In this document: piece by piece, positions 1 to 36,648 of the stretch | Numbering within the stretch: position 1 is the first letter of the stretch | Layout of the letters: every line of letters begins with the position of its first letter | Source: a virus | Reading direction: 5' to 3' (one strand) | Virus record (IMG/VR): IMGVR_UViG_3300046505_000296 | Coordinates: 1-36,648 of that record | DNA length: 36,648 nt | Translations under genes and position numbers: made by a program | Notes under the pieces: model-generated | Databases searched by the model: none | What the model saw: only the letters and a program-made list of their open reading frames with translations | What the model was told of the DNA's origin: nothing

Positions 1-492
1 CTAAAGGAGGGTTAACTGGCCTTTGGATGAGGGTTTAATGACCCTTTTCTTGGCGCTTACAAGGCGCAAGGCGGCTGCGAGTTCATCAATTGGGTCAGAC
101 TGCCTGCCCACAGCGCGGCCCGCCACAAGCAAAGCCTGGTCGGCGAGCGTCCGGATTGACTTGGCCTCGTCGTAAATCGCCTCTTCGTGATGAGCGAAGT
201 GTTGCTGCAGAACATGACCGAGCCAGGCGGGCAAATAGGTGATCCGATCCGAGCGAAAGGACAACGAATCCAGGAACACTCCTGTGACCATGGCATAATA
301 GCGATCCGTCGGAAGGCTCACCCCTCGTTTTTTTAGCCATCCCGATGGCCAGAGCACAACCCAGCGGAGCAACCGGCTGCGATCCTGGGCGAATGCCTTC
401 GGTTCACCCTCATAGAACTTCCGCCATAGAAAATCGAGCAGTGAGTCTGTTAATTCCTTTGGGGTCGGTTGAATTGGACGATGTGACGTCAT
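1..492 (-). CDS. hypothetical protein, 163 aa, last visible early-operon gene
   Basis: I do not recognise this protein. It is rich in Trp and Leu in its first half (a stretch with RWVVLWPSGWLKKRG), has a His-rich middle (QQHFAHHEE) and a basic C-terminus. There is no signal peptide and no clear membrane span, so it is probably cytosolic. I chose the ATG at 492 (MTSHRP) because it lies 6 bases after the stop of the upstream gene. The open frame extends further, to 552, but that would overlap the neighbour by about 55 bases. It sits at the distal end of the early operon, where Mu-like phages keep small accessory genes. Function unknown. Confidence 0.6.
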   Translation of the reverse strand: MTSHRPIQPTPKELTDSLLDFLWRKFYEGEPKAFAQDRSRLLRWVVLWPSGWLKKRGVSLPTDRYYAMVTGVFLDSLSFRSDRITYLPAWLGHVLQQHFAHHEEAIYDEAKSIRTLADQALLVAGRAVGRQSDPIDELAAALRLVSAKKRVIKPSSKGQLTLL

Positions 493-497
493 CGAGA

Positions 498-716
498 TCA
501 ATTGACAGGGACGGATGGCGCATAGACGAAATTGCAGCGCTGCCGGCGGCACCAGGCGAGGGCATGCTCAGGTGCCGTGAACCAGTAATTCTCCCGAAAG
601 AAACCGCGACGGCCCTCAATAACAAGGACTGCATCAGGAATTCCTTCGGTGACAAACATCGTTTTGATTTGACCCGGCTCAGCCGGGTCGATTTGCTTCC
701 TCAGCGGCTTGCTCAT
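498..716 (-). CDS. hypothetical protein, 72 aa
   Basis: This small early-operon protein is not recognised. It has a predicted beta/alpha pattern (MFVTEGIPDAVLVIEG, then FRENYWFTAPEHALAW) and a pair of Cys in its last 20 residues. I preferred the ATG at 716 because GGAG lies just upstream, although the spacer is only two bases. A GTG at 770 in the same frame would give 90 aa and place the gene 12 bases after its upstream neighbour, but shows no ribosome binding site. It is followed after 5 bases by the next gene, as in the rest of the operon. Function unknown. Confidence 0.5.
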   Translation of the reverse strand: MSKPLRKQIDPAEPGQIKTMFVTEGIPDAVLVIEGRRGFFRENYWFTAPEHALAWCRRQRCNFVYAPSVPVN

Positions 717-782
717 ATCTCCGTATGGGCTTGTTCGCGGCTCGGTCGCATTGGCGTTCGGCCGAGTCACTTTGTTTTTTGT

Positions 783-1418
783 TCAGAACGGTTCCATCTC
801 GTCTTTGTGGCAAACCAGGACTCGCGCCGGACGAGGTTGCATGCAGATTCGGCAGTGGCAGGGCACCTTCGCCAGAATCTTCATATCGTGGAGGGTGTGC
901 TTCGCAGCGCGGCGCTTCGCATCGAGCCGGGCGCTCAGTGTCATCAGCGCCTGGTGGAGCTGGGACGGTGATTCTTGGGGCCGGCCGTTGCGCGTGCCGA
1001 TGATTGGTCTGGCATCAAGATCATCCAGCGTCGGCGGGCGGATGGGACGGTCGGTTTTATACCAGCGAACCAAACCGCTGATGACGGTCTGCAGATAATC
1101 ACGCGTGCTCGGTTCGTATAGCGCCAGGCATGGCAGGATCTGGGTGGTGATGACGTTCCGGATTCGCCGTGCCTCACCGATAGTCGGATCGTCGGTTTCG
1201 ATGGCTGCGGGCAGATCGTCCGTCAACATTCTCAGGTGAGATTTGACGGCATCAATATCGCTGGTTGAATTTAGATCGTTGGCGGATTGCAGTGGGCGTT
1301 TTACGGCCTCGCTCAATACGTGGAGTCGCAACTCCCGATCGGATTCGTTCCAACCCTGAGTCTGACAGGCTTTCGGCCACCAATCGGCCATCAACGTGAT
1401 GCGCTGGCTTTTGGTCAT
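783..1418 (-). CDS. possible GemA/Gp16-like early protein, 211 aa
   Basis: The N-terminal 65 residues follow the pattern W-x3-AC-x3-GW-x4-RELR-x2-VL-x15-SANDLN-x11-HLRML. This resembles the Mu Gp16/GemA family (DUF1018), whose members share a 'KxLG...yR..l....G..SA.dLt...' motif, and Mu-like early operons usually carry such a gene. The resemblance is by eye and weak. The C-terminus has a Cys cluster (CHCRIC, then C about 12 residues later) that could bind metal and is not a usual GemA feature. Its start overlaps the upstream DUF5131 gene by 4 bases (ATGA), so it is almost certainly translated. A role in modulating host DNA topology or transcription is family knowledge only. Confidence 0.5.
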   Translation of the reverse strand: MTKSQRITLMADWWPKACQTQGWNESDRELRLHVLSEAVKRPLQSANDLNSTSDIDAVKSHLRMLTDDLPAAIETDDPTIGEARRIRNVITTQILPCLALYEPSTRDYLQTVISGLVRWYKTDRPIRPPTLDDLDARPIIGTRNGRPQESPSQLHQALMTLSARLDAKRRAAKHTLHDMKILAKVPCHCRICMQPRPARVLVCHKDEMEPF

Positions 1419-2320
1419 ACCTCTGGGAACTCACGACGCTGAACTTCACTGGGCCATTCGAACCAATTCCCACCCTTGGGATGCGTGAACCTGGCGCGAG
1501 CCGAAGCGAATCCTTCACCCTGTCCATCCAGGAGCGTGGGCAGAGGCCAATCCTGCAGGTTCGCGTTGTCTGTGACGCAGTGCGAACCGAGTTGTTTCAC
1601 GAAGCAATGGACGTTGACGAGATCGCAGGTTTCAACCGTATCGATTGCCCATTGCACGTTGAACGGATGGAGTTTTGCTCCTGGACCGCTCTGGCCACCG
1701 ACGATAATCATGGAGATCATCTCGCTCGGCGAAGTCCACGGGGAGAAATCGACTGGTCCCCAGGCCGGCTCATAACTGATGAACCGATGCTGTGATTCAA
1801 TACGCAGCAGGTCTGGAATTCGATAAGTGTGAAGCTGATCGGTGACTGAAACGCCCGGCCAAAGGTTAGACGGCCATGGATAACCCTTGGACCGAAGCCA
1901 GTAATAAAAGTCCACCAGACGCGAGGACTGTTTTGTCAACAGCATCCAGATGTGACGCCGACCGAGTTCCGAAACGACATTGTTGATTACCTCATTGCGG
2001 AGATACTCGTTTGACACGCGAGGTTGAAGCACGTCCGCCATGTCGCCGATGAAGATCACGCGCGGACTCCCGTTGAGCCAGGGCTTGTGTTTGCGCTTTG
2101 TGCCGCGCAAATCGCTCCAGCGCGCTGCCTCGGCCATCCGGCCTGGCTTCAGCATGACAGGCTTGTCGAATGCTCCCACGCCAGCGACGCGCTCCGCAAA
2201 GCGACCAGCATAGCATTGCTTCACACCCTGCTTGGGTCTCCACAGCTCGCAACCGCAGCACTGGAAACCGGTGGGATTCACCGTGCTGTCGCACCATTCA
2301 ATGGAAGTTAATTTGCCCAT
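1415..2320 (-). CDS. phage Gp37/Gp68 family protein (DUF5131)
   Basis: The first 45 residues contain the family signature: IEWCDSTVNPTGF, then CCGC, then a QCYAGRFAER segment. Conserved Cys residues cluster there as in Pfam PF07505 (Gp37_Gp68/DUF5131), a radical-SAM-like phage and prophage family of unproven function. Further family-like blocks are VIFIGDMADVL, WMLLTKQSSRL, LWPGVSVTD, RFISYEPAWGPVD and MIIVGGQSGPGA. At 301 aa it is about the usual length. It starts two bases after the stop of the small basic protein upstream, with GGGAGG about 10 bases before ATG, and overlaps the next gene by 4 bases. Biochemical role unknown. Nucleic-acid or nucleotide modification in the early phase is a guess from the Cys motif. 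Confidence 0.85.
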   Translation of the reverse strand: MGKLTSIEWCDSTVNPTGFQCCGCELWRPKQGVKQCYAGRFAERVAGVGAFDKPVMLKPGRMAEAARWSDLRGTKRKHKPWLNGSPRVIFIGDMADVLQPRVSNEYLRNEVINNVVSELGRRHIWMLLTKQSSRLVDFYYWLRSKGYPWPSNLWPGVSVTDQLHTYRIPDLLRIESQHRFISYEPAWGPVDFSPWTSPSEMISMIIVGGQSGPGAKLHPFNVQWAIDTVETCDLVNVHCFVKQLGSHCVTDNANLQDWPLPTLLDGQGEGFASARARFTHPKGGNWFEWPSEVQRREFPEV

Positions 2321-2322
2321 GG

Positions 2323-2577
2323 TTACACCGCCTCCCGTCTCCAGATCTGCATATAATATCTTTGGTAATCGCGACCACTCAGTCCGACCAGTTGTGGCCT
2401 GCTCTTTTTACGTGGTGGTCTGCCAGTAGAATTCAACCCCTGCTTGTGAAACTCCGCTCGCCGCGAGCGCATGTAAGCCGCATGATCGAACTTCTCAACA
2501 GTGGAGTCATAAAGTCTGATCAAGCCATGGTGAATGCCATAGCGAACAAGCCTTTTTGGAAATATCACGCGCATCAC
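2323..2577 (-). CDS. small basic hypothetical protein, 84 aa
   Basis: This is a strongly basic, Arg/Lys-rich protein without a recognised domain. The C-terminal part (a GRPPRKKSRPQ stretch followed by RDYQRYYMQIWRRE) could bind nucleic acid. Its ATG overlaps the stop of thyX by 4 bases, and its stop lies 2 bases before the start of the DUF5131 gene. This coupling is the main reason to accept it as real. Function unknown. Confidence 0.6.
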   Translation of the reverse strand: MMRVIFPKRLVRYGIHHGLIRLYDSTVEKFDHAAYMRSRRAEFHKQGLNSTGRPPRKKSRPQLVGLSGRDYQRYYMQIWRREAV

Positions 2578-3218
2578 GACAACGCAGGGTGAATGTCATC
2601 GAACAGTTCGGGGAGATGCCGTTTGAACTCGGCGAGAACCGGTCGCATTAACTGCTGCATTTGAGGATGGGCAGAATCGGCGCAGCGGAGCTGCAGGACG
2701 TGCCTCCATTCACGCAGGTTGGCCGTCATCACCACCTCGGTTTTGAGGCTGTTTGGAAGGACGCTGCGCGCCTCCTGGGGTGTCGCACCGTAATCCAGCA
2801 TGGCGAAATAGGCAGTCTCAGCGGCTGCACATGCTTGCATCCAGAAGGTAAAACAATCGTCCCACGTGGTCCAGAACGGGGGTTTGATCACAGTAATATT
2901 GCGACCGAATTGCTCCTTGGAATAATTGCAGTAGCGGGTGGACTCCTGGGAGTAAGCCGCAAGCCTGTGGCGAACGATTTCATGTGAGACTCCACGGTCA
3001 CAGACAAACCGAATCGTGACACTGGCATGCTCAATAACCGAAACGTGCTTTTTGACCTGGGTAATCTTACGGACGAACTCACCCGAGCTGTCGGCTGTGA
3101 CCTTGCATTCACTTTTATAACAGGTGCGTGCCGCGCGCTCGATCACCCGCAAAAGTTCGCGGCCCTGTTCGCCATAGATTGGCGTTTCAAACAGGTGTGA
3201 AGGTTCGATAATCTTCAT
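2574..3218 (-). CDS. thyX: flavin-dependent thymidylate synthase ThyX
   Basis: ThyX (EC 2.1.1.148) makes dTMP from dUMP using methylene-tetrahydrofolate, with FAD and NADPH as reductant. The ThyX signature RHR-x4-S-x2-S-x-R is present at residues 83-95 (RHRLAAYSQESTR). The N-terminal ARTCYKS and VKKHVSVIEHASVT blocks and the C-terminal TANLREWRHVLQLR block also match the family. At 214 aa it has the normal length. AGGAGG lies 4 bases before ATG, and the start overlaps the Gam-like gene by 4 bases. A phage thymidylate synthase in the early operon would raise dTTP supply during transpositional replication. No dUTPase, dCTP deaminase or ribonucleotide reductase is visible in the window, so it acts without phage-encoded partners here. 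Confidence 0.95.
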   Translation of the reverse strand: MKIIEPSHLFETPIYGEQGRELLRVIERAARTCYKSECKVTADSSGEFVRKITQVKKHVSVIEHASVTIRFVCDRGVSHEIVRHRLAAYSQESTRYCNYSKEQFGRNITVIKPPFWTTWDDCFTFWMQACAAAETAYFAMLDYGATPQEARSVLPNSLKTEVVMTANLREWRHVLQLRCADSAHPQMQQLMRPVLAEFKRHLPELFDDIHPALS

Positions 3219-3745
3219 GCCGCCTCCTGTTTGGCCTCGTCAATGGCGCCCTTGAGCAGTGAGGTGACGATCTTGTCCACGGCGCCATCGATGGGTTTGA
3301 TCACAATGACGTCTCCGGTGTCCTCTACACGGCAGCCGATGGCCTTCAGATCTGCCACGTCCAGATCCTGGAGCGCCTTGGTGATGGGCTTCTTTGTCGT
3401 CTTGATGAGCAACTCGGCCTGAGACCTCGGGAACCGCTTCTCGATGCGGTCACAAACGATCGCGTCATCGTCCCAGTCCACACCACCCGAGCCCTTGCGC
3501 AAGCCGACCTTGATGCCAGAGAAGACCTGCGTGCGTGGTTTTACGAACAATGCGCGACTCTCGTCAACGCCGGTGAATAACAGCGTATGGCGAGCGGCGG
3601 CAGCAGATACACACTTCTTGATCGCTGGAAGCGAGTCCTGCAGGAGCGCATCCTGTTTGTTCTGCAGCCGAGCGATGATGGCGGTTAACTCTTCGCGAGC
3701 ATCAGCGAGTTTACGGGTGAGGATTTCAATTTCGTTGAGAATCAT
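3215..3745 (-). CDS. gam: Gam-like host-nuclease inhibitor
   Basis: Mu Gam is a Ku-like DNA-end-binding protein that shields linear DNA from exonucleases. This 176-aa protein (Mu Gam is about the same size) has the same layout: an N-terminal helical, coiled-coil-like segment (residues 1-50), then a beta strand block with a V-x-SGIKVGLRKGSGG turn. Next come a helix with ERIEKRFPRS-like spacing, an ELLIKTTKKPITKALQDL segment matching Gam's 'fIRTKQEINKEAILLEP' region, and a final strand ending VIVIKPID. The similarity is structural and by eye. Position between MuB-like and early accessory genes fits. The start is the ATG at 3745, with no clear ribosome binding site. It overlaps thyX by 4 bases. 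Confidence 0.6.
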   Translation of the reverse strand: MILNEIEILTRKLADAREELTAIIARLQNKQDALLQDSLPAIKKCVSAAAARHTLLFTGVDESRALFVKPRTQVFSGIKVGLRKGSGGVDWDDDAIVCDRIEKRFPRSQAELLIKTTKKPITKALQDLDVADLKAIGCRVEDTGDVIVIKPIDGAVDKIVTSLLKGAIDEAKQEAA

Positions 3746-3839
3746 GATTGGTGGTTGGTTAAGGATTGTGATCTGTGTGATAAACGACGCTGGAAGCTAT
3801 CGGAGCAAATTTGAAATACCCGAAAAGTATCGGGCGCGT

Positions 3840-4070
3840 TCATATTCCCACCCCCTGCAGTGCGCCCAGCTCCTCGTCGGCGACGGCCTCATCGCTGCGC
3901 CATATATCTGGCTGGGTCTTTCTAATGCAATCGAAGTGTGACGGTCGGATATTTCCGAACGGCCCATTGAAACCGTCGCTCCCCGGCTTGCCGCAGTATT
4001 GGCAGATGCCAAAGTCGACGGGAATCTTCACTGTCGGCGTGGCGACCTTCTTTTTTCGCGAGCGGCTCAT
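3840..4070 (-). CDS. small zinc-finger protein, 76 aa
   Basis: The protein begins with a basic tail (SRSRKKK) and carries a C-x2-C (CQYCGKPG) followed about 22 residues later by H-x2-C (HFDC). This is a plausible single zinc-binding site of the ribbon or treble-clef type. The C-terminus is acidic. Its ATG overlaps the upstream gene stop by 4 bases, supporting translation. A DNA- or RNA-binding role is likely but not shown. A short inverted repeat lies just downstream, before the Gam-like gene. Confidence 0.65.
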   Translation of the reverse strand: MSRSRKKKVATPTVKIPVDFGICQYCGKPGSDGFNGPFGNIRPSHFDCIRKTQPDIWRSDEAVADEELGALQGVGI

Positions 4071-4252
4071 CTGGCACCGTCCTTCCTGGCTTCGTCAACG
4101 GCGGCCTGCCACTCAGCCTTGGTAAGCGGCGCGCTGTGTTTGTGGTGACCAGGTGCCGGCTCTTTGGCGGGACACCAATGCTGGCGCAGTCCGCGTGTGG
4201 TGAAATTCTCCTGCCCGCACAGCGGGCATGTAACCAAAAGTTCCTTCCTCAT
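4067..4252 (-). CDS. small C2H2/C2HC zinc-finger protein, 61 aa
   Basis: The first 30 residues hold C-x2-C (CPLCGQ) and H-x-C (QHWC) 12 residues later, a one-finger arrangement, followed by a His/Pro-rich linker and a short helix with WQAAVDEARK. It lies 21 bases after the MuB-like gene and overlaps the next zinc-finger gene by 4 bases, so the two small finger proteins are translationally coupled. Nothing else identifies the function. A role as an accessory DNA-binding factor is inference. Confidence 0.65.
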   Translation of the reverse strand: MRKELLVTCPLCGQENFTTRGLRQHWCPAKEPAPGHHKHSAPLTKAEWQAAVDEARKDGAR

Positions 4253-4273
4253 ATTTCTCCTCTCCTTGAGTGG

Positions 4274-5368
4274 TCAATTGCCTTCGAGTTGCTTCAGGCC
4301 GGAATGAGCTTGGATGACATGGCTCCACTCCATCTGCTGCTTCCTCTGGGCGGCGATCTTGGCAGCCATGCGCAGTAGTGTTAGCCACATGCCAAGCGCC
4401 TCATTTTCCACCATTTGCGCTTCCAATTTACGGGCCGCCCCATCGCTGACCGGAAGATGATATGCCGCCGAGAATGCGTTTAGGTCCACCTGCTTTGGCT
4501 TGTCGTTGAGCTGCAAAGAGCAGAGGCGGCGGCGTTTCAATTGGCGCAGGACTTTTTCCATGGCCCCGTGCTCCATAGCATCCCTGAAAACATTTGTGGC
4601 GCAGATCACGACGCCGCACATGGCCTCATTGTAGAGTTCGCGGATAAACTCAAGCGTGAGTAATCCCCTTTGGCTTTGGCCGCTGGTCGGAATGCACTGA
4701 TGCGCCTCGTCAACGATCAACAGCATGCGCTCATCGAATGACTTGATGATCCGCCGCCGCAGTTCCGTTTCGCGCAACGCGGGTGATAGCCTCAACTCCT
4801 CGGCTAACTTGGCGAGAAAATGACAGAGAGAACCTCCGGCTGGCACTGCCACGTAATGAGTGTTCCCGTGGTTGTGCGCCAACTTGAATTCTTCCAGAGA
4901 TTTGGACTTGCCAATCTGACCATCTCCAAAAATGAAACCAACCTTCTGAAACTCCACAGCCGTAGCACAGACGTCCCAGATTTTGAGCGTCAGACTCGTC
5001 TCGATGAACGGTAGTTTTCGGGCTTGGTTGCGCTTGTCGAGGAGCTCAAAGAACCTTTCGATTTCCGACACGACGTTGTCCAGGTTGGCGTCATACTTCC
5101 CGCGAAACACCAGGCTCAATGTGCCTCCAGCCAGGTGGACCAGGTCGCCCGTCTTATCCAACGACAAATCGTTTTCGATGTAGTAGGCGTGGAGCCGGCG
5201 AATCGCGCTGCGCTGCTTGTCGGGGAGATCGGCAGTTGCCTGATTCACCAGATCTCCGGGGATCTTCTGCTTGGCCTCCCGCATCGCGATGATCGCGTTC
5301 TCGTGTGTATCGATGGGATTTGGTTTGTTCAACTCTTCGCGGTATTCAGGGTGTGAACTATTGTGCAT
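4274..5368 (-). CDS. MuB-like AAA ATPase, transposition target-capture protein
   Basis: MuB is the ATP-dependent DNA-binding protein that captures target DNA and activates MuA. This 364-aa protein has the MuB layout: an N-terminal HTH-type region (residues ~45-95, with SLDKTGDLVHLAGGTLSLVFRGKY), then an AAA core. The Walker A motif is GDGQIGKS at 148-155, and Walker B is LLIVDE at 216-221, followed by AHQ. A sensor-like VVICATN block and a helical C-terminal domain follow. GGAGGAG lies a few bases before the ATG. It is immediately downstream of the transposase gene (23-base gap), the order seen in Mu (A then B). It is longer than Mu B (312 aa), mostly by an N-terminal extension of about 40 residues. 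Confidence 0.88.
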   Translation of the reverse strand: MHNSSHPEYREELNKPNPIDTHENAIIAMREAKQKIPGDLVNQATADLPDKQRSAIRRLHAYYIENDLSLDKTGDLVHLAGGTLSLVFRGKYDANLDNVVSEIERFFELLDKRNQARKLPFIETSLTLKIWDVCATAVEFQKVGFIFGDGQIGKSKSLEEFKLAHNHGNTHYVAVPAGGSLCHFLAKLAEELRLSPALRETELRRRIIKSFDERMLLIVDEAHQCIPTSGQSQRGLLTLEFIRELYNEAMCGVVICATNVFRDAMEHGAMEKVLRQLKRRRLCSLQLNDKPKQVDLNAFSAAYHLPVSDGAARKLEAQMVENEALGMWLTLLRMAAKIAAQRKQQMEWSHVIQAHSGLKQLEGN

Positions 5369-5391
5369 GTCTCCTCCGGTTGTTTGGTGGT

Positions 5392-7512
5392 TTATTCTCT
5401 CCCAGCTATAACTCTGAGCAAATCGTCTCCCGCGCTCGTTTCACCACGTTCTTCCCGCTCGTGTGTCGCGAGGATGTCCCGTGCTGCATCCTCGGCCTGC
5501 CGCTTTTCTTTCGCCTTTTCTTCGGCCCGTATTTCACCAACGGCTGTCAGTGCATGCGCCACTGGCGAACTGGCGGTGCTCATGCCGACTGTGGCTGGTT
5601 TGTCCACATCGATGAACTCGCCCATCAGCTCGGCGTTGTGGGCGCGCATGGCGTCCAGGCGCTGGCGTTCCTCCGCGCTCAGTTCGGCGGCGCGGGCCTT
5701 GGCTGCTGCCAAGGCGCTCGCACTGCGGCGGATTGCATCAGCCAGGCCGTACTCATCGCCATACTTAACCAGGCTTGTCCGGAGCCATGTGCCAAGCACT
5801 GCGCCTTTGCCAGTGGTGAGATGGAGATATCGCGGATCGTCGGGATGGAAGTAGCACAGAACCTTTGTGCCGGGGGTGAGAGTCAATTCAGGAGTTGGAG
5901 GCTGAAATCGGAGAACTTTATCTTCGTGCTGAAACTTGATTTCACCGTTGTCCTCTACGGGCCGAGTGCGCTGGGTGTGCGCGTAAAACGCCGCAATGAT
6001 CTCGGGCGAGACGTGAGTCCACTCGCCGACGAACGGAGCCATGAGGCGCGCTGCGCGTTCTGTGGGACTCTCCAGGCGTTGACGCAGCTTTCCACCCTCA
6101 TCAACCACGATTCTTTCAAAGCCTTCGATGGCGTGATCGGTTCGCGAGTTGCGAATGCGGCAAATCTCCACGACTCGAAGTCGCGCCTGTGCCAGCGTGA
6201 GCAGCGGGTACTGCGCCTGATACCGTAGATGTTCGGGCACGGCGTCCCAGATGTCCCGGCATTCGCGTTCTCGGGCAGCCAGATCCGCCGGTCGTACGTT
6301 GTAAAGCGGCCCGGTCTGCCCATCGGTGAACGCGCCGATGGTATGGAAGAGACGATTGCAACTCTCCAGGGATGCCTTGGCCTTGCTGTTTCCGACAGCG
6401 CGCTCCGCATAACCGAGCGGCGACTTGCCGCCGATCATCGATCCCCAGGAGATGCGGATTCGATCGGGCAACATTTCCTCGATGGCGGCGGCGCTGCCCT
6501 CGCTCAAGGTTGCGGTGGCGTTCTCAAACTTTCCGATCATCTGATAAGGGGGCAGGCCGTAGCGTTCCAGCATCCACCCAAAGAGTTGCTTCGTGTCGCG
6601 GAGCTTCAGGTGTTCCTGGCTCCCATCTTCGCGCACGCGCGCCGGGCGCATACCGAACCCGAGCAACAAGGTTGTGGCCACGTCGTGGGCGATCAGGAGC
6701 CAAAGATCCATCACCTGGCCGGTGGCCGGATCGAACACGCGCCAGTCCAGTTTGATATCATCGAACTGGACCAATTCCAGGAAACGCAACCCTTCACGCG
6801 TGGAATGAACCTGCGGTAAAAACGCGCGCGCGGTGGCGATGCCGTGATGCAGGAGCGCCTTGGTGGCCTTGGACAATTTCGCTCGGGCTTTGAGTTGACG
6901 GCCAATGTTGGTGTCGCTCCAGCCATCCGGGATCACATCCGGGTTGCGTGCCGGCCAGGTCGCCTCGTAACCTGGGATGATCTCCTCCTTGCCATGCGGG
7001 TTGAGTCCGGTGCGCCACTGCCTGCGAATGGATGCCAGCGCCTGCCGCTGTGAATCTGTGCGCCCCTTGAACTGGCCAATGCGCATGGCGCAAAAAGTGA
7101 GGAAGCAATCCGCCAATCCAACTTGGTCCGCGTCTTTCCATGCCAGGGACGCCTTTGAACGGTTAACCAGGACGATCCAATCTTTGGCCGCGTCCCAGGC
7201 ATCGTACTTTGCACGGAATGTTTTTAGTTCCCATCGCGGAAACAGTGAGAGCGCCTGGCGGCATGCGCGGCTCACATTCAAGCCCTCGGTGATGAGGTTC
7301 AAAACATATTGGACGGCTGATTCCAGCCCGATGACTTCGGCCTGAACTTCAGCCGGAAGCGTGATAAAGAGCGCCTGCTCGGCCATGTGAAATGGTTCTG
7401 GTCTCCGATTCTTGCGGGCCTTGAAGTAAGCGGCGACGTCGGTGATTGGTTGAAGACGATCCATCTGCAGCGCGGGCAACGTTTCATGAGGAATAGCGGT
7501 GATGGAGTTCAT
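5392..7512 (-). CDS. MuA-like DDE transposase
   Basis: This 706-aa protein matches the length and layout of MuA (663 aa): an N-terminal DNA-binding part, an RNase H-like core, a beta-barrel part with WTHVSPEIIAAFYAHTQR and TPGTKVLCYFHP-type strands, and an Ala/Glu-rich helical C-terminus that would contact MuB. The first catalytic Asp is in LVQFDDIKLDW (D251 or D252). The third acidic residue is E383 in KASLESCNRLFH. At the second position, residue 330, the sequence reads FEN instead of the expected DN. The spacings 251-330-383 parallel MuA 269-336-392. The start overlaps the upstream HTH gene by 4 bases. It should pair and cut the element ends and join them to target DNA. Confidence 0.9.
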   Translation of the reverse strand: MNSITAIPHETLPALQMDRLQPITDVAAYFKARKNRRPEPFHMAEQALFITLPAEVQAEVIGLESAVQYVLNLITEGLNVSRACRQALSLFPRWELKTFRAKYDAWDAAKDWIVLVNRSKASLAWKDADQVGLADCFLTFCAMRIGQFKGRTDSQRQALASIRRQWRTGLNPHGKEEIIPGYEATWPARNPDVIPDGWSDTNIGRQLKARAKLSKATKALLHHGIATARAFLPQVHSTREGLRFLELVQFDDIKLDWRVFDPATGQVMDLWLLIAHDVATTLLLGFGMRPARVREDGSQEHLKLRDTKQLFGWMLERYGLPPYQMIGKFENATATLSEGSAAAIEEMLPDRIRISWGSMIGGKSPLGYAERAVGNSKAKASLESCNRLFHTIGAFTDGQTGPLYNVRPADLAARERECRDIWDAVPEHLRYQAQYPLLTLAQARLRVVEICRIRNSRTDHAIEGFERIVVDEGGKLRQRLESPTERAARLMAPFVGEWTHVSPEIIAAFYAHTQRTRPVEDNGEIKFQHEDKVLRFQPPTPELTLTPGTKVLCYFHPDDPRYLHLTTGKGAVLGTWLRTSLVKYGDEYGLADAIRRSASALAAAKARAAELSAEERQRLDAMRAHNAELMGEFIDVDKPATVGMSTASSPVAHALTAVGEIRAEEKAKEKRQAEDAARDILATHEREERGETSAGDDLLRVIAGRE

Positions 7513-7736
7513 CGCCGACCTCCATCTCTCGTCGAGGATCTTACGCGATAGACGAGTTTGCCAAGAGCTACCATGGAAGCATGCCAGGCCATTTGTCGTG
7601 ACATGCCGAGTTTTTGTCCGATTTCATCAAAGGTTTTAAAGGTGGGGAGATCTGCTGAAACCTCATCACCGAGGGCATAGTATACTTTCCATGAGGGCCG
7701 CAATCTCTGTGCTCCCAAGTGTTGATTACAATTCAC
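7509..7736 (-). CDS. small HTH DNA-binding protein, 75 aa
   Basis: Residues ~32-65 form a likely helix-turn-helix resembling sigma region 4 (TFDEIGQKLGMSRQMAWHAS), followed by a short basic tail. The start is a GTG at 7736 in the overlap TAGTG with the stop of the gene upstream, and its stop overlaps the transposase ATG by 4 bases. Its position directly before the transposase recalls Mu Ner, but the sequence of Ner is not evident. It may be an early regulator or a transposase accessory factor. That is inference. Confidence 0.65.
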   Translation of the reverse strand: MNCNQHLGAQRLRPSWKVYYALGDEVSADLPTFKTFDEIGQKLGMSRQMAWHASMVALGKLVYRVRSSTRDGGRR

Positions 7737-8479
7737 TACGCGCCTCCTTTCGCCGCCTGTCGGGCCGATGCTCGGCTCTCATTCACCTGCCGGATGAATG
7801 TGTGGAGGTACTCGACGCGCTCCGAAAACTGCCTCCAAACCTTGTCATCGATCATCGGCAGCCGGCTCAAGTCGGCAACCTTGTCGATCCACTTGGCAAA
7901 ATCCACCGCATCGAGTTCATCCGCGGTGATCTGCGCCTGTGCCTCCAATGCGGCCGCCTTGGCGCGCTGTTCTTTGCTCGCGCCACCGTGTCCTTTTAGA
8001 CGCCCGCGCTTCGGCTTGTCCTCATCCTCATCCGTCTGTTTGAATTCCAGGAAGAGTTGCCGCGCGGATTTGCCATCAATAAGCGAACAAATCTTTTCGC
8101 GCAGCGGCTTTGCCTCTGCAGGAACATCAGCATCAGGCAGCAGGAGAATTTCACTGCCATTTGAAAAGTGCAACGCGCGTAACTTTTTGGAAAAGGCGGC
8201 GATGGTTTTGATGCCACACGCCTCGAGTACGCTCCGCGTGAGCCGCATGTATGAGGCCAGGCTCCGATACGAAATATCCGGACAAGCTGCCGCGAGCCAA
8301 GGTTGGAACTGGCCATGCTTCAATTGCTCCTTCAAGTGGTAGCAAAACATCCCGAGAGCAACGACGCGGCGCATTCCATTCTGCGCCTCAGCGAAGAACG
8401 CTTTCAGTTGCGCCGCCGCTTCCTTGTCGTTTCCACCCTTAAGCGTGGGAACTTTAACCAGCGTGGTTTTGTTCGTCAT
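7736..8479 (-). CDS. DUF3102-like early protein, 247 aa
   Basis: Residues ~35-95 follow the DUF3102-type pattern: a helix, G-x2-CYHLKEQLKHGQFQPWL, then SYRSLASYMRLTR. Families with this pattern occur in phages and plasmids, often in DNA-binding or replication-associated proteins. The middle is acidic then basic (DEDEDKPKRGRLKGH), suggesting a flexible linker, and the C-terminal ~80 residues are helical. The ATG at 8479 overlaps the upstream small gene by 26 bases and lacks a visible ribosome binding site, so a slightly later start is possible. It is coupled to the following HTH gene by a 1-base stop/start overlap. Function unproven. Confidence 0.6.
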   Translation of the reverse strand: MTNKTTLVKVPTLKGGNDKEAAAQLKAFFAEAQNGMRRVVALGMFCYHLKEQLKHGQFQPWLAAACPDISYRSLASYMRLTRSVLEACGIKTIAAFSKKLRALHFSNGSEILLLPDADVPAEAKPLREKICSLIDGKSARQLFLEFKQTDEDEDKPKRGRLKGHGGASKEQRAKAAALEAQAQITADELDAVDFAKWIDKVADLSRLPMIDDKVWRQFSERVEYLHTFIRQVNESRASARQAAKGGA

Positions 8480-8681
8480 GAGATTTCTGTTTTGGGAGAG
8501 AACACGATGCGATCACGATGCTCGGCTTGCAGGCGTCCGGGTTGAACGGGCCGGCCTGGCTGAGTATCGCCGTGTAAAGCTGTTCGAGCTGCTTTGCATT
8601 CCTGGCCACGATCACGAAATCAATCTTCCCGATCCGGACCAGGGCGGCGATGCCACGAAAACCTGTGAAAGATTGGAGCAT
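8454..8681 (-). CDS. hypothetical protein, 75 aa
   Basis: No recognised family. The first half alternates hydrophobic strands (IAALVRIGKIDFVIVA) with a helix (KQLEQLYTAIL), and the C-terminus is polar. The ATG lies 2 bases after the stop of the upstream gene, and its 3' end overlaps the next gene by 26 bases. Retention in the coupled chain supports it as real, but nothing suggests a function. Confidence 0.5.
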   Translation of the reverse strand: MLQSFTGFRGIAALVRIGKIDFVIVARNAKQLEQLYTAILSQAGPFNPDACKPSIVIASCSLPKQKSHDEQNHAG

Positions 8682-8683
8682 GA

Positions 8684-8866
8684 TCAGTTGAGACTGGGTT
8701 TCGGCTGCTCACTGTCCAACCGCACAAGAAATCCGTTGTAGAGATCGATCGTGGTGATCTCCGGGTAGTGCCGCTCCAGTTTCCAGTACTCAAGCAGCGC
8801 GGATTTGGTGAGGCAGATGAAGACGGTGCGCTCGGTGATTTGTTTGGCGAGTTTCATGGGCGTCAC
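8684..8866 (-). CDS. hypothetical protein, 60 aa
   Basis: Small soluble protein with no recognised domain. The likely start is the GTG at 8866, which overlaps the upstream stop (GTGA) and has AGGGAG three bases before it. An ATG nine bases later (MKLAKQ) is the alternative. Helical and strand segments alternate (TVFICLTKSALLEYW, ITTIDLYNGFLVRL). Function unknown. Confidence 0.55.
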   Translation of the reverse strand: MTPMKLAKQITERTVFICLTKSALLEYWKLERHYPEITTIDLYNGFLVRLDSEQPKPSLN

Positions 8867-9132
8867 ATTCTCCCTTCGTATTCCTTGCGCATCCCGTCAA
8901 TGCTCTTGCGCTGGTTTGGCGTGAAGCGGGGCACGCGGCGGTCCACCGGCTGCGACGCCGCGGCGCGCAGAATGGATTCGATGAATTCCGCCTCCCAATC
9001 CGTCACCTTGAAGTCCGCCCTATCCAGCTTGTCGATGAACCGGAACCGGTTGAGATCGTAGATCTCGTCCTGGGCGCGCTGGTCCGCCCGGCTCCGCGCG
9101 TTCTGCTTTTGCGTGGTGATGTCGTAGCTCAT
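8863..9132 (-). CDS. hypothetical protein, 89 aa, helical and charged
   Basis: A highly charged, mostly helical protein with many Arg, Asp and Gln residues. A segment KVTDWEAEFIESIL is followed by PRFTPNQRKSIDGMRKEYEGRM, which resembles the 'F.. kQ..ii..m...Y' endings of small phage proteins. The ATG overlaps the stop of the lipoprotein gene by 4 bases. There is no signal peptide. Function unknown. Confidence 0.6.
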   Translation of the reverse strand: MSYDITTQKQNARSRADQRAQDEIYDLNRFRFIDKLDRADFKVTDWEAEFIESILRAAASQPVDRRVPRFTPNQRKSIDGMRKEYEGRM

Positions 9133-9293
9133 GGGCAGCCTCTTGTTGAGGATTGATAAAATGGGATGCCGAGAAATCTTTCCGCGCTGAAGCGGACAAT
9201 TGACCCGTCATATTGGGCTGTTGACTGATGGACACTCGAACAGCCCGACGCCGCGCCGCACATGAGAGCCATCAGGATCGCGAGTGTTTTCAT
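9129..9293 (-). CDS. small predicted lipoprotein, 54 aa
   Basis: This short gene is easy to miss. The protein begins MKTLAILMALMCGAASGC, a typical type-II signal peptide with lipobox ASGC (predicted lipidated Cys18), followed by about 36 residues that are polar and contain a second Cys near the end. GGAGGAGG lies 3 bases before the ATG, the best ribosome binding site nearby. Both ends overlap neighbours by 4 bases (ATGA), confirming it is part of the operon. It is not Pro-rich as Rz1-type outer spanins are. Possible roles are superinfection exclusion at the envelope or an envelope modifier. Both are inference. Confidence 0.75.
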   Translation of the reverse strand: MKTLAILMALMCGAASGCSSVHQSTAQYDGSIVRFSAERFLGIPFYQSSTRGCP

Positions 9294-9580
9294 TGTCCTC
9301 CTCCGAAATTGTCCTGCGCAAATGCCCCGTGCTCGAGCGGGGCTGCCTTGTCGGCTTGGAGCTGCGACGTGGCGTCGAGATGCGCAGGAAGGGGGTTTAG
9401 GAAGGCGGCCAATGCCTCTTCATCGTGATCCTCCATCAGGGCGTTGAGGAGGGTGGCCAGGGCATACCCGCGCATCTGCTCCAGAGTTCTGCGGTAGCGC
9501 AGCGGATCCGCCACGCTGCGCCCGTGCAGGGTCATGATTTGCTCCACCATCATCGTCTTATTGTGATCGAGCAGGTTCAT
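9290..9580 (-). CDS. hypothetical protein, 96 aa
   Basis: A helical, acidic protein of unknown family (YRRTLEQMRGYALATLLNALMEDHDEEALAAFL). GGAGGG lies 5 bases before the ATG at 9580. The start overlaps the stop of a small membrane-protein gene by 4 bases and the end overlaps the lipoprotein start by 4 bases. No signal peptide or membrane span. It is encoded between two tiny envelope proteins, but its sequence gives no sign of an envelope role. Confidence 0.65.
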   Translation of the reverse strand: MNLLDHNKTMMVEQIMTLHGRSVADPLRYRRTLEQMRGYALATLLNALMEDHDEEALAAFLNPLPAHLDATSQLQADKAAPLEHGAFAQDNFGGGQ

Positions 9581-9750
9581 TGCACCCTCCTTAAAACATG
9601 GACGGCGACGAATTGCCGGCGTTGACGCTCTTCGGGTGCGATCCGGTTCTTCCGGAACGCCGCGAAGAGGAGGACGGTGAAAAAGATTGCAAACGCGGAG
9701 AGAGCGAATATCAACTCGCCCGACGCTGTGGGTTGGATTGTGGCTATCAT
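9577..9750 (-). CDS. small single-pass membrane protein, 57 aa
   Basis: The start overlaps the stop of the excisionase-like gene (ATGA) and the stop overlaps the next ATG, so it fills an otherwise empty 170 bases exactly. Residues ~13-32 form one hydrophobic helix (LIFALSAFAIFFTVLLFAA), followed at once by RKNR and a basic tail. Positive-inside logic places the short N-terminus outside and the C-terminus in the cytoplasm. GGGAGG is about 10 bases upstream. It is too short for a classical inner spanin. Holin-like or exclusion functions are possible but unsupported. Confidence 0.65.
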   Translation of the reverse strand: MIATIQPTASGELIFALSAFAIFFTVLLFAAFRKNRIAPEERQRRQFVAVHVLRRVQ

Positions 9751-10283
9751 GAGTTTACTGCCTCCCGTTGCTGTTGGTTTGGATAACGACCCGATGCGAG
9801 CAAACGTTCATCCAGGGTGGACGTGAGTCGCGGTCGGTTGCGTTCCCATCGGTGCCTCAAGAAGTTTGCCAGCTCCCGCCGCTCAAAAACAAAACGACCA
9901 GCGACGATCGCTCCGCGCAGATTTACGGAGTGAATATTCATCGTGGGAGGAGAAATGAGTAAAAGCTGTTTGACCTCCCAGGTGTGATAATGCTGGCGGG
10001 TTGGAGGAACCATCAGATCGATGACCTGTTCAATTGTGAGGTCTACGGTTGTAGCGGCTGTCTCAGGTGACACTTCGCGAGCCCAGAATCGCAGTGCACG
10101 TTTCTTCCCGGGCCAGGTGGTGGCCACATCGAACACCCACTGCAATCCGCCTTCCATGACATTTCCGTCAGCCCATCCGGCGACTGTCTCCGCGTCAACG
10201 CCGCGCGCTATTCGCACAGCATTCACATCTAGAAGCACTGTGCGCAGGCTGATTGGCAAGTTGAGCAGGCGCTGGGCTTTCAT
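9747..10283 (-). CDS. excisionase/MerR-like HTH DNA-binding protein, 178 aa
   Basis: Residues ~110-160 fit an excisionase-type winged helix: TWEVKQLLLISPPTMNIH, then a wing-like GAIVAGRFVFERRELANFL and a basic FLRHRWERNRPR tail. The N-terminal ~100 residues are unlike known families and contain IARGVDAETVAGWADG, a possible second HTH. The open frame extends to 10346, but the ATG at 10283 (MKAQRLL) overlaps the upstream stop by 4 bases, so I use it. Early position suggests regulation of transposition or transcription. Confidence 0.65.
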   Translation of the reverse strand: MKAQRLLNLPISLRTVLLDVNAVRIARGVDAETVAGWADGNVMEGGLQWVFDVATTWPGKKRALRFWAREVSPETAATTVDLTIEQVIDLMVPPTRQHYHTWEVKQLLLISPPTMNIHSVNLRGAIVAGRFVFERRELANFLRHRWERNRPRLTSTLDERLLASGRYPNQQQREAVNS

Positions 10284-10414
10284 GATTTCGGCTTGTCTGC
10301 CACCGCTTCCTCCAACGTCAAAACACGCGCGACCCGCACCAGCCATTCATCGAGATCACCAGCTCCAGCCGCAGTGCGGCTGAGCATCAGTCTTGGTTTG
10401 CGGGGGCGGCTCAT
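10280..10414 (-). CDS. small hypothetical protein, 44 aa
   Basis: Basic N-terminus (SRPRKPRLMLSR) followed by an amphipathic helix (LDEWLVRVARVLTLEEAV). It begins 16 bases after the RHH gene and ends in a 4-base overlap with the next start. There is no ribosome binding site, and a longer frame reaching 10561 would overlap the RHH gene heavily. Accepted only because of the operon layout. Function unknown. Confidence 0.45.
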   Translation of the reverse strand: MSRPRKPRLMLSRTAAGAGDLDEWLVRVARVLTLEEAVADKPKS

Positions 10415-10430
10415 GGTTGAGGAGGAATGA

Positions 10431-10619
10431 TCACAGAGCGGCTTCCTCCAAAAGTTGGATGCCATGCCTAGAGAGCTTTTCCCTAATCGCAATACGGATG
10501 AACTTGGAGCGATCCGAGTCGATTTTCCGAACACCCCGATCAAGCAACGGGACCAGCCCATCAGGAACCCATATTGTGAGCATCTTTGCCTCTGTCTTTG
10601 TTACTGCGCCACGCTTCAT
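10431..10619 (-). CDS. ribbon-helix-helix (Arc/CopG-type) regulator, 62 aa, first early gene
   Basis: The core KMLTIWVPDGLVPLLDRG (strand then helix) followed by DRSKFIRIAIREKL (second helix) is a textbook RHH fold, which dimerises and reads DNA with its beta ribbon. It is the first gene of the leftward early operon. A near-consensus promoter puts transcription start at about 10620, one base before the ATG, so the mRNA would be essentially leaderless. The gene faces away from a second RHH gene on the plus strand that shares the same second-helix sequence (R-x2-F-x-R-x-AIREKL). It probably acts as repressor or anti-repressor at the operator between them. Confidence 0.8.
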   Translation of the reverse strand: MKRGAVTKTEAKMLTIWVPDGLVPLLDRGVRKIDSDRSKFIRIAIREKLSRHGIQLLEEAAL

Positions 10620-10626
10620 TTGTGTA

Positions 10627-10655
10627 AATATAGACTCAGTCTATACACATGTCAA
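10627..10655 (-). promoter_or_regulatory. early leftward sigma70-type promoter
   Basis: On the minus strand, -35 TTGACA (10655-10650) is separated by exactly 17 bases from -10 TATATT (10632-10627). Predicted start is about 10620, directly before the ATG of the RHH gene at 10619. This is the strongest promoter-like sequence I see in the window. The palindromic operator overlaps its spacer and -10. Confidence 0.8.
10629..10645. promoter_or_regulatory. palindromic operator, TATAGACT-C-AGTCTATA
   Basis: Two perfect 8-base inverted arms flank one central base. An outer TGTGTA (10621-10626) and TACACA extend partial symmetry on both sides. It covers the spacer and -10 of the early promoter. A further half-site, TATAGAC, lies at 10692-10698 over the -10 of the candidate rightward promoter. 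This arrangement fits binding by dimers of the RHH proteins encoded on either side. Confidence 0.75.
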
Positions 10656-10668
10656 CAAAAAATCTGGG

Positions 10669-10697
10669 TTGATTTCTGGATAGGGTGGGTTTATAGA
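10669..10697 (+). promoter_or_regulatory. candidate rightward promoter for the second RHH gene
   Basis: TTGATT (10669-10674), a 17-base spacer, and TATAGA (10692-10697) give a moderate sigma70 match. Predicted start is at about 10703-10704, the same place as the GTG of the RHH gene, so this transcript would also be leaderless. The -10 is part of a TATAGAC half-site shared with the palindromic operator. Confidence 0.45.
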
Positions 10698-10703
10698 CAC
10701 CTT

Positions 10704-11024
10704 GTGGGAAAACGCGCGCCAGGCCAAAAACTCCTTACGGTTCCGACAAAGGAACAATTCCTTAAGGAGGTTGATGCGGGCTTGATTAGCCTTGGGCGCT
10801 CAAACCGCGCGCAATTCGTTCGTGAAGCCATCCGGGAAAAACTGCAAAGTCTGAATATTCACGTTCCAGAGCATTTGACTGCGGCTCCTGGCCGTGCTCC
10901 CTCCATTAAATATCACGAGCGGTCCACGAAAGAGACTAATTCAGGCGTAGGTGCGAAAGCGGAGCGTGCGCGCATAAAAGGCATTTCTCACTCTTTGCGC
11001 AGAGTGAGCAAATCCTCCTCTTAA
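10704..11024 (+). CDS. ribbon-helix-helix repressor-like protein, 106 aa
   Basis: RHH core: KLLTVPTKEQFLKEVDAGL followed by RAQFVREAIREKLQSLNI. The second helix is nearly the same as that of the divergent 62-aa RHH protein, so the two are paralogues. An extra C-terminal tail of ~50 residues is polar and basic. The frame is open far upstream, but the only plausible start near the promoter is the GTG at 10704. By position (divergent from the early operon) it corresponds to the c repressor of Mu, though Mu c belongs to another fold. I infer a lysogeny repressor. Its last 89 bases overlap an opposite-strand small gene. Confidence 0.7.
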   Translation: MGKRAPGQKLLTVPTKEQFLKEVDAGLISLGRSNRAQFVREAIREKLQSLNIHVPEHLTAAPGRAPSIKYHERSTKETNSGVGAKAERARIKGISHSLRRVSKSSS

Positions 11025-11130
11025 TTTCGGCAATATCCAGTTCCATGCGCTCGACCATCTGCCTCAAGTCACCAATGGTAAGTCCTTGCATTATTTCTTC
11101 CAGTTCCAAATCCGCAATTCTTGCGCCCAT
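10936..11130 (-). CDS. small double-CxxC protein, 64 aa, antisense to the RHH gene end
   Basis: AAGGA lies 7 bases before the ATG at 11130. The protein is helical and amphipathic (LRQMVERMELDIAEIKRRI), then has CSLC and CLLC five residues apart and ends in a His-containing tail, which suggests a zinc-binding knuckle and a coiled-coil dimer. It would be the only minus-strand gene to the right of the early promoter and overlaps the plus-strand RHH 3' end by 89 bases. Base composition does not decide. I hold it as probable, not certain. Confidence 0.45.
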   Translation of the reverse strand: MGARIADLELEEIMQGLTIGDLRQMVERMELDIAEIKRRICSLCAKSEKCLLCAHAPLSHLRLN

Positions 11131-11160
11131 AACAAATCCTTTCGAACCGGAGAGGAACCG

Positions 11161-11244
11161 ATGTCGCAATCAGTTTCCGCCCCACCCCAAGTTTCTCAAG
11201 CTAAAGTTATGAACAATCGGGTGGGACAAAGGCTGTCCATGTGA
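11161..11244 (+). CDS. possible 27-aa leader peptide
   Basis: GGAGAGGA is a good ribosome binding site 4-5 bases before the ATG at 11161. The peptide is polar, has no recognised motif and ends 20 bases before the next gene. An inverted repeat GGACA-N5-TGTCC (11224-11238) lies at its end. It could be a leader for the zinc-ribbon membrane protein or a chance frame. Confidence 0.25.
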   Translation: MSQSVSAPPQVSQAKVMNNRVGQRLSM

Positions 11245-11263
11245 ATAAGTCGAAAGGGAAAAT

Positions 11264-11689
11264 ATGAGCGCGATCTTAAATGTACCAGAGCTGACTCACT
11301 ACACCTTCTGCCCGGCCTGTCGTGAGCGGATCGAGACCACCGTGGACGCCCTCGGTGTAGGCATCGATTGTCCCGTCTGTGGAATCCACTTCGTGCCACA
11401 GAACATCAAGCCGTTCAGCGCAGAGGAATTCAAGCTGCCTCCCACAGAGAAATCAGCTTCAAAAAGTCTCCACGAATCTGGTCGCAGTCTGTTATTCCTC
11501 GCACTCCTCTCATGGCTTGTCGCAATAATCTCCTTCATGTGGAGCTTTCGCGATCAGGTGCAGCCACTGCCACCACTCATTTGCGCCAGCTTCTTTTTCG
11601 TCATTGGCTGGGCTTTGATTTTCCTTGGACAGTTCTATCACATCCGCGCCGCACTAGATCGTATTGCGGGAATATCGCGGCAGAAATAG
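11264..11689 (+). CDS. zinc-ribbon membrane protein, 141 aa
   Basis: The first 45 residues hold two C-x2-C knuckles (CPAC, then CPVC about 20 residues later), a rubredoxin-like zinc ribbon. Two hydrophobic helices follow at about residues 75-95 (LLFLALLSWLVAIISFMW) and 103-123 (PPLICASFFFVIGWALIFLG), with a short basic end. AAAGGG precedes the ATG by 5 bases. Topology suggests a cytoplasmic zinc ribbon and a hairpin in the inner membrane. It opens the rightward late-type region. Role unknown. Two-helix membrane proteins near lysis genes can be holins, but a zinc ribbon is not typical of holins. Confidence 0.75.
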   Translation: MSAILNVPELTHYTFCPACRERIETTVDALGVGIDCPVCGIHFVPQNIKPFSAEEFKLPPTEKSASKSLHESGRSLLFLALLSWLVAIISFMWSFRDQVQPLPPLICASFFFVIGWALIFLGQFYHIRAALDRIAGISRQK

Positions 11690-11767
11690 TCAGACCTTCA
11701 GGCTCCTCCTTTCGCAGTAGTCACTCAGTTCCGCTTCTCCTTTGATGCGCGCATTCTGCGCGTGTGA

Positions 11768-11837
11768 TTCGGACAAATCAATCCCGAAATGATCTGAAGG
11801 CCGGCTCGCAGGCCGACTCCTCCCGCGTTTGTCCGAA
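11768..11837. repeat. spaced 10-bp inverted repeat before the beta-barrel gene
   Basis: TTCGGACAAA (11768-11777) and TTTGTCCGAA (11828-11837) are perfect inverted copies 50 bases apart, within the 202-base stretch (11690-11891) that holds no convincing gene. GC-rich short repeats (GGCCGGC, GGCCGAC) lie between them. The element could be an operator pair for late activation or an RNA stem-loop upstream of the next gene. Also in the stretch is a hairpin CGCGCA-N3-TGCGCG near 11755. Confidence 0.5.
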
Positions 11838-11891
11838 CGCGTTACCCGGTGTGCGGCCGCGCCTTCGCTTTCAGTCAACCCCAATAAAACC

Positions 11892-12458
11892 ATGAAGACA
11901 ATCCCCCCATTCATCGCATGCCTTGGCGCACTTTGCGTCCTGGCGGTTCCCACTCAAGCCCAGACGAACGCCATCCCCACATCCGGCAGCTTCGCTCAAA
12001 CCGCGTTTTCCTGGGTGACATCGCCCAACCCGGAATTCGCCGGAACATTCTCGACGAACAATGGGGACGCCTGGACCGGCGTTGACTCGATCCAAGGCGG
12101 CCCGGTCTCTTTGGCCAATGAACTCGGGCTGGACTACAAGATCTGGAAACAGGTGGCGGTTGAATCTGTCACGCGCAACAGCGGCATCGCTGGCACCCTT
12201 GTCAGCCAGCAGTTGGGACTCAATCTGAGTTTTGTCATCGTGGACACGAAGTTGACGCTCTACGGGGATGGCGGATACGAGTTCGCGGATTTTCCCGGCG
12301 CGGTCGTCCAACCCAAAACGCGGGACCGTCTCTATGGTGAGTTCGGGTTGCGCGTGGCAAAGGCTTTGACACTTCACACTTACACGCAGATCGGCATCGG
12401 GGTTCAGTTGCCAAAATCTGCGCAGGTATTCATGGCCGCTGTCGGCTTCACGTTTTAA
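11892..12458 (+). CDS. predicted outer-membrane beta-barrel protein, 188 aa
   Basis: The N-terminus is a Sec signal peptide (MKTIPPFIACLGALCVLAVPTQAQ, likely cut after AQA). The mature part alternates polar and hydrophobic residues in beta-strand style (LNLSFVIVDTKLTLYGDGGYEF, GEFGLRVAKALTLHTYTQIGIGV) and ends with Phe (VGFTF), the usual C-terminal signal for outer-membrane insertion by Bam. The frame is open from 11829, but the ATG at 11892 places the signal peptide at the N-terminus. The host must therefore be diderm. As a phage late or lysogenic-conversion gene it could alter host surface receptors or block superinfection. Substrate unknown. Confidence 0.75.
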   Translation: MKTIPPFIACLGALCVLAVPTQAQTNAIPTSGSFAQTAFSWVTSPNPEFAGTFSTNNGDAWTGVDSIQGGPVSLANELGLDYKIWKQVAVESVTRNSGIAGTLVSQQLGLNLSFVIVDTKLTLYGDGGYEFADFPGAVVQPKTRDRLYGEFGLRVAKALTLHTYTQIGIGVQLPKSAQVFMAAVGFTF

Positions 12459-12470
12459 CCGATCACCCGT

Positions 12471-13232
12471 TTGAGCCCGCTCGCACCAACCCGCACCGAG
12501 GCACCGCAAGTGTCCGCGTCGTTCAGTGTCTGTACGGCGCGGATGCTGGTGCAGGCGAGCAAGACGGCCTATTGCAACCCGCCAACGATTTTCGGCAAAC
12601 ACACCGATACGCAGGTGATCATTCACGATGTCGGAGACATGGTCATTGTGGCATTCCGTGGCAGCAAGGAAATAGAGGACTGGCTCACGGATTTTGATGT
12701 CGATCGCGTGGCATTCCCGGTTGGCGCGGTGCATCACGGATTTTCCCGGGCAATCCGGGACATTTTTGATTCGCTCAAATCCGCCCTCCAAGATCCGTTC
12801 GCAAGGCCGGTGCGCCCGGCTCTCTACATCACCGGCCATTCATTGGGTGGCGCCCTGGCGGTTCTCGCGGCTTTCCTGCTCACCCAGGACGGCTTCGATG
12901 TCCAGGGCGTCTATACTTTCGGCCAGCCGCGCGTCGGGGATTCCCTCTTCTGCGCCGCTTATGATCGGCAGCTCGGCGATCGTACGTTCCGGATCGTGAA
13001 TCAGGCGGACATCGTGCCGCGCGTTCCCGGTCTCCTCCTGGGCTATCGCCATGCCGGCCAGAAATATTTCATTTCTCCATTCCACAAGAAGCTCGAGCTC
13101 AACCCCAAATTCTGGGCTCTGGCGTCGGCGGACCTGTTTGACATCAGCCGCGACTGGGTCACGCAGCGTCAGATCGCACTCCTAGCCGATCACCGCATCG
13201 ATCGTTACATCGCCGAGCTCAAAAACTTGTGA
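12471..13232 (+). CDS. class-3 lipase (alpha/beta hydrolase)
   Basis: The nucleophile elbow GHSLGG is at about residues 122-127 (Ser124), preceded by VIVAFRGS, a typical class-3 oxyanion strand. YTFGQPRVGD and the Asp in NQADIVPRVP (about 180) follow, and His in ADHRIDRYIAEL near the C-terminus (about 241) completes the Ser-Asp-His triad. No signal peptide is visible. The start is uncertain: TTG at 12471, GTG at 12510 or ATG at 12543. Its end overlaps the methyltransferase GTG by 4 bases. Family enzymes cleave acyl esters. Here the likely substrate is membrane lipid, possibly at lysis, since no endolysin is recognised in the window. Confidence 0.85.
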   Translation: MSPLAPTRTEAPQVSASFSVCTARMLVQASKTAYCNPPTIFGKHTDTQVIIHDVGDMVIVAFRGSKEIEDWLTDFDVDRVAFPVGAVHHGFSRAIRDIFDSLKSALQDPFARPVRPALYITGHSLGGALAVLAAFLLTQDGFDVQGVYTFGQPRVGDSLFCAAYDRQLGDRTFRIVNQADIVPRVPGLLLGYRHAGQKYFISPFHKKLELNPKFWALASADLFDISRDWVTQRQIALLADHRIDRYIAELKNL

Positions 13233-14002
13233 CTATTCCACGAATCAAACCGATTCTTCGGTGGCCTGGCGGCAAAAGCCGGATGCTGAAGCGCATCCTG
13301 CCGTTGATCCCGCCGCACGTCTGCTATTGTGAACCATTCGCGGGCGGTATGGCGGTTCTGCTGGCGAAGGAACGATCCAGCGTGGAGGTGGTGAATGATC
13401 TGAACGGGAACCTCGTCGCGCTTTACCGCAATCTCCAGTTCCACCTTCCTGCGCTGCTGGGCGAGCTGAACTGGATGTTCGCGAGCCGACAGAATCTTCA
13501 TGACTTTGTCGCGCAACCAGGGATCACGGAGATCCAACGTGCCGCGCGTTTCCTCCTGGTGAACCGCACAAGCTTCGGTGGCACGATGCGCAGTTTCGGA
13601 GTTGGGAAGACTGCAGGTGGCGGCGTGGGCTTCAATCGCAAGACAGTCTCCAGTTCTATCCAGCGTCTGCACGATCGCCTCGATGGCGTCGTGGTTGAAC
13701 ACGTTCCCTACGAGCGTTGCTTCGCCAACTACGACTCGAAGGATTCCTTTTTCTTCCTCGATCCGCCTTACCTGGATGCGCCGACCGGAGCTTATGACGG
13801 GTGGGACAAGGAGCAGATGCGCGGCCTCCGAAAGAACATCAGCAAACTGAAGGGTCGCTGGCTTCTCACTGTGAACGATTCTCCGATGACCCGCGAACTT
13901 TTCTCGGACTGCCAGATCCAGGCGGTTTCAACGCAGAGCCGATTGTGCAACAACCGAACTCACAGCGACGTGAGATTCGGTGAACTCCTAATCACCACAT
14001 GA
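13229..14002 (+). CDS. D12-class N6-adenine DNA methyltransferase (Dam-like)
   Basis: Motifs of Dam/DpnM-type enzymes are all visible: LRWPGGK (residues 10-16) and EPFAGG (35-40) bind S-adenosylmethionine, NDLNGNLVALY follows, and the catalytic DPPY is at 178-181. At 257 aa it is the usual size. The GTG start at 13229 overlaps the lipase stop (GTGA). Family members usually methylate GATC. In Mu-like elements adenine methylation can protect against restriction or time late expression. The real target site cannot be told from sequence alone. No cognate endonuclease is adjacent, so it is an orphan methyltransferase. Confidence 0.92.
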   Translation: MTIPRIKPILRWPGGKSRMLKRILPLIPPHVCYCEPFAGGMAVLLAKERSSVEVVNDLNGNLVALYRNLQFHLPALLGELNWMFASRQNLHDFVAQPGITEIQRAARFLLVNRTSFGGTMRSFGVGKTAGGGVGFNRKTVSSSIQRLHDRLDGVVVEHVPYERCFANYDSKDSFFFLDPPYLDAPTGAYDGWDKEQMRGLRKNISKLKGRWLLTVNDSPMTRELFSDCQIQAVSTQSRLCNNRTHSDVRFGELLITT

Positions 14003-14382
14003 TCCTCGCCCAGGCAAACCTCGAATCTGTGCCAGACTCAACGTTCAAATGGACGGTCATCACCATCTTTGGGCTCATCCTCATAGCGGCATCCATCATT
14101 GGGATCATTGTAGCATTTCGGAAGCAGAAGACGGCCATCGAACCAAACACGATCGAGGTACGCAAAGCGCCAAAGCGATTCAACCACGACTTATGCCTCA
14201 CACAGCACGCGGACATTAAGAGGCGTCTCGACGGCCATGACGCTGAACTCAATACGCTATGGAACACGGTGCGGGTTGAAGATGAGGACATCCGCAAAGA
14301 GATGCGCGCATCGTTTGGACAAATATCCCGATCCCTCGGCCGCATTGAGGGCAGACTCGGCATAACCTTGGAGGAAAAATGA
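13999..14382 (+). CDS. membrane-anchored coiled-coil protein, 127 aa
   Basis: A short N-terminal segment precedes one strong hydrophobic helix (WTVITIFGLILIAASIIGIIVAF, residues ~19-41), then RKQK and a long charged helical region ending LGRIEGRLGIT. The positive residues after the span suggest the coiled coil lies in the cytoplasm. The ATG overlaps the methyltransferase stop by 4 bases and the stop overlaps the next start by 4 bases. Position just before the terminase genes matches membrane proteins of Mu-like lysis regions, but I cannot assign holin or spanin function. Confidence 0.7.
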   Translation: MILAQANLESVPDSTFKWTVITIFGLILIAASIIGIIVAFRKQKTAIEPNTIEVRKAPKRFNHDLCLTQHADIKRRLDGHDAELNTLWNTVRVEDEDIRKEMRASFGQISRSLGRIEGRLGITLEEK

Positions 14383-14651
14383 CCGCACGCCAGGCCACCA
14401 TCATCACCCACACGTTGCGCTTCCTGGAACTGCTCGAAGGAGCCCAGGCGGTGGAGGCTGTTATTCACGCGAGCGTCCAGGGATCGATGAGCCTCTTTGG
14501 TGAAGTGCGGCCATCCTTCGCCGAGATGAGCGAGGCAATCAAGGTGTGTGACGAGCGTGGATGGATTAACGGCGTCGTGAGCCGGGTGAAAGGCGTCATG
14601 AAATGGAACATCACTGACGGTGGTCGGGCCGCGCTCCTGGAGATGCAATGA
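14379..14651 (+). CDS. winged-helix-like protein, 90 aa
   Basis: A helical protein with a C-terminal pattern of a winged helix: EMSEAIKVCDERGWINGVVSRVKGVMKWNITDGGRAALL, where the last part (W-x-ITDGGRAAL) is a common ending of wHTH modules. The start overlaps the upstream stop by 4 bases, and the DUF3486 gene starts one base after its stop codon. It may be a late regulator or a small packaging protein that binds DNA. Unproven. Confidence 0.6.
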   Translation: MTARQATIITHTLRFLELLEGAQAVEAVIHASVQGSMSLFGEVRPSFAEMSEAIKVCDERGWINGVVSRVKGVMKWNITDGGRAALLEMQ

Positions 14652-15230
14652 ATGAGCACGAACAAACCACGCGGCGGTCAGGATTCGCAATTGACGAAAC
14701 TCAAGATGCTGCCCGCTGCCACGCGGGAAGTCATTTGGTCATGGCGCGAGGAATTGAAGGACGGCACGCCGCTCAGCAATGCCGCCATCCGGAATCGCCT
14801 GGCCACGCAGTTTGGGGTGCGGCTGCAGCGCGATGGGCAATTGTCTGTGTTCTGGTCCTGGCAGGCGCACCAAATGCGCACGGAGAGTTACAACGCCAAG
14901 ATCGAGCAGTTCGAGGAGTTTTACGCCAAGCAGAATCCCAATGCCTCACGGGAGCGCGTTCGGGATGCGGCGATTTCGTTTTTCATGACGGAGACGGCCG
15001 CCAATGGGGATCGGGAAGGATTTGTGGATGTGGCCAACCTGGACTTGCGGGAACGCGAAGGCGCGACGCGAGCCAGGTTCGAGGAACGGAAGATCAATGT
15101 GAGCGAACGGCGGGTGGCGCTGCTCGAGCAGAAAGCGGCCGCGTTCGACCAGGCCAAGAAGATTTCAGACAGCAAGCTGACTCCTGCAGAGAAGGATTCG
15201 GAGTACCGCCGCATTTTTGGAATGTCGTGA
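14652..15230 (+). CDS. DUF3486 family protein (Mu gp27-like, probable small terminase)
   Basis: The N-terminal region (LTKLKMLPAATREVIWSWREELKDGTPLSNAAIRNRLATQFGV, shown here as separate helices) is the DNA-binding domain of DUF3486/gp27 proteins, where short 'lP.evr..i...l.....s..ei...l...G' motifs recur. The rest is a long coiled coil (about residues 70-185). At 192 aa it matches Mu gp27. It lies directly before the large terminase and overlaps it by 4 bases (GTGA), as gp27 precedes gp28 in Mu. Expected role: recognition of the packaging start and recruitment of the motor. Confidence 0.8.
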   Translation: MSTNKPRGGQDSQLTKLKMLPAATREVIWSWREELKDGTPLSNAAIRNRLATQFGVRLQRDGQLSVFWSWQAHQMRTESYNAKIEQFEEFYAKQNPNASRERVRDAAISFFMTETAANGDREGFVDVANLDLREREGATRARFEERKINVSERRVALLEQKAAAFDQAKKISDSKLTPAEKDSEYRRIFGMS

Positions 15231-16714
15231 AGACACAGCATACCAAACGCAAGACACGATGCGTCACGCCCGCTGGCGCCAGTACGCCGGCCAATGCTGG
15301 AAGCTTGGGATCGCAGGATTCTGCGACGGCAGCGGGCAAATCCATTTCCATCCACGTCCCGAAGTCCCCACTCGATCTGCTGCTGCCATACCAGCGCAAG
15401 CTGGCGGATGACGAGGCGCGTTTCAAATATGCGCTCCAGGCCAGGCAGACTGGGAAAGATTTCACGAGCGGCGCTGAGGGCATCCGCGATTGTTTCCTGC
15501 ATGAGTTGAAGCGCGACAAGGTGAACTGGCTGATCGCGGCTCCATCCGAACGCCAGTCCATTGAGTCGTTGGAGAAGTGGAAGGAATGGACGGAGGCATT
15601 CAAGCTGGCTATCGCAGACGTCCAGGAAGAACGCGAGGACGCGAAGAACAGCGAGTCGCTCCTTAAATCGTCCACGATCACGTTCCCAAATGGTTCTCGA
15701 GTGATTGCGGTGCCTGGCAAGCCGGATACCGTTCGTGGATTTTCCGCGAACATTCTGCTGACCGAGTTCGCGTTCTTCGAAGATCCGGACAAGACGTGGC
15801 GGGCGATTCTGCCGAGCATCACAAACCCGCTGCGTGGCGGGTTGAAGAAATGCCGCTTGGTCACCACGCCAAACGGCGTCGGCAACAAGGCGCACGATCT
15901 CTGGCTTAAAAACTATCAGCAGCCAAATTCAAAGTGGAGCTGTCACCGCATTGATATTTACGACGCGGTCAAGCAGGGGCTTCCCGTTGACATCGAGGAA
16001 CTGAAGGCAGCGCTCGATGACCTGGAAGGTTGGGCTCAGGAATATGAACTCAACTTTCTCGACCAGGCCACAGTCCTACTTCCATACGACCTGATCGTTC
16101 CCTGTGAGAACCCGCTGGCGACGGCGACATGTGATCCAAGCTTTTGGGCTCCGACCAGCGGAGGCGCTCCCATCTTCCTTGGCATCGATTTTGGCCGGTC
16201 ACGGGATCTCACCGTCTGCTGGGCCGTTGAACTGATTGGCGGCACGTTCCGAATGACGAAGGAAGTATTGGAGCTGCGGAAGATGTCCACGCCGGATCAG
16301 CTCGACATTTTACGCCCGCGCATCCGACGCGCTCAACACGTCTGCCTGGACTACACCGGCCCCGGAGTCGGCTTGGGTGATCTGATGGTGGCACCCAAGG
16401 AAGGCTTTAGTCAGTGGAAACCGGAGGAACACAAATTTGGGAAGGTCGAGCTTTGCACGTTCACCAACAAGCTGAAGCTTGAAATCTTCCCGTCGCTGCG
16501 GGTTGCATTTGAGCAGAAAACGATCGGCATTCCGGTGAACCGCGTGATCCGCGACGACCTCCACAGTATGAGCCGCGTTGCCCTGGCTGGTGGCGGTGTG
16601 ACATACCGGGCGCCGCACACCGTGGATGGCCATGCCGACCGCTGCACAGGTCTGGCTTTGGCGATCCGGGCCGGCAAGCAGCCGGGAATGAACTTTTCAG
16701 CCACTTTGATATGA
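15227..16714 (+). CDS. large terminase subunit (Mu gp28-like)
   Basis: Motor ATPase plus nuclease that packages phage DNA. The ATPase P-loop region is ALQARQTGKDFTS (residues ~69-81), close to the SRQTGKD type of Mu gp28. The Walker B region is ANILLTEFAFFED, where Thr179 stands in place of the usual Asp but Glu180 is kept. The nuclease domain shows GIDFGRSRD (D321), CLDYTGPG (D375) and VDGHAD (D471), an RNase H-like metal site. I chose the GTG at 15227, which overlaps the DUF3486 stop. The frame is open 580 bases upstream, but that is a shadow of the previous gene. Length 495 aa, near Mu gp28 (about 550). Confidence 0.92.
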   Translation: MKTQHTKRKTRCVTPAGASTPANAGSLGSQDSATAAGKSISIHVPKSPLDLLLPYQRKLADDEARFKYALQARQTGKDFTSGAEGIRDCFLHELKRDKVNWLIAAPSERQSIESLEKWKEWTEAFKLAIADVQEEREDAKNSESLLKSSTITFPNGSRVIAVPGKPDTVRGFSANILLTEFAFFEDPDKTWRAILPSITNPLRGGLKKCRLVTTPNGVGNKAHDLWLKNYQQPNSKWSCHRIDIYDAVKQGLPVDIEELKAALDDLEGWAQEYELNFLDQATVLLPYDLIVPCENPLATATCDPSFWAPTSGGAPIFLGIDFGRSRDLTVCWAVELIGGTFRMTKEVLELRKMSTPDQLDILRPRIRRAQHVCLDYTGPGVGLGDLMVAPKEGFSQWKPEEHKFGKVELCTFTNKLKLEIFPSLRVAFEQKTIGIPVNRVIRDDLHSMSRVALAGGGVTYRAPHTVDGHADRCTGLALAIRAGKQPGMNFSATLI

Positions 16715-16875
16715 TCCGCGACCCCCTCCTAATTGCCCCAGGACGATTTCAGGGGTGTCTATGCCGCGGTCGCGTCCTCCGACGCCACAGCGAGCCAGTT
16801 AAAGCGGGACTTAAGGCGGCGTTTAAGTGGGTTCAACCCTCGTTTTACCATCCCGCCACAGGAGGTGTGGTTTGA
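16711..16875 (+). CDS. small basic protein between terminase and portal, 54 aa
   Basis: An ATG overlapping the terminase stop by 4 bases (ATGA at 16711) opens a 54-codon frame that ends in a 4-base overlap with the portal TTG start (TTGA at 16872). It thus fills the gap precisely. The protein is basic with two Cys (CLC at 16-18) and a C-terminal KWVQPSFYHPATGG. No family is recognised. The double coupling is the evidence that it is real and also supports the unusual portal start. Confidence 0.6.
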   Translation: MIRDPLLIAPGRFQGCLCRGRVLRRHSEPVKAGLKAAFKWVQPSFYHPATGGVV

Positions 16876-19064
16876 AACCCGGATTTTTCACAAAATGGGC
16901 CGGGTCGATCCTCAAGAAATCGCTGGCCCAGCTCACCGCCAACTTCACCCATGGGTTGGATCTGAATGACGCCGGGGCGGTCTCGGCCTTTACCAAGCCG
17001 TTTGCCCAATCCGCCTGGGTGCGGAGCGCCATCAGCAAGGTGGCAGGTCCCATCTCCGCCGTGGATCTGTTCTTTACTGATGATGAGAACGAAGTCGAGG
17101 ATCCGCGCCTGGCTGCTTTCTGGTCCGCACCGGCCTTGAACCCGGATTTTACCCGGATGAGCATCGTGGATTTTAAGGACATCTCGGTGTCCTGGCTGCT
17201 CCTGCGCGGCGAAGTGTTCTACATCCTGGACGATTCCTGGGTGGTGCCGTTCCCCGATGTCGCTGGCGGAATCCGCACCCCGCTCATCATCCCGCGTCCG
17301 GATCGGATGCGTGAAGTGGTCTTTGGCGGGCAGCTTCAGGAATGGGTTTACACGGATGTGGCAGGCAAGCAGACCCATTTCTCACCCGACCGAATCCTGC
17401 AGATCAAACTTTTTAACCCATACAACCAGTGGCGCGGCCTCGGGCCTATGGAAGCGGCGATGATCGCCGCTGGTGGCGACTACGCGGCAGGTCTGTTCGC
17501 CAAGAACACCGCCGAGGCTAATGGGGACCAGGGCGTTTACGTTGTGGCCAAGGGAGGAATTCCGGATGACAAGCAGCGTGAGCAGATCGTGAACCAGCTA
17601 CGCGAGAAACGCGCCATGCAGCAGCGCGGGATCTTTAGGCCCGCATTTCTGACGGGTGACATCACGATTGAAGATCCCAAGGTGCGCGCGGTAGATGTGG
17701 CGTTCATTTCGCAACGGACGGAAGCCCGCCGGGAAATCGCAATCGCTTTCGGCGTGCCGCCGAGTTTCTTTGATCCGCTCGCCAGCTACAGCATCGGCTC
17801 GCAAAGCGACCGGTTCATCTTGATCGAGGAAACCTGCAAACCGCTCGGTGCGCGGCTGTGTGGCGGTTGGGCGGCCATCGCCTCGCATATCATCGCGCGG
17901 CCTGTGACGGCGAAGCTGGATTGGGACGATCATAGTGTGATGCAGGCGGTGCGGCGCGAACGGCTGGATTCAGCGCTGAAACTCTGGGGCACCGGCATGC
18001 CGATGAAAGAAGTTAGTGATTATCTTTCCCTTGAACTGCCCGAGTATCCCGGTTGGGACAGGGGTTTCCTGCCATTGAATCTCGCTCCAATTGACGAAGC
18101 CACACAAAGCTCGACGGACAATCCTGCGCTGGCTGAACCAGACATTGCACCTCCCGATCCGGTCAAGGACGCCATTCGCGCGCTACAGAGCGGCCACCGT
18201 GTTCCAGAGAACAATGGCAGGTGCGGCACGCACTGCGGCTGCAGCGTGGATGAGGAGGCGATGGTCAAGAGCGGTCGCGACCCGAAAGAGATTACCCTTT
18301 GGAAATCCATCGTCTCGAAACGCCGAGAAACCCTCAAAATCTACCTGGCGAAATTTAGCAAGGTGCTGATGATCGCCCGGGCGCAGGTGCTGCGTAAGCT
18401 GGAACGCGCGGCGCTTGAAAAAGCTCTCACGCCGGAGCAACGCTCCACTGCCGCCGACTTCCTGTTTGATCTGATGGGCTTTGATAAGACCTTCCAGTTT
18501 TCGATGCGTGGTGTGGCGCTGGATGCGCTGCAGAAAGCCGGGGACCAGGTGCTGGCCGAAATCGGCAAGGATGAACCCTGGAAGATGCCGCAGGCGGAAG
18601 CCATGCGTTTCCTATCCGAGCGCAAGAGCAAACTCTCCGGAGTGTCTAAGGAAGTTTACGACCGCATCCGCGACAAGATTTCCGAGGGTCTTACCAATGG
18701 CGATCCGCTTTCGACAATTGCCGATTCGATCCGCGCCGAGTTCAACGACATCTCGAAAGTTCGCGGCCTGGTGATCGCCCAAACGGAAACCTCCGCTGCC
18801 TACGGTTTTGGCCGGCACACGGCCATGAAGGAAGCGGGCATCAAGTTCAAGAAATGGCTCACCAGTGGAAACTCCAACGTCCGCGCCGCGCATCAGGACA
18901 TGAATGGGGAGATCGTTCCCATCGACGAACTGTTTCTCGTCGTGGACCCCAGGACCGGCGAGAGCGACGAAATCCTGCATCCCGGCGACTCGGCTGGTGA
19001 ACCGTGGAATGTGATCAACTGCCACTGCGTGGAAGTGGCCAGCAAGGAAGGACCGGAAGAATAA
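16872..19064 (+). CDS. portal protein fused to MuF-like minor head domain, 730 aa
   Basis: Residues 1 to ~400 are an HK97-type portal: a helical start, a domain with FYILDDSWVVPFPD and FSPDRILQIKLFNPYNQWRGLGPMEAA, and FGVPPSFFDP plus a SDRFILIEETCKPLGARL stem-helix region. After a Cys-rich linker (CGTHCGC) the final ~170 residues match the Mu gpF/SPP1 gp7 family (PF04233): AQTETSAAYGFGRHTAMKEAG, KKWLTSGNSNVRAAHQDMNGE, and the ending WNVINCHCVE. Start: TTG at 16872 with AGGAGG 6 bases upstream and a 4-base overlap with the small gene before it. A GTG at 16827 is the alternative. The portal forms the DNA entry ring; MuF aids head assembly or DNA ejection. Confidence 0.9.
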   Translation: MKPGFFTKWAGSILKKSLAQLTANFTHGLDLNDAGAVSAFTKPFAQSAWVRSAISKVAGPISAVDLFFTDDENEVEDPRLAAFWSAPALNPDFTRMSIVDFKDISVSWLLLRGEVFYILDDSWVVPFPDVAGGIRTPLIIPRPDRMREVVFGGQLQEWVYTDVAGKQTHFSPDRILQIKLFNPYNQWRGLGPMEAAMIAAGGDYAAGLFAKNTAEANGDQGVYVVAKGGIPDDKQREQIVNQLREKRAMQQRGIFRPAFLTGDITIEDPKVRAVDVAFISQRTEARREIAIAFGVPPSFFDPLASYSIGSQSDRFILIEETCKPLGARLCGGWAAIASHIIARPVTAKLDWDDHSVMQAVRRERLDSALKLWGTGMPMKEVSDYLSLELPEYPGWDRGFLPLNLAPIDEATQSSTDNPALAEPDIAPPDPVKDAIRALQSGHRVPENNGRCGTHCGCSVDEEAMVKSGRDPKEITLWKSIVSKRRETLKIYLAKFSKVLMIARAQVLRKLERAALEKALTPEQRSTAADFLFDLMGFDKTFQFSMRGVALDALQKAGDQVLAEIGKDEPWKMPQAEAMRFLSERKSKLSGVSKEVYDRIRDKISEGLTNGDPLSTIADSIRAEFNDISKVRGLVIAQTETSAAYGFGRHTAMKEAGIKFKKWLTSGNSNVRAAHQDMNGEIVPIDELFLVVDPRTGESDEILHPGDSAGEPWNVINCHCVEVASKEGPEE

Positions 19065-19066
19065 TC

Positions 19067-19741
19067 ATGCAACCCATCCGCCGCACCATTCATCCCGAAG
19101 TCAAAGTGCTCGATGCCAAGGCCGGCATCGCCGAATACGTCGCCAGCGACGAAACGATTGACAGCTACCGCGAGATCATCCGAGCGGATGGCTGGCGCTT
19201 CAGCCGTTTCGCGAAGAATGCACCCTTCGTGGATTCTCACGACTACGGCACTGTCGAGAAGTTGCTCGGCAAGGTGATGGATTTCAAAGTCGCGGGCGCC
19301 ACGCTCGTTGAAACCGTGCAATGGGCCATTGACGTGCCGGAGAACAAGCTGGCGCAGCTCGGTTGGAAGATGACGGCCGCCGGCTACTTACGGGCAGTCA
19401 GTGTCGGTTTCATTCCCACAAAGGCTGTGAGTCGATGGGACTCTAATCCGGACCCATTTGTCAAGGAGCTCACACGGCTCGGCCTCGATGAAAAAAGCGG
19501 AGTGCGCGCCATTTATCTGCAACAGGAACAAATCGAGCTGAGCGCCTGCATCATTGGCGCGAACCCGAATGCCCTGGCCAAATCCTACAAGGCCGGCGTC
19601 ATCAACGACGCGGACCTGGATACCATTTCGACTGAGATCGCCAAACACGCAACCGCCAACCCGGCTGATGGACCCGCTGCCGCCGCGTTGGCCCAGCAGC
19701 GGGCGCGCATGGCATTTCGAGTCGAGTTAGCCAAACTGTAA
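19067..19741 (+). CDS. HK97-family prohead protease
   Basis: Serine protease that trims scaffold and capsid during head maturation. His58 in DSHDYGTVEKLLGKV and Ser112 in YLRAVSVGFIP are the two signature catalytic positions of the family (PF04586). The C-terminal ~40 residues are Ala-rich and helical, possibly a capsid-targeting or self-cleaved tail. I use the ATG at 19067 (MQPIRR), two bases after the portal stop, although the frame opens at 19004. At 224 aa it is of normal length and lies directly before the capsid gene. Confidence 0.88.
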   Translation: MQPIRRTIHPEVKVLDAKAGIAEYVASDETIDSYREIIRADGWRFSRFAKNAPFVDSHDYGTVEKLLGKVMDFKVAGATLVETVQWAIDVPENKLAQLGWKMTAAGYLRAVSVGFIPTKAVSRWDSNPDPFVKELTRLGLDEKSGVRAIYLQQEQIELSACIIGANPNALAKSYKAGVINDADLDTISTEIAKHATANPADGPAAAALAQQRARMAFRVELAKL

Positions 19742-19748
19742 AACCATT

Positions 19749-21035
19749 ATGTTACGAAGATCCATTCCCCTGTTAATCGCCGATGCTGCCGAAGGCGCCC
19801 TCTCTGAGACGGAGTTCCAGAAGAAAGTCCTGGCTGGCGTCGAAGCGCTTCAAACCAAAATCACCACACTCGAAACCGGCAAGGCATCCGGCGAGGAAAT
19901 CACCAAAATCAAAACCGAGATCAACAAGATCGCGGCTGATCTGCAGGTAATGCAGCGCACTCAGTCCAAATTGCGAAACTTGCGCTCGGCCAAACCTGGC
20001 CAGGTATCGGATGATGCCGCCCGCCATCTCGGAGCCATCGCGCTCGTCATTGGTCTCCAGCGTGGTCAGATCAAAGGTGCGACCGCTGAAGGACTGGTCA
20101 AAGACATCCTCGGCATCGAGGCCAGGACGGCCGTCGCGTCGTCGGATATTCCGCTGCCGACCGAATATCAGGGTGAAGTTGTCGAGTTGGTTGGCCAATA
20201 CGGCGCCGCCCGGCAATACGGCACCGTGTTCCCGCTTGGCGCGGGCACCGTAAAGTTGCCCAAGCTCACCACTGACCCTGTGTTCACCCTCGTTGCGGCC
20301 AGTGGTGGAGTGGGTGAGAAGGTGCCACAGACGCCCTTCGTGACGTTCACCGCCGAAAAGTTTGGCGGTATCGTCCGGCTGCCGTCCGAAATCGAGGACG
20401 ACAGCATCATCGCCATCGGCCAATTCCTGGCGCGATATGCAGCGCGCAATATCGCCCGCGTCGAAGACACCAACTTCTTTGTTGGCACCGGCGCTGGCTC
20501 AGGGGTGAATGGTTCGGTCGCGGGCCTCACTGCCAGCACCATCACCAACTCCAAGGTTGTGCAGATGGCGGGAACGATGACGGCTTACAGCAAAGCGACG
20601 CTGGCGAACTTCCGCGCGCTGCGCGCCGTTCCGGATGCGCCGATCATTCGCCGTGGTTTCTACTACCTCCATCCCACGATGGAGCAGTTGCTCTCCACGT
20701 TCAACACGGCCGGCGACAAGCCCTACAACCCGAACGCGCAGTTCTCGAACACGGGAGGCCAGCCGTTCCTCTCTGGCGCCACGCTCGACGGCTATCCGAT
20801 CCGTTGGGTGGACGTCCTGCCCGCGTATTCCGCCTCGGCGGTCATCAGCACCGTCTTCGCCCTGTTCGGCGACTGCAGCTACCAGTACCTCGGCGTGCGC
20901 GGCGGCATCCGCTTCGACACATCGATGGAAGCCGGTTTCACCACGGATGAGATCCTCGTCCGTGCGCTGGAGCGTTTCACCATCGGCCTGATGGCCCTCG
21001 GTGCGGTTGCCGGCCTCGAAACAGCCGCAGCCTAA
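19749..21035 (+). CDS. HK97-fold major capsid protein
   Basis: The first ~100 residues are helical (TEFQKKVLAGVEALQTKITTLETGK, then KIKTEINKIAADLQ), matching the scaffolding delta domain removed by the protease. The rest matches the PF05065 capsid fold: VASSDIPLPTEYQGEVVELV (N-arm to E-loop), a GAGTVKLPKLTTD strand, TAEKFGGIVRLPSEIEDDS (spine helix start) and a P-domain helix. The A-domain segment FYYLHPTMEQLLSTF, YPIRWVDVLPA, and the C-terminal GDCSYQYLGVRGGIRFDTS follow. At 428 aa it is typical. A terminator follows within 15 bases. Mu itself has a different head protein, so this is a mixed genome. Confidence 0.92.
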   Translation: MLRRSIPLLIADAAEGALSETEFQKKVLAGVEALQTKITTLETGKASGEEITKIKTEINKIAADLQVMQRTQSKLRNLRSAKPGQVSDDAARHLGAIALVIGLQRGQIKGATAEGLVKDILGIEARTAVASSDIPLPTEYQGEVVELVGQYGAARQYGTVFPLGAGTVKLPKLTTDPVFTLVAASGGVGEKVPQTPFVTFTAEKFGGIVRLPSEIEDDSIIAIGQFLARYAARNIARVEDTNFFVGTGAGSGVNGSVAGLTASTITNSKVVQMAGTMTAYSKATLANFRALRAVPDAPIIRRGFYYLHPTMEQLLSTFNTAGDKPYNPNAQFSNTGGQPFLSGATLDGYPIRWVDVLPAYSASAVISTVFALFGDCSYQYLGVRGGIRFDTSMEAGFTTDEILVRALERFTIGLMALGAVAGLETAAA

Positions 21036-21047
21036 ATTGAGGCCTTG

Positions 21048-21070
21048 AAAGCCCGCGCGGGCGGGTTTTT
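21048..21070 (+). terminator. intrinsic terminator after the capsid gene
   Basis: CCCGC-GCGG-GCGGG forms a stem-loop, extended by AAA on the 5' side and closed by TTTTT on the 3' side, 13 bases after the capsid stop. It would limit read-through from capsid into tail genes. Confidence 0.65.
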
Positions 21071-21107
21071 CACTCACGTTGGAACGTGAGCTTTTCCCGC
21101 CCGCGCG
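21054..21107 (+). promoter_or_regulatory. alternative long hairpin competing with the capsid terminator
   Basis: CGCGCGGGCGGG (21054-21065) is perfectly complementary to CCCGCCCGCGCG (21096-21107), a 12-bp stem. It encloses a second hairpin, CTCACGTT-GG-AACGTGAG (21073-21090). The long stem uses bases of the terminator stem, so the two folds exclude each other. This resembles an attenuator or antiterminator layout, but the function is inferred. Confidence 0.5.
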
Positions 21108-21124
21108 TTTTCTGAAACCCAACA

Positions 21125-21340
21125 ATGCCGACAATTCCAAATATACCGGTGCCGAAAAGCGATGGCGGCGAGAACTGGCCGCCGCGCGACCGGATGGTTC
21201 AACCCGGCCAGGTGCGCACCCGCGCCAGCACCGAACAGATCCTCGGTCACGATCCGAACGGCGACGTTGTCGCAAGCGGATCAGGTATTGTCCGCCTCAA
21301 CGCTCCACGCTCTGACGCTTCCACGCCACAACGACCATGA
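21125..21340 (+). CDS. hypothetical structural-region protein, 71 aa
   Basis: A Pro-, Gly- and Asp-rich small protein (PNIPVPKSDGGENWPPRDR) of low helical content, without recognised domain. It begins 18 bases after the long hairpin and its stop overlaps the next ATG by 4 bases. In many siphophages the gene after the capsid encodes a small decoration or connector protein; nothing here proves that. Confidence 0.5.
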   Translation: MPTIPNIPVPKSDGGENWPPRDRMVQPGQVRTRASTEQILGHDPNGDVVASGSGIVRLNAPRSDASTPQRP

Positions 21341-21966
21341 ATGCCGGCCTCGGAAATCTTGATTCACTGAAAAAGCATCTGCTCTCCAGCAGGATGACGG
21401 CGGAGAAACGCTTCGACCAGGTCATCCAGGACATCGGTCTGGGCGTGGCCGCTGAATTCGAGAAGGCATGCAACCGCAAGTTCGCGCGCCTGGTGGATGA
21501 CACGTACATCGTCAGCGCCGATCGCGTTCACGTTTATCTTCCCCGCTACCCCTTCGAATCCATCACCTCGGTGGAATTCAAGAGCGACGAAGTGACCGGC
21601 TGGATGATCCAACCCGCGCCCTACATCGTCACAAAGAATTTGGAATCCGGTCTCGTTTTCCTCGGCGCGGCCGTCGGCCCTTACTGGGCGCACATGCGGT
21701 TCACTTATATCGGCGGGTTCTGGTTTGAGAACTTGGAGCCTGATGACGCGGCTTACCCGAGCCAGGCGCCTGCAGGCGCCACCGTTCTACCTGATGACCT
21801 GCGCCTGGCCTGGCTGCTCCAATGCCGGAACGTGTGGGATTCCGCGGATAAGCTCGGTGCCGGCCTGATTGACAAACCGAAAGTCCAGAGCGCACTCGCT
21901 GAACTCGAGCTGAGCCCACGTGTGAAGCAAACCCTCACTCACCATGTCCGGTACGCGATGACCTAG
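21337..21966 (+). CDS. head-tail connector/adaptor protein (gp6-like)
   Basis: The N-terminal helices (LKKHLLSSRMTAEKRFDQVIQDIGLGVAAEFEKACNRKF) followed by short strands (DTYIVSADRVHVYLPRYPFESITSVEF) and a C-terminal helical part (LRLAWLLQCRNVWDSADKLGAG) fit the gp6/Mu gp36-type adaptor family, which binds below the portal. The sequence YPFESITSVEFK is typical of that family ('yPi.sI.sV...'). Length 209 aa. Start ATG overlaps the previous gene by 4 bases. Identification is by pattern and position. Confidence 0.65.
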   Translation: MNAGLGNLDSLKKHLLSSRMTAEKRFDQVIQDIGLGVAAEFEKACNRKFARLVDDTYIVSADRVHVYLPRYPFESITSVEFKSDEVTGWMIQPAPYIVTKNLESGLVFLGAAVGPYWAHMRFTYIGGFWFENLEPDDAAYPSQAPAGATVLPDDLRLAWLLQCRNVWDSADKLGAGLIDKPKVQSALAELELSPRVKQTLTHHVRYAMT

Positions 21967-21972
21967 CATCCC

Positions 21973-22551
21973 ATGACAGCGCAAACCAAAATCGAACTGA
22001 CCCCGGAAGCGCAAGCGCTGCTGCGCTCGTTGCAGACGTTGCCCGAGCGGATGTTGGTTGCGATCGCCGCCGCCATGGATGCGGAGAACCAACTCACCAT
22101 CGCGCACATCATTGAAGAGCGGATGAAGGGGAATGATGGCAAGCCCTTCCCGCCTGAGATGCACATCCTCGGTATCCGCACCGGTCATTACGCGCAATCT
22201 ATTCGCGCATCCAAGGCGACCATCAGCGGGACTGCCATTGAATCGAGCATCGGCTCGAACGTCATTTACGCTGGAGTCCACGAATTCGGCGCTCGCATCG
22301 AACACAAAGCGCGAACCGGAACGGCGCGGCTTCGCACGGATGCCCATGGCAATCTGCTGCGGCGTGGGAACCTCGCCACATTCGCGCGATCCGGCCACAA
22401 ACGCGTGAAGGAAGTTGCCTATGAGGCTGGCGCTCACACTCTCGAGATCCCGGCCCGCGCGCCGGTCACTACAGGCATCGAGGATCGCCTCGACGATTAT
22501 CGCAGCGCTATCAGTGAAGCCTGTGCGGCCGCATGGAAAGGGCAGTCATGA
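21973..22551 (+). CDS. virion morphogenesis / HK97 gp10-like neck protein
   Basis: Family signature blocks are SIGSNVIYAGVHEFGARIEH (the common '...vpYA..hefG' motif) and IPARAPVTTGIEDRLDDY (the 'PaRpf' block near the C-terminus). Both are shared by Mu gpG and HK97 gp10 proteins, which close the neck or complete the tail. A helical N-terminus (PERMLVAIAAAMDAENQLTIAHI) precedes them. At 192 aa it is slightly longer than usual. It starts six bases after the adaptor stop and overlaps the next gene by 4 bases. Confidence 0.75.
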   Translation: MTAQTKIELTPEAQALLRSLQTLPERMLVAIAAAMDAENQLTIAHIIEERMKGNDGKPFPPEMHILGIRTGHYAQSIRASKATISGTAIESSIGSNVIYAGVHEFGARIEHKARTGTARLRTDAHGNLLRRGNLATFARSGHKRVKEVAYEAGAHTLEIPARAPVTTGIEDRLDDYRSAISEACAAAWKGQS

Positions 22552-23321
22552 TAAACGCCATTGATGTCATTGATCTGTTGCCCTTCGAGCTCGCAGCCCG
22601 GCTCGAATGTGACGACTTCTTTGCCGACATCCCGGTGGTGGTCGCGGAGAAAGGCAACATCGCCGCCGAACTGGCACGCAAACAAGCCGTCATCACGGAA
22701 AAAGGCGGCAAGCGCGGCGTCGCGGTGATCGTCCTGCAGATTATCGCCGATGACGAATATCAATCCCCCGCCTTCGGGCCGATGCGGCTCAAGCCCGCCT
22801 TCCAGGTCGTCGAGAACGTCGAGTTGAACAACGACGAGAATGGAACGAAGAAATCCTGCCGCAAAGTGGCGCGCCGAATCCGCGACGTGGTCAAACCACT
22901 GCGCCTGGTCGGGCTGACCACGGATTTCCAGACGGATAAACCTTGCATCGAACCCGTGCCGCTGGCCAAAGAACTTGGTGACTCCATCGTCGCCAACCAG
23001 GTCAACTTCTTGTGCTACGAATGCGATTCGGAACCCATCAGCCAGGTTTCCATGCCGCAATTCTTCGGCGCTGGCGGTTCTGATCCGCAACTCGAAGTGA
23101 CCTGTGAGACAGCCGGCGCGGACATCTGGTACACTCTCGATGATAGTTATCCCGTCCCCACGACCATCAACCCCGATTCCACCGCGACACTTTACGCCGG
23201 CCAGATCCCGATCCCGGCCGCCGGCTTCACCGTTCGCGCCGGCGCGTTTCTGACCGGCTCAATCGCCAGCCAGGTAAATTGCGCGGCTGTCACCATCGAA
23301 CAAATCACGAACCAACAATAA
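22548..23321 (+). CDS. tail-terminator-like protein with C-terminal chitobiase-like domain
   Basis: By position and size the N-terminal ~165 residues resemble a tail terminator or Gp37-like protein (helix with ELAARLECDDFFADIPVVVAEKGN, then strands). The C-terminal ~80 residues read like a CHB_HEX_C_1 (chitobiase/hexosaminidase) Ig-like domain: VTCETAGADIWYTLDDSYP, then TATLYAGQIPIPAAGFTVRAGAF, which follows the 'v..t..t.ga.IyYTtDGs.Pt..s..Y..pi.l...t.ira.a' pattern. I use the ATG at 22548, which overlaps the upstream stop by 4 bases. The fused domain could bind cell-surface glycans from the tail. Confidence 0.6.
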   Translation: MINAIDVIDLLPFELAARLECDDFFADIPVVVAEKGNIAAELARKQAVITEKGGKRGVAVIVLQIIADDEYQSPAFGPMRLKPAFQVVENVELNNDENGTKKSCRKVARRIRDVVKPLRLVGLTTDFQTDKPCIEPVPLAKELGDSIVANQVNFLCYECDSEPISQVSMPQFFGAGGSDPQLEVTCETAGADIWYTLDDSYPVPTTINPDSTATLYAGQIPIPAAGFTVRAGAFLTGSIASQVNCAAVTIEQITNQQ

Positions 23322-23325
23322 TCCT

Positions 23326-24258
23326 ATGTCAATCTCCCGCTCCCAACTCGGCCGTGGTCCGGCTCACGTCATCATCGGCGGCGTCACTCTATTCACCCGC
23401 GCCGACATGGTCCCGCGCATGTCACCCGTCTGGAACCCTGTGCCCACGTCGATGTTTGGCAATGTGGACCGGTTCCTGAAGGACCGGGTCTATAAGCTCG
23501 GCATGCGGCTCTGGGGTGCCTGGGAGAATCTCAGCACATGCTTTCCCAGCTATGCGATGACCCCACAGGCCGGCACCAGCATCTTTGGCGTGACCGATCA
23601 GGCGGTGGCGATCCTCGCCCGCAACGGCGATAAGATCACTTACACTAATATGCGGGTCACGAAGTTGATGAACTTGTATCTCGGCGTCGATTCTGAACTC
23701 TTCGCCGCCGATATGGAACTCACCGGCATCATTGGTAACAACGTGAACCCGGAGGACGCCAACGCCTACTACACGCTCGCCACCGCTCAGTCTTATGCGG
23801 ATTCCGCATTCGCCAAGACGAATTTCAAGCGGGTGCGGTTCTCCGGCGCCTGGGGCGCGCTCACCGGCTTCACCACCATCACTCCGCAAAAAGGATTCCA
23901 CGTCTCGTTTAATCTCGATGCGAAGCCGGTCCCCTGCGACGGCCTTGGCACTGTGGATTTCACGGTGGGAGAGAACACTCTGCAAGGGGAATGCAAATGT
24001 ATCCCCATCGGCCCCACACTGGCCCAGATCGAGGCCCAGGCATCCGCTCAGGGGAAAGCACTCGGTTCATTACTCAGCACCAATGTCGCCGATCTGACGC
24101 TCGCTGGCAGCGGGATCTCGGTTGTGCTCAAGAACGCCGGCATCCTCGAGCATGGCTACGCTTTCGGCGCCGAACCGCTGCGTGTCGGTGAAATGGCATG
24201 GGGCACCACTCAGGGATTCACAGCCGGCGCTCCGCAGGCCATCGGGACAGTCGGCTAA
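23326..24258 (+). CDS. probable tail-tube protein, 310 aa
   Basis: A mostly beta protein placed between the tail terminator and tape-measure-type genes. Strand-like blocks include AHVIIGGVTLFTRAD, YTNMRVTKLMNLYLGVDSELFAADMELTGIIG, and KRVRFSGAWGALTGFTTITPQKGFHVSFNLDAKPV. The last region ends with many Gly and Ala residues. This fits long tail-tube proteins of siphophages, which stack as hexameric rings. It is the best candidate here, but no sequence motif proves it. A few bases separate it from each neighbour. Confidence 0.5.
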   Translation: MSISRSQLGRGPAHVIIGGVTLFTRADMVPRMSPVWNPVPTSMFGNVDRFLKDRVYKLGMRLWGAWENLSTCFPSYAMTPQAGTSIFGVTDQAVAILARNGDKITYTNMRVTKLMNLYLGVDSELFAADMELTGIIGNNVNPEDANAYYTLATAQSYADSAFAKTNFKRVRFSGAWGALTGFTTITPQKGFHVSFNLDAKPVPCDGLGTVDFTVGENTLQGECKCIPIGPTLAQIEAQASAQGKALGSLLSTNVADLTLAGSGISVVLKNAGILEHGYAFGAEPLRVGEMAWGTTQGFTAGAPQAIGTVG

Positions 24259-24277
24259 CTCCACCCAAACCAAAATT

Positions 24278-24463
24278 ATGGAAGAGCACATAAAATCAAT
24301 CAAAGCCCTCATCGAAGCGAACAAAGCCATGCCGCGAACGCATTTCCTTGAAGTTGCCCTGGGCGGTCTTCGCACCGCCCTTGGAAACTCCGTGGAACAC
24401 GTCGCCGCCCTCGATCGCCTGGCCGCCGCCAAACCGGCTCCCGTGGCGTCCGGGGGGAAATAG
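24278..24463 (+). CDS. small helical protein, 61 aa, possible tail-assembly chaperone
   Basis: An Ala-rich helical protein (HIKSIKALIEANKAMPRTHFLEVALGGL). It lies where tail-assembly chaperones are found, after the tube gene. The gene downstream is in the same frame, so a single TAG stop separates the two. The end has a run of six G before the stop codon. No proof of function. Confidence 0.5.
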   Translation: MEEHIKSIKALIEANKAMPRTHFLEVALGGLRTALGNSVEHVAALDRLAAAKPAPVASGGK

Positions 24464-24475
24464 CGGCCATCGTCC

Positions 24476-24898
24476 ATGCTGGCCCAAATTACAGTCGGCT
24501 CGGGCGGGACCGCCGTCACGACCACTCTGGCTGATGACACGAACAGCCAGGCTGGCGGCAAGCTCGCTTTCACCCTGGGCGATTTCACCTTTGACAGCAT
24601 CGCCCAGGTGAACCCGCTCTTCCGGGGCGCGCGGCCGTTCAAGGCCGCTCGCGGCAATGTGGATACCAAGCTGGCTTTCTCAGGAGCGGTATCCCTGACA
24701 AGTCGCGGGGCTGTGCTGACCTTCTTGAAGACCCTTCAAACCCTCGTTAACACCGCCTGCACCCTGACGCTCGTGGATGGAGCGGTCACGATGACCTGCG
24801 CCAATGCCATCCTCAAATCCGCCCGGCGCGATCCTTCCCTGGGCGTGGGCGTCCGCATCGGCATCCAATATCACTTCGAGATCGACACCATCGCATGA
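24476..24898 (+). CDS. hypothetical tail-region beta protein, 140 aa
   Basis: A beta-rich protein (QITVGSGGTAVTTTLADDTN, KLAFTLGDFTFDSIAQV, CTLTLVDGAVTMTCANAILKSA) ending with GVGVRIGIQYHFEIDTIA. The style resembles small phage tube-like or domain-swapped tail proteins but is not assigned to a family. It begins at the ATG at 24476, 12 bases after the previous stop and in the same frame. Its stop overlaps the fibre gene start by 4 bases. Confidence 0.5.
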   Translation: MLAQITVGSGGTAVTTTLADDTNSQAGGKLAFTLGDFTFDSIAQVNPLFRGARPFKAARGNVDTKLAFSGAVSLTSRGAVLTFLKTLQTLVNTACTLTLVDGAVTMTCANAILKSARRDPSLGVGVRIGIQYHFEIDTIA

Positions 24899-27800
24899 AA
24901 CCGTTAACGCTCCTCACGCTCGCCACGCTCCTCACGCTGCATCTCAATGCCACACCGGTGCAGTTCAACGAGCTCTATTTCACCGGCCAGCCGCTGAACC
25001 GCAAGATCACATTGCAGCTTGATCCACGGTTCAACCCGATGGCGGACAGCTCATCCACATCCGTCATCGGCGGCGTGCCACTGTCTGTCTTTCCCACGAA
25101 TGGCACCGCCACGGTGAACCTGGTGCCTGCGGACTACTTCGTGTTCATCGAGGGGATTCCGAAATTCTGGCGCATCAGCGTGCCGGACTCCACGAACGTT
25201 CAGAACGCGGTGCATCTCCAATCAACACTGCCGAGTTACGCCTATACCAATGCGGTCGGGAACACGAATGGTGTGCAGTTGGCCGCCGGCATCTGGATCA
25301 TTGCGGTCACGAACAACGGGGTCGTGTTGATCAGCGTCAACACGAACAGCGTCATCACCGCGGCGCAATTGGCCGCCCTCGCCGCCACCAACAATCTCGG
25401 CTCCGCCGCATGGCAATCCATCTCCGCCTTTGATCCGGCGGGCGCGGCTCAGGCCGCGACGAATGGCCTCGGATCGGCAGCCCGACAGCCAACGTCGGCC
25501 TTTGATCCCGCTGGAGCTGCTCAGGCCGCGACGAATGGCCTGGGATCGGCGGCTCGGCTGCCGGCGTCGGCCTTTGATCCAGCCGGCGCGGCGCAAGGAG
25601 CCATTGGCGCAACCAACCAAGCCGAGTTCTGGGTTTCAACCAATGCCCTCGGCACGAATGGTATCGGCACCATGTCAGCTCCATTTGACGGTTCAACACG
25701 TGTTTTGTTCGATTCGGTTATGCAGGCAATGCCAACGAATTGCGTGGTCCACCTGATGGCTGGAACTTACGCGACCTGGGGTGATCAAGGATTCCAAATC
25801 AAGACGGAACAAAGAATTCTGGGTGCTGGCATAGACAGAACTATTCTCAAGATTGTCAGTGACGCGCCTATTTTGTCGTGCTGCCCTCCCAATGTTATAC
25901 GCAGCACTTGCACCACATGCGAAAGTGGGTATCCGTATCTCAATTCCGGAATCGAAGTATCAGATTTAACCCTCGATTCAAACACTCAGACGAATGCCGC
26001 CGAACCTCACAATGGAATCGTGTTATACGCCACAAGGAGCGCAATACGCAGGGTGAAATGGATCAACGGTTTTGCTCCGTCGAACGGTAATGAGGCGTGG
26101 GGAATGTGCATCAACGGAAATGAAGGTGCGGCTACCGGTGTCACAATCGAAGACTGTGTAGTTTCGCAATTCAAGGATGGCCCACTGACTGGGTTTGGGA
26201 TCTCGGTCCAGTCGGCGAACCATACTGTAACCGGCAAGATCATTAATAACAGAGCCTATTTGGCTGGCACCACTAACATGGCGTGTATCGCCTTGTCGGT
26301 GTGTGGCGGGAACGGGGTTGAAATCAGTGGAAACTATGTTGAGGGTGCCGCAGAAGGTTTCCATGCCGACACCTATGGCATGACGAATTGCATTCTTGCG
26401 GATAACTTCTTCAACGGTGTTGGTGTCGGATTCATGTGTCAATCGTGGCAACGCAATCAAAACCGTTTCCTAAACAACACGATCTTGCTTGACCCGACGC
26501 ACAATCCGGCAACGGCTTTTTACTCATACGGAGGAAGCACAAATTACAGCATCATCGGGAACAACATCGGATTGAGCGGTAACGCGGTGCCGGGATACAA
26601 TTACCGTTTCCTTGTACTGGCAAACGTTGCGGGCCTCACGATTTCCGGCAACAATATCAATTCTGCTGTGTCAGTTGGAGCGATCGCGGCTTCTTGCACT
26701 GGGACTAACTTTTTTGCCAATTACGACGAACTTGGCAATCCGATTGCGGGTCTGAACACCGCTTTCGATGTCGCCGGCGCCGCCCAAGCCGCCACGAACG
26801 GCCTTGGGTCAGCCGCGCGTCAATCCACCGGCGCTTTCGATTCGGCGGGCGCGGCCCAGACCGCCACCAATGGTCTCAAATCGGCTGCCTGGCATCTCGC
26901 GAGCGACTTTCAATTATTGTTTCCCATCACTTTTACCAATGGCGGTTCAGTCACTGCGGTGTACGGAATGGATAGCGGCATCAGCGCTCACCATTGGATC
27001 AAGGACGGCACTGGTGCGGTGCGGGTTGAACTCTGGCCGGGTTATGAAAGATGGGCAAATGCTTCAGGCTCCTCACAAATTTATTTTGGCGACGATGGGA
27101 TGACAATCAACATTGGTGAAAGAACATACGTATTAGACGAAGACGGTTTCACGCTCGAAAACCTGACAATTTCCTCAGTATTCAAACTTTCGTCAGGCAA
27201 TCCCGCATCAGGCTACGTGCTCACGAGCGACGGCTCTGGCACTGGCACATGGCAGCCGCCGTCAGCCAGTGGCACGAATGGTTCCACCCCCGCCATTGGC
27301 CAGGTTCTGACATGGACCGGTTCGAACTCAATCTGGGCCTTCCCATCATCCGGCGGCACGACGAACTTCGACGATATCGATATCGGCACGATGATCGTCA
27401 CGAATCTCATTTTGTCCGGCAGCACTCCCACTCCGGGCCAGGTGATTACCTGGTCTGGCGCGGCCGCCGTCTGGTCAACGCCGTCATCCAGCGGCACGAA
27501 TGGTTCCTCCTCGGCATCAACTTCAAGCTGCAAATACGATTCGGTGACGAATGGCACCTACCTCTTGGACTTCAGCCAAGCCAATAACTTCGACCTGAAT
27601 GTTTACACGAATGTCACGCTCATCGGTTCAAACTGGCTCTCCGGCTGGACTTCGCTCGAGCGGCACAGCATCATCCTTCACCCGGTTGGAGCCAACCGCG
27701 CGTTGACTCTGCCGGCCAATTGGAGCGCTATTTCCGAGAGCGGATCGAACTCAATTCCCACGAACATTGTCGCCGGCGTGATGCTTGTGCTGGACCTGAC

Positions 27801-28572
27801 GGCTTTCGACGCGGCCGGCCACAGCGTCATGGTCACCGCGAAGCGGGGCGCTGATCCCGGTTTGGCTCTCTACGCGGGCGAGAATATCAGCTCCCTGGAT
27901 CCGACTCTTCAAACTTTCCTGCTCGGCAGCGAGAGCCAGACGAATGTCATTCGCTGCCTCCGTTTCACCGACGCCGAGATTCTCACGCTCGACAACGAAA
28001 TCCAATGGTTCAAGGCGTCCCCTCTCGCCACGAACGCGATCATGCAGTTTCTCGGGGTCGATTGCTGCGGGTACCCGATTTTGTTGCAAATGACCACAAA
28101 TCCGGCCGCGAAAATCTCAAACCTCCAAATTGATTTTTCCGTAGCCCCTTATAATTATGTCGCTCCGGATTCCACCTTCGCGCCTTATTGCCGGCCTTTT
28201 CAGGTTGAAACCTGGGGAAATGGTTGGAAGGTTTTCTTCGATTTTTCCACCAACTACAGCATATACGACATACACGCCGCCAGCGTCACCCGACTGTTCG
28301 ATTACGGGGATTTGTCATCGACGTTTTTTATCGTCGATCCTTTGGTGACGGACCTTTCCTGCTTCACGAACATGCTCTGGGCACCGACTCAGGCGGATTA
28401 CACCAATGTTTTCACGGATTTCACGTATCGCCCTGGCAACTGGACCGTCGGCGGCACAAACTACTACAATCGCTTTTTCCACCTCGCGAATGCTCCGACA
28501 AACACCATCGTGGTGACCACAGGCGGCACCTATGGGTTCGCTACAAATATCTTCCCACTGATCGTCCAATGA
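24895..28572 (+). CDS. large fibre-like protein with signal peptide and beta-helix domain, 1225 aa
   Basis: N-terminus: MKPLTLLTLATLLTLHLNA, a clear Sec signal peptide. Residues ~178-250 hold three 24-residue repeats (AFDPAGAAQAATNGLGSAAR type). Residues ~245-620 are a right-handed beta-helix (pectate-lyase-like) with Asn-ladder strands such as ISGNYVEGAAEGFHADTYG and SIIGNNIGLSGNAV. Two more repeats follow (~623-670). Then come fibre modules with GYVLTSDGSGTGTWQPP, GQVLTWTGSNSIWAFPSS and GQVITWSGAAAVWSTPSS, and a long Thr/Asn-rich beta region. Likely a host-recognition or depolymerase fibre, but the signal peptide is odd for a virion protein. Overlaps neighbours by 4 bases. Confidence 0.75.
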   Translation: MKPLTLLTLATLLTLHLNATPVQFNELYFTGQPLNRKITLQLDPRFNPMADSSSTSVIGGVPLSVFPTNGTATVNLVPADYFVFIEGIPKFWRISVPDSTNVQNAVHLQSTLPSYAYTNAVGNTNGVQLAAGIWIIAVTNNGVVLISVNTNSVITAAQLAALAATNNLGSAAWQSISAFDPAGAAQAATNGLGSAARQPTSAFDPAGAAQAATNGLGSAARLPASAFDPAGAAQGAIGATNQAEFWVSTNALGTNGIGTMSAPFDGSTRVLFDSVMQAMPTNCVVHLMAGTYATWGDQGFQIKTEQRILGAGIDRTILKIVSDAPILSCCPPNVIRSTCTTCESGYPYLNSGIEVSDLTLDSNTQTNAAEPHNGIVLYATRSAIRRVKWINGFAPSNGNEAWGMCINGNEGAATGVTIEDCVVSQFKDGPLTGFGISVQSANHTVTGKIINNRAYLAGTTNMACIALSVCGGNGVEISGNYVEGAAEGFHADTYGMTNCILADNFFNGVGVGFMCQSWQRNQNRFLNNTILLDPTHNPATAFYSYGGSTNYSIIGNNIGLSGNAVPGYNYRFLVLANVAGLTISGNNINSAVSVGAIAASCTGTNFFANYDELGNPIAGLNTAFDVAGAAQAATNGLGSAARQSTGAFDSAGAAQTATNGLKSAAWHLASDFQLLFPITFTNGGSVTAVYGMDSGISAHHWIKDGTGAVRVELWPGYERWANASGSSQIYFGDDGMTINIGERTYVLDEDGFTLENLTISSVFKLSSGNPASGYVLTSDGSGTGTWQPPSASGTNGSTPAIGQVLTWTGSNSIWAFPSSGGTTNFDDIDIGTMIVTNLILSGSTPTPGQVITWSGAAAVWSTPSSSGTNGSSSASTSSCKYDSVTNGTYLLDFSQANNFDLNVYTNVTLIGSNWLSGWTSLERHSIILHPVGANRALTLPANWSAISESGSNSIPTNIVAGVMLVLDLTAFDAAGHSVMVTAKRGADPGLALYAGENISSLDPTLQTFLLGSESQTNVIRCLRFTDAEILTLDNEIQWFKASPLATNAIMQFLGVDCCGYPILLQMTTNPAAKISNLQIDFSVAPYNYVAPDSTFAPYCRPFQVETWGNGWKVFFDFSTNYSIYDIHAASVTRLFDYGDLSSTFFIVDPLVTDLSCFTNMLWAPTQADYTNVFTDFTYRPGNWTVGGTNYYNRFFHLANAPTNTIVVTTGGTYGFATNIFPLIVQ
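25426..25641 (+). repeat. three tandem 72-bp (24-codon) repeats
   Basis: Units begin at 25426, 25498 and 25570, exactly 72 bases apart, each encoding AFDPAGAAQ-type sequence. The third copy diverges in its second half. They sit directly before the beta-helix domain of the large fibre gene. Confidence 0.85.
26761..26904 (+). repeat. two further 72-bp repeats after the beta-helix domain
   Basis: Units begin at 26761 and 26833 and encode AFDVAGAAQAATNGLGSAAR and AFDSAGAAQTATNGLKSAAW. They are the same family as the three copies at 25426, so the repeats bracket the 1.1-kb beta-helix segment. Confidence 0.85.
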
Positions 28573-29171
28573 TCTTCTGCCTCGCACTCGCATCATTGAC
28601 GCTCCTCAGTCCGAAGGCTCTGGACTCAGCAACCACTGCGGGCCAGTCGATGGCTCAGGTGATCTCCCTGCCAGTCGCGCCGGCGCAGGAAAGCAACACG
28701 GTTTACAGCTTATGTCTCGGCTGGGATGCGGCGGCTGATGTGACCGTGACCGGGTATCGCGTTTATTACGGCGTCGCGCCACGCACCTATACGAACACGC
28801 TCGACGCAGGCGGCGCGTTGAGCATCACCGTGAACAACCTCCTGGACGGGCCGCGCTATTTCTACGCCGCCACCGCGTACAATGTTCTGGGGATGGAAAG
28901 CCAATTTTCGAAAGAACTGGCGTGGCCGCCCTACCCATCCGACAGAATGACGATTTCATGGACCAACCGGGCGGCGACCGTGACAATTCTCACAGCCACA
29001 AACAAGAGCCCACTGGCACGCTGGAACACGGCCGCAACGGTCACCGGCACGAATGCCTGGACGGCCCTGCTCAAGCCGGGAATGAACCTATTCGTCACAA
29101 CCATCCAGGGGACTAATTTACCGGCGCTCGGCTCAAACCACATCGTCGGTTGGAATCCATTAAATCTATGA
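28569..29171 (+). CDS. exported fibronectin type III-like protein, 200 aa
   Basis: The start (MIFCLALASLTLLSPKALDS) looks like a Sec signal peptide; the ATG at 28569 overlaps the fibre stop by 4 bases. Residues ~35-115 form a fibronectin type III domain: VYSLCLGWDAAADVTVTGYRVYYGVAPRTYTNTLDAG with W, Y-x-V-Y and a YFYAATAYNVLGMESQFS strand G region. The C-terminal ~80 residues are another beta domain (RMTISWTNRAATVTILTATN). FN3 domains on phage tails aid surface binding. It is part of a coupled block of exported-looking proteins. Confidence 0.7.
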   Translation: MIFCLALASLTLLSPKALDSATTAGQSMAQVISLPVAPAQESNTVYSLCLGWDAAADVTVTGYRVYYGVAPRTYTNTLDAGGALSITVNNLLDGPRYFYAATAYNVLGMESQFSKELAWPPYPSDRMTISWTNRAATVTILTATNKSPLARWNTAATVTGTNAWTALLKPGMNLFVTTIQGTNLPALGSNHIVGWNPLNL

Positions 29172-30976
29172 AAACATTCCTTTTCATCCTTTTCATTGCG
29201 TTCGGCTCCAGTCGAGATGTTTATGGACAAAGCATCCTCCCGGCTGACCGGCTCATCAACTGGTCACTGGCGGGTGTCTCTGGCGGCATCCCGCTCCGCA
29301 CGATCATCTACACGAATATCACCAGTGGCGCGTCGCAGAACGTCATCTCGAACGCCCTGAAATATTGCCCGAGCAATCAAGTTGTGCATCTGGCGGCGGG
29401 TAATTACACCATCAGCGGGGCGTCGCTCATCGTGCCGTCGTATGTCACGCTGCGCGGTGACGGCAGCAATACGGTTCTCAATCTCACGGTCAGTGGAGAC
29501 TATGGCTTTGGCGTCGGGCTTGGCAACGGCAGCAGCTCTGGTTACGTGTCGAGCGGCGCCAGCCACACGCCCATTACAGCCGGCTATTCGAAAGGATCCA
29601 CCAATCTTTACTTTGCTAACGCAAGCCTGTTCGGTGTGGGAGACTTGCTGCTCATCACGTCCGCGCTCGAGCCGTTCATGACGCGGTATGGCGAGGATAA
29701 TTCCGGCAATCACAGCCCGCCCTGGCGAGGCGACTGCAGCTATTGCAACACGCTGGGCGCGGATGGCGGGCTGCCCGAGCATGCGATATTCGGGCAGATC
29801 GTCGTTGTGACAGGCAAGAGCGGTACGGGCGGCACGAACGTGACCATCTCGCAGCCGTTGCATTGGAATTATAAAGCGGCTTTGTCGCCCACCGCCTTCC
29901 CCTATTCTCCAGTCGCAAAATGGGCCGGCCTCGAAGACCTCACTCTCAATGACGCGGGCAGCGGACTAAGGGTTCTGGCACAAATCAATCAGGCGCATTC
30001 CTGTTGGATTTCAAACGTCTGGTTCCTCGACCCGGCTGGCGATTTCGCGTGGATTTCTGTGTCGGCCAATAGCGAGATCGACCATTGCTACATGCGCGGC
30101 GGCCAAAGTCACGGGCCGGGCACAACAGACGACGCCATCAAAATCAATTACTGCGCCAGCCTGAACAAGATCGAGAACAACATCGTTCTGCAAGGCCACG
30201 GCTCGATTATGATCGATTATGGAGCGTCCGGAAACGTCATCGCCTACAACTTCTGCACGAACCAGTGGGATTCGTCTTCCTCGACCATGCTCACACCGGA
30301 TCAGGTGATTCACGACCCGCACCCGATGTATAATCTGTGGGAAGGGAATATCGGCGGCACGTTCAAGCAGGATTCACTATTTGGCAGTTCGAGCCATTCG
30401 ATGCTTCTTCGTAACTGGATGGTGGGCACAAACTGGTGGGCTGGCACCGGTCAATCCACTTACGCCGGCGCTTACATATTTGATTGGGCTGCGAGCACCA
30501 ACACTCTCATCGGCAACATTGCCGGGTGCGCGGGATTTGCCGTCGGAAACACTTCCATTGGCGTCGCTTCAAATGCTATTTCAGGCCATCCCGAGTTTCA
30601 ATTCGGGTATGATTATGCGGAGACGACCAATGCCACCAACGCCATTGCCGGGTTCAGTAGACTTCTGCCCTGGCAGAGCATTATGATGCATGGCAACTAC
30701 AGTTTTGTCACGAGCACGCAGCAGTGGGATGGCGCCATTTCCGGCCAAACACTGCCGAATTCCTTTTACCTCACCAGCAAACCACCATGGTTCGGCACGA
30801 ACAACTGGCCGCCCATTGATCCCGCCGCGGCTACCACGATGACGCTGACCGCTCTGCCCGCCGGCTATCGGTTCATGTATGGCGCTGACGCCGGCGCGGC
30901 GATTCCAGACGCGCCGCGCAATCTTATCGTCGTCGGTACCGTCACAGTCGGCACACTTATCATCTCTCCTCCATGA
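29168..30976 (+). CDS. exported beta-helix (pectate-lyase-fold) protein, 602 aa
   Basis: MKTFLFILFIAFGSSRDVYG is a Sec signal peptide. The mature protein starts like polysaccharide-lyase/glycoside-hydrolase family 28-type folds: NVISNALKYCPSNQVVHLAAGNYTISGASLIVPSYVTLRGDGSNTVLNL, then beta-helix coils (LNKIENNIVLQGHGSIMIDYGASGNVIAYNF). A disulfide-prone CSYC segment is present. No confirmed catalytic set is visible. It could depolymerise a host polysaccharide or bind it. Its ATG overlaps the FN3 gene and its stop overlaps the tape-measure-like gene, both by 4 bases. Confidence 0.75.
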   Translation: MKTFLFILFIAFGSSRDVYGQSILPADRLINWSLAGVSGGIPLRTIIYTNITSGASQNVISNALKYCPSNQVVHLAAGNYTISGASLIVPSYVTLRGDGSNTVLNLTVSGDYGFGVGLGNGSSSGYVSSGASHTPITAGYSKGSTNLYFANASLFGVGDLLLITSALEPFMTRYGEDNSGNHSPPWRGDCSYCNTLGADGGLPEHAIFGQIVVVTGKSGTGGTNVTISQPLHWNYKAALSPTAFPYSPVAKWAGLEDLTLNDAGSGLRVLAQINQAHSCWISNVWFLDPAGDFAWISVSANSEIDHCYMRGGQSHGPGTTDDAIKINYCASLNKIENNIVLQGHGSIMIDYGASGNVIAYNFCTNQWDSSSSTMLTPDQVIHDPHPMYNLWEGNIGGTFKQDSLFGSSSHSMLLRNWMVGTNWWAGTGQSTYAGAYIFDWAASTNTLIGNIAGCAGFAVGNTSIGVASNAISGHPEFQFGYDYAETTNATNAIAGFSRLLPWQSIMMHGNYSFVTSTQQWDGAISGQTLPNSFYLTSKPPWFGTNNWPPIDPAAATTMTLTALPAGYRFMYGADAGAAIPDAPRNLIVVGTVTVGTLIISPP

Positions 30977-32196
30977 GTGACGACACACGCGATTTCAGGA
31001 TCAAGATCACCACCGAGGCTGACACGAGTGGTGTGCGTGAGCAGGATAGCGCTCTCAACGGCCTCGCCGAAAACGATGTCCAGCAGACGAAGCGGATGAT
31101 CGGCGGAAAACATGAGCTCCGGGCCGCAATGAGTTTACTCGGCCACGAGTTCGGAATCCTCGGAGGAATGGTTCATTTTCTCTTTAATCCATGGACAGCG
31201 GCGATTGGCGGAATCCTCGTCGCGACCCGCGCTCTTCATGCAGCGAATAAGTTGCTCGATGACTCAATGGAAGCACTGTCAGGACACATTGGGAAAATTA
31301 GGGATGCATTGCGTGATGTACAGATAGAGGCGATCAAAACCGACAAAGCATTCAACCAAAACCTGGAGAATAATGCGCGAGGCACTCAACTTAAAATTGC
31401 GGGCATCCACACAGAACGTGAAGCCGCAGAAAAGCTCGCGGAAGCCCGCAAGCAATATGAACTCTCCCAGGCGCAAACGCCCGAGGCGAAGATGGCCATC
31501 GAGCAGAGATACGCCGCCTCTGGCGCCGCATCCTCGGCGCAATTCGATCGGCGCGAAATTGCCGCCAAACAATTCGAACTGGATAATCTTGGGCTTGCTC
31601 TCCATGAATCCAAGGCTGCAACCCAGGCGTCTGGCGGCGGACTCTCACGGGAAGAGGTCGAGGCCAGACTCAAAGATTTGCCGAAGAAACTGAGTGACTT
31701 TGATTCTCAGATCACTGCTTTAAAAAAGGTTTCTGAAGACATCAAACCTGGATGGGGAACCCACATACTTGATCAGATCTTCCCTGGTGCATTTAACGCG
31801 CGCGTTTCCACATGGACCGAAACGCTTCCAACAATTTCCGGGCTTGAAGCTGCTCGCAAACAAACCGCTGCCAGCCTGGAGCCATTAACTCGTACCGCCG
31901 CCGGGTATACCGAGCAGGACGCACTTGGCAAGCGAATCGGCGATCTCACTCCCGAACTGGATCAACAGATCAAGACTGCGACCTCGCAAACGCAGAATCA
32001 AAAATTGGTGGATCTCTACAAGGCCGGCGCCGAGGCGCATTCCGAAACGACCAAGCTAACGGAGGAAATAAAGCGCGCCATCGAGTCGGGCAAGGGCATC
32101 TCCGTTGCCACCCTTCAGTCACTCCGTTCCTTCACGGCCTGGCAGGCTGATATTGAGCGACAGATACGCTCCATCAAAAAACCGCGTGTTGAATAA
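30973..32196 (+). CDS. short tape-measure-like tail protein, 407 aa
   Basis: The start MSDDTRDFRIKITTEADTSG is typical of tape-measure proteins ('frikit.eAd..g'), and the protein is almost all helical with coiled-coil segments (AEKLAEARKQYELSQAQ). A hydrophobic segment lies at residues ~52-86 (LLGHEFGILGGMVHFLFNPWTAAIGGILVATRAL), as in tape measures that form pores. At 407 aa it would span a short tail (about 60 nm by the usual 1.5 A per residue rule). It follows the beta-helix gene with a 4-base overlap and precedes the hub-like gene by a 1-base overlap. Confidence 0.65.
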   Translation: MSDDTRDFRIKITTEADTSGVREQDSALNGLAENDVQQTKRMIGGKHELRAAMSLLGHEFGILGGMVHFLFNPWTAAIGGILVATRALHAANKLLDDSMEALSGHIGKIRDALRDVQIEAIKTDKAFNQNLENNARGTQLKIAGIHTEREAAEKLAEARKQYELSQAQTPEAKMAIEQRYAASGAASSAQFDRREIAAKQFELDNLGLALHESKAATQASGGGLSREEVEARLKDLPKKLSDFDSQITALKKVSEDIKPGWGTHILDQIFPGAFNARVSTWTETLPTISGLEAARKQTAASLEPLTRTAAGYTEQDALGKRIGDLTPELDQQIKTATSQTQNQKLVDLYKAGAEAHSETTKLTEEIKRAIESGKGISVATLQSLRSFTAWQADIERQIRSIKKPRVE

Positions 32197-34649
32197 TGTC
32201 CTGGACGCTCGAATATGGCGGTCTGGAGAAATCCTTTGCGACCTGGGGATTTGATGCCGAACACGCCACCGGCGAATTCGCCAACATGGCGTTGGACACG
32301 TTTTCCCTGGCCGTCCCCGGCGCGCATATCGAGGATGACCCCGCGTTCACTTTTGAAAGCCAGGTCATAATCCGCCGCAACCGGACAGTTGCGGGCTCGA
32401 CGTTCTCCGGTGGCGCAATTGAATTTCAGGGCAAACGGCTGTTGCACGTCCTCGAAGGCCGGCCAGAGTTCGAGGGCATCTTCTATCAATTCGCCGGTCC
32501 ATGGTACGATCTGGATCAAACTCCCTACCTCCAGGACATCAAGGTGTACACCGGCGATCCCGATAACCTGGCGGATTTCTGGCAGACGGAGGTCATCCTT
32601 TTCCAGTCGCTCGATGCGATGCAGTCCGGCAGCGTCGTCATGATCACGAATGGCGCTCAGATCCGGCTCATCCTGCAGAGTTGCCTCGATCAATGCGCCG
32701 CCAACAGCCTGGCCGCACCATTCCAGATCGGCTCCATTGATCCCGCGGTGCTGCAACCCTCCTATCAGGTGCGCGATCTCAAATGTTCGGAGGCAATCCA
32801 GATCTGCATGCGCGCCTCGCCGGATTGCAAGGTCTGGGCCGATTACACCACCACGCCGCCGACCATCAATGTCACGCGCCGGACAAACTGCACAGCGGTC
32901 ACCCTGGCGATCGGGGATGGAGTGTCGCATGAGAGCATCAAGCTCACGCCGCGTTACGATCTTCAAGCCAGGAGCGTCACACTCTTTTTCAAGCAGACGA
33001 ACAGCATCAACGGATCAAATTGGGTCGTCACCACGTACCAGCAAGCGGACGCATCGGGATCGAGTGAGGGCATTGGGGCGCCACCCCATCCGGTCGGCGG
33101 CACGCGCGGCGTTGTCCAGACAATCGACATGCAGGGGTTTAAGGAGAGCACGGCCTCGGGCCATCTCGATTGTATGGCCGTGGCCAACACTGCCACATTT
33201 TGGAGAAAGTTTGTGCCTGAGATGGATAGCCAGCGTATCCGGGTCCCAAACACCGGCGGCGCGACAAAGGGTTTTTCCGTCCTTGATTCAATGACGGCCG
33301 TGGATCCTAACACTGGGGCCACAATCAGTCTTTCAAGCTATCCAAACGTCCTGGCGGATGGAACCGGAATTGCACCTTGGATGACACTCTCAGGCGGGGC
33401 GCAGATCAACGGCGTTTTGGCTCTCCTCAAGGTGCATGTCGCGTATGAACAATTCGATGCGGATACCGGAGGCAACGCGGTCCAAATCTGGCCGCGCAAA
33501 GAACTCTCGGCGCGAGTCACTCTCACAAATGGCATCACGGGAAACTACTCGTCAACTCTCTCCTCGGAAGCGGCGGAGCCGATTCCCACCGGCCTGGCGC
33601 CCAACATTTTTTCCGCGCTCAGAGCCCTGCAGTACCACGGCACGATCGAGATCATCGAGCCGGAATGTTCCGGATCAGTTGGCATGGGCAACGTCCTGAA
33701 CCTTTCCGGCGGCCGCTCGGAATGGGAGGCCATGAATGAGCTGATCCAGGAGGTCCACAAACATTATGGCACCGGAAAAACGTCGGTATCCATCGGGCCT
33801 GCCGCTCATCTCGGAGCCGCCGCTCTCACTCAAATTTTCATGGTGAATCGCCTCCGGCGCACATGGAACAACCCTTTGACGCAGGCAACAGGCAAATCGT
33901 CCTCCGGCGCGAGCATTGCGCTTGGAAAGAACGCCCCCAAGGAAAATACGAACTCCGGCGTGCCGGAAATCAGCTATCGTACCGAACTCGGTCCCATCGG
34001 TGGCGATGGCGGCCGTTGGCTCATCATCAAAAACGTGATCGGCGGATCAGGCGGCACGATCGGGGCCAATAGCCAGCCCGGCATTTTTATGTGTCGCTAC
34101 CTCGCGAACGGCGCTCTGGACACCACAGTCCCGCAGATCCGGATCGATGCCTCGGATCTGACCGTGCCGACCGGTCAGACTGCCCTCATTGCCAAATGGC
34201 AATCCTTCCTGGATTCCCTCGGCCACACTCATTACGTGCTCGCCACAGCACCCGTCGCTGGCGGTGGCGCCATCTTCGAGGCGAACATCACCGATATCCA
34301 GAGCGACACCTGGACCTGTGTAAAAACGTCCGGCGGCGATTCATTCACAGTCGCCAAACCGCGATCGATCCGGGGTTCTGTGACATCCTTGACTGTCAAG
34401 GACTGGCAGCCGGATGGCAGCTCTGTCGATCGGGAAATCAATCTCACTTACGACAGCACATTCCGAAAATGCACCGCCGTTCCGGCGGATGGTCAGACCG
34501 CGGGGGAATCCTACATTTTGACGCCGGATATTGTGGTTGCTGCGACAATTATTCTTGTCTCGCAATGCGAGAGCGGAATCGAGGATGTGACTTACCTCGA
34601 TATCACGCCGCGCCAATGGTCTCAAGTCCCCGTTGATCCGCTGCCATGA
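32196..34649 (+). CDS. tail hub/baseplate-like protein, 817 aa
   Basis: The N-terminal part (WTLEYGGLEKSFATWGFDAEHATGEFANMALDTFSLAVPG) resembles distal-tail/hub proteins, and the mid region has hub-like blocks: LNVTRR-type strands, HESIKLTPRYDLQARSVTLFFKQTN, and an ARVTLTNGITGNYSS region. The part around 525-560 has GMGNVLNLSGGRSEWEAMNELIQEVHKHYGTGKTSVSIGPAAHLGAA, a common hub/baseplate ending where a loop precedes the fibre connection. The C-terminal third is a further beta domain. It directly follows the tape measure gene, as expected for hub genes. Confidence 0.55.
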   Translation: MSWTLEYGGLEKSFATWGFDAEHATGEFANMALDTFSLAVPGAHIEDDPAFTFESQVIIRRNRTVAGSTFSGGAIEFQGKRLLHVLEGRPEFEGIFYQFAGPWYDLDQTPYLQDIKVYTGDPDNLADFWQTEVILFQSLDAMQSGSVVMITNGAQIRLILQSCLDQCAANSLAAPFQIGSIDPAVLQPSYQVRDLKCSEAIQICMRASPDCKVWADYTTTPPTINVTRRTNCTAVTLAIGDGVSHESIKLTPRYDLQARSVTLFFKQTNSINGSNWVVTTYQQADASGSSEGIGAPPHPVGGTRGVVQTIDMQGFKESTASGHLDCMAVANTATFWRKFVPEMDSQRIRVPNTGGATKGFSVLDSMTAVDPNTGATISLSSYPNVLADGTGIAPWMTLSGGAQINGVLALLKVHVAYEQFDADTGGNAVQIWPRKELSARVTLTNGITGNYSSTLSSEAAEPIPTGLAPNIFSALRALQYHGTIEIIEPECSGSVGMGNVLNLSGGRSEWEAMNELIQEVHKHYGTGKTSVSIGPAAHLGAAALTQIFMVNRLRRTWNNPLTQATGKSSSGASIALGKNAPKENTNSGVPEISYRTELGPIGGDGGRWLIIKNVIGGSGGTIGANSQPGIFMCRYLANGALDTTVPQIRIDASDLTVPTGQTALIAKWQSFLDSLGHTHYVLATAPVAGGGAIFEANITDIQSDTWTCVKTSGGDSFTVAKPRSIRGSVTSLTVKDWQPDGSSVDREINLTYDSTFRKCTAVPADGQTAGESYILTPDIVVAATIILVSQCESGIEDVTYLDITPRQWSQVPVDPLP

Positions 34650-35434
34650 TCGCTTTTGGCGCACAATCCTCGCGGCTGCACGCCGGCTATCGGACGGCGC
34701 AATTGCCCTCGAACTGGGTTGGATCACTCAACCCTCTCAGCACAAGTATTGGCTTCGGGAATCCAACTTCTCCCCTGCCTTTTGACGCGGTTGACGAATT
34801 TAAATTTGAGGCGCATGTGGATAAGATCGCTGGTTCTGCCCAGGTGACCCTCCTCAAATTCACATCCCCGAATCGGACGTGGAGTCCGGCGACGATTCCC
34901 TCTTCGAACATTCTCGACAGCACGACCTCCTACGGGCCGCATGCGAACCTGTGGTGCCAATGTATTCCCTGGTTTGTTCTGGCGGGGATTACACCGCCGG
35001 CGCGGTCATGGTGTCTGCGAAAAGGGGAATGGAAATTCCAGATCAACCTCTGGGCCAATCCGGTCGTCTCCTGGACGAGATTGGGGTTGTACTTCGGCTG
35101 TCCCTGCGCTTCGACATCGTCCCAAACCGCCTCCCGCATTGGCTCCAATGGTACCACGGCCCGGTCAAACTGGATATTCCAAACCCAATCCTTAATGCCT
35201 GGCTGGAACGTTGGCCCAATCCATCATCATCTCCGGGTTGGTTCATTCTGGCTTCCCAACGTCGAGGTGGCCGCATACTGGCTGGCCAGCATACCGCCGC
35301 CCGCTGATGTCCAGCTCTACACCTTCACTTTTGAGGGGCAACGCCGCCCAACGCCGTATCCCCTCAACCCAGTCTCGACTCTGACATCCTCCCAGGACAC
35401 CACCACCAAGGATTCAATTCCCACGAACCAATGA
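34646..35434 (+). CDS. hypothetical tail protein, 262 aa
   Basis: A beta-rich, Trp- and Pro-rich protein (FKFEAHVDKIAGSAQVTLLKFTSPNRTWSP, EWKFQINLWANPVVSWTRLGLYF, DVQLYTFTFEGQRRPTPYPLNPV). It overlaps the hub gene and the last fibre gene by 4 bases each, which supports the intact frame. A second frame across 34879-35307 also looks protein-like in places, but I keep the one with matching ends. Likely a tail-tip or fibre-attachment protein. No family recognised. Confidence 0.55.
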   Translation: MIAFGAQSSRLHAGYRTAQLPSNWVGSLNPLSTSIGFGNPTSPLPFDAVDEFKFEAHVDKIAGSAQVTLLKFTSPNRTWSPATIPSSNILDSTTSYGPHANLWCQCIPWFVLAGITPPARSWCLRKGEWKFQINLWANPVVSWTRLGLYFGCPCASTSSQTASRIGSNGTTARSNWIFQTQSLMPGWNVGPIHHHLRVGSFWLPNVEVAAYWLASIPPPADVQLYTFTFEGQRRPTPYPLNPVSTLTSSQDTTTKDSIPTNQ

Positions 35435-36648
35435 ACCGCGCGCTTCCAGTCCTCCTGTTGTTTTGCCTGCAGAGTTTTGCGGCCTCGATCCAAATTCCAT
35501 TCGGCACGAATAACCCGGCCAATCCCTGGTGGGTTGTGACCCCGAGCGCGACGGCGATCCAGGGCTGGCAGGGCTGGCAGACGGTGGACACGAACTTTGC
35601 CCAGATCGACGGCGAGATTGCCTCCCTGGCCGGCAGCCAGGCTGATGCTCAAACGAATTCGGTCCTTAACAGCTTCAGGCTGGCCGTCTGGTCAACCAAT
35701 TGTCTGCCCATTTACCAGCAGACATTCTTTGAGCTCCCGACCATTGTCACGAACTTCGCCGGAGCGACGTTCACCTTCTCAAATGTCGCCGCCGCTTTCA
35801 TCTTCTCGACGGACGGCAGCAACTGGCAATTTGGCGCTGAGAATCTCCTCACGAATGTACCGGTTTGGCTGGCATTCACCAACACGGCCCCCTCCGATCT
35901 GATTGGCTTTAACGGCAATGTTGTCATCTCGAACTTGACTCTTTACACGCAACTGCGTCCCGATCTGTGTGGTCGATCAAACTCTGTCATTGGCCAGACC
36001 TTTCAAGTCGGCTCCCCTGTGAGCCCTGCCGATGCCACTCCAAAGAGCTATGTGGATGCGCTGTTGCAGACGCCTGCTTGGCTGCAGGGGGGCGCTCCAA
36101 TCAATCTGAATGGGTACCCACTCAACATCACGCCGAACTTCCGCCTGGTTGGGGATGAGATGAACCTTGCATCCTCCTTATTGCATCTGGAATTCGTTGG
36201 CGGGGATGTTTTCACCATCAAAGGGCCGGCGGCTATTTTTACCGTGATCACGAACTGGGCATTCGTCACGAACTGGGTCACGCTCAATATTCCCACAAAT
36301 GGCATCACCTCACCGATCTTCCCCCAATATACTACGCAGCTTGGGGTTGCCGCCTGGTTGATTGTCACCAATTTCACGAGCACTTACCCTGTTTCCTCCA
36401 ACGGTTGCTATACCCTCCACTTTCCGTATCCAGATCCGCGCACTGCATTCATTCGGTGCGCCTATTATCCCGTTGGCGCGACTTTAATGGCGATCCAGGT
36501 GGACCTGCAGAAGCTCCCCTTCACGGTCACGAATTCAACCGATTCCACCTCCGGCAGTGGCGCTGGGCTCATCCGCTGGGACACCAACTATCTCTACATC
36601 TCTACGGGGACCAACCAATGGAAGCGGGCGGCCCTGGCATCCTGGTAG
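35431..36648 (+). CDS. tail-fibre-like protein with signal peptide, 405 aa
   Basis: MNRALPVLLLFCLQSFAAS is a Sec signal peptide. The mature part contains SPADATPKSYVDALLQ, a very common tail-fibre junction module ('PtdatTKsYVDa'), and ends with GLIRWDTNYLYISTGTNQWKRAAL, a frequent fibre C-terminal module that folds as a trimer tip. Between them lie beta-rich, Asn/Thr-rich segments. The start overlaps the upstream gene by 4 bases, and the gene is complete, stopping at the last base of the window. This is the best candidate for a receptor-binding fibre, although the signal peptide is unexpected. Confidence 0.75.
   Translation: MNRALPVLLLFCLQSFAASIQIPFGTNNPANPWWVVTPSATAIQGWQGWQTVDTNFAQIDGEIASLAGSQADAQTNSVLNSFRLAVWSTNCLPIYQQTFFELPTIVTNFAGATFTFSNVAAAFIFSTDGSNWQFGAENLLTNVPVWLAFTNTAPSDLIGFNGNVVISNLTLYTQLRPDLCGRSNSVIGQTFQVGSPVSPADATPKSYVDALLQTPAWLQGGAPINLNGYPLNITPNFRLVGDEMNLASSLLHLEFVGGDVFTIKGPAAIFTVITNWAFVTNWVTLNIPTNGITSPIFPQYTTQLGVAAWLIVTNFTSTYPVSSNGCYTLHFPYPDPRTAFIRCAYYPVGATLMAIQVDLQKLPFTVTNSTDSTSGSGAGLIRWDTNYLYISTGTNQWKRAALASW

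What the first reader, a model, noticed from the sequence alone, without database searches (positions are those of the whole stretch)
10431..11024. Two paralogous RHH regulators face each other across one operator: a possible RHH/RHH lysis-lysogeny switch
The 62-aa minus-strand and 106-aa plus-strand proteins share the second-helix sequence AIREKL and the same strand-helix spacing. Between them lies a perfect TATAGACT-C-AGTCTATA palindrome, plus a TATAGAC half-site over the opposite promoter. In Mu, c and Ner are not RHH proteins. A switch made of two homologous RHH proteins competing for one operator would be a new arrangement for a Mu-type element. The layout is seen directly; the switch function is inferred.
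Basis: partly seen in the sequence, partly recalled or inferred. Interest (0 to 1): 0.75.

Follow-up and report, generated by a model that had tools for sequence, protein, structure and literature searches.

The report
Twin-repressor switch in Mu-like phages
A transposing (Mu-like) virus of bacteria, with relatives in Verrucomicrobiota, starts its jumping genes next to two back-to-back sister DNA-binding proteins with one operator between them; the same trio sits in at least 13 related viruses where others carry a classical repressor pair, so it is very probably their dormancy switch.

Summary
E (10431-10619, -) and R (10704-11024, +) are divergent ribbon-helix-helix (RHH) paralogues. The palindrome at 10629-10645 lies inside the E promoter (TTGACA-17-TATATT). 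E heads the leftward MuA-MuB-Gam operon; structural genes run right.

A scan for the operator alone found L093, a Mu-like phage with the same E/operator/R trio. Homology then gave 14 distinct divergent RHH pairs at the head of MuA/MuB operons, some in Verrucomicrobiota genomes. E and R of one phage resemble each other more than those of different phages, most clearly in the presumed DNA-contacting strand. Operator-like inverted repeats recur in the E promoters.

Relatives without the pair often carry HTH regulators there, including a CI-like HTH+S24 repressor. HTH_3 passes its cut-off in 22 of 31 such records, against 0 of 9 with an RHH pair. The pair is scattered on the MuB tree, so it behaves as an exchangeable immunity cassette.

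It works like P22 immI (mnt/arc), but is built from CopG-like RHH proteins and sits in the c/Ner slot. New variant of a known kind. Switch function, and binding of both proteins to one operator, are inferred; the lone TATAGAC half-site is not significant.

The parts
10431..10619 (-). E: 62-aa RHH protein, first gene of the leftward transposition operon (Ner/Arc-like position)
   Evidence: ORF; RHH_1 E 0.0026, just below the family cut-off; AF2 pLDDT 84 with Foldseek hits to CopG, Arc and ParD-type antitoxins, none at E<0.001; 66% identical homologue in the same place in L093, N-terminus conserved, so the 62-aa start is kept
10704..11024 (+). R: 106-aa RHH protein with C-terminal extension, proposed lysogeny repressor (c/Mnt-like position)
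   Evidence: ORF, GTG start; RHH_1 weak, E 0.035; profile match to E, 97%; 37% identical homologue in L093; AF2 RHH core confident, tail about 50-65
10629..10645 (.). Operator: perfect palindrome TATAGACT-C-AGTCTATA
   Evidence: the same sequence in L093 between the homologous gene pair; lies in the -35/-10 spacer and overlaps the -10 of the E promoter
10627..10655 (-). E promoter: TTGACA (10655-10650), 17 nt, TATATT (10632-10627); 7 nt from the -10 to the ATG, so a leaderless or near-leaderless mRNA is predicted
   Evidence: the same geometry (17-18 nt spacing, short leader) in most of the other pairs
10669..10697 (+). Proposed R promoter: TTGATT (10669-10674), 17 nt, TATAGA (10692-10697); 6 nt to the GTG
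   Evidence: Read from the sequence; not found by the strict promoter scan, so weak
10692..10698 (.). Half-site copy TATAGAC at the R promoter
   Evidence: p = 0.22 alone; analogous copies significant in L093, L126, L128, L011, L013
5392..7512 (-). MuA-like transposase
   Evidence: phrog_310, E 2e-14; aligned with Mu A
4274..5368 (-). MuB-like AAA ATPase
   Evidence: phrog_296, E 5e-22; Phage-MuB_C, TniB
3215..3745 (-). Mu Gam-like end protection protein
   Evidence: phrog_491, E 3.5e-6
14648..21035 (+). Start of the rightward arm: terminase large subunit (14648-16714), portal-MuF fusion (16827-19064), major capsid (19749-21035)

Best explanation
The pair with its operator is the immunity (lysis-lysogeny) switch of a B3-type two-armed Mu-like phage whose relatives occur in Verrucomicrobiota. 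E is made first with the transposition operon and works like Ner or Arc: it binds the operator inside its own promoter and turns the early operon down, probably also acting on the R promoter. R is its divergent paralogue, with a C-terminal extension, and works like c or Mnt: in the lysogen it holds the same promoter off, so MuA/MuB are not made. Because the two are sisters reading related half-sites, relative dosage and affinity at one compact intergenic region would set the state. Shown here: gene pair, homology, operator position, conservation across 14 phages, covariation of the presumed contact strands, and replacement by HTH regulators in the same slot. Inferred: DNA binding, who represses whom, the lysogeny phenotype.
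For: Same trio in L093, found by the operator sequence alone: 4 contigs in the whole viral collection hold the pattern, and one of them is this homologous locus. 14 distinct divergent RHH pairs, each with E on the MuA/MuB strand. Operator-like inverted repeats in E promoters, Fisher p 2.6e-6 over 12 phages, with two later phages giving p 0.001 and 0.002. Shared words between E-side and R-side, Fisher p 2e-5. Within-phage E-R score 67 versus 38 between, no permutation of 20,000 reaching it, also within subgroups; contact columns p 5e-5 and 1.5e-4. HTH_3 over cut-off in 22/31 records without the pair versus 0/9 with it, p 1.8e-4; no HTH_3 in the window. L016 has an HTH+S24 repressor in the R slot. 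The pair needs 10 changes on the MuB tree. Two-arm layout with regulators between is described for B3-like phages (PMC8705779).
Against: No binding or phenotype data. In the window the third presumed contact residue differs (E: W; R: P), so shared recognition of this exact palindrome is less certain than in, for example, L113 or L124. The R-side half-site is not significant here. R runs in the direction of the late arm and no terminator was found between R and 11264, so R could belong to a later phase. Several of the 12 phages have no significant palindrome, some showing direct repeats instead (for example L099, L026). The window is a fragment without identified ends.
Confidence: 0.72

Rival explanations
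1. Only E is the early autoregulator (Ner/Arc role); R is an activator or timing regulator of the rightward late arm and lysogeny is kept by another, unrecognised protein.
For: R is codirectional with the structural arm and no terminator separates them; some RHH proteins activate as well as repress (AmrZ, PMC3325190, abstract).
Against: R sits where a sister phage carries an HTH+S24 repressor; no HTH_3 protein is found in the window; R-side half-site copies in relatives and contact-strand covariation point to a shared operator.
Confidence: 0.15
2. E and R are antitoxin-like or other RHH accessory proteins (orphan antitoxins) that merely flank the operon.
For: Best solved-structure matches include VapB, MazE and ParD-type antitoxin domains.
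Against: No toxin-family match in the neighbouring ORFs tested; the pair, orientation and promoter geometry are kept in 14 phages, always at the head of the MuA/MuB operon.
Confidence: 0.05
3. The pair arose by separate recent duplications in different phages, so the within-phage similarity reflects shared descent rather than shared recognition; the two proteins bind different sites.
For: E and R do not form two clean classes in a short-domain tree, and L018 E and R group together; similarity is also raised in helix A, not only in the strand.
Against: E proteins of window, L093 and L126 share the DRSKF motif and their R proteins share N-[KR]-[AS]-Q-F, so those pairs predate the phages; half-site words recur on both sides in L093, L126, L011, L013.
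Confidence: 0.2

Closest known systems
P22 immI secondary immunity region (mnt/arc, ant)
   Same: Two homologous RHH repressors transcribed divergently from about 90 bp; the short one (Arc, 53 aa) heads the lytic gene's operon, the longer one (Mnt, 83 aa) maintains lysogeny; the Arc operator lies inside the promoter it controls.
   Different: P22 immI controls an antirepressor as a secondary immunity module; here the pair controls the transposition operon and appears to be the main switch. E and R match RHH_1 (CopG) rather than Arc, and profiles of E and R barely score Arc/Mnt.
Mu c/Ner switch (and B3/D3112-like equivalents)
   Same: Divergent regulator pair at the head of the ner-A-B operon; small early regulator first, repressor opposite.
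   Different: c and Ner are not RHH proteins (own knowledge; HTH/winged type); here both are RHH paralogues and the early arm runs opposite to the structural arm.
B3-like two-armed transposable prophages (e.g. Leptospira)
   Same: Left and right arms transcribed apart, separated by regulatory genes; adjacent paralogous regulators reported in 60 prophages (PMC8705779).
   Different: The class of that Leptospira regulator is not stated in the passages read; no RHH is mentioned there.

Membership tests
RHH (CopG-like, RHH_1) DNA-binding proteins | Strand-helix-helix domain recognised by family models | tested here: met
   Window E and R are below the Pfam cut-off alone (18.1 and 14.5 versus 20.5 bits), but RHH_1 matches 8/12 E and 10/12 R members at E<=0.1; AF2/Foldseek finds CopG/Arc folds for E, weakly for R
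RHH (CopG-like, RHH_1) DNA-binding proteins | Dimer binds palindromic half-sites through the strand | not testable with these tools
   Operator palindrome present; binding needs experiment
P22 immI-type Arc/Mnt switch | Two homologous RHH proteins, divergent, operator between | tested here: met
   that they repress is not shown
P22 immI-type Arc/Mnt switch | Proteins belong to the Arc/Mnt sequence family | tested here: not met
   E and R profiles score Arc and Mnt at 1.3-8.7 bits; Pfam Arc matches only 1 of 12 R members
P22 immI-type Arc/Mnt switch | Controls an antirepressor gene (ant) | tested here: not met
   E heads the MuA/MuB operon instead
Mu c/Ner-type switch | Regulator pair at the head of the ner-A-B transposition operon | tested here: met
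Mu c/Ner-type switch | Regulators are HTH-type proteins homologous to c and Ner | tested here: not met
   No HTH_3 in the window; both are RHH
Mu-like transposable phage | MuA, MuB and Gam homologues with head genes | tested here: met
Mu-like transposable phage | Defined ends bound by the transposase and host-DNA flanks | not tested
   The record has no identified ends
Type II toxin-antitoxin (RHH antitoxin) | Toxin gene next to the RHH gene | tested here: not met
   No toxin-family match in the adjacent ORFs

The most novel reading that the evidence does not exclude
A lineage of Mu-like phages found in Verrucomicrobiota uses an exchangeable immunity cassette of two RHH paralogues that co-evolve with one operator word, so that lysogeny and lytic development are decided by sister proteins (possibly also as heterodimers) competing for the same half-sites, and whole cassettes are swapped with HTH cassettes.
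Probability: 0.45. Interest if true: 0.75.

Novelty: new variant of a known kind. Interest (0 to 1): 0.58.

Why it matters
It shows a phage immunity switch in which both sides are RHH paralogues at what looks like the main decision point of a transposing phage, in a lineage with members in a phylum whose phages are little studied, and it gives a natural set of 14 protein pairs with their operators in which RHH recognition can be read from covariation. The replacement of HTH cassettes by RHH cassettes at one locus makes the modular evolution of immunity directly testable.

Tried and rejected
Single-protein searches for relatives of E, R, MuA, MuB and the portal found nothing, because the patterns need near-identity; alignments and the operator pattern solved this. 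A start at Met13 of E was considered (read from the sequence, with a possible GAGG upstream) and dropped, because the N-terminus before it is conserved in L093. The lone TATAGAC half-site as independent evidence was rejected. tblastn of E and R in the phage collection gave only chance-level hits. Three operator-pattern hits (L090, L091, L092) carry no MuA/MuB in the DNA held and showed no RHH next to the palindrome in the searches made; taken as chance. The toxin-antitoxin reading was rejected for lack of a toxin-family match. A clean two-class tree of E and R was not obtained; 45 residues are too few. No paper on an RHH/RHH switch in Mu-like phages was found in the held library.

Full report
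What is there. The window is a 36.6-kb viral record with a MuA-like transposase, MuB-like ATPase and Gam on the minus strand and terminase, portal-MuF and capsid genes on the plus strand. The two arms diverge from 10.6 kb, the B3-type layout described for other transposable prophages (PMC8705779). At the divergence lie E (62 aa, -) and R (106 aa, +), 84 bp apart, with the palindrome TATAGACTCAGTCTATA between them.

Where the operator lies. The minus promoter TTGACA-17-TATATT (10655-10627) is the only promoter-like site found in 10300-11900 (11/12; shuffles of that region give about one on average, so the scan alone is not evidence). The palindrome fills its spacer and overlaps its -10; the -10 ends 7 nt before the E start codon, so the mRNA is predicted leaderless or nearly so. 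A protein on the palindrome would block this promoter.

Are they paralogues. E and R align with score 64 against 22 +/- 4.4 for shuffles, and their family profiles match at 97%, E 6e-11. The spacing is not identical: R has one more residue before helix B. E models well as an RHH fold (pLDDT 84; CopG, Arc and ParD-type hits, none at E<0.001); R has a confident core and an uncertain tail.

The refutation test. Scanning all viral contigs for TATAGACTNAGTCTATA gave four stretches. One, L093, is a Mu-like phage with a 66% identical E, a 37% identical R and the operator between them. A MuB alignment then brought in relatives from viral and genome collections, and a phylum search found this MuB in 42 of 388 genomes (the phylum is that of an Akkermansiaceae MAG, L099). 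In 100 loci examined there are 14 distinct divergent RHH pairs: window, L093, L011, L013, L018, L026, L099, L103, L113, L124, L126, L128, L138, L151 (L119 is the same contig as L093, L125 and L134 repeat L124). In all, E is on the strand of MuA/MuB and upstream of it.

Operators in the others. Inverted repeats sit in or over the E promoter in L093, L011, L013, L018, L124 (near-significant) and, as later checks, L138 and L151; combined p 2.6e-6 for the first 12. L099, L026, L103, L113, L126 and L128 have no significant palindrome by this test; direct repeats are visible in L099 and L103. Words shared between the E side and the R side are significant in L093, L126, L128, L011 and L013, combined p 2e-5, but not in the window (p 0.22).

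Co-evolution. E and R of one phage score 67 on average against 38 between phages; none of 20,000 permutations reached this, also when permuting only within two subgroups. The three presumed DNA-contacting positions of the strand covary (p 5e-5; 1.5e-4 within subgroups), for example T/K and S/K in L113, G/R in both in L124, N/R in both in L018. In the window the third position differs (W, P). The choice of contact positions follows the CopG/Arc structures from my own knowledge.

What stands there in relatives without the pair. HTH_3 passes its cut-off in 22 of 31 such viral records and in 0 of 9 with the pair, leaving out one hit inside MuB; these counts are per record, not limited to the regulator slot. 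The window has none. L016 has an HTH+S24 (CI-like) protein in the R slot. The window's nearest MuB relatives (L010, L109, L111) have no RHH pair; L109 and L111 have HTH_3 hits, L010 only a weak HTH match. On the MuB tree the pair needs at least 9-10 changes. L012 and L014, 92-97% identical over long stretches, differ by a replaced 1.0-1.6 kb between the arms. This is the behaviour of an immunity cassette.

How it most likely works. E acts as the early turn-off regulator (Ner/Arc role), R as the lysogeny repressor (c/Mnt role), both at the E promoter. Operator position, conservation and covariation are shown; binding and roles are inferred.

Compared with what is known. P22 immI has the same architecture: mnt and arc divergent, 90 bp apart, the Arc operator inside the arc promoter (PMC8022706). 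Differences: it is a secondary immunity region controlling ant, and E/R are not Arc/Mnt family by sequence. I found no report of an RHH/RHH switch in a Mu-like phage in the held library. Hence: new variant of a known kind.

Noticed in passing
window 10936-11130 (-): A 64-aa ORF with a plausible Shine-Dalgarno site overlaps the 3' end of R on the opposite strand; within a longer frame with a weak SlyX-like match.
   Followed up: no
L099, L103, L113, L124, L151 R proteins, C-terminal to the RHH core: A recurring R-x-G-x-G-G motif (e.g. PDRTGKGGRPRK), AT-hook-like in some; absent from the window's R.
   Followed up: no
E genes of most pairs: The predicted -10 ends only 6-11 nt before the start codon in most phages, suggesting leaderless early mRNAs.
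   Followed up: partly
L012 4745-5768 versus L014 4179-5784: Two phages 92-97% identical over long stretches have entirely different DNA between the arms; L014 shows no HTH_3 there, so its repressor is unrecognised.
   Followed up: partly
L012/L013 9792-10990: MuB is 97% identical while flanking genes are about 73%: recent recombination within the transposition operon.
   Followed up: no
window 11264-11689 (+): Small protein with a zinc-ribbon-like N-terminus and apparent membrane segments, first larger plus-strand ORF after R.
   Followed up: no

Follow-up and report, generated by a model that had tools for sequence, protein, structure and literature searches.

Predicted Sec signal peptides on fibre-type late genes of a Mu/B3-like transposable phage and its relatives

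The window analysed here spans 36,648 bases and is a complete IMG/VR virus record, whose final base lies in the stop codon of gene 35431 (genes are named by their start positions; Table 1). Its left part encodes a MuB/TniB-like ATPase and a MuA-like transposase on the minus strand, and the terminase, portal/MuF, major capsid and tail genes form a late operon in its right part. On this gene content the window phage is a Mu/B3-like transposable phage: a MuA-type transposase adjoins a MuB-type ATPase, and the late operon is of the B3 type (terminase, portal/MuF, protease, HK97-type capsid and tail, the protease label and several tail labels being given by position). The B3-like transposable phages Pseudomonas B3, Microcystis Mwe-Yong1 and Sinorhizobium StopSmel share the MuA/MuB-type transposition genes and the late order terminase-portal-protease-capsid-tail with the window phage, and their terminases are about 30% identical to its own. 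Among the matches listed, the terminase reaches at most about 36% identity to annotated phages including Pseudomonas phage B3. Against proteins of Verrucomicrobiota genomes its identity rises to 59%, and 49 of the 387 genomes contain a match. The host is taken as Verrucomicrobiota because the terminase is closest to proteins from genomes of that phylum, the one phylum that the genome comparison covered.

Table 1. Features of the window discussed in the text
Feature	Position	Strand	Basis
MuB/TniB-like transposition ATPase	4274..5368	-	phrog_296, E 5e-22
MuA-like transposase	5392..7512	-	phrog_310, E 2e-14; no match in Pfam search
Leader-bearing protein, 188 aa, C-terminal Phe	11892..12458	+	leader score 8.9
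Terminase large subunit	14648..16714	+	phrog_2, E 3e-32
Portal fused to MuF-like domain	16872..19064	+	Pfam search (query began at 16827)
Major capsid protein	19749..21035	+	phrog_10, E 4e-35
Presumed tail tube, conserved, 310 aa	23326..24258	+	position; own HMM with 14 members; no PHROG match
Small tail protein, 140 aa, first fibre-slot gene	24476..24898	+	relative in G014
Fibre-like protein, 1225 aa, leader at residues 1-19 (bases 24895-24951)	24895..28572	+	leader score; repeats of type ATNGLGSAARQPTSAFDPAGAAQ
200-aa protein, leader doubtful	28569..29171	+	weak fibronectin-III-like match (fn3, E 0.002, below cut-off)
Beta-helix (pectate-lyase-like) protein, 602 aa, with leader	29168..30976	+	G006 homologue matches PF12708
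Presumed tape measure, closes fibre slot	30973..32196	+	position
Presumed hub, conserved tail protein, 817 aa	32196..34649	+	position; own HMM with 14 members
Tail-region protein, 262 aa, no leader	34646..35434	+	leader scan
405-aa protein, strong predicted signal peptide at residues 1-17 (bases 35431-35481)	35431..36648	+	C-terminal tail-protein motif

The initial annotation had assigned Sec signal peptides to four tail-region genes, 24895, 28569, 29168 and 35431. In each of them the start codon, an ATG, is well placed, 4 bases being shared with the end of the gene before. Leaders were scored with a von Heijne-type scorer, which passed 5/5 E. coli signal peptides and gives false positives such as 23326; residues 2-45 of each protein were also shuffled 3000 times. 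The leader of 35431 (MNRALPVLLLFCLQSFA, cut before ASI) scored 10.4, a value reached by 1 of the 3000 shuffles, that of 29168 (MKTFLFILFIAFGSS, cut before RDV) scored 4.9 (75/3000), with a G-Q site at residue 20 judged a better cut than the one picked by the scorer, and that of 24895 (MKPLTLLTLATLLTLHLNA, cut before TPV) scored 4.3 (26/3000). All three have the basic n-region, hydrophobic core and signal peptidase I site of a Sec signal peptide and look like genuine signal peptides of this kind, strong in 35431 and moderate in 24895 and 29168. The first 50 codons of 29168 contain no alternative start and therefore the leader is translated if the frame is translated. The leader of 28569 (MIFCLALASLTLLSPKALDS, cut before ATT; score 3.8) is weak because 489/3000 shuffles reach its score; in addition, no basic residue precedes its core, and a start at the alternative in-frame ATG at codon 28 would leave no leader. 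The earlier assignment thus holds for three of the genes and is doubtful for 28569.

The lenient rule was passed by four of the eight tail genes from 24476 to 35431, and the chance of at least 4/8 at the rate seen in annotated structural genes of control phages (11/206) is 4.8e-4, which, together with the recurrence of leaders in relatives, agrees with the earlier view that chance hardly accounts for the pattern. Under the strict rule 35431 alone passes among these eight genes, and elsewhere in the window 11892 and, apparently falsely, 23326 pass. Gene 11892 carries a fifth clear signal peptide, absent from the initial list, and its product looks by eye like a small outer-membrane barrel.

Searches of Pfam, PHROG, NCBIfam and the PDB with 24895 gave no match, and 29168 had no significant family match of its own, its PDB sequence search returning a chance match only; its homologue in G006 (24% identity, E 5e-16) has both a leader and a pectate-lyase domain (PF12708). 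None of 24895, 28569 and 29168 significantly matches a known fibre or collar family. Residues 355-405 of 35431 weakly match the tail protein phrog_17312 (E 0.0044), and a viral-contig scan with this protein gave three C-terminal matches; no relative emerged when the same contigs were scanned with 24895, 29168, the presumed tube 23326 or the presumed hub 32196. Homology of the 24895 N-terminus to G014 and G015 was considered and rejected, the similarity being below significance. Profile searches with the presumed tape measure 30973 gave no significant match, and its position is that of the PHROG-confirmed tape measures of L094, L095 and L100. Single-sequence AlphaFold models were unusable (mean pLDDT 32 for 29168 and 31 for 35431). 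A secreted-type host protein of an Opitutaceae MAG is related to 29168 over 42 residues, and was placed outside a phage because of its neighbour genes.

Relatives were drawn from 20 virus records with related terminases, several of them short fragments, and from 38 stretches adjoining related terminases in Verrucomicrobiota genomes. The fibre slot was defined as the variable genes from the presumed tail tube to the tape-measure gene, the latter set by hand (profile-supported in L094, L095 and L100, positional elsewhere), with genes called by our own caller with guessed starts. Slots were counted in 21 records, these being the 22 with a match to the tube HMM minus G011, a near-copy of G010. At least one slot gene bears a leader in 15/21 records, or 17/21 when G014 and L101 are added by eye, and no slot leader was found in four (G008, G013, L098 and L136). 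Under the lenient rule leaders occur on 31/98 slot genes versus 15/189 genes lying upstream in these 21 records (Fisher p 7.6e-7) and under the strict rule on 23/98 versus 11/189 (p 2.8e-5). In records lacking a terminase anchor the upstream set comprised any same-strand genes of the locus, and for some of them, such as G013 and G014, it includes genes before the terminase. Against the annotated structural genes of ten control phages the slot is likewise enriched, both leniently (31/98 versus 11/206, p 2.8e-9) and strictly (23/98 versus 6/206, p 5.6e-8). Across whole tail blocks the strict rule was passed by 38/466 real starts and by 25/2031 internal methionines of the same proteins; the corresponding control value was 5/170 (p 0.02), in a count that omits L105, L106, L108, L109 and L110, which have no recognised tail block, and G001, which yielded none, and in which some blocks extend into host DNA. 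Two corrections apply to single records: the automatic leader match in G012 (30977) is probably a wrong start, the larger gene 32216 having a leader by eye, and in G006 two genes with leaders precede the tube gene and weigh against the slot. Furthermore, 29 of 33 leader-bearing genes start between -4 and +30 bases from the preceding gene, and their products are therefore likely made together with the tail.

These counts suggest that a leader-bearing slot is a widespread feature among the Mu/B3-like transposable phages that infect Verrucomicrobiota. The slot count omits records without a tube match, at least several of which have no leaders in the tail region; among those listed, these are the more distant prophages L096, L097, L104, L124, L128-L131 and L140, and therefore the trait is frequent, not universal. 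A phylum-wide trait was considered and rejected. Unlike the window phage, P8625, also tied to this phylum as an isolated Verrucomicrobia siphophage whose terminase groups with Verrucomicrobia prophages, had no signal peptide in any protein in the SignalP run that its authors report (PMC4642752). Collar-domain proteins across the Verrucomicrobiota are also mostly leaderless, with a leader in 3 of the 29 readable among 30 loci (L159 being a fourth by eye), a sample picked by score and consisting mainly of small collar proteins.

Judging by the families matched, the proteins that carry leaders in the late operon are fibres. Leader-bearing slot proteins of L094, L095, L111 and L139 match known fibre, collar or collagen-like families, with tail-fibre PHROGs matched in the first three and a Tail Collar domain (E 2e-19) in the 657-aa protein of L139; no match to such families was obtained for the scanned slot proteins of L099, L100 and L102. 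The shaft repeat of the L095 protein was found in 702 phage records, most of those listed being named tail-fibre or minor-tail proteins, and belongs to the NPHxVTKxQVGLGNVDN-shaft fibre families (e.g. Felix O1). Unlike the L095 protein, none of the ten phage proteins read under this match, from Felix O1 to crAss-like phages, has a leader, and the ten terminal tail or fibre-candidate proteins of the ten B3-like-type control phages are leaderless as well, one of these proteins having turned out to be a methylase. In addition, a fibre N-terminal domain is common to L102, L103, L105, L107, L111, L135 and L139, and is preceded by a leader in five of these seven (L102, L103, L111, L135 and L139). 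L105, which has a weak phage-tail-repeat match, carries the domain without a leader, and the start of L107 lay outside the analysed stretch, so that its leader status is unreadable; fibres of the same kind therefore occur both with an export signal and without one. An apparent resemblance of this domain to BppU-type baseplate-binding domains was set aside, and a Pfam search with it returned no BppU-type match. The initial annotation had named homologues lacking the leader as evidence against it, and here the outcome is mixed: the only homologue detected for 29168 carries a leader, and the family just described includes one member without.

No fibre family was found among the other late genes of L094, L095, L100, L111, L139 and the window (10 proteins scanned), and those of L094 and L095 (three each) matched tape-measure, tail-assembly and tail-tip families and no fibre. 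On the simplest reading of this, the fibres are the products of the leader-bearing genes. In the window, 24895 and 29168 lie inside the fibre slot and 35431 just past it, and all three are probably genes of fibre type within the late tail operon, 28569 being doubtful. Points against are the missing fibre-family matches of 24895, 28569 and 29168 and the four of 21 records without a slot leader.

Hydrophobic starts were also seen in the head region. The major capsid proteins of G010/G011 and G014 (PF05065) begin with hydrophobic stretches, as do cement-like proteins of G002, G007, G013, L098 and L136, and these may be propeptides cut off in head maturation. Small leader-bearing proteins come after the capsid gene, whose position is partly inferred, in G004, G006, L102, L111, L127 and L139. 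StopSmel has two leader-like starts, one beside the capsid gene and the other in a tail protein, where it was read as a membrane segment, and hydrophobic leaders near structural genes are therefore not confined to Verrucomicrobiota phages. Regarding composition, a need for disulfides as the reason for export was rejected, as cysteine is not enriched (0.86% versus 0.82%). The leader-bearing proteins are Asn/Thr-rich and low in charge, which was not accepted as proof of export, several control fibres being equally Asn/Thr-rich and low in Lys.

The leaders, their recurrence at the same place, the fibre identity of several relatives and the operon coupling are direct observations. They are best read as pointing to phage tail fibres of a familiar kind whose targeting signal is unusual, the consequence for virion assembly being a prediction. 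We propose that the products of the fibre-type genes of the late operon are exported via Sec and cleaved, and that particles acquire these fibres when the cell lyses or later, a reading to which we give a probability of about 0.4. According to this, the host Sec system would export the fibre proteins late in infection, signal peptidase I would remove the leader and the fibres would fold in the periplasm or at the surface, while head and tail would be built in the cytoplasm in the usual way and the fibres would dock last, as outer parts. The leaders suggest that the fibre proteins leave the cytoplasm before lysis and that assembly is unlike that of ordinary phage tails. T4 long tail fibres can be added in vitro to finished particles, and on the simplest reading the fibres analysed here may, by analogy, be added last. 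More tentatively, this lineage could complete its virions outside the cytoplasm, with receptor-binding fibres and perhaps capsid-adjacent small proteins passing Sec, maturing in the periplasm or at the surface and docking on the released particle.

A serious rival, possible although not the reading we prefer, is that these genes encode exported late products that are not part of the virion, namely fibre-derived adhesins, depolymerases or receptor blockers released to the periplasm or medium before lysis, where they might cover receptors, prevent superinfection or help progeny escape from debris. It fits the leaders equally well and the beta-helix lyase-like members, such as the G006 proteins with PF12708, better, and it is also consistent with the secreted-type host relative of 29168, the few leader-bearing collar-domain proteins within Verrucomicrobiota genomes at large and a signal-peptide protein of P1312 that was read as a secreted superinfection blocker (PMC4569894). 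However, the tight coupling of the leader genes within the tail operon, the fibre and collar families among the slot proteins and the lack of a second fibre gene among the tested late genes of L094 and L095 argue against it. The initial annotation had left open whether the leaders serve export, for example of cargo, or another role; Sec export is the predicted outcome favoured by the leader anatomy and the recurrence in relatives, and cargo is less supported given the operon coupling and the fibre relatives.

A further reading, in which the leaders are uncut anchors docking tail or head parts at the inner membrane or propeptides removed by a phage protease, is unlikely. Capsid and cement-like proteins in this lineage also start hydrophobic, which would be consistent with it, but the fibre leaders show the signal peptidase I pattern, in which the start is basic, the core is short and the A-x-A type cut site frequently has a Q after it, and the head-protein leaders, which may themselves be propeptides, look unlike them. 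Very unlikely is the capture of genes for host secreted proteins whose leaders are functionless leftovers: a secreted beta-helix relative in a host genome and the low-charge, Asn/Thr-rich make-up expected of secreted proteins would be in line with it, but the leaders recur across unrelated fibre families and in most of the relatives counted, and the make-up is shared by several control fibres. Chance or wrong start codons, which might account for 28569 alone and for false positives of the scorer such as 23326, are the least credible explanation and are refuted for the whole pattern by the absence of another start in 29168 and the retention of leaders by homologues.

Export of fibre proteins, our preferred reading, has a partial parallel in PblA and PblB of the Streptococcus prophage SM1, tail proteins that reportedly reach the cell surface via lysis functions; surface location is predicted for the proteins described here, which differ from PblA/PblB, reportedly without such leaders, in having predicted signal peptides. 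A partial literature search turned up no account of tailed phages whose fibres bear signal peptides. The accepted view has these phages assembling entirely in the cytoplasm, and proteins with signal peptides tend to be labelled as host or cargo genes. If true, the finding would imply either that assembly takes a two-compartment route or that phage-made exported fibres acting on the host surface before lysis are widespread. Export signals on fibres make a clean test possible in a culturable lysogen, and either outcome would alter how receptor-binding proteins are recognised in uncultured phages.

In the window, the leader-bearing gene lying ahead of the terminase region looks, from the appearance of its product, like a phage-encoded small outer-membrane barrel. 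The gene adjoins that of a class 3 lipase, which is a possible candidate for a lysis or envelope enzyme.

Among the related transposable phages and prophages, the major capsid proteins of G010, G011 (an identical case) and G014 were found to carry a strongly hydrophobic, signal-like stretch over their first ~40 residues, whereas the window's capsid protein lacks such a start. Hydrophobic N-terminal leaders were also present in the cement-like proteins (PF09956 / phrog_673) listed in the table, and likewise in those of L098 and L136. Additionally, in L122, L127, L137, L138 and G009 the cement-like relatives apparently carry a short, basic leader that directly precedes a conserved start of the N[IT]AEGTH type, and this junction is perhaps a candidate maturation-protease site.

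In L105, several unrelated genes have in common an N-terminal sequence of the type APQGRNDSRFAIHDSP, which gives the impression of a repeated element inserted where the genes begin. Furthermore, the leader-bearing fibre of G015 contains repeated SxAxGxxAxA-type motifs, which may resemble YadA-type adhesin heads. Lastly, several relatives encode small leader-bearing proteins immediately downstream of the capsid region, and the G004 and G006 proteins are homologues of each other. The Sinorhizobium transposable phage StopSmel, a case outside Verrucomicrobiota, has a signal-peptide-like protein beside its capsid gene.

Coordinates of the features discussed and of the window's left-arm genes (G, source records; L, stretches of DNA read)
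Source	Position	Strand	Feature
Window	1415-2320	-	DUF5131 protein, left arm
Window	2574-3218	-	Thy1-type thymidylate synthase, left arm
Window	11892-12458	+	188 aa, clear signal peptide, C-terminal Phe; upstream of terminase region
Window	12471-13232	+	Class 3 lipase (PF01764, E 5e-31)
L045 (G010)	17213-18718		Major capsid protein (PF05065)
L054 (G014)	7923-9395		Major capsid protein (PF05065)
L032 (G002)	6500-7009		Cement-like protein
L053 (G013)	1152-2198	-	Cement-like protein
G007	24641-25147		Cement-like protein
L105 (G098 C7)	near 6226, 8574, 12560 (reverse-complement coordinates)		Gene starts with shared stretch
G015	4240-5832 (record coordinates)		Leader-bearing fibre
L139	7930-8322		Small leader-bearing protein
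L111	848-1237		Small leader-bearing protein
L036 (G006)	9206-9757		Small leader-bearing protein
L005 (G004)	5403-5957		Small leader-bearing protein
L117 (StopSmel)	18791-19282		Signal-peptide-like protein
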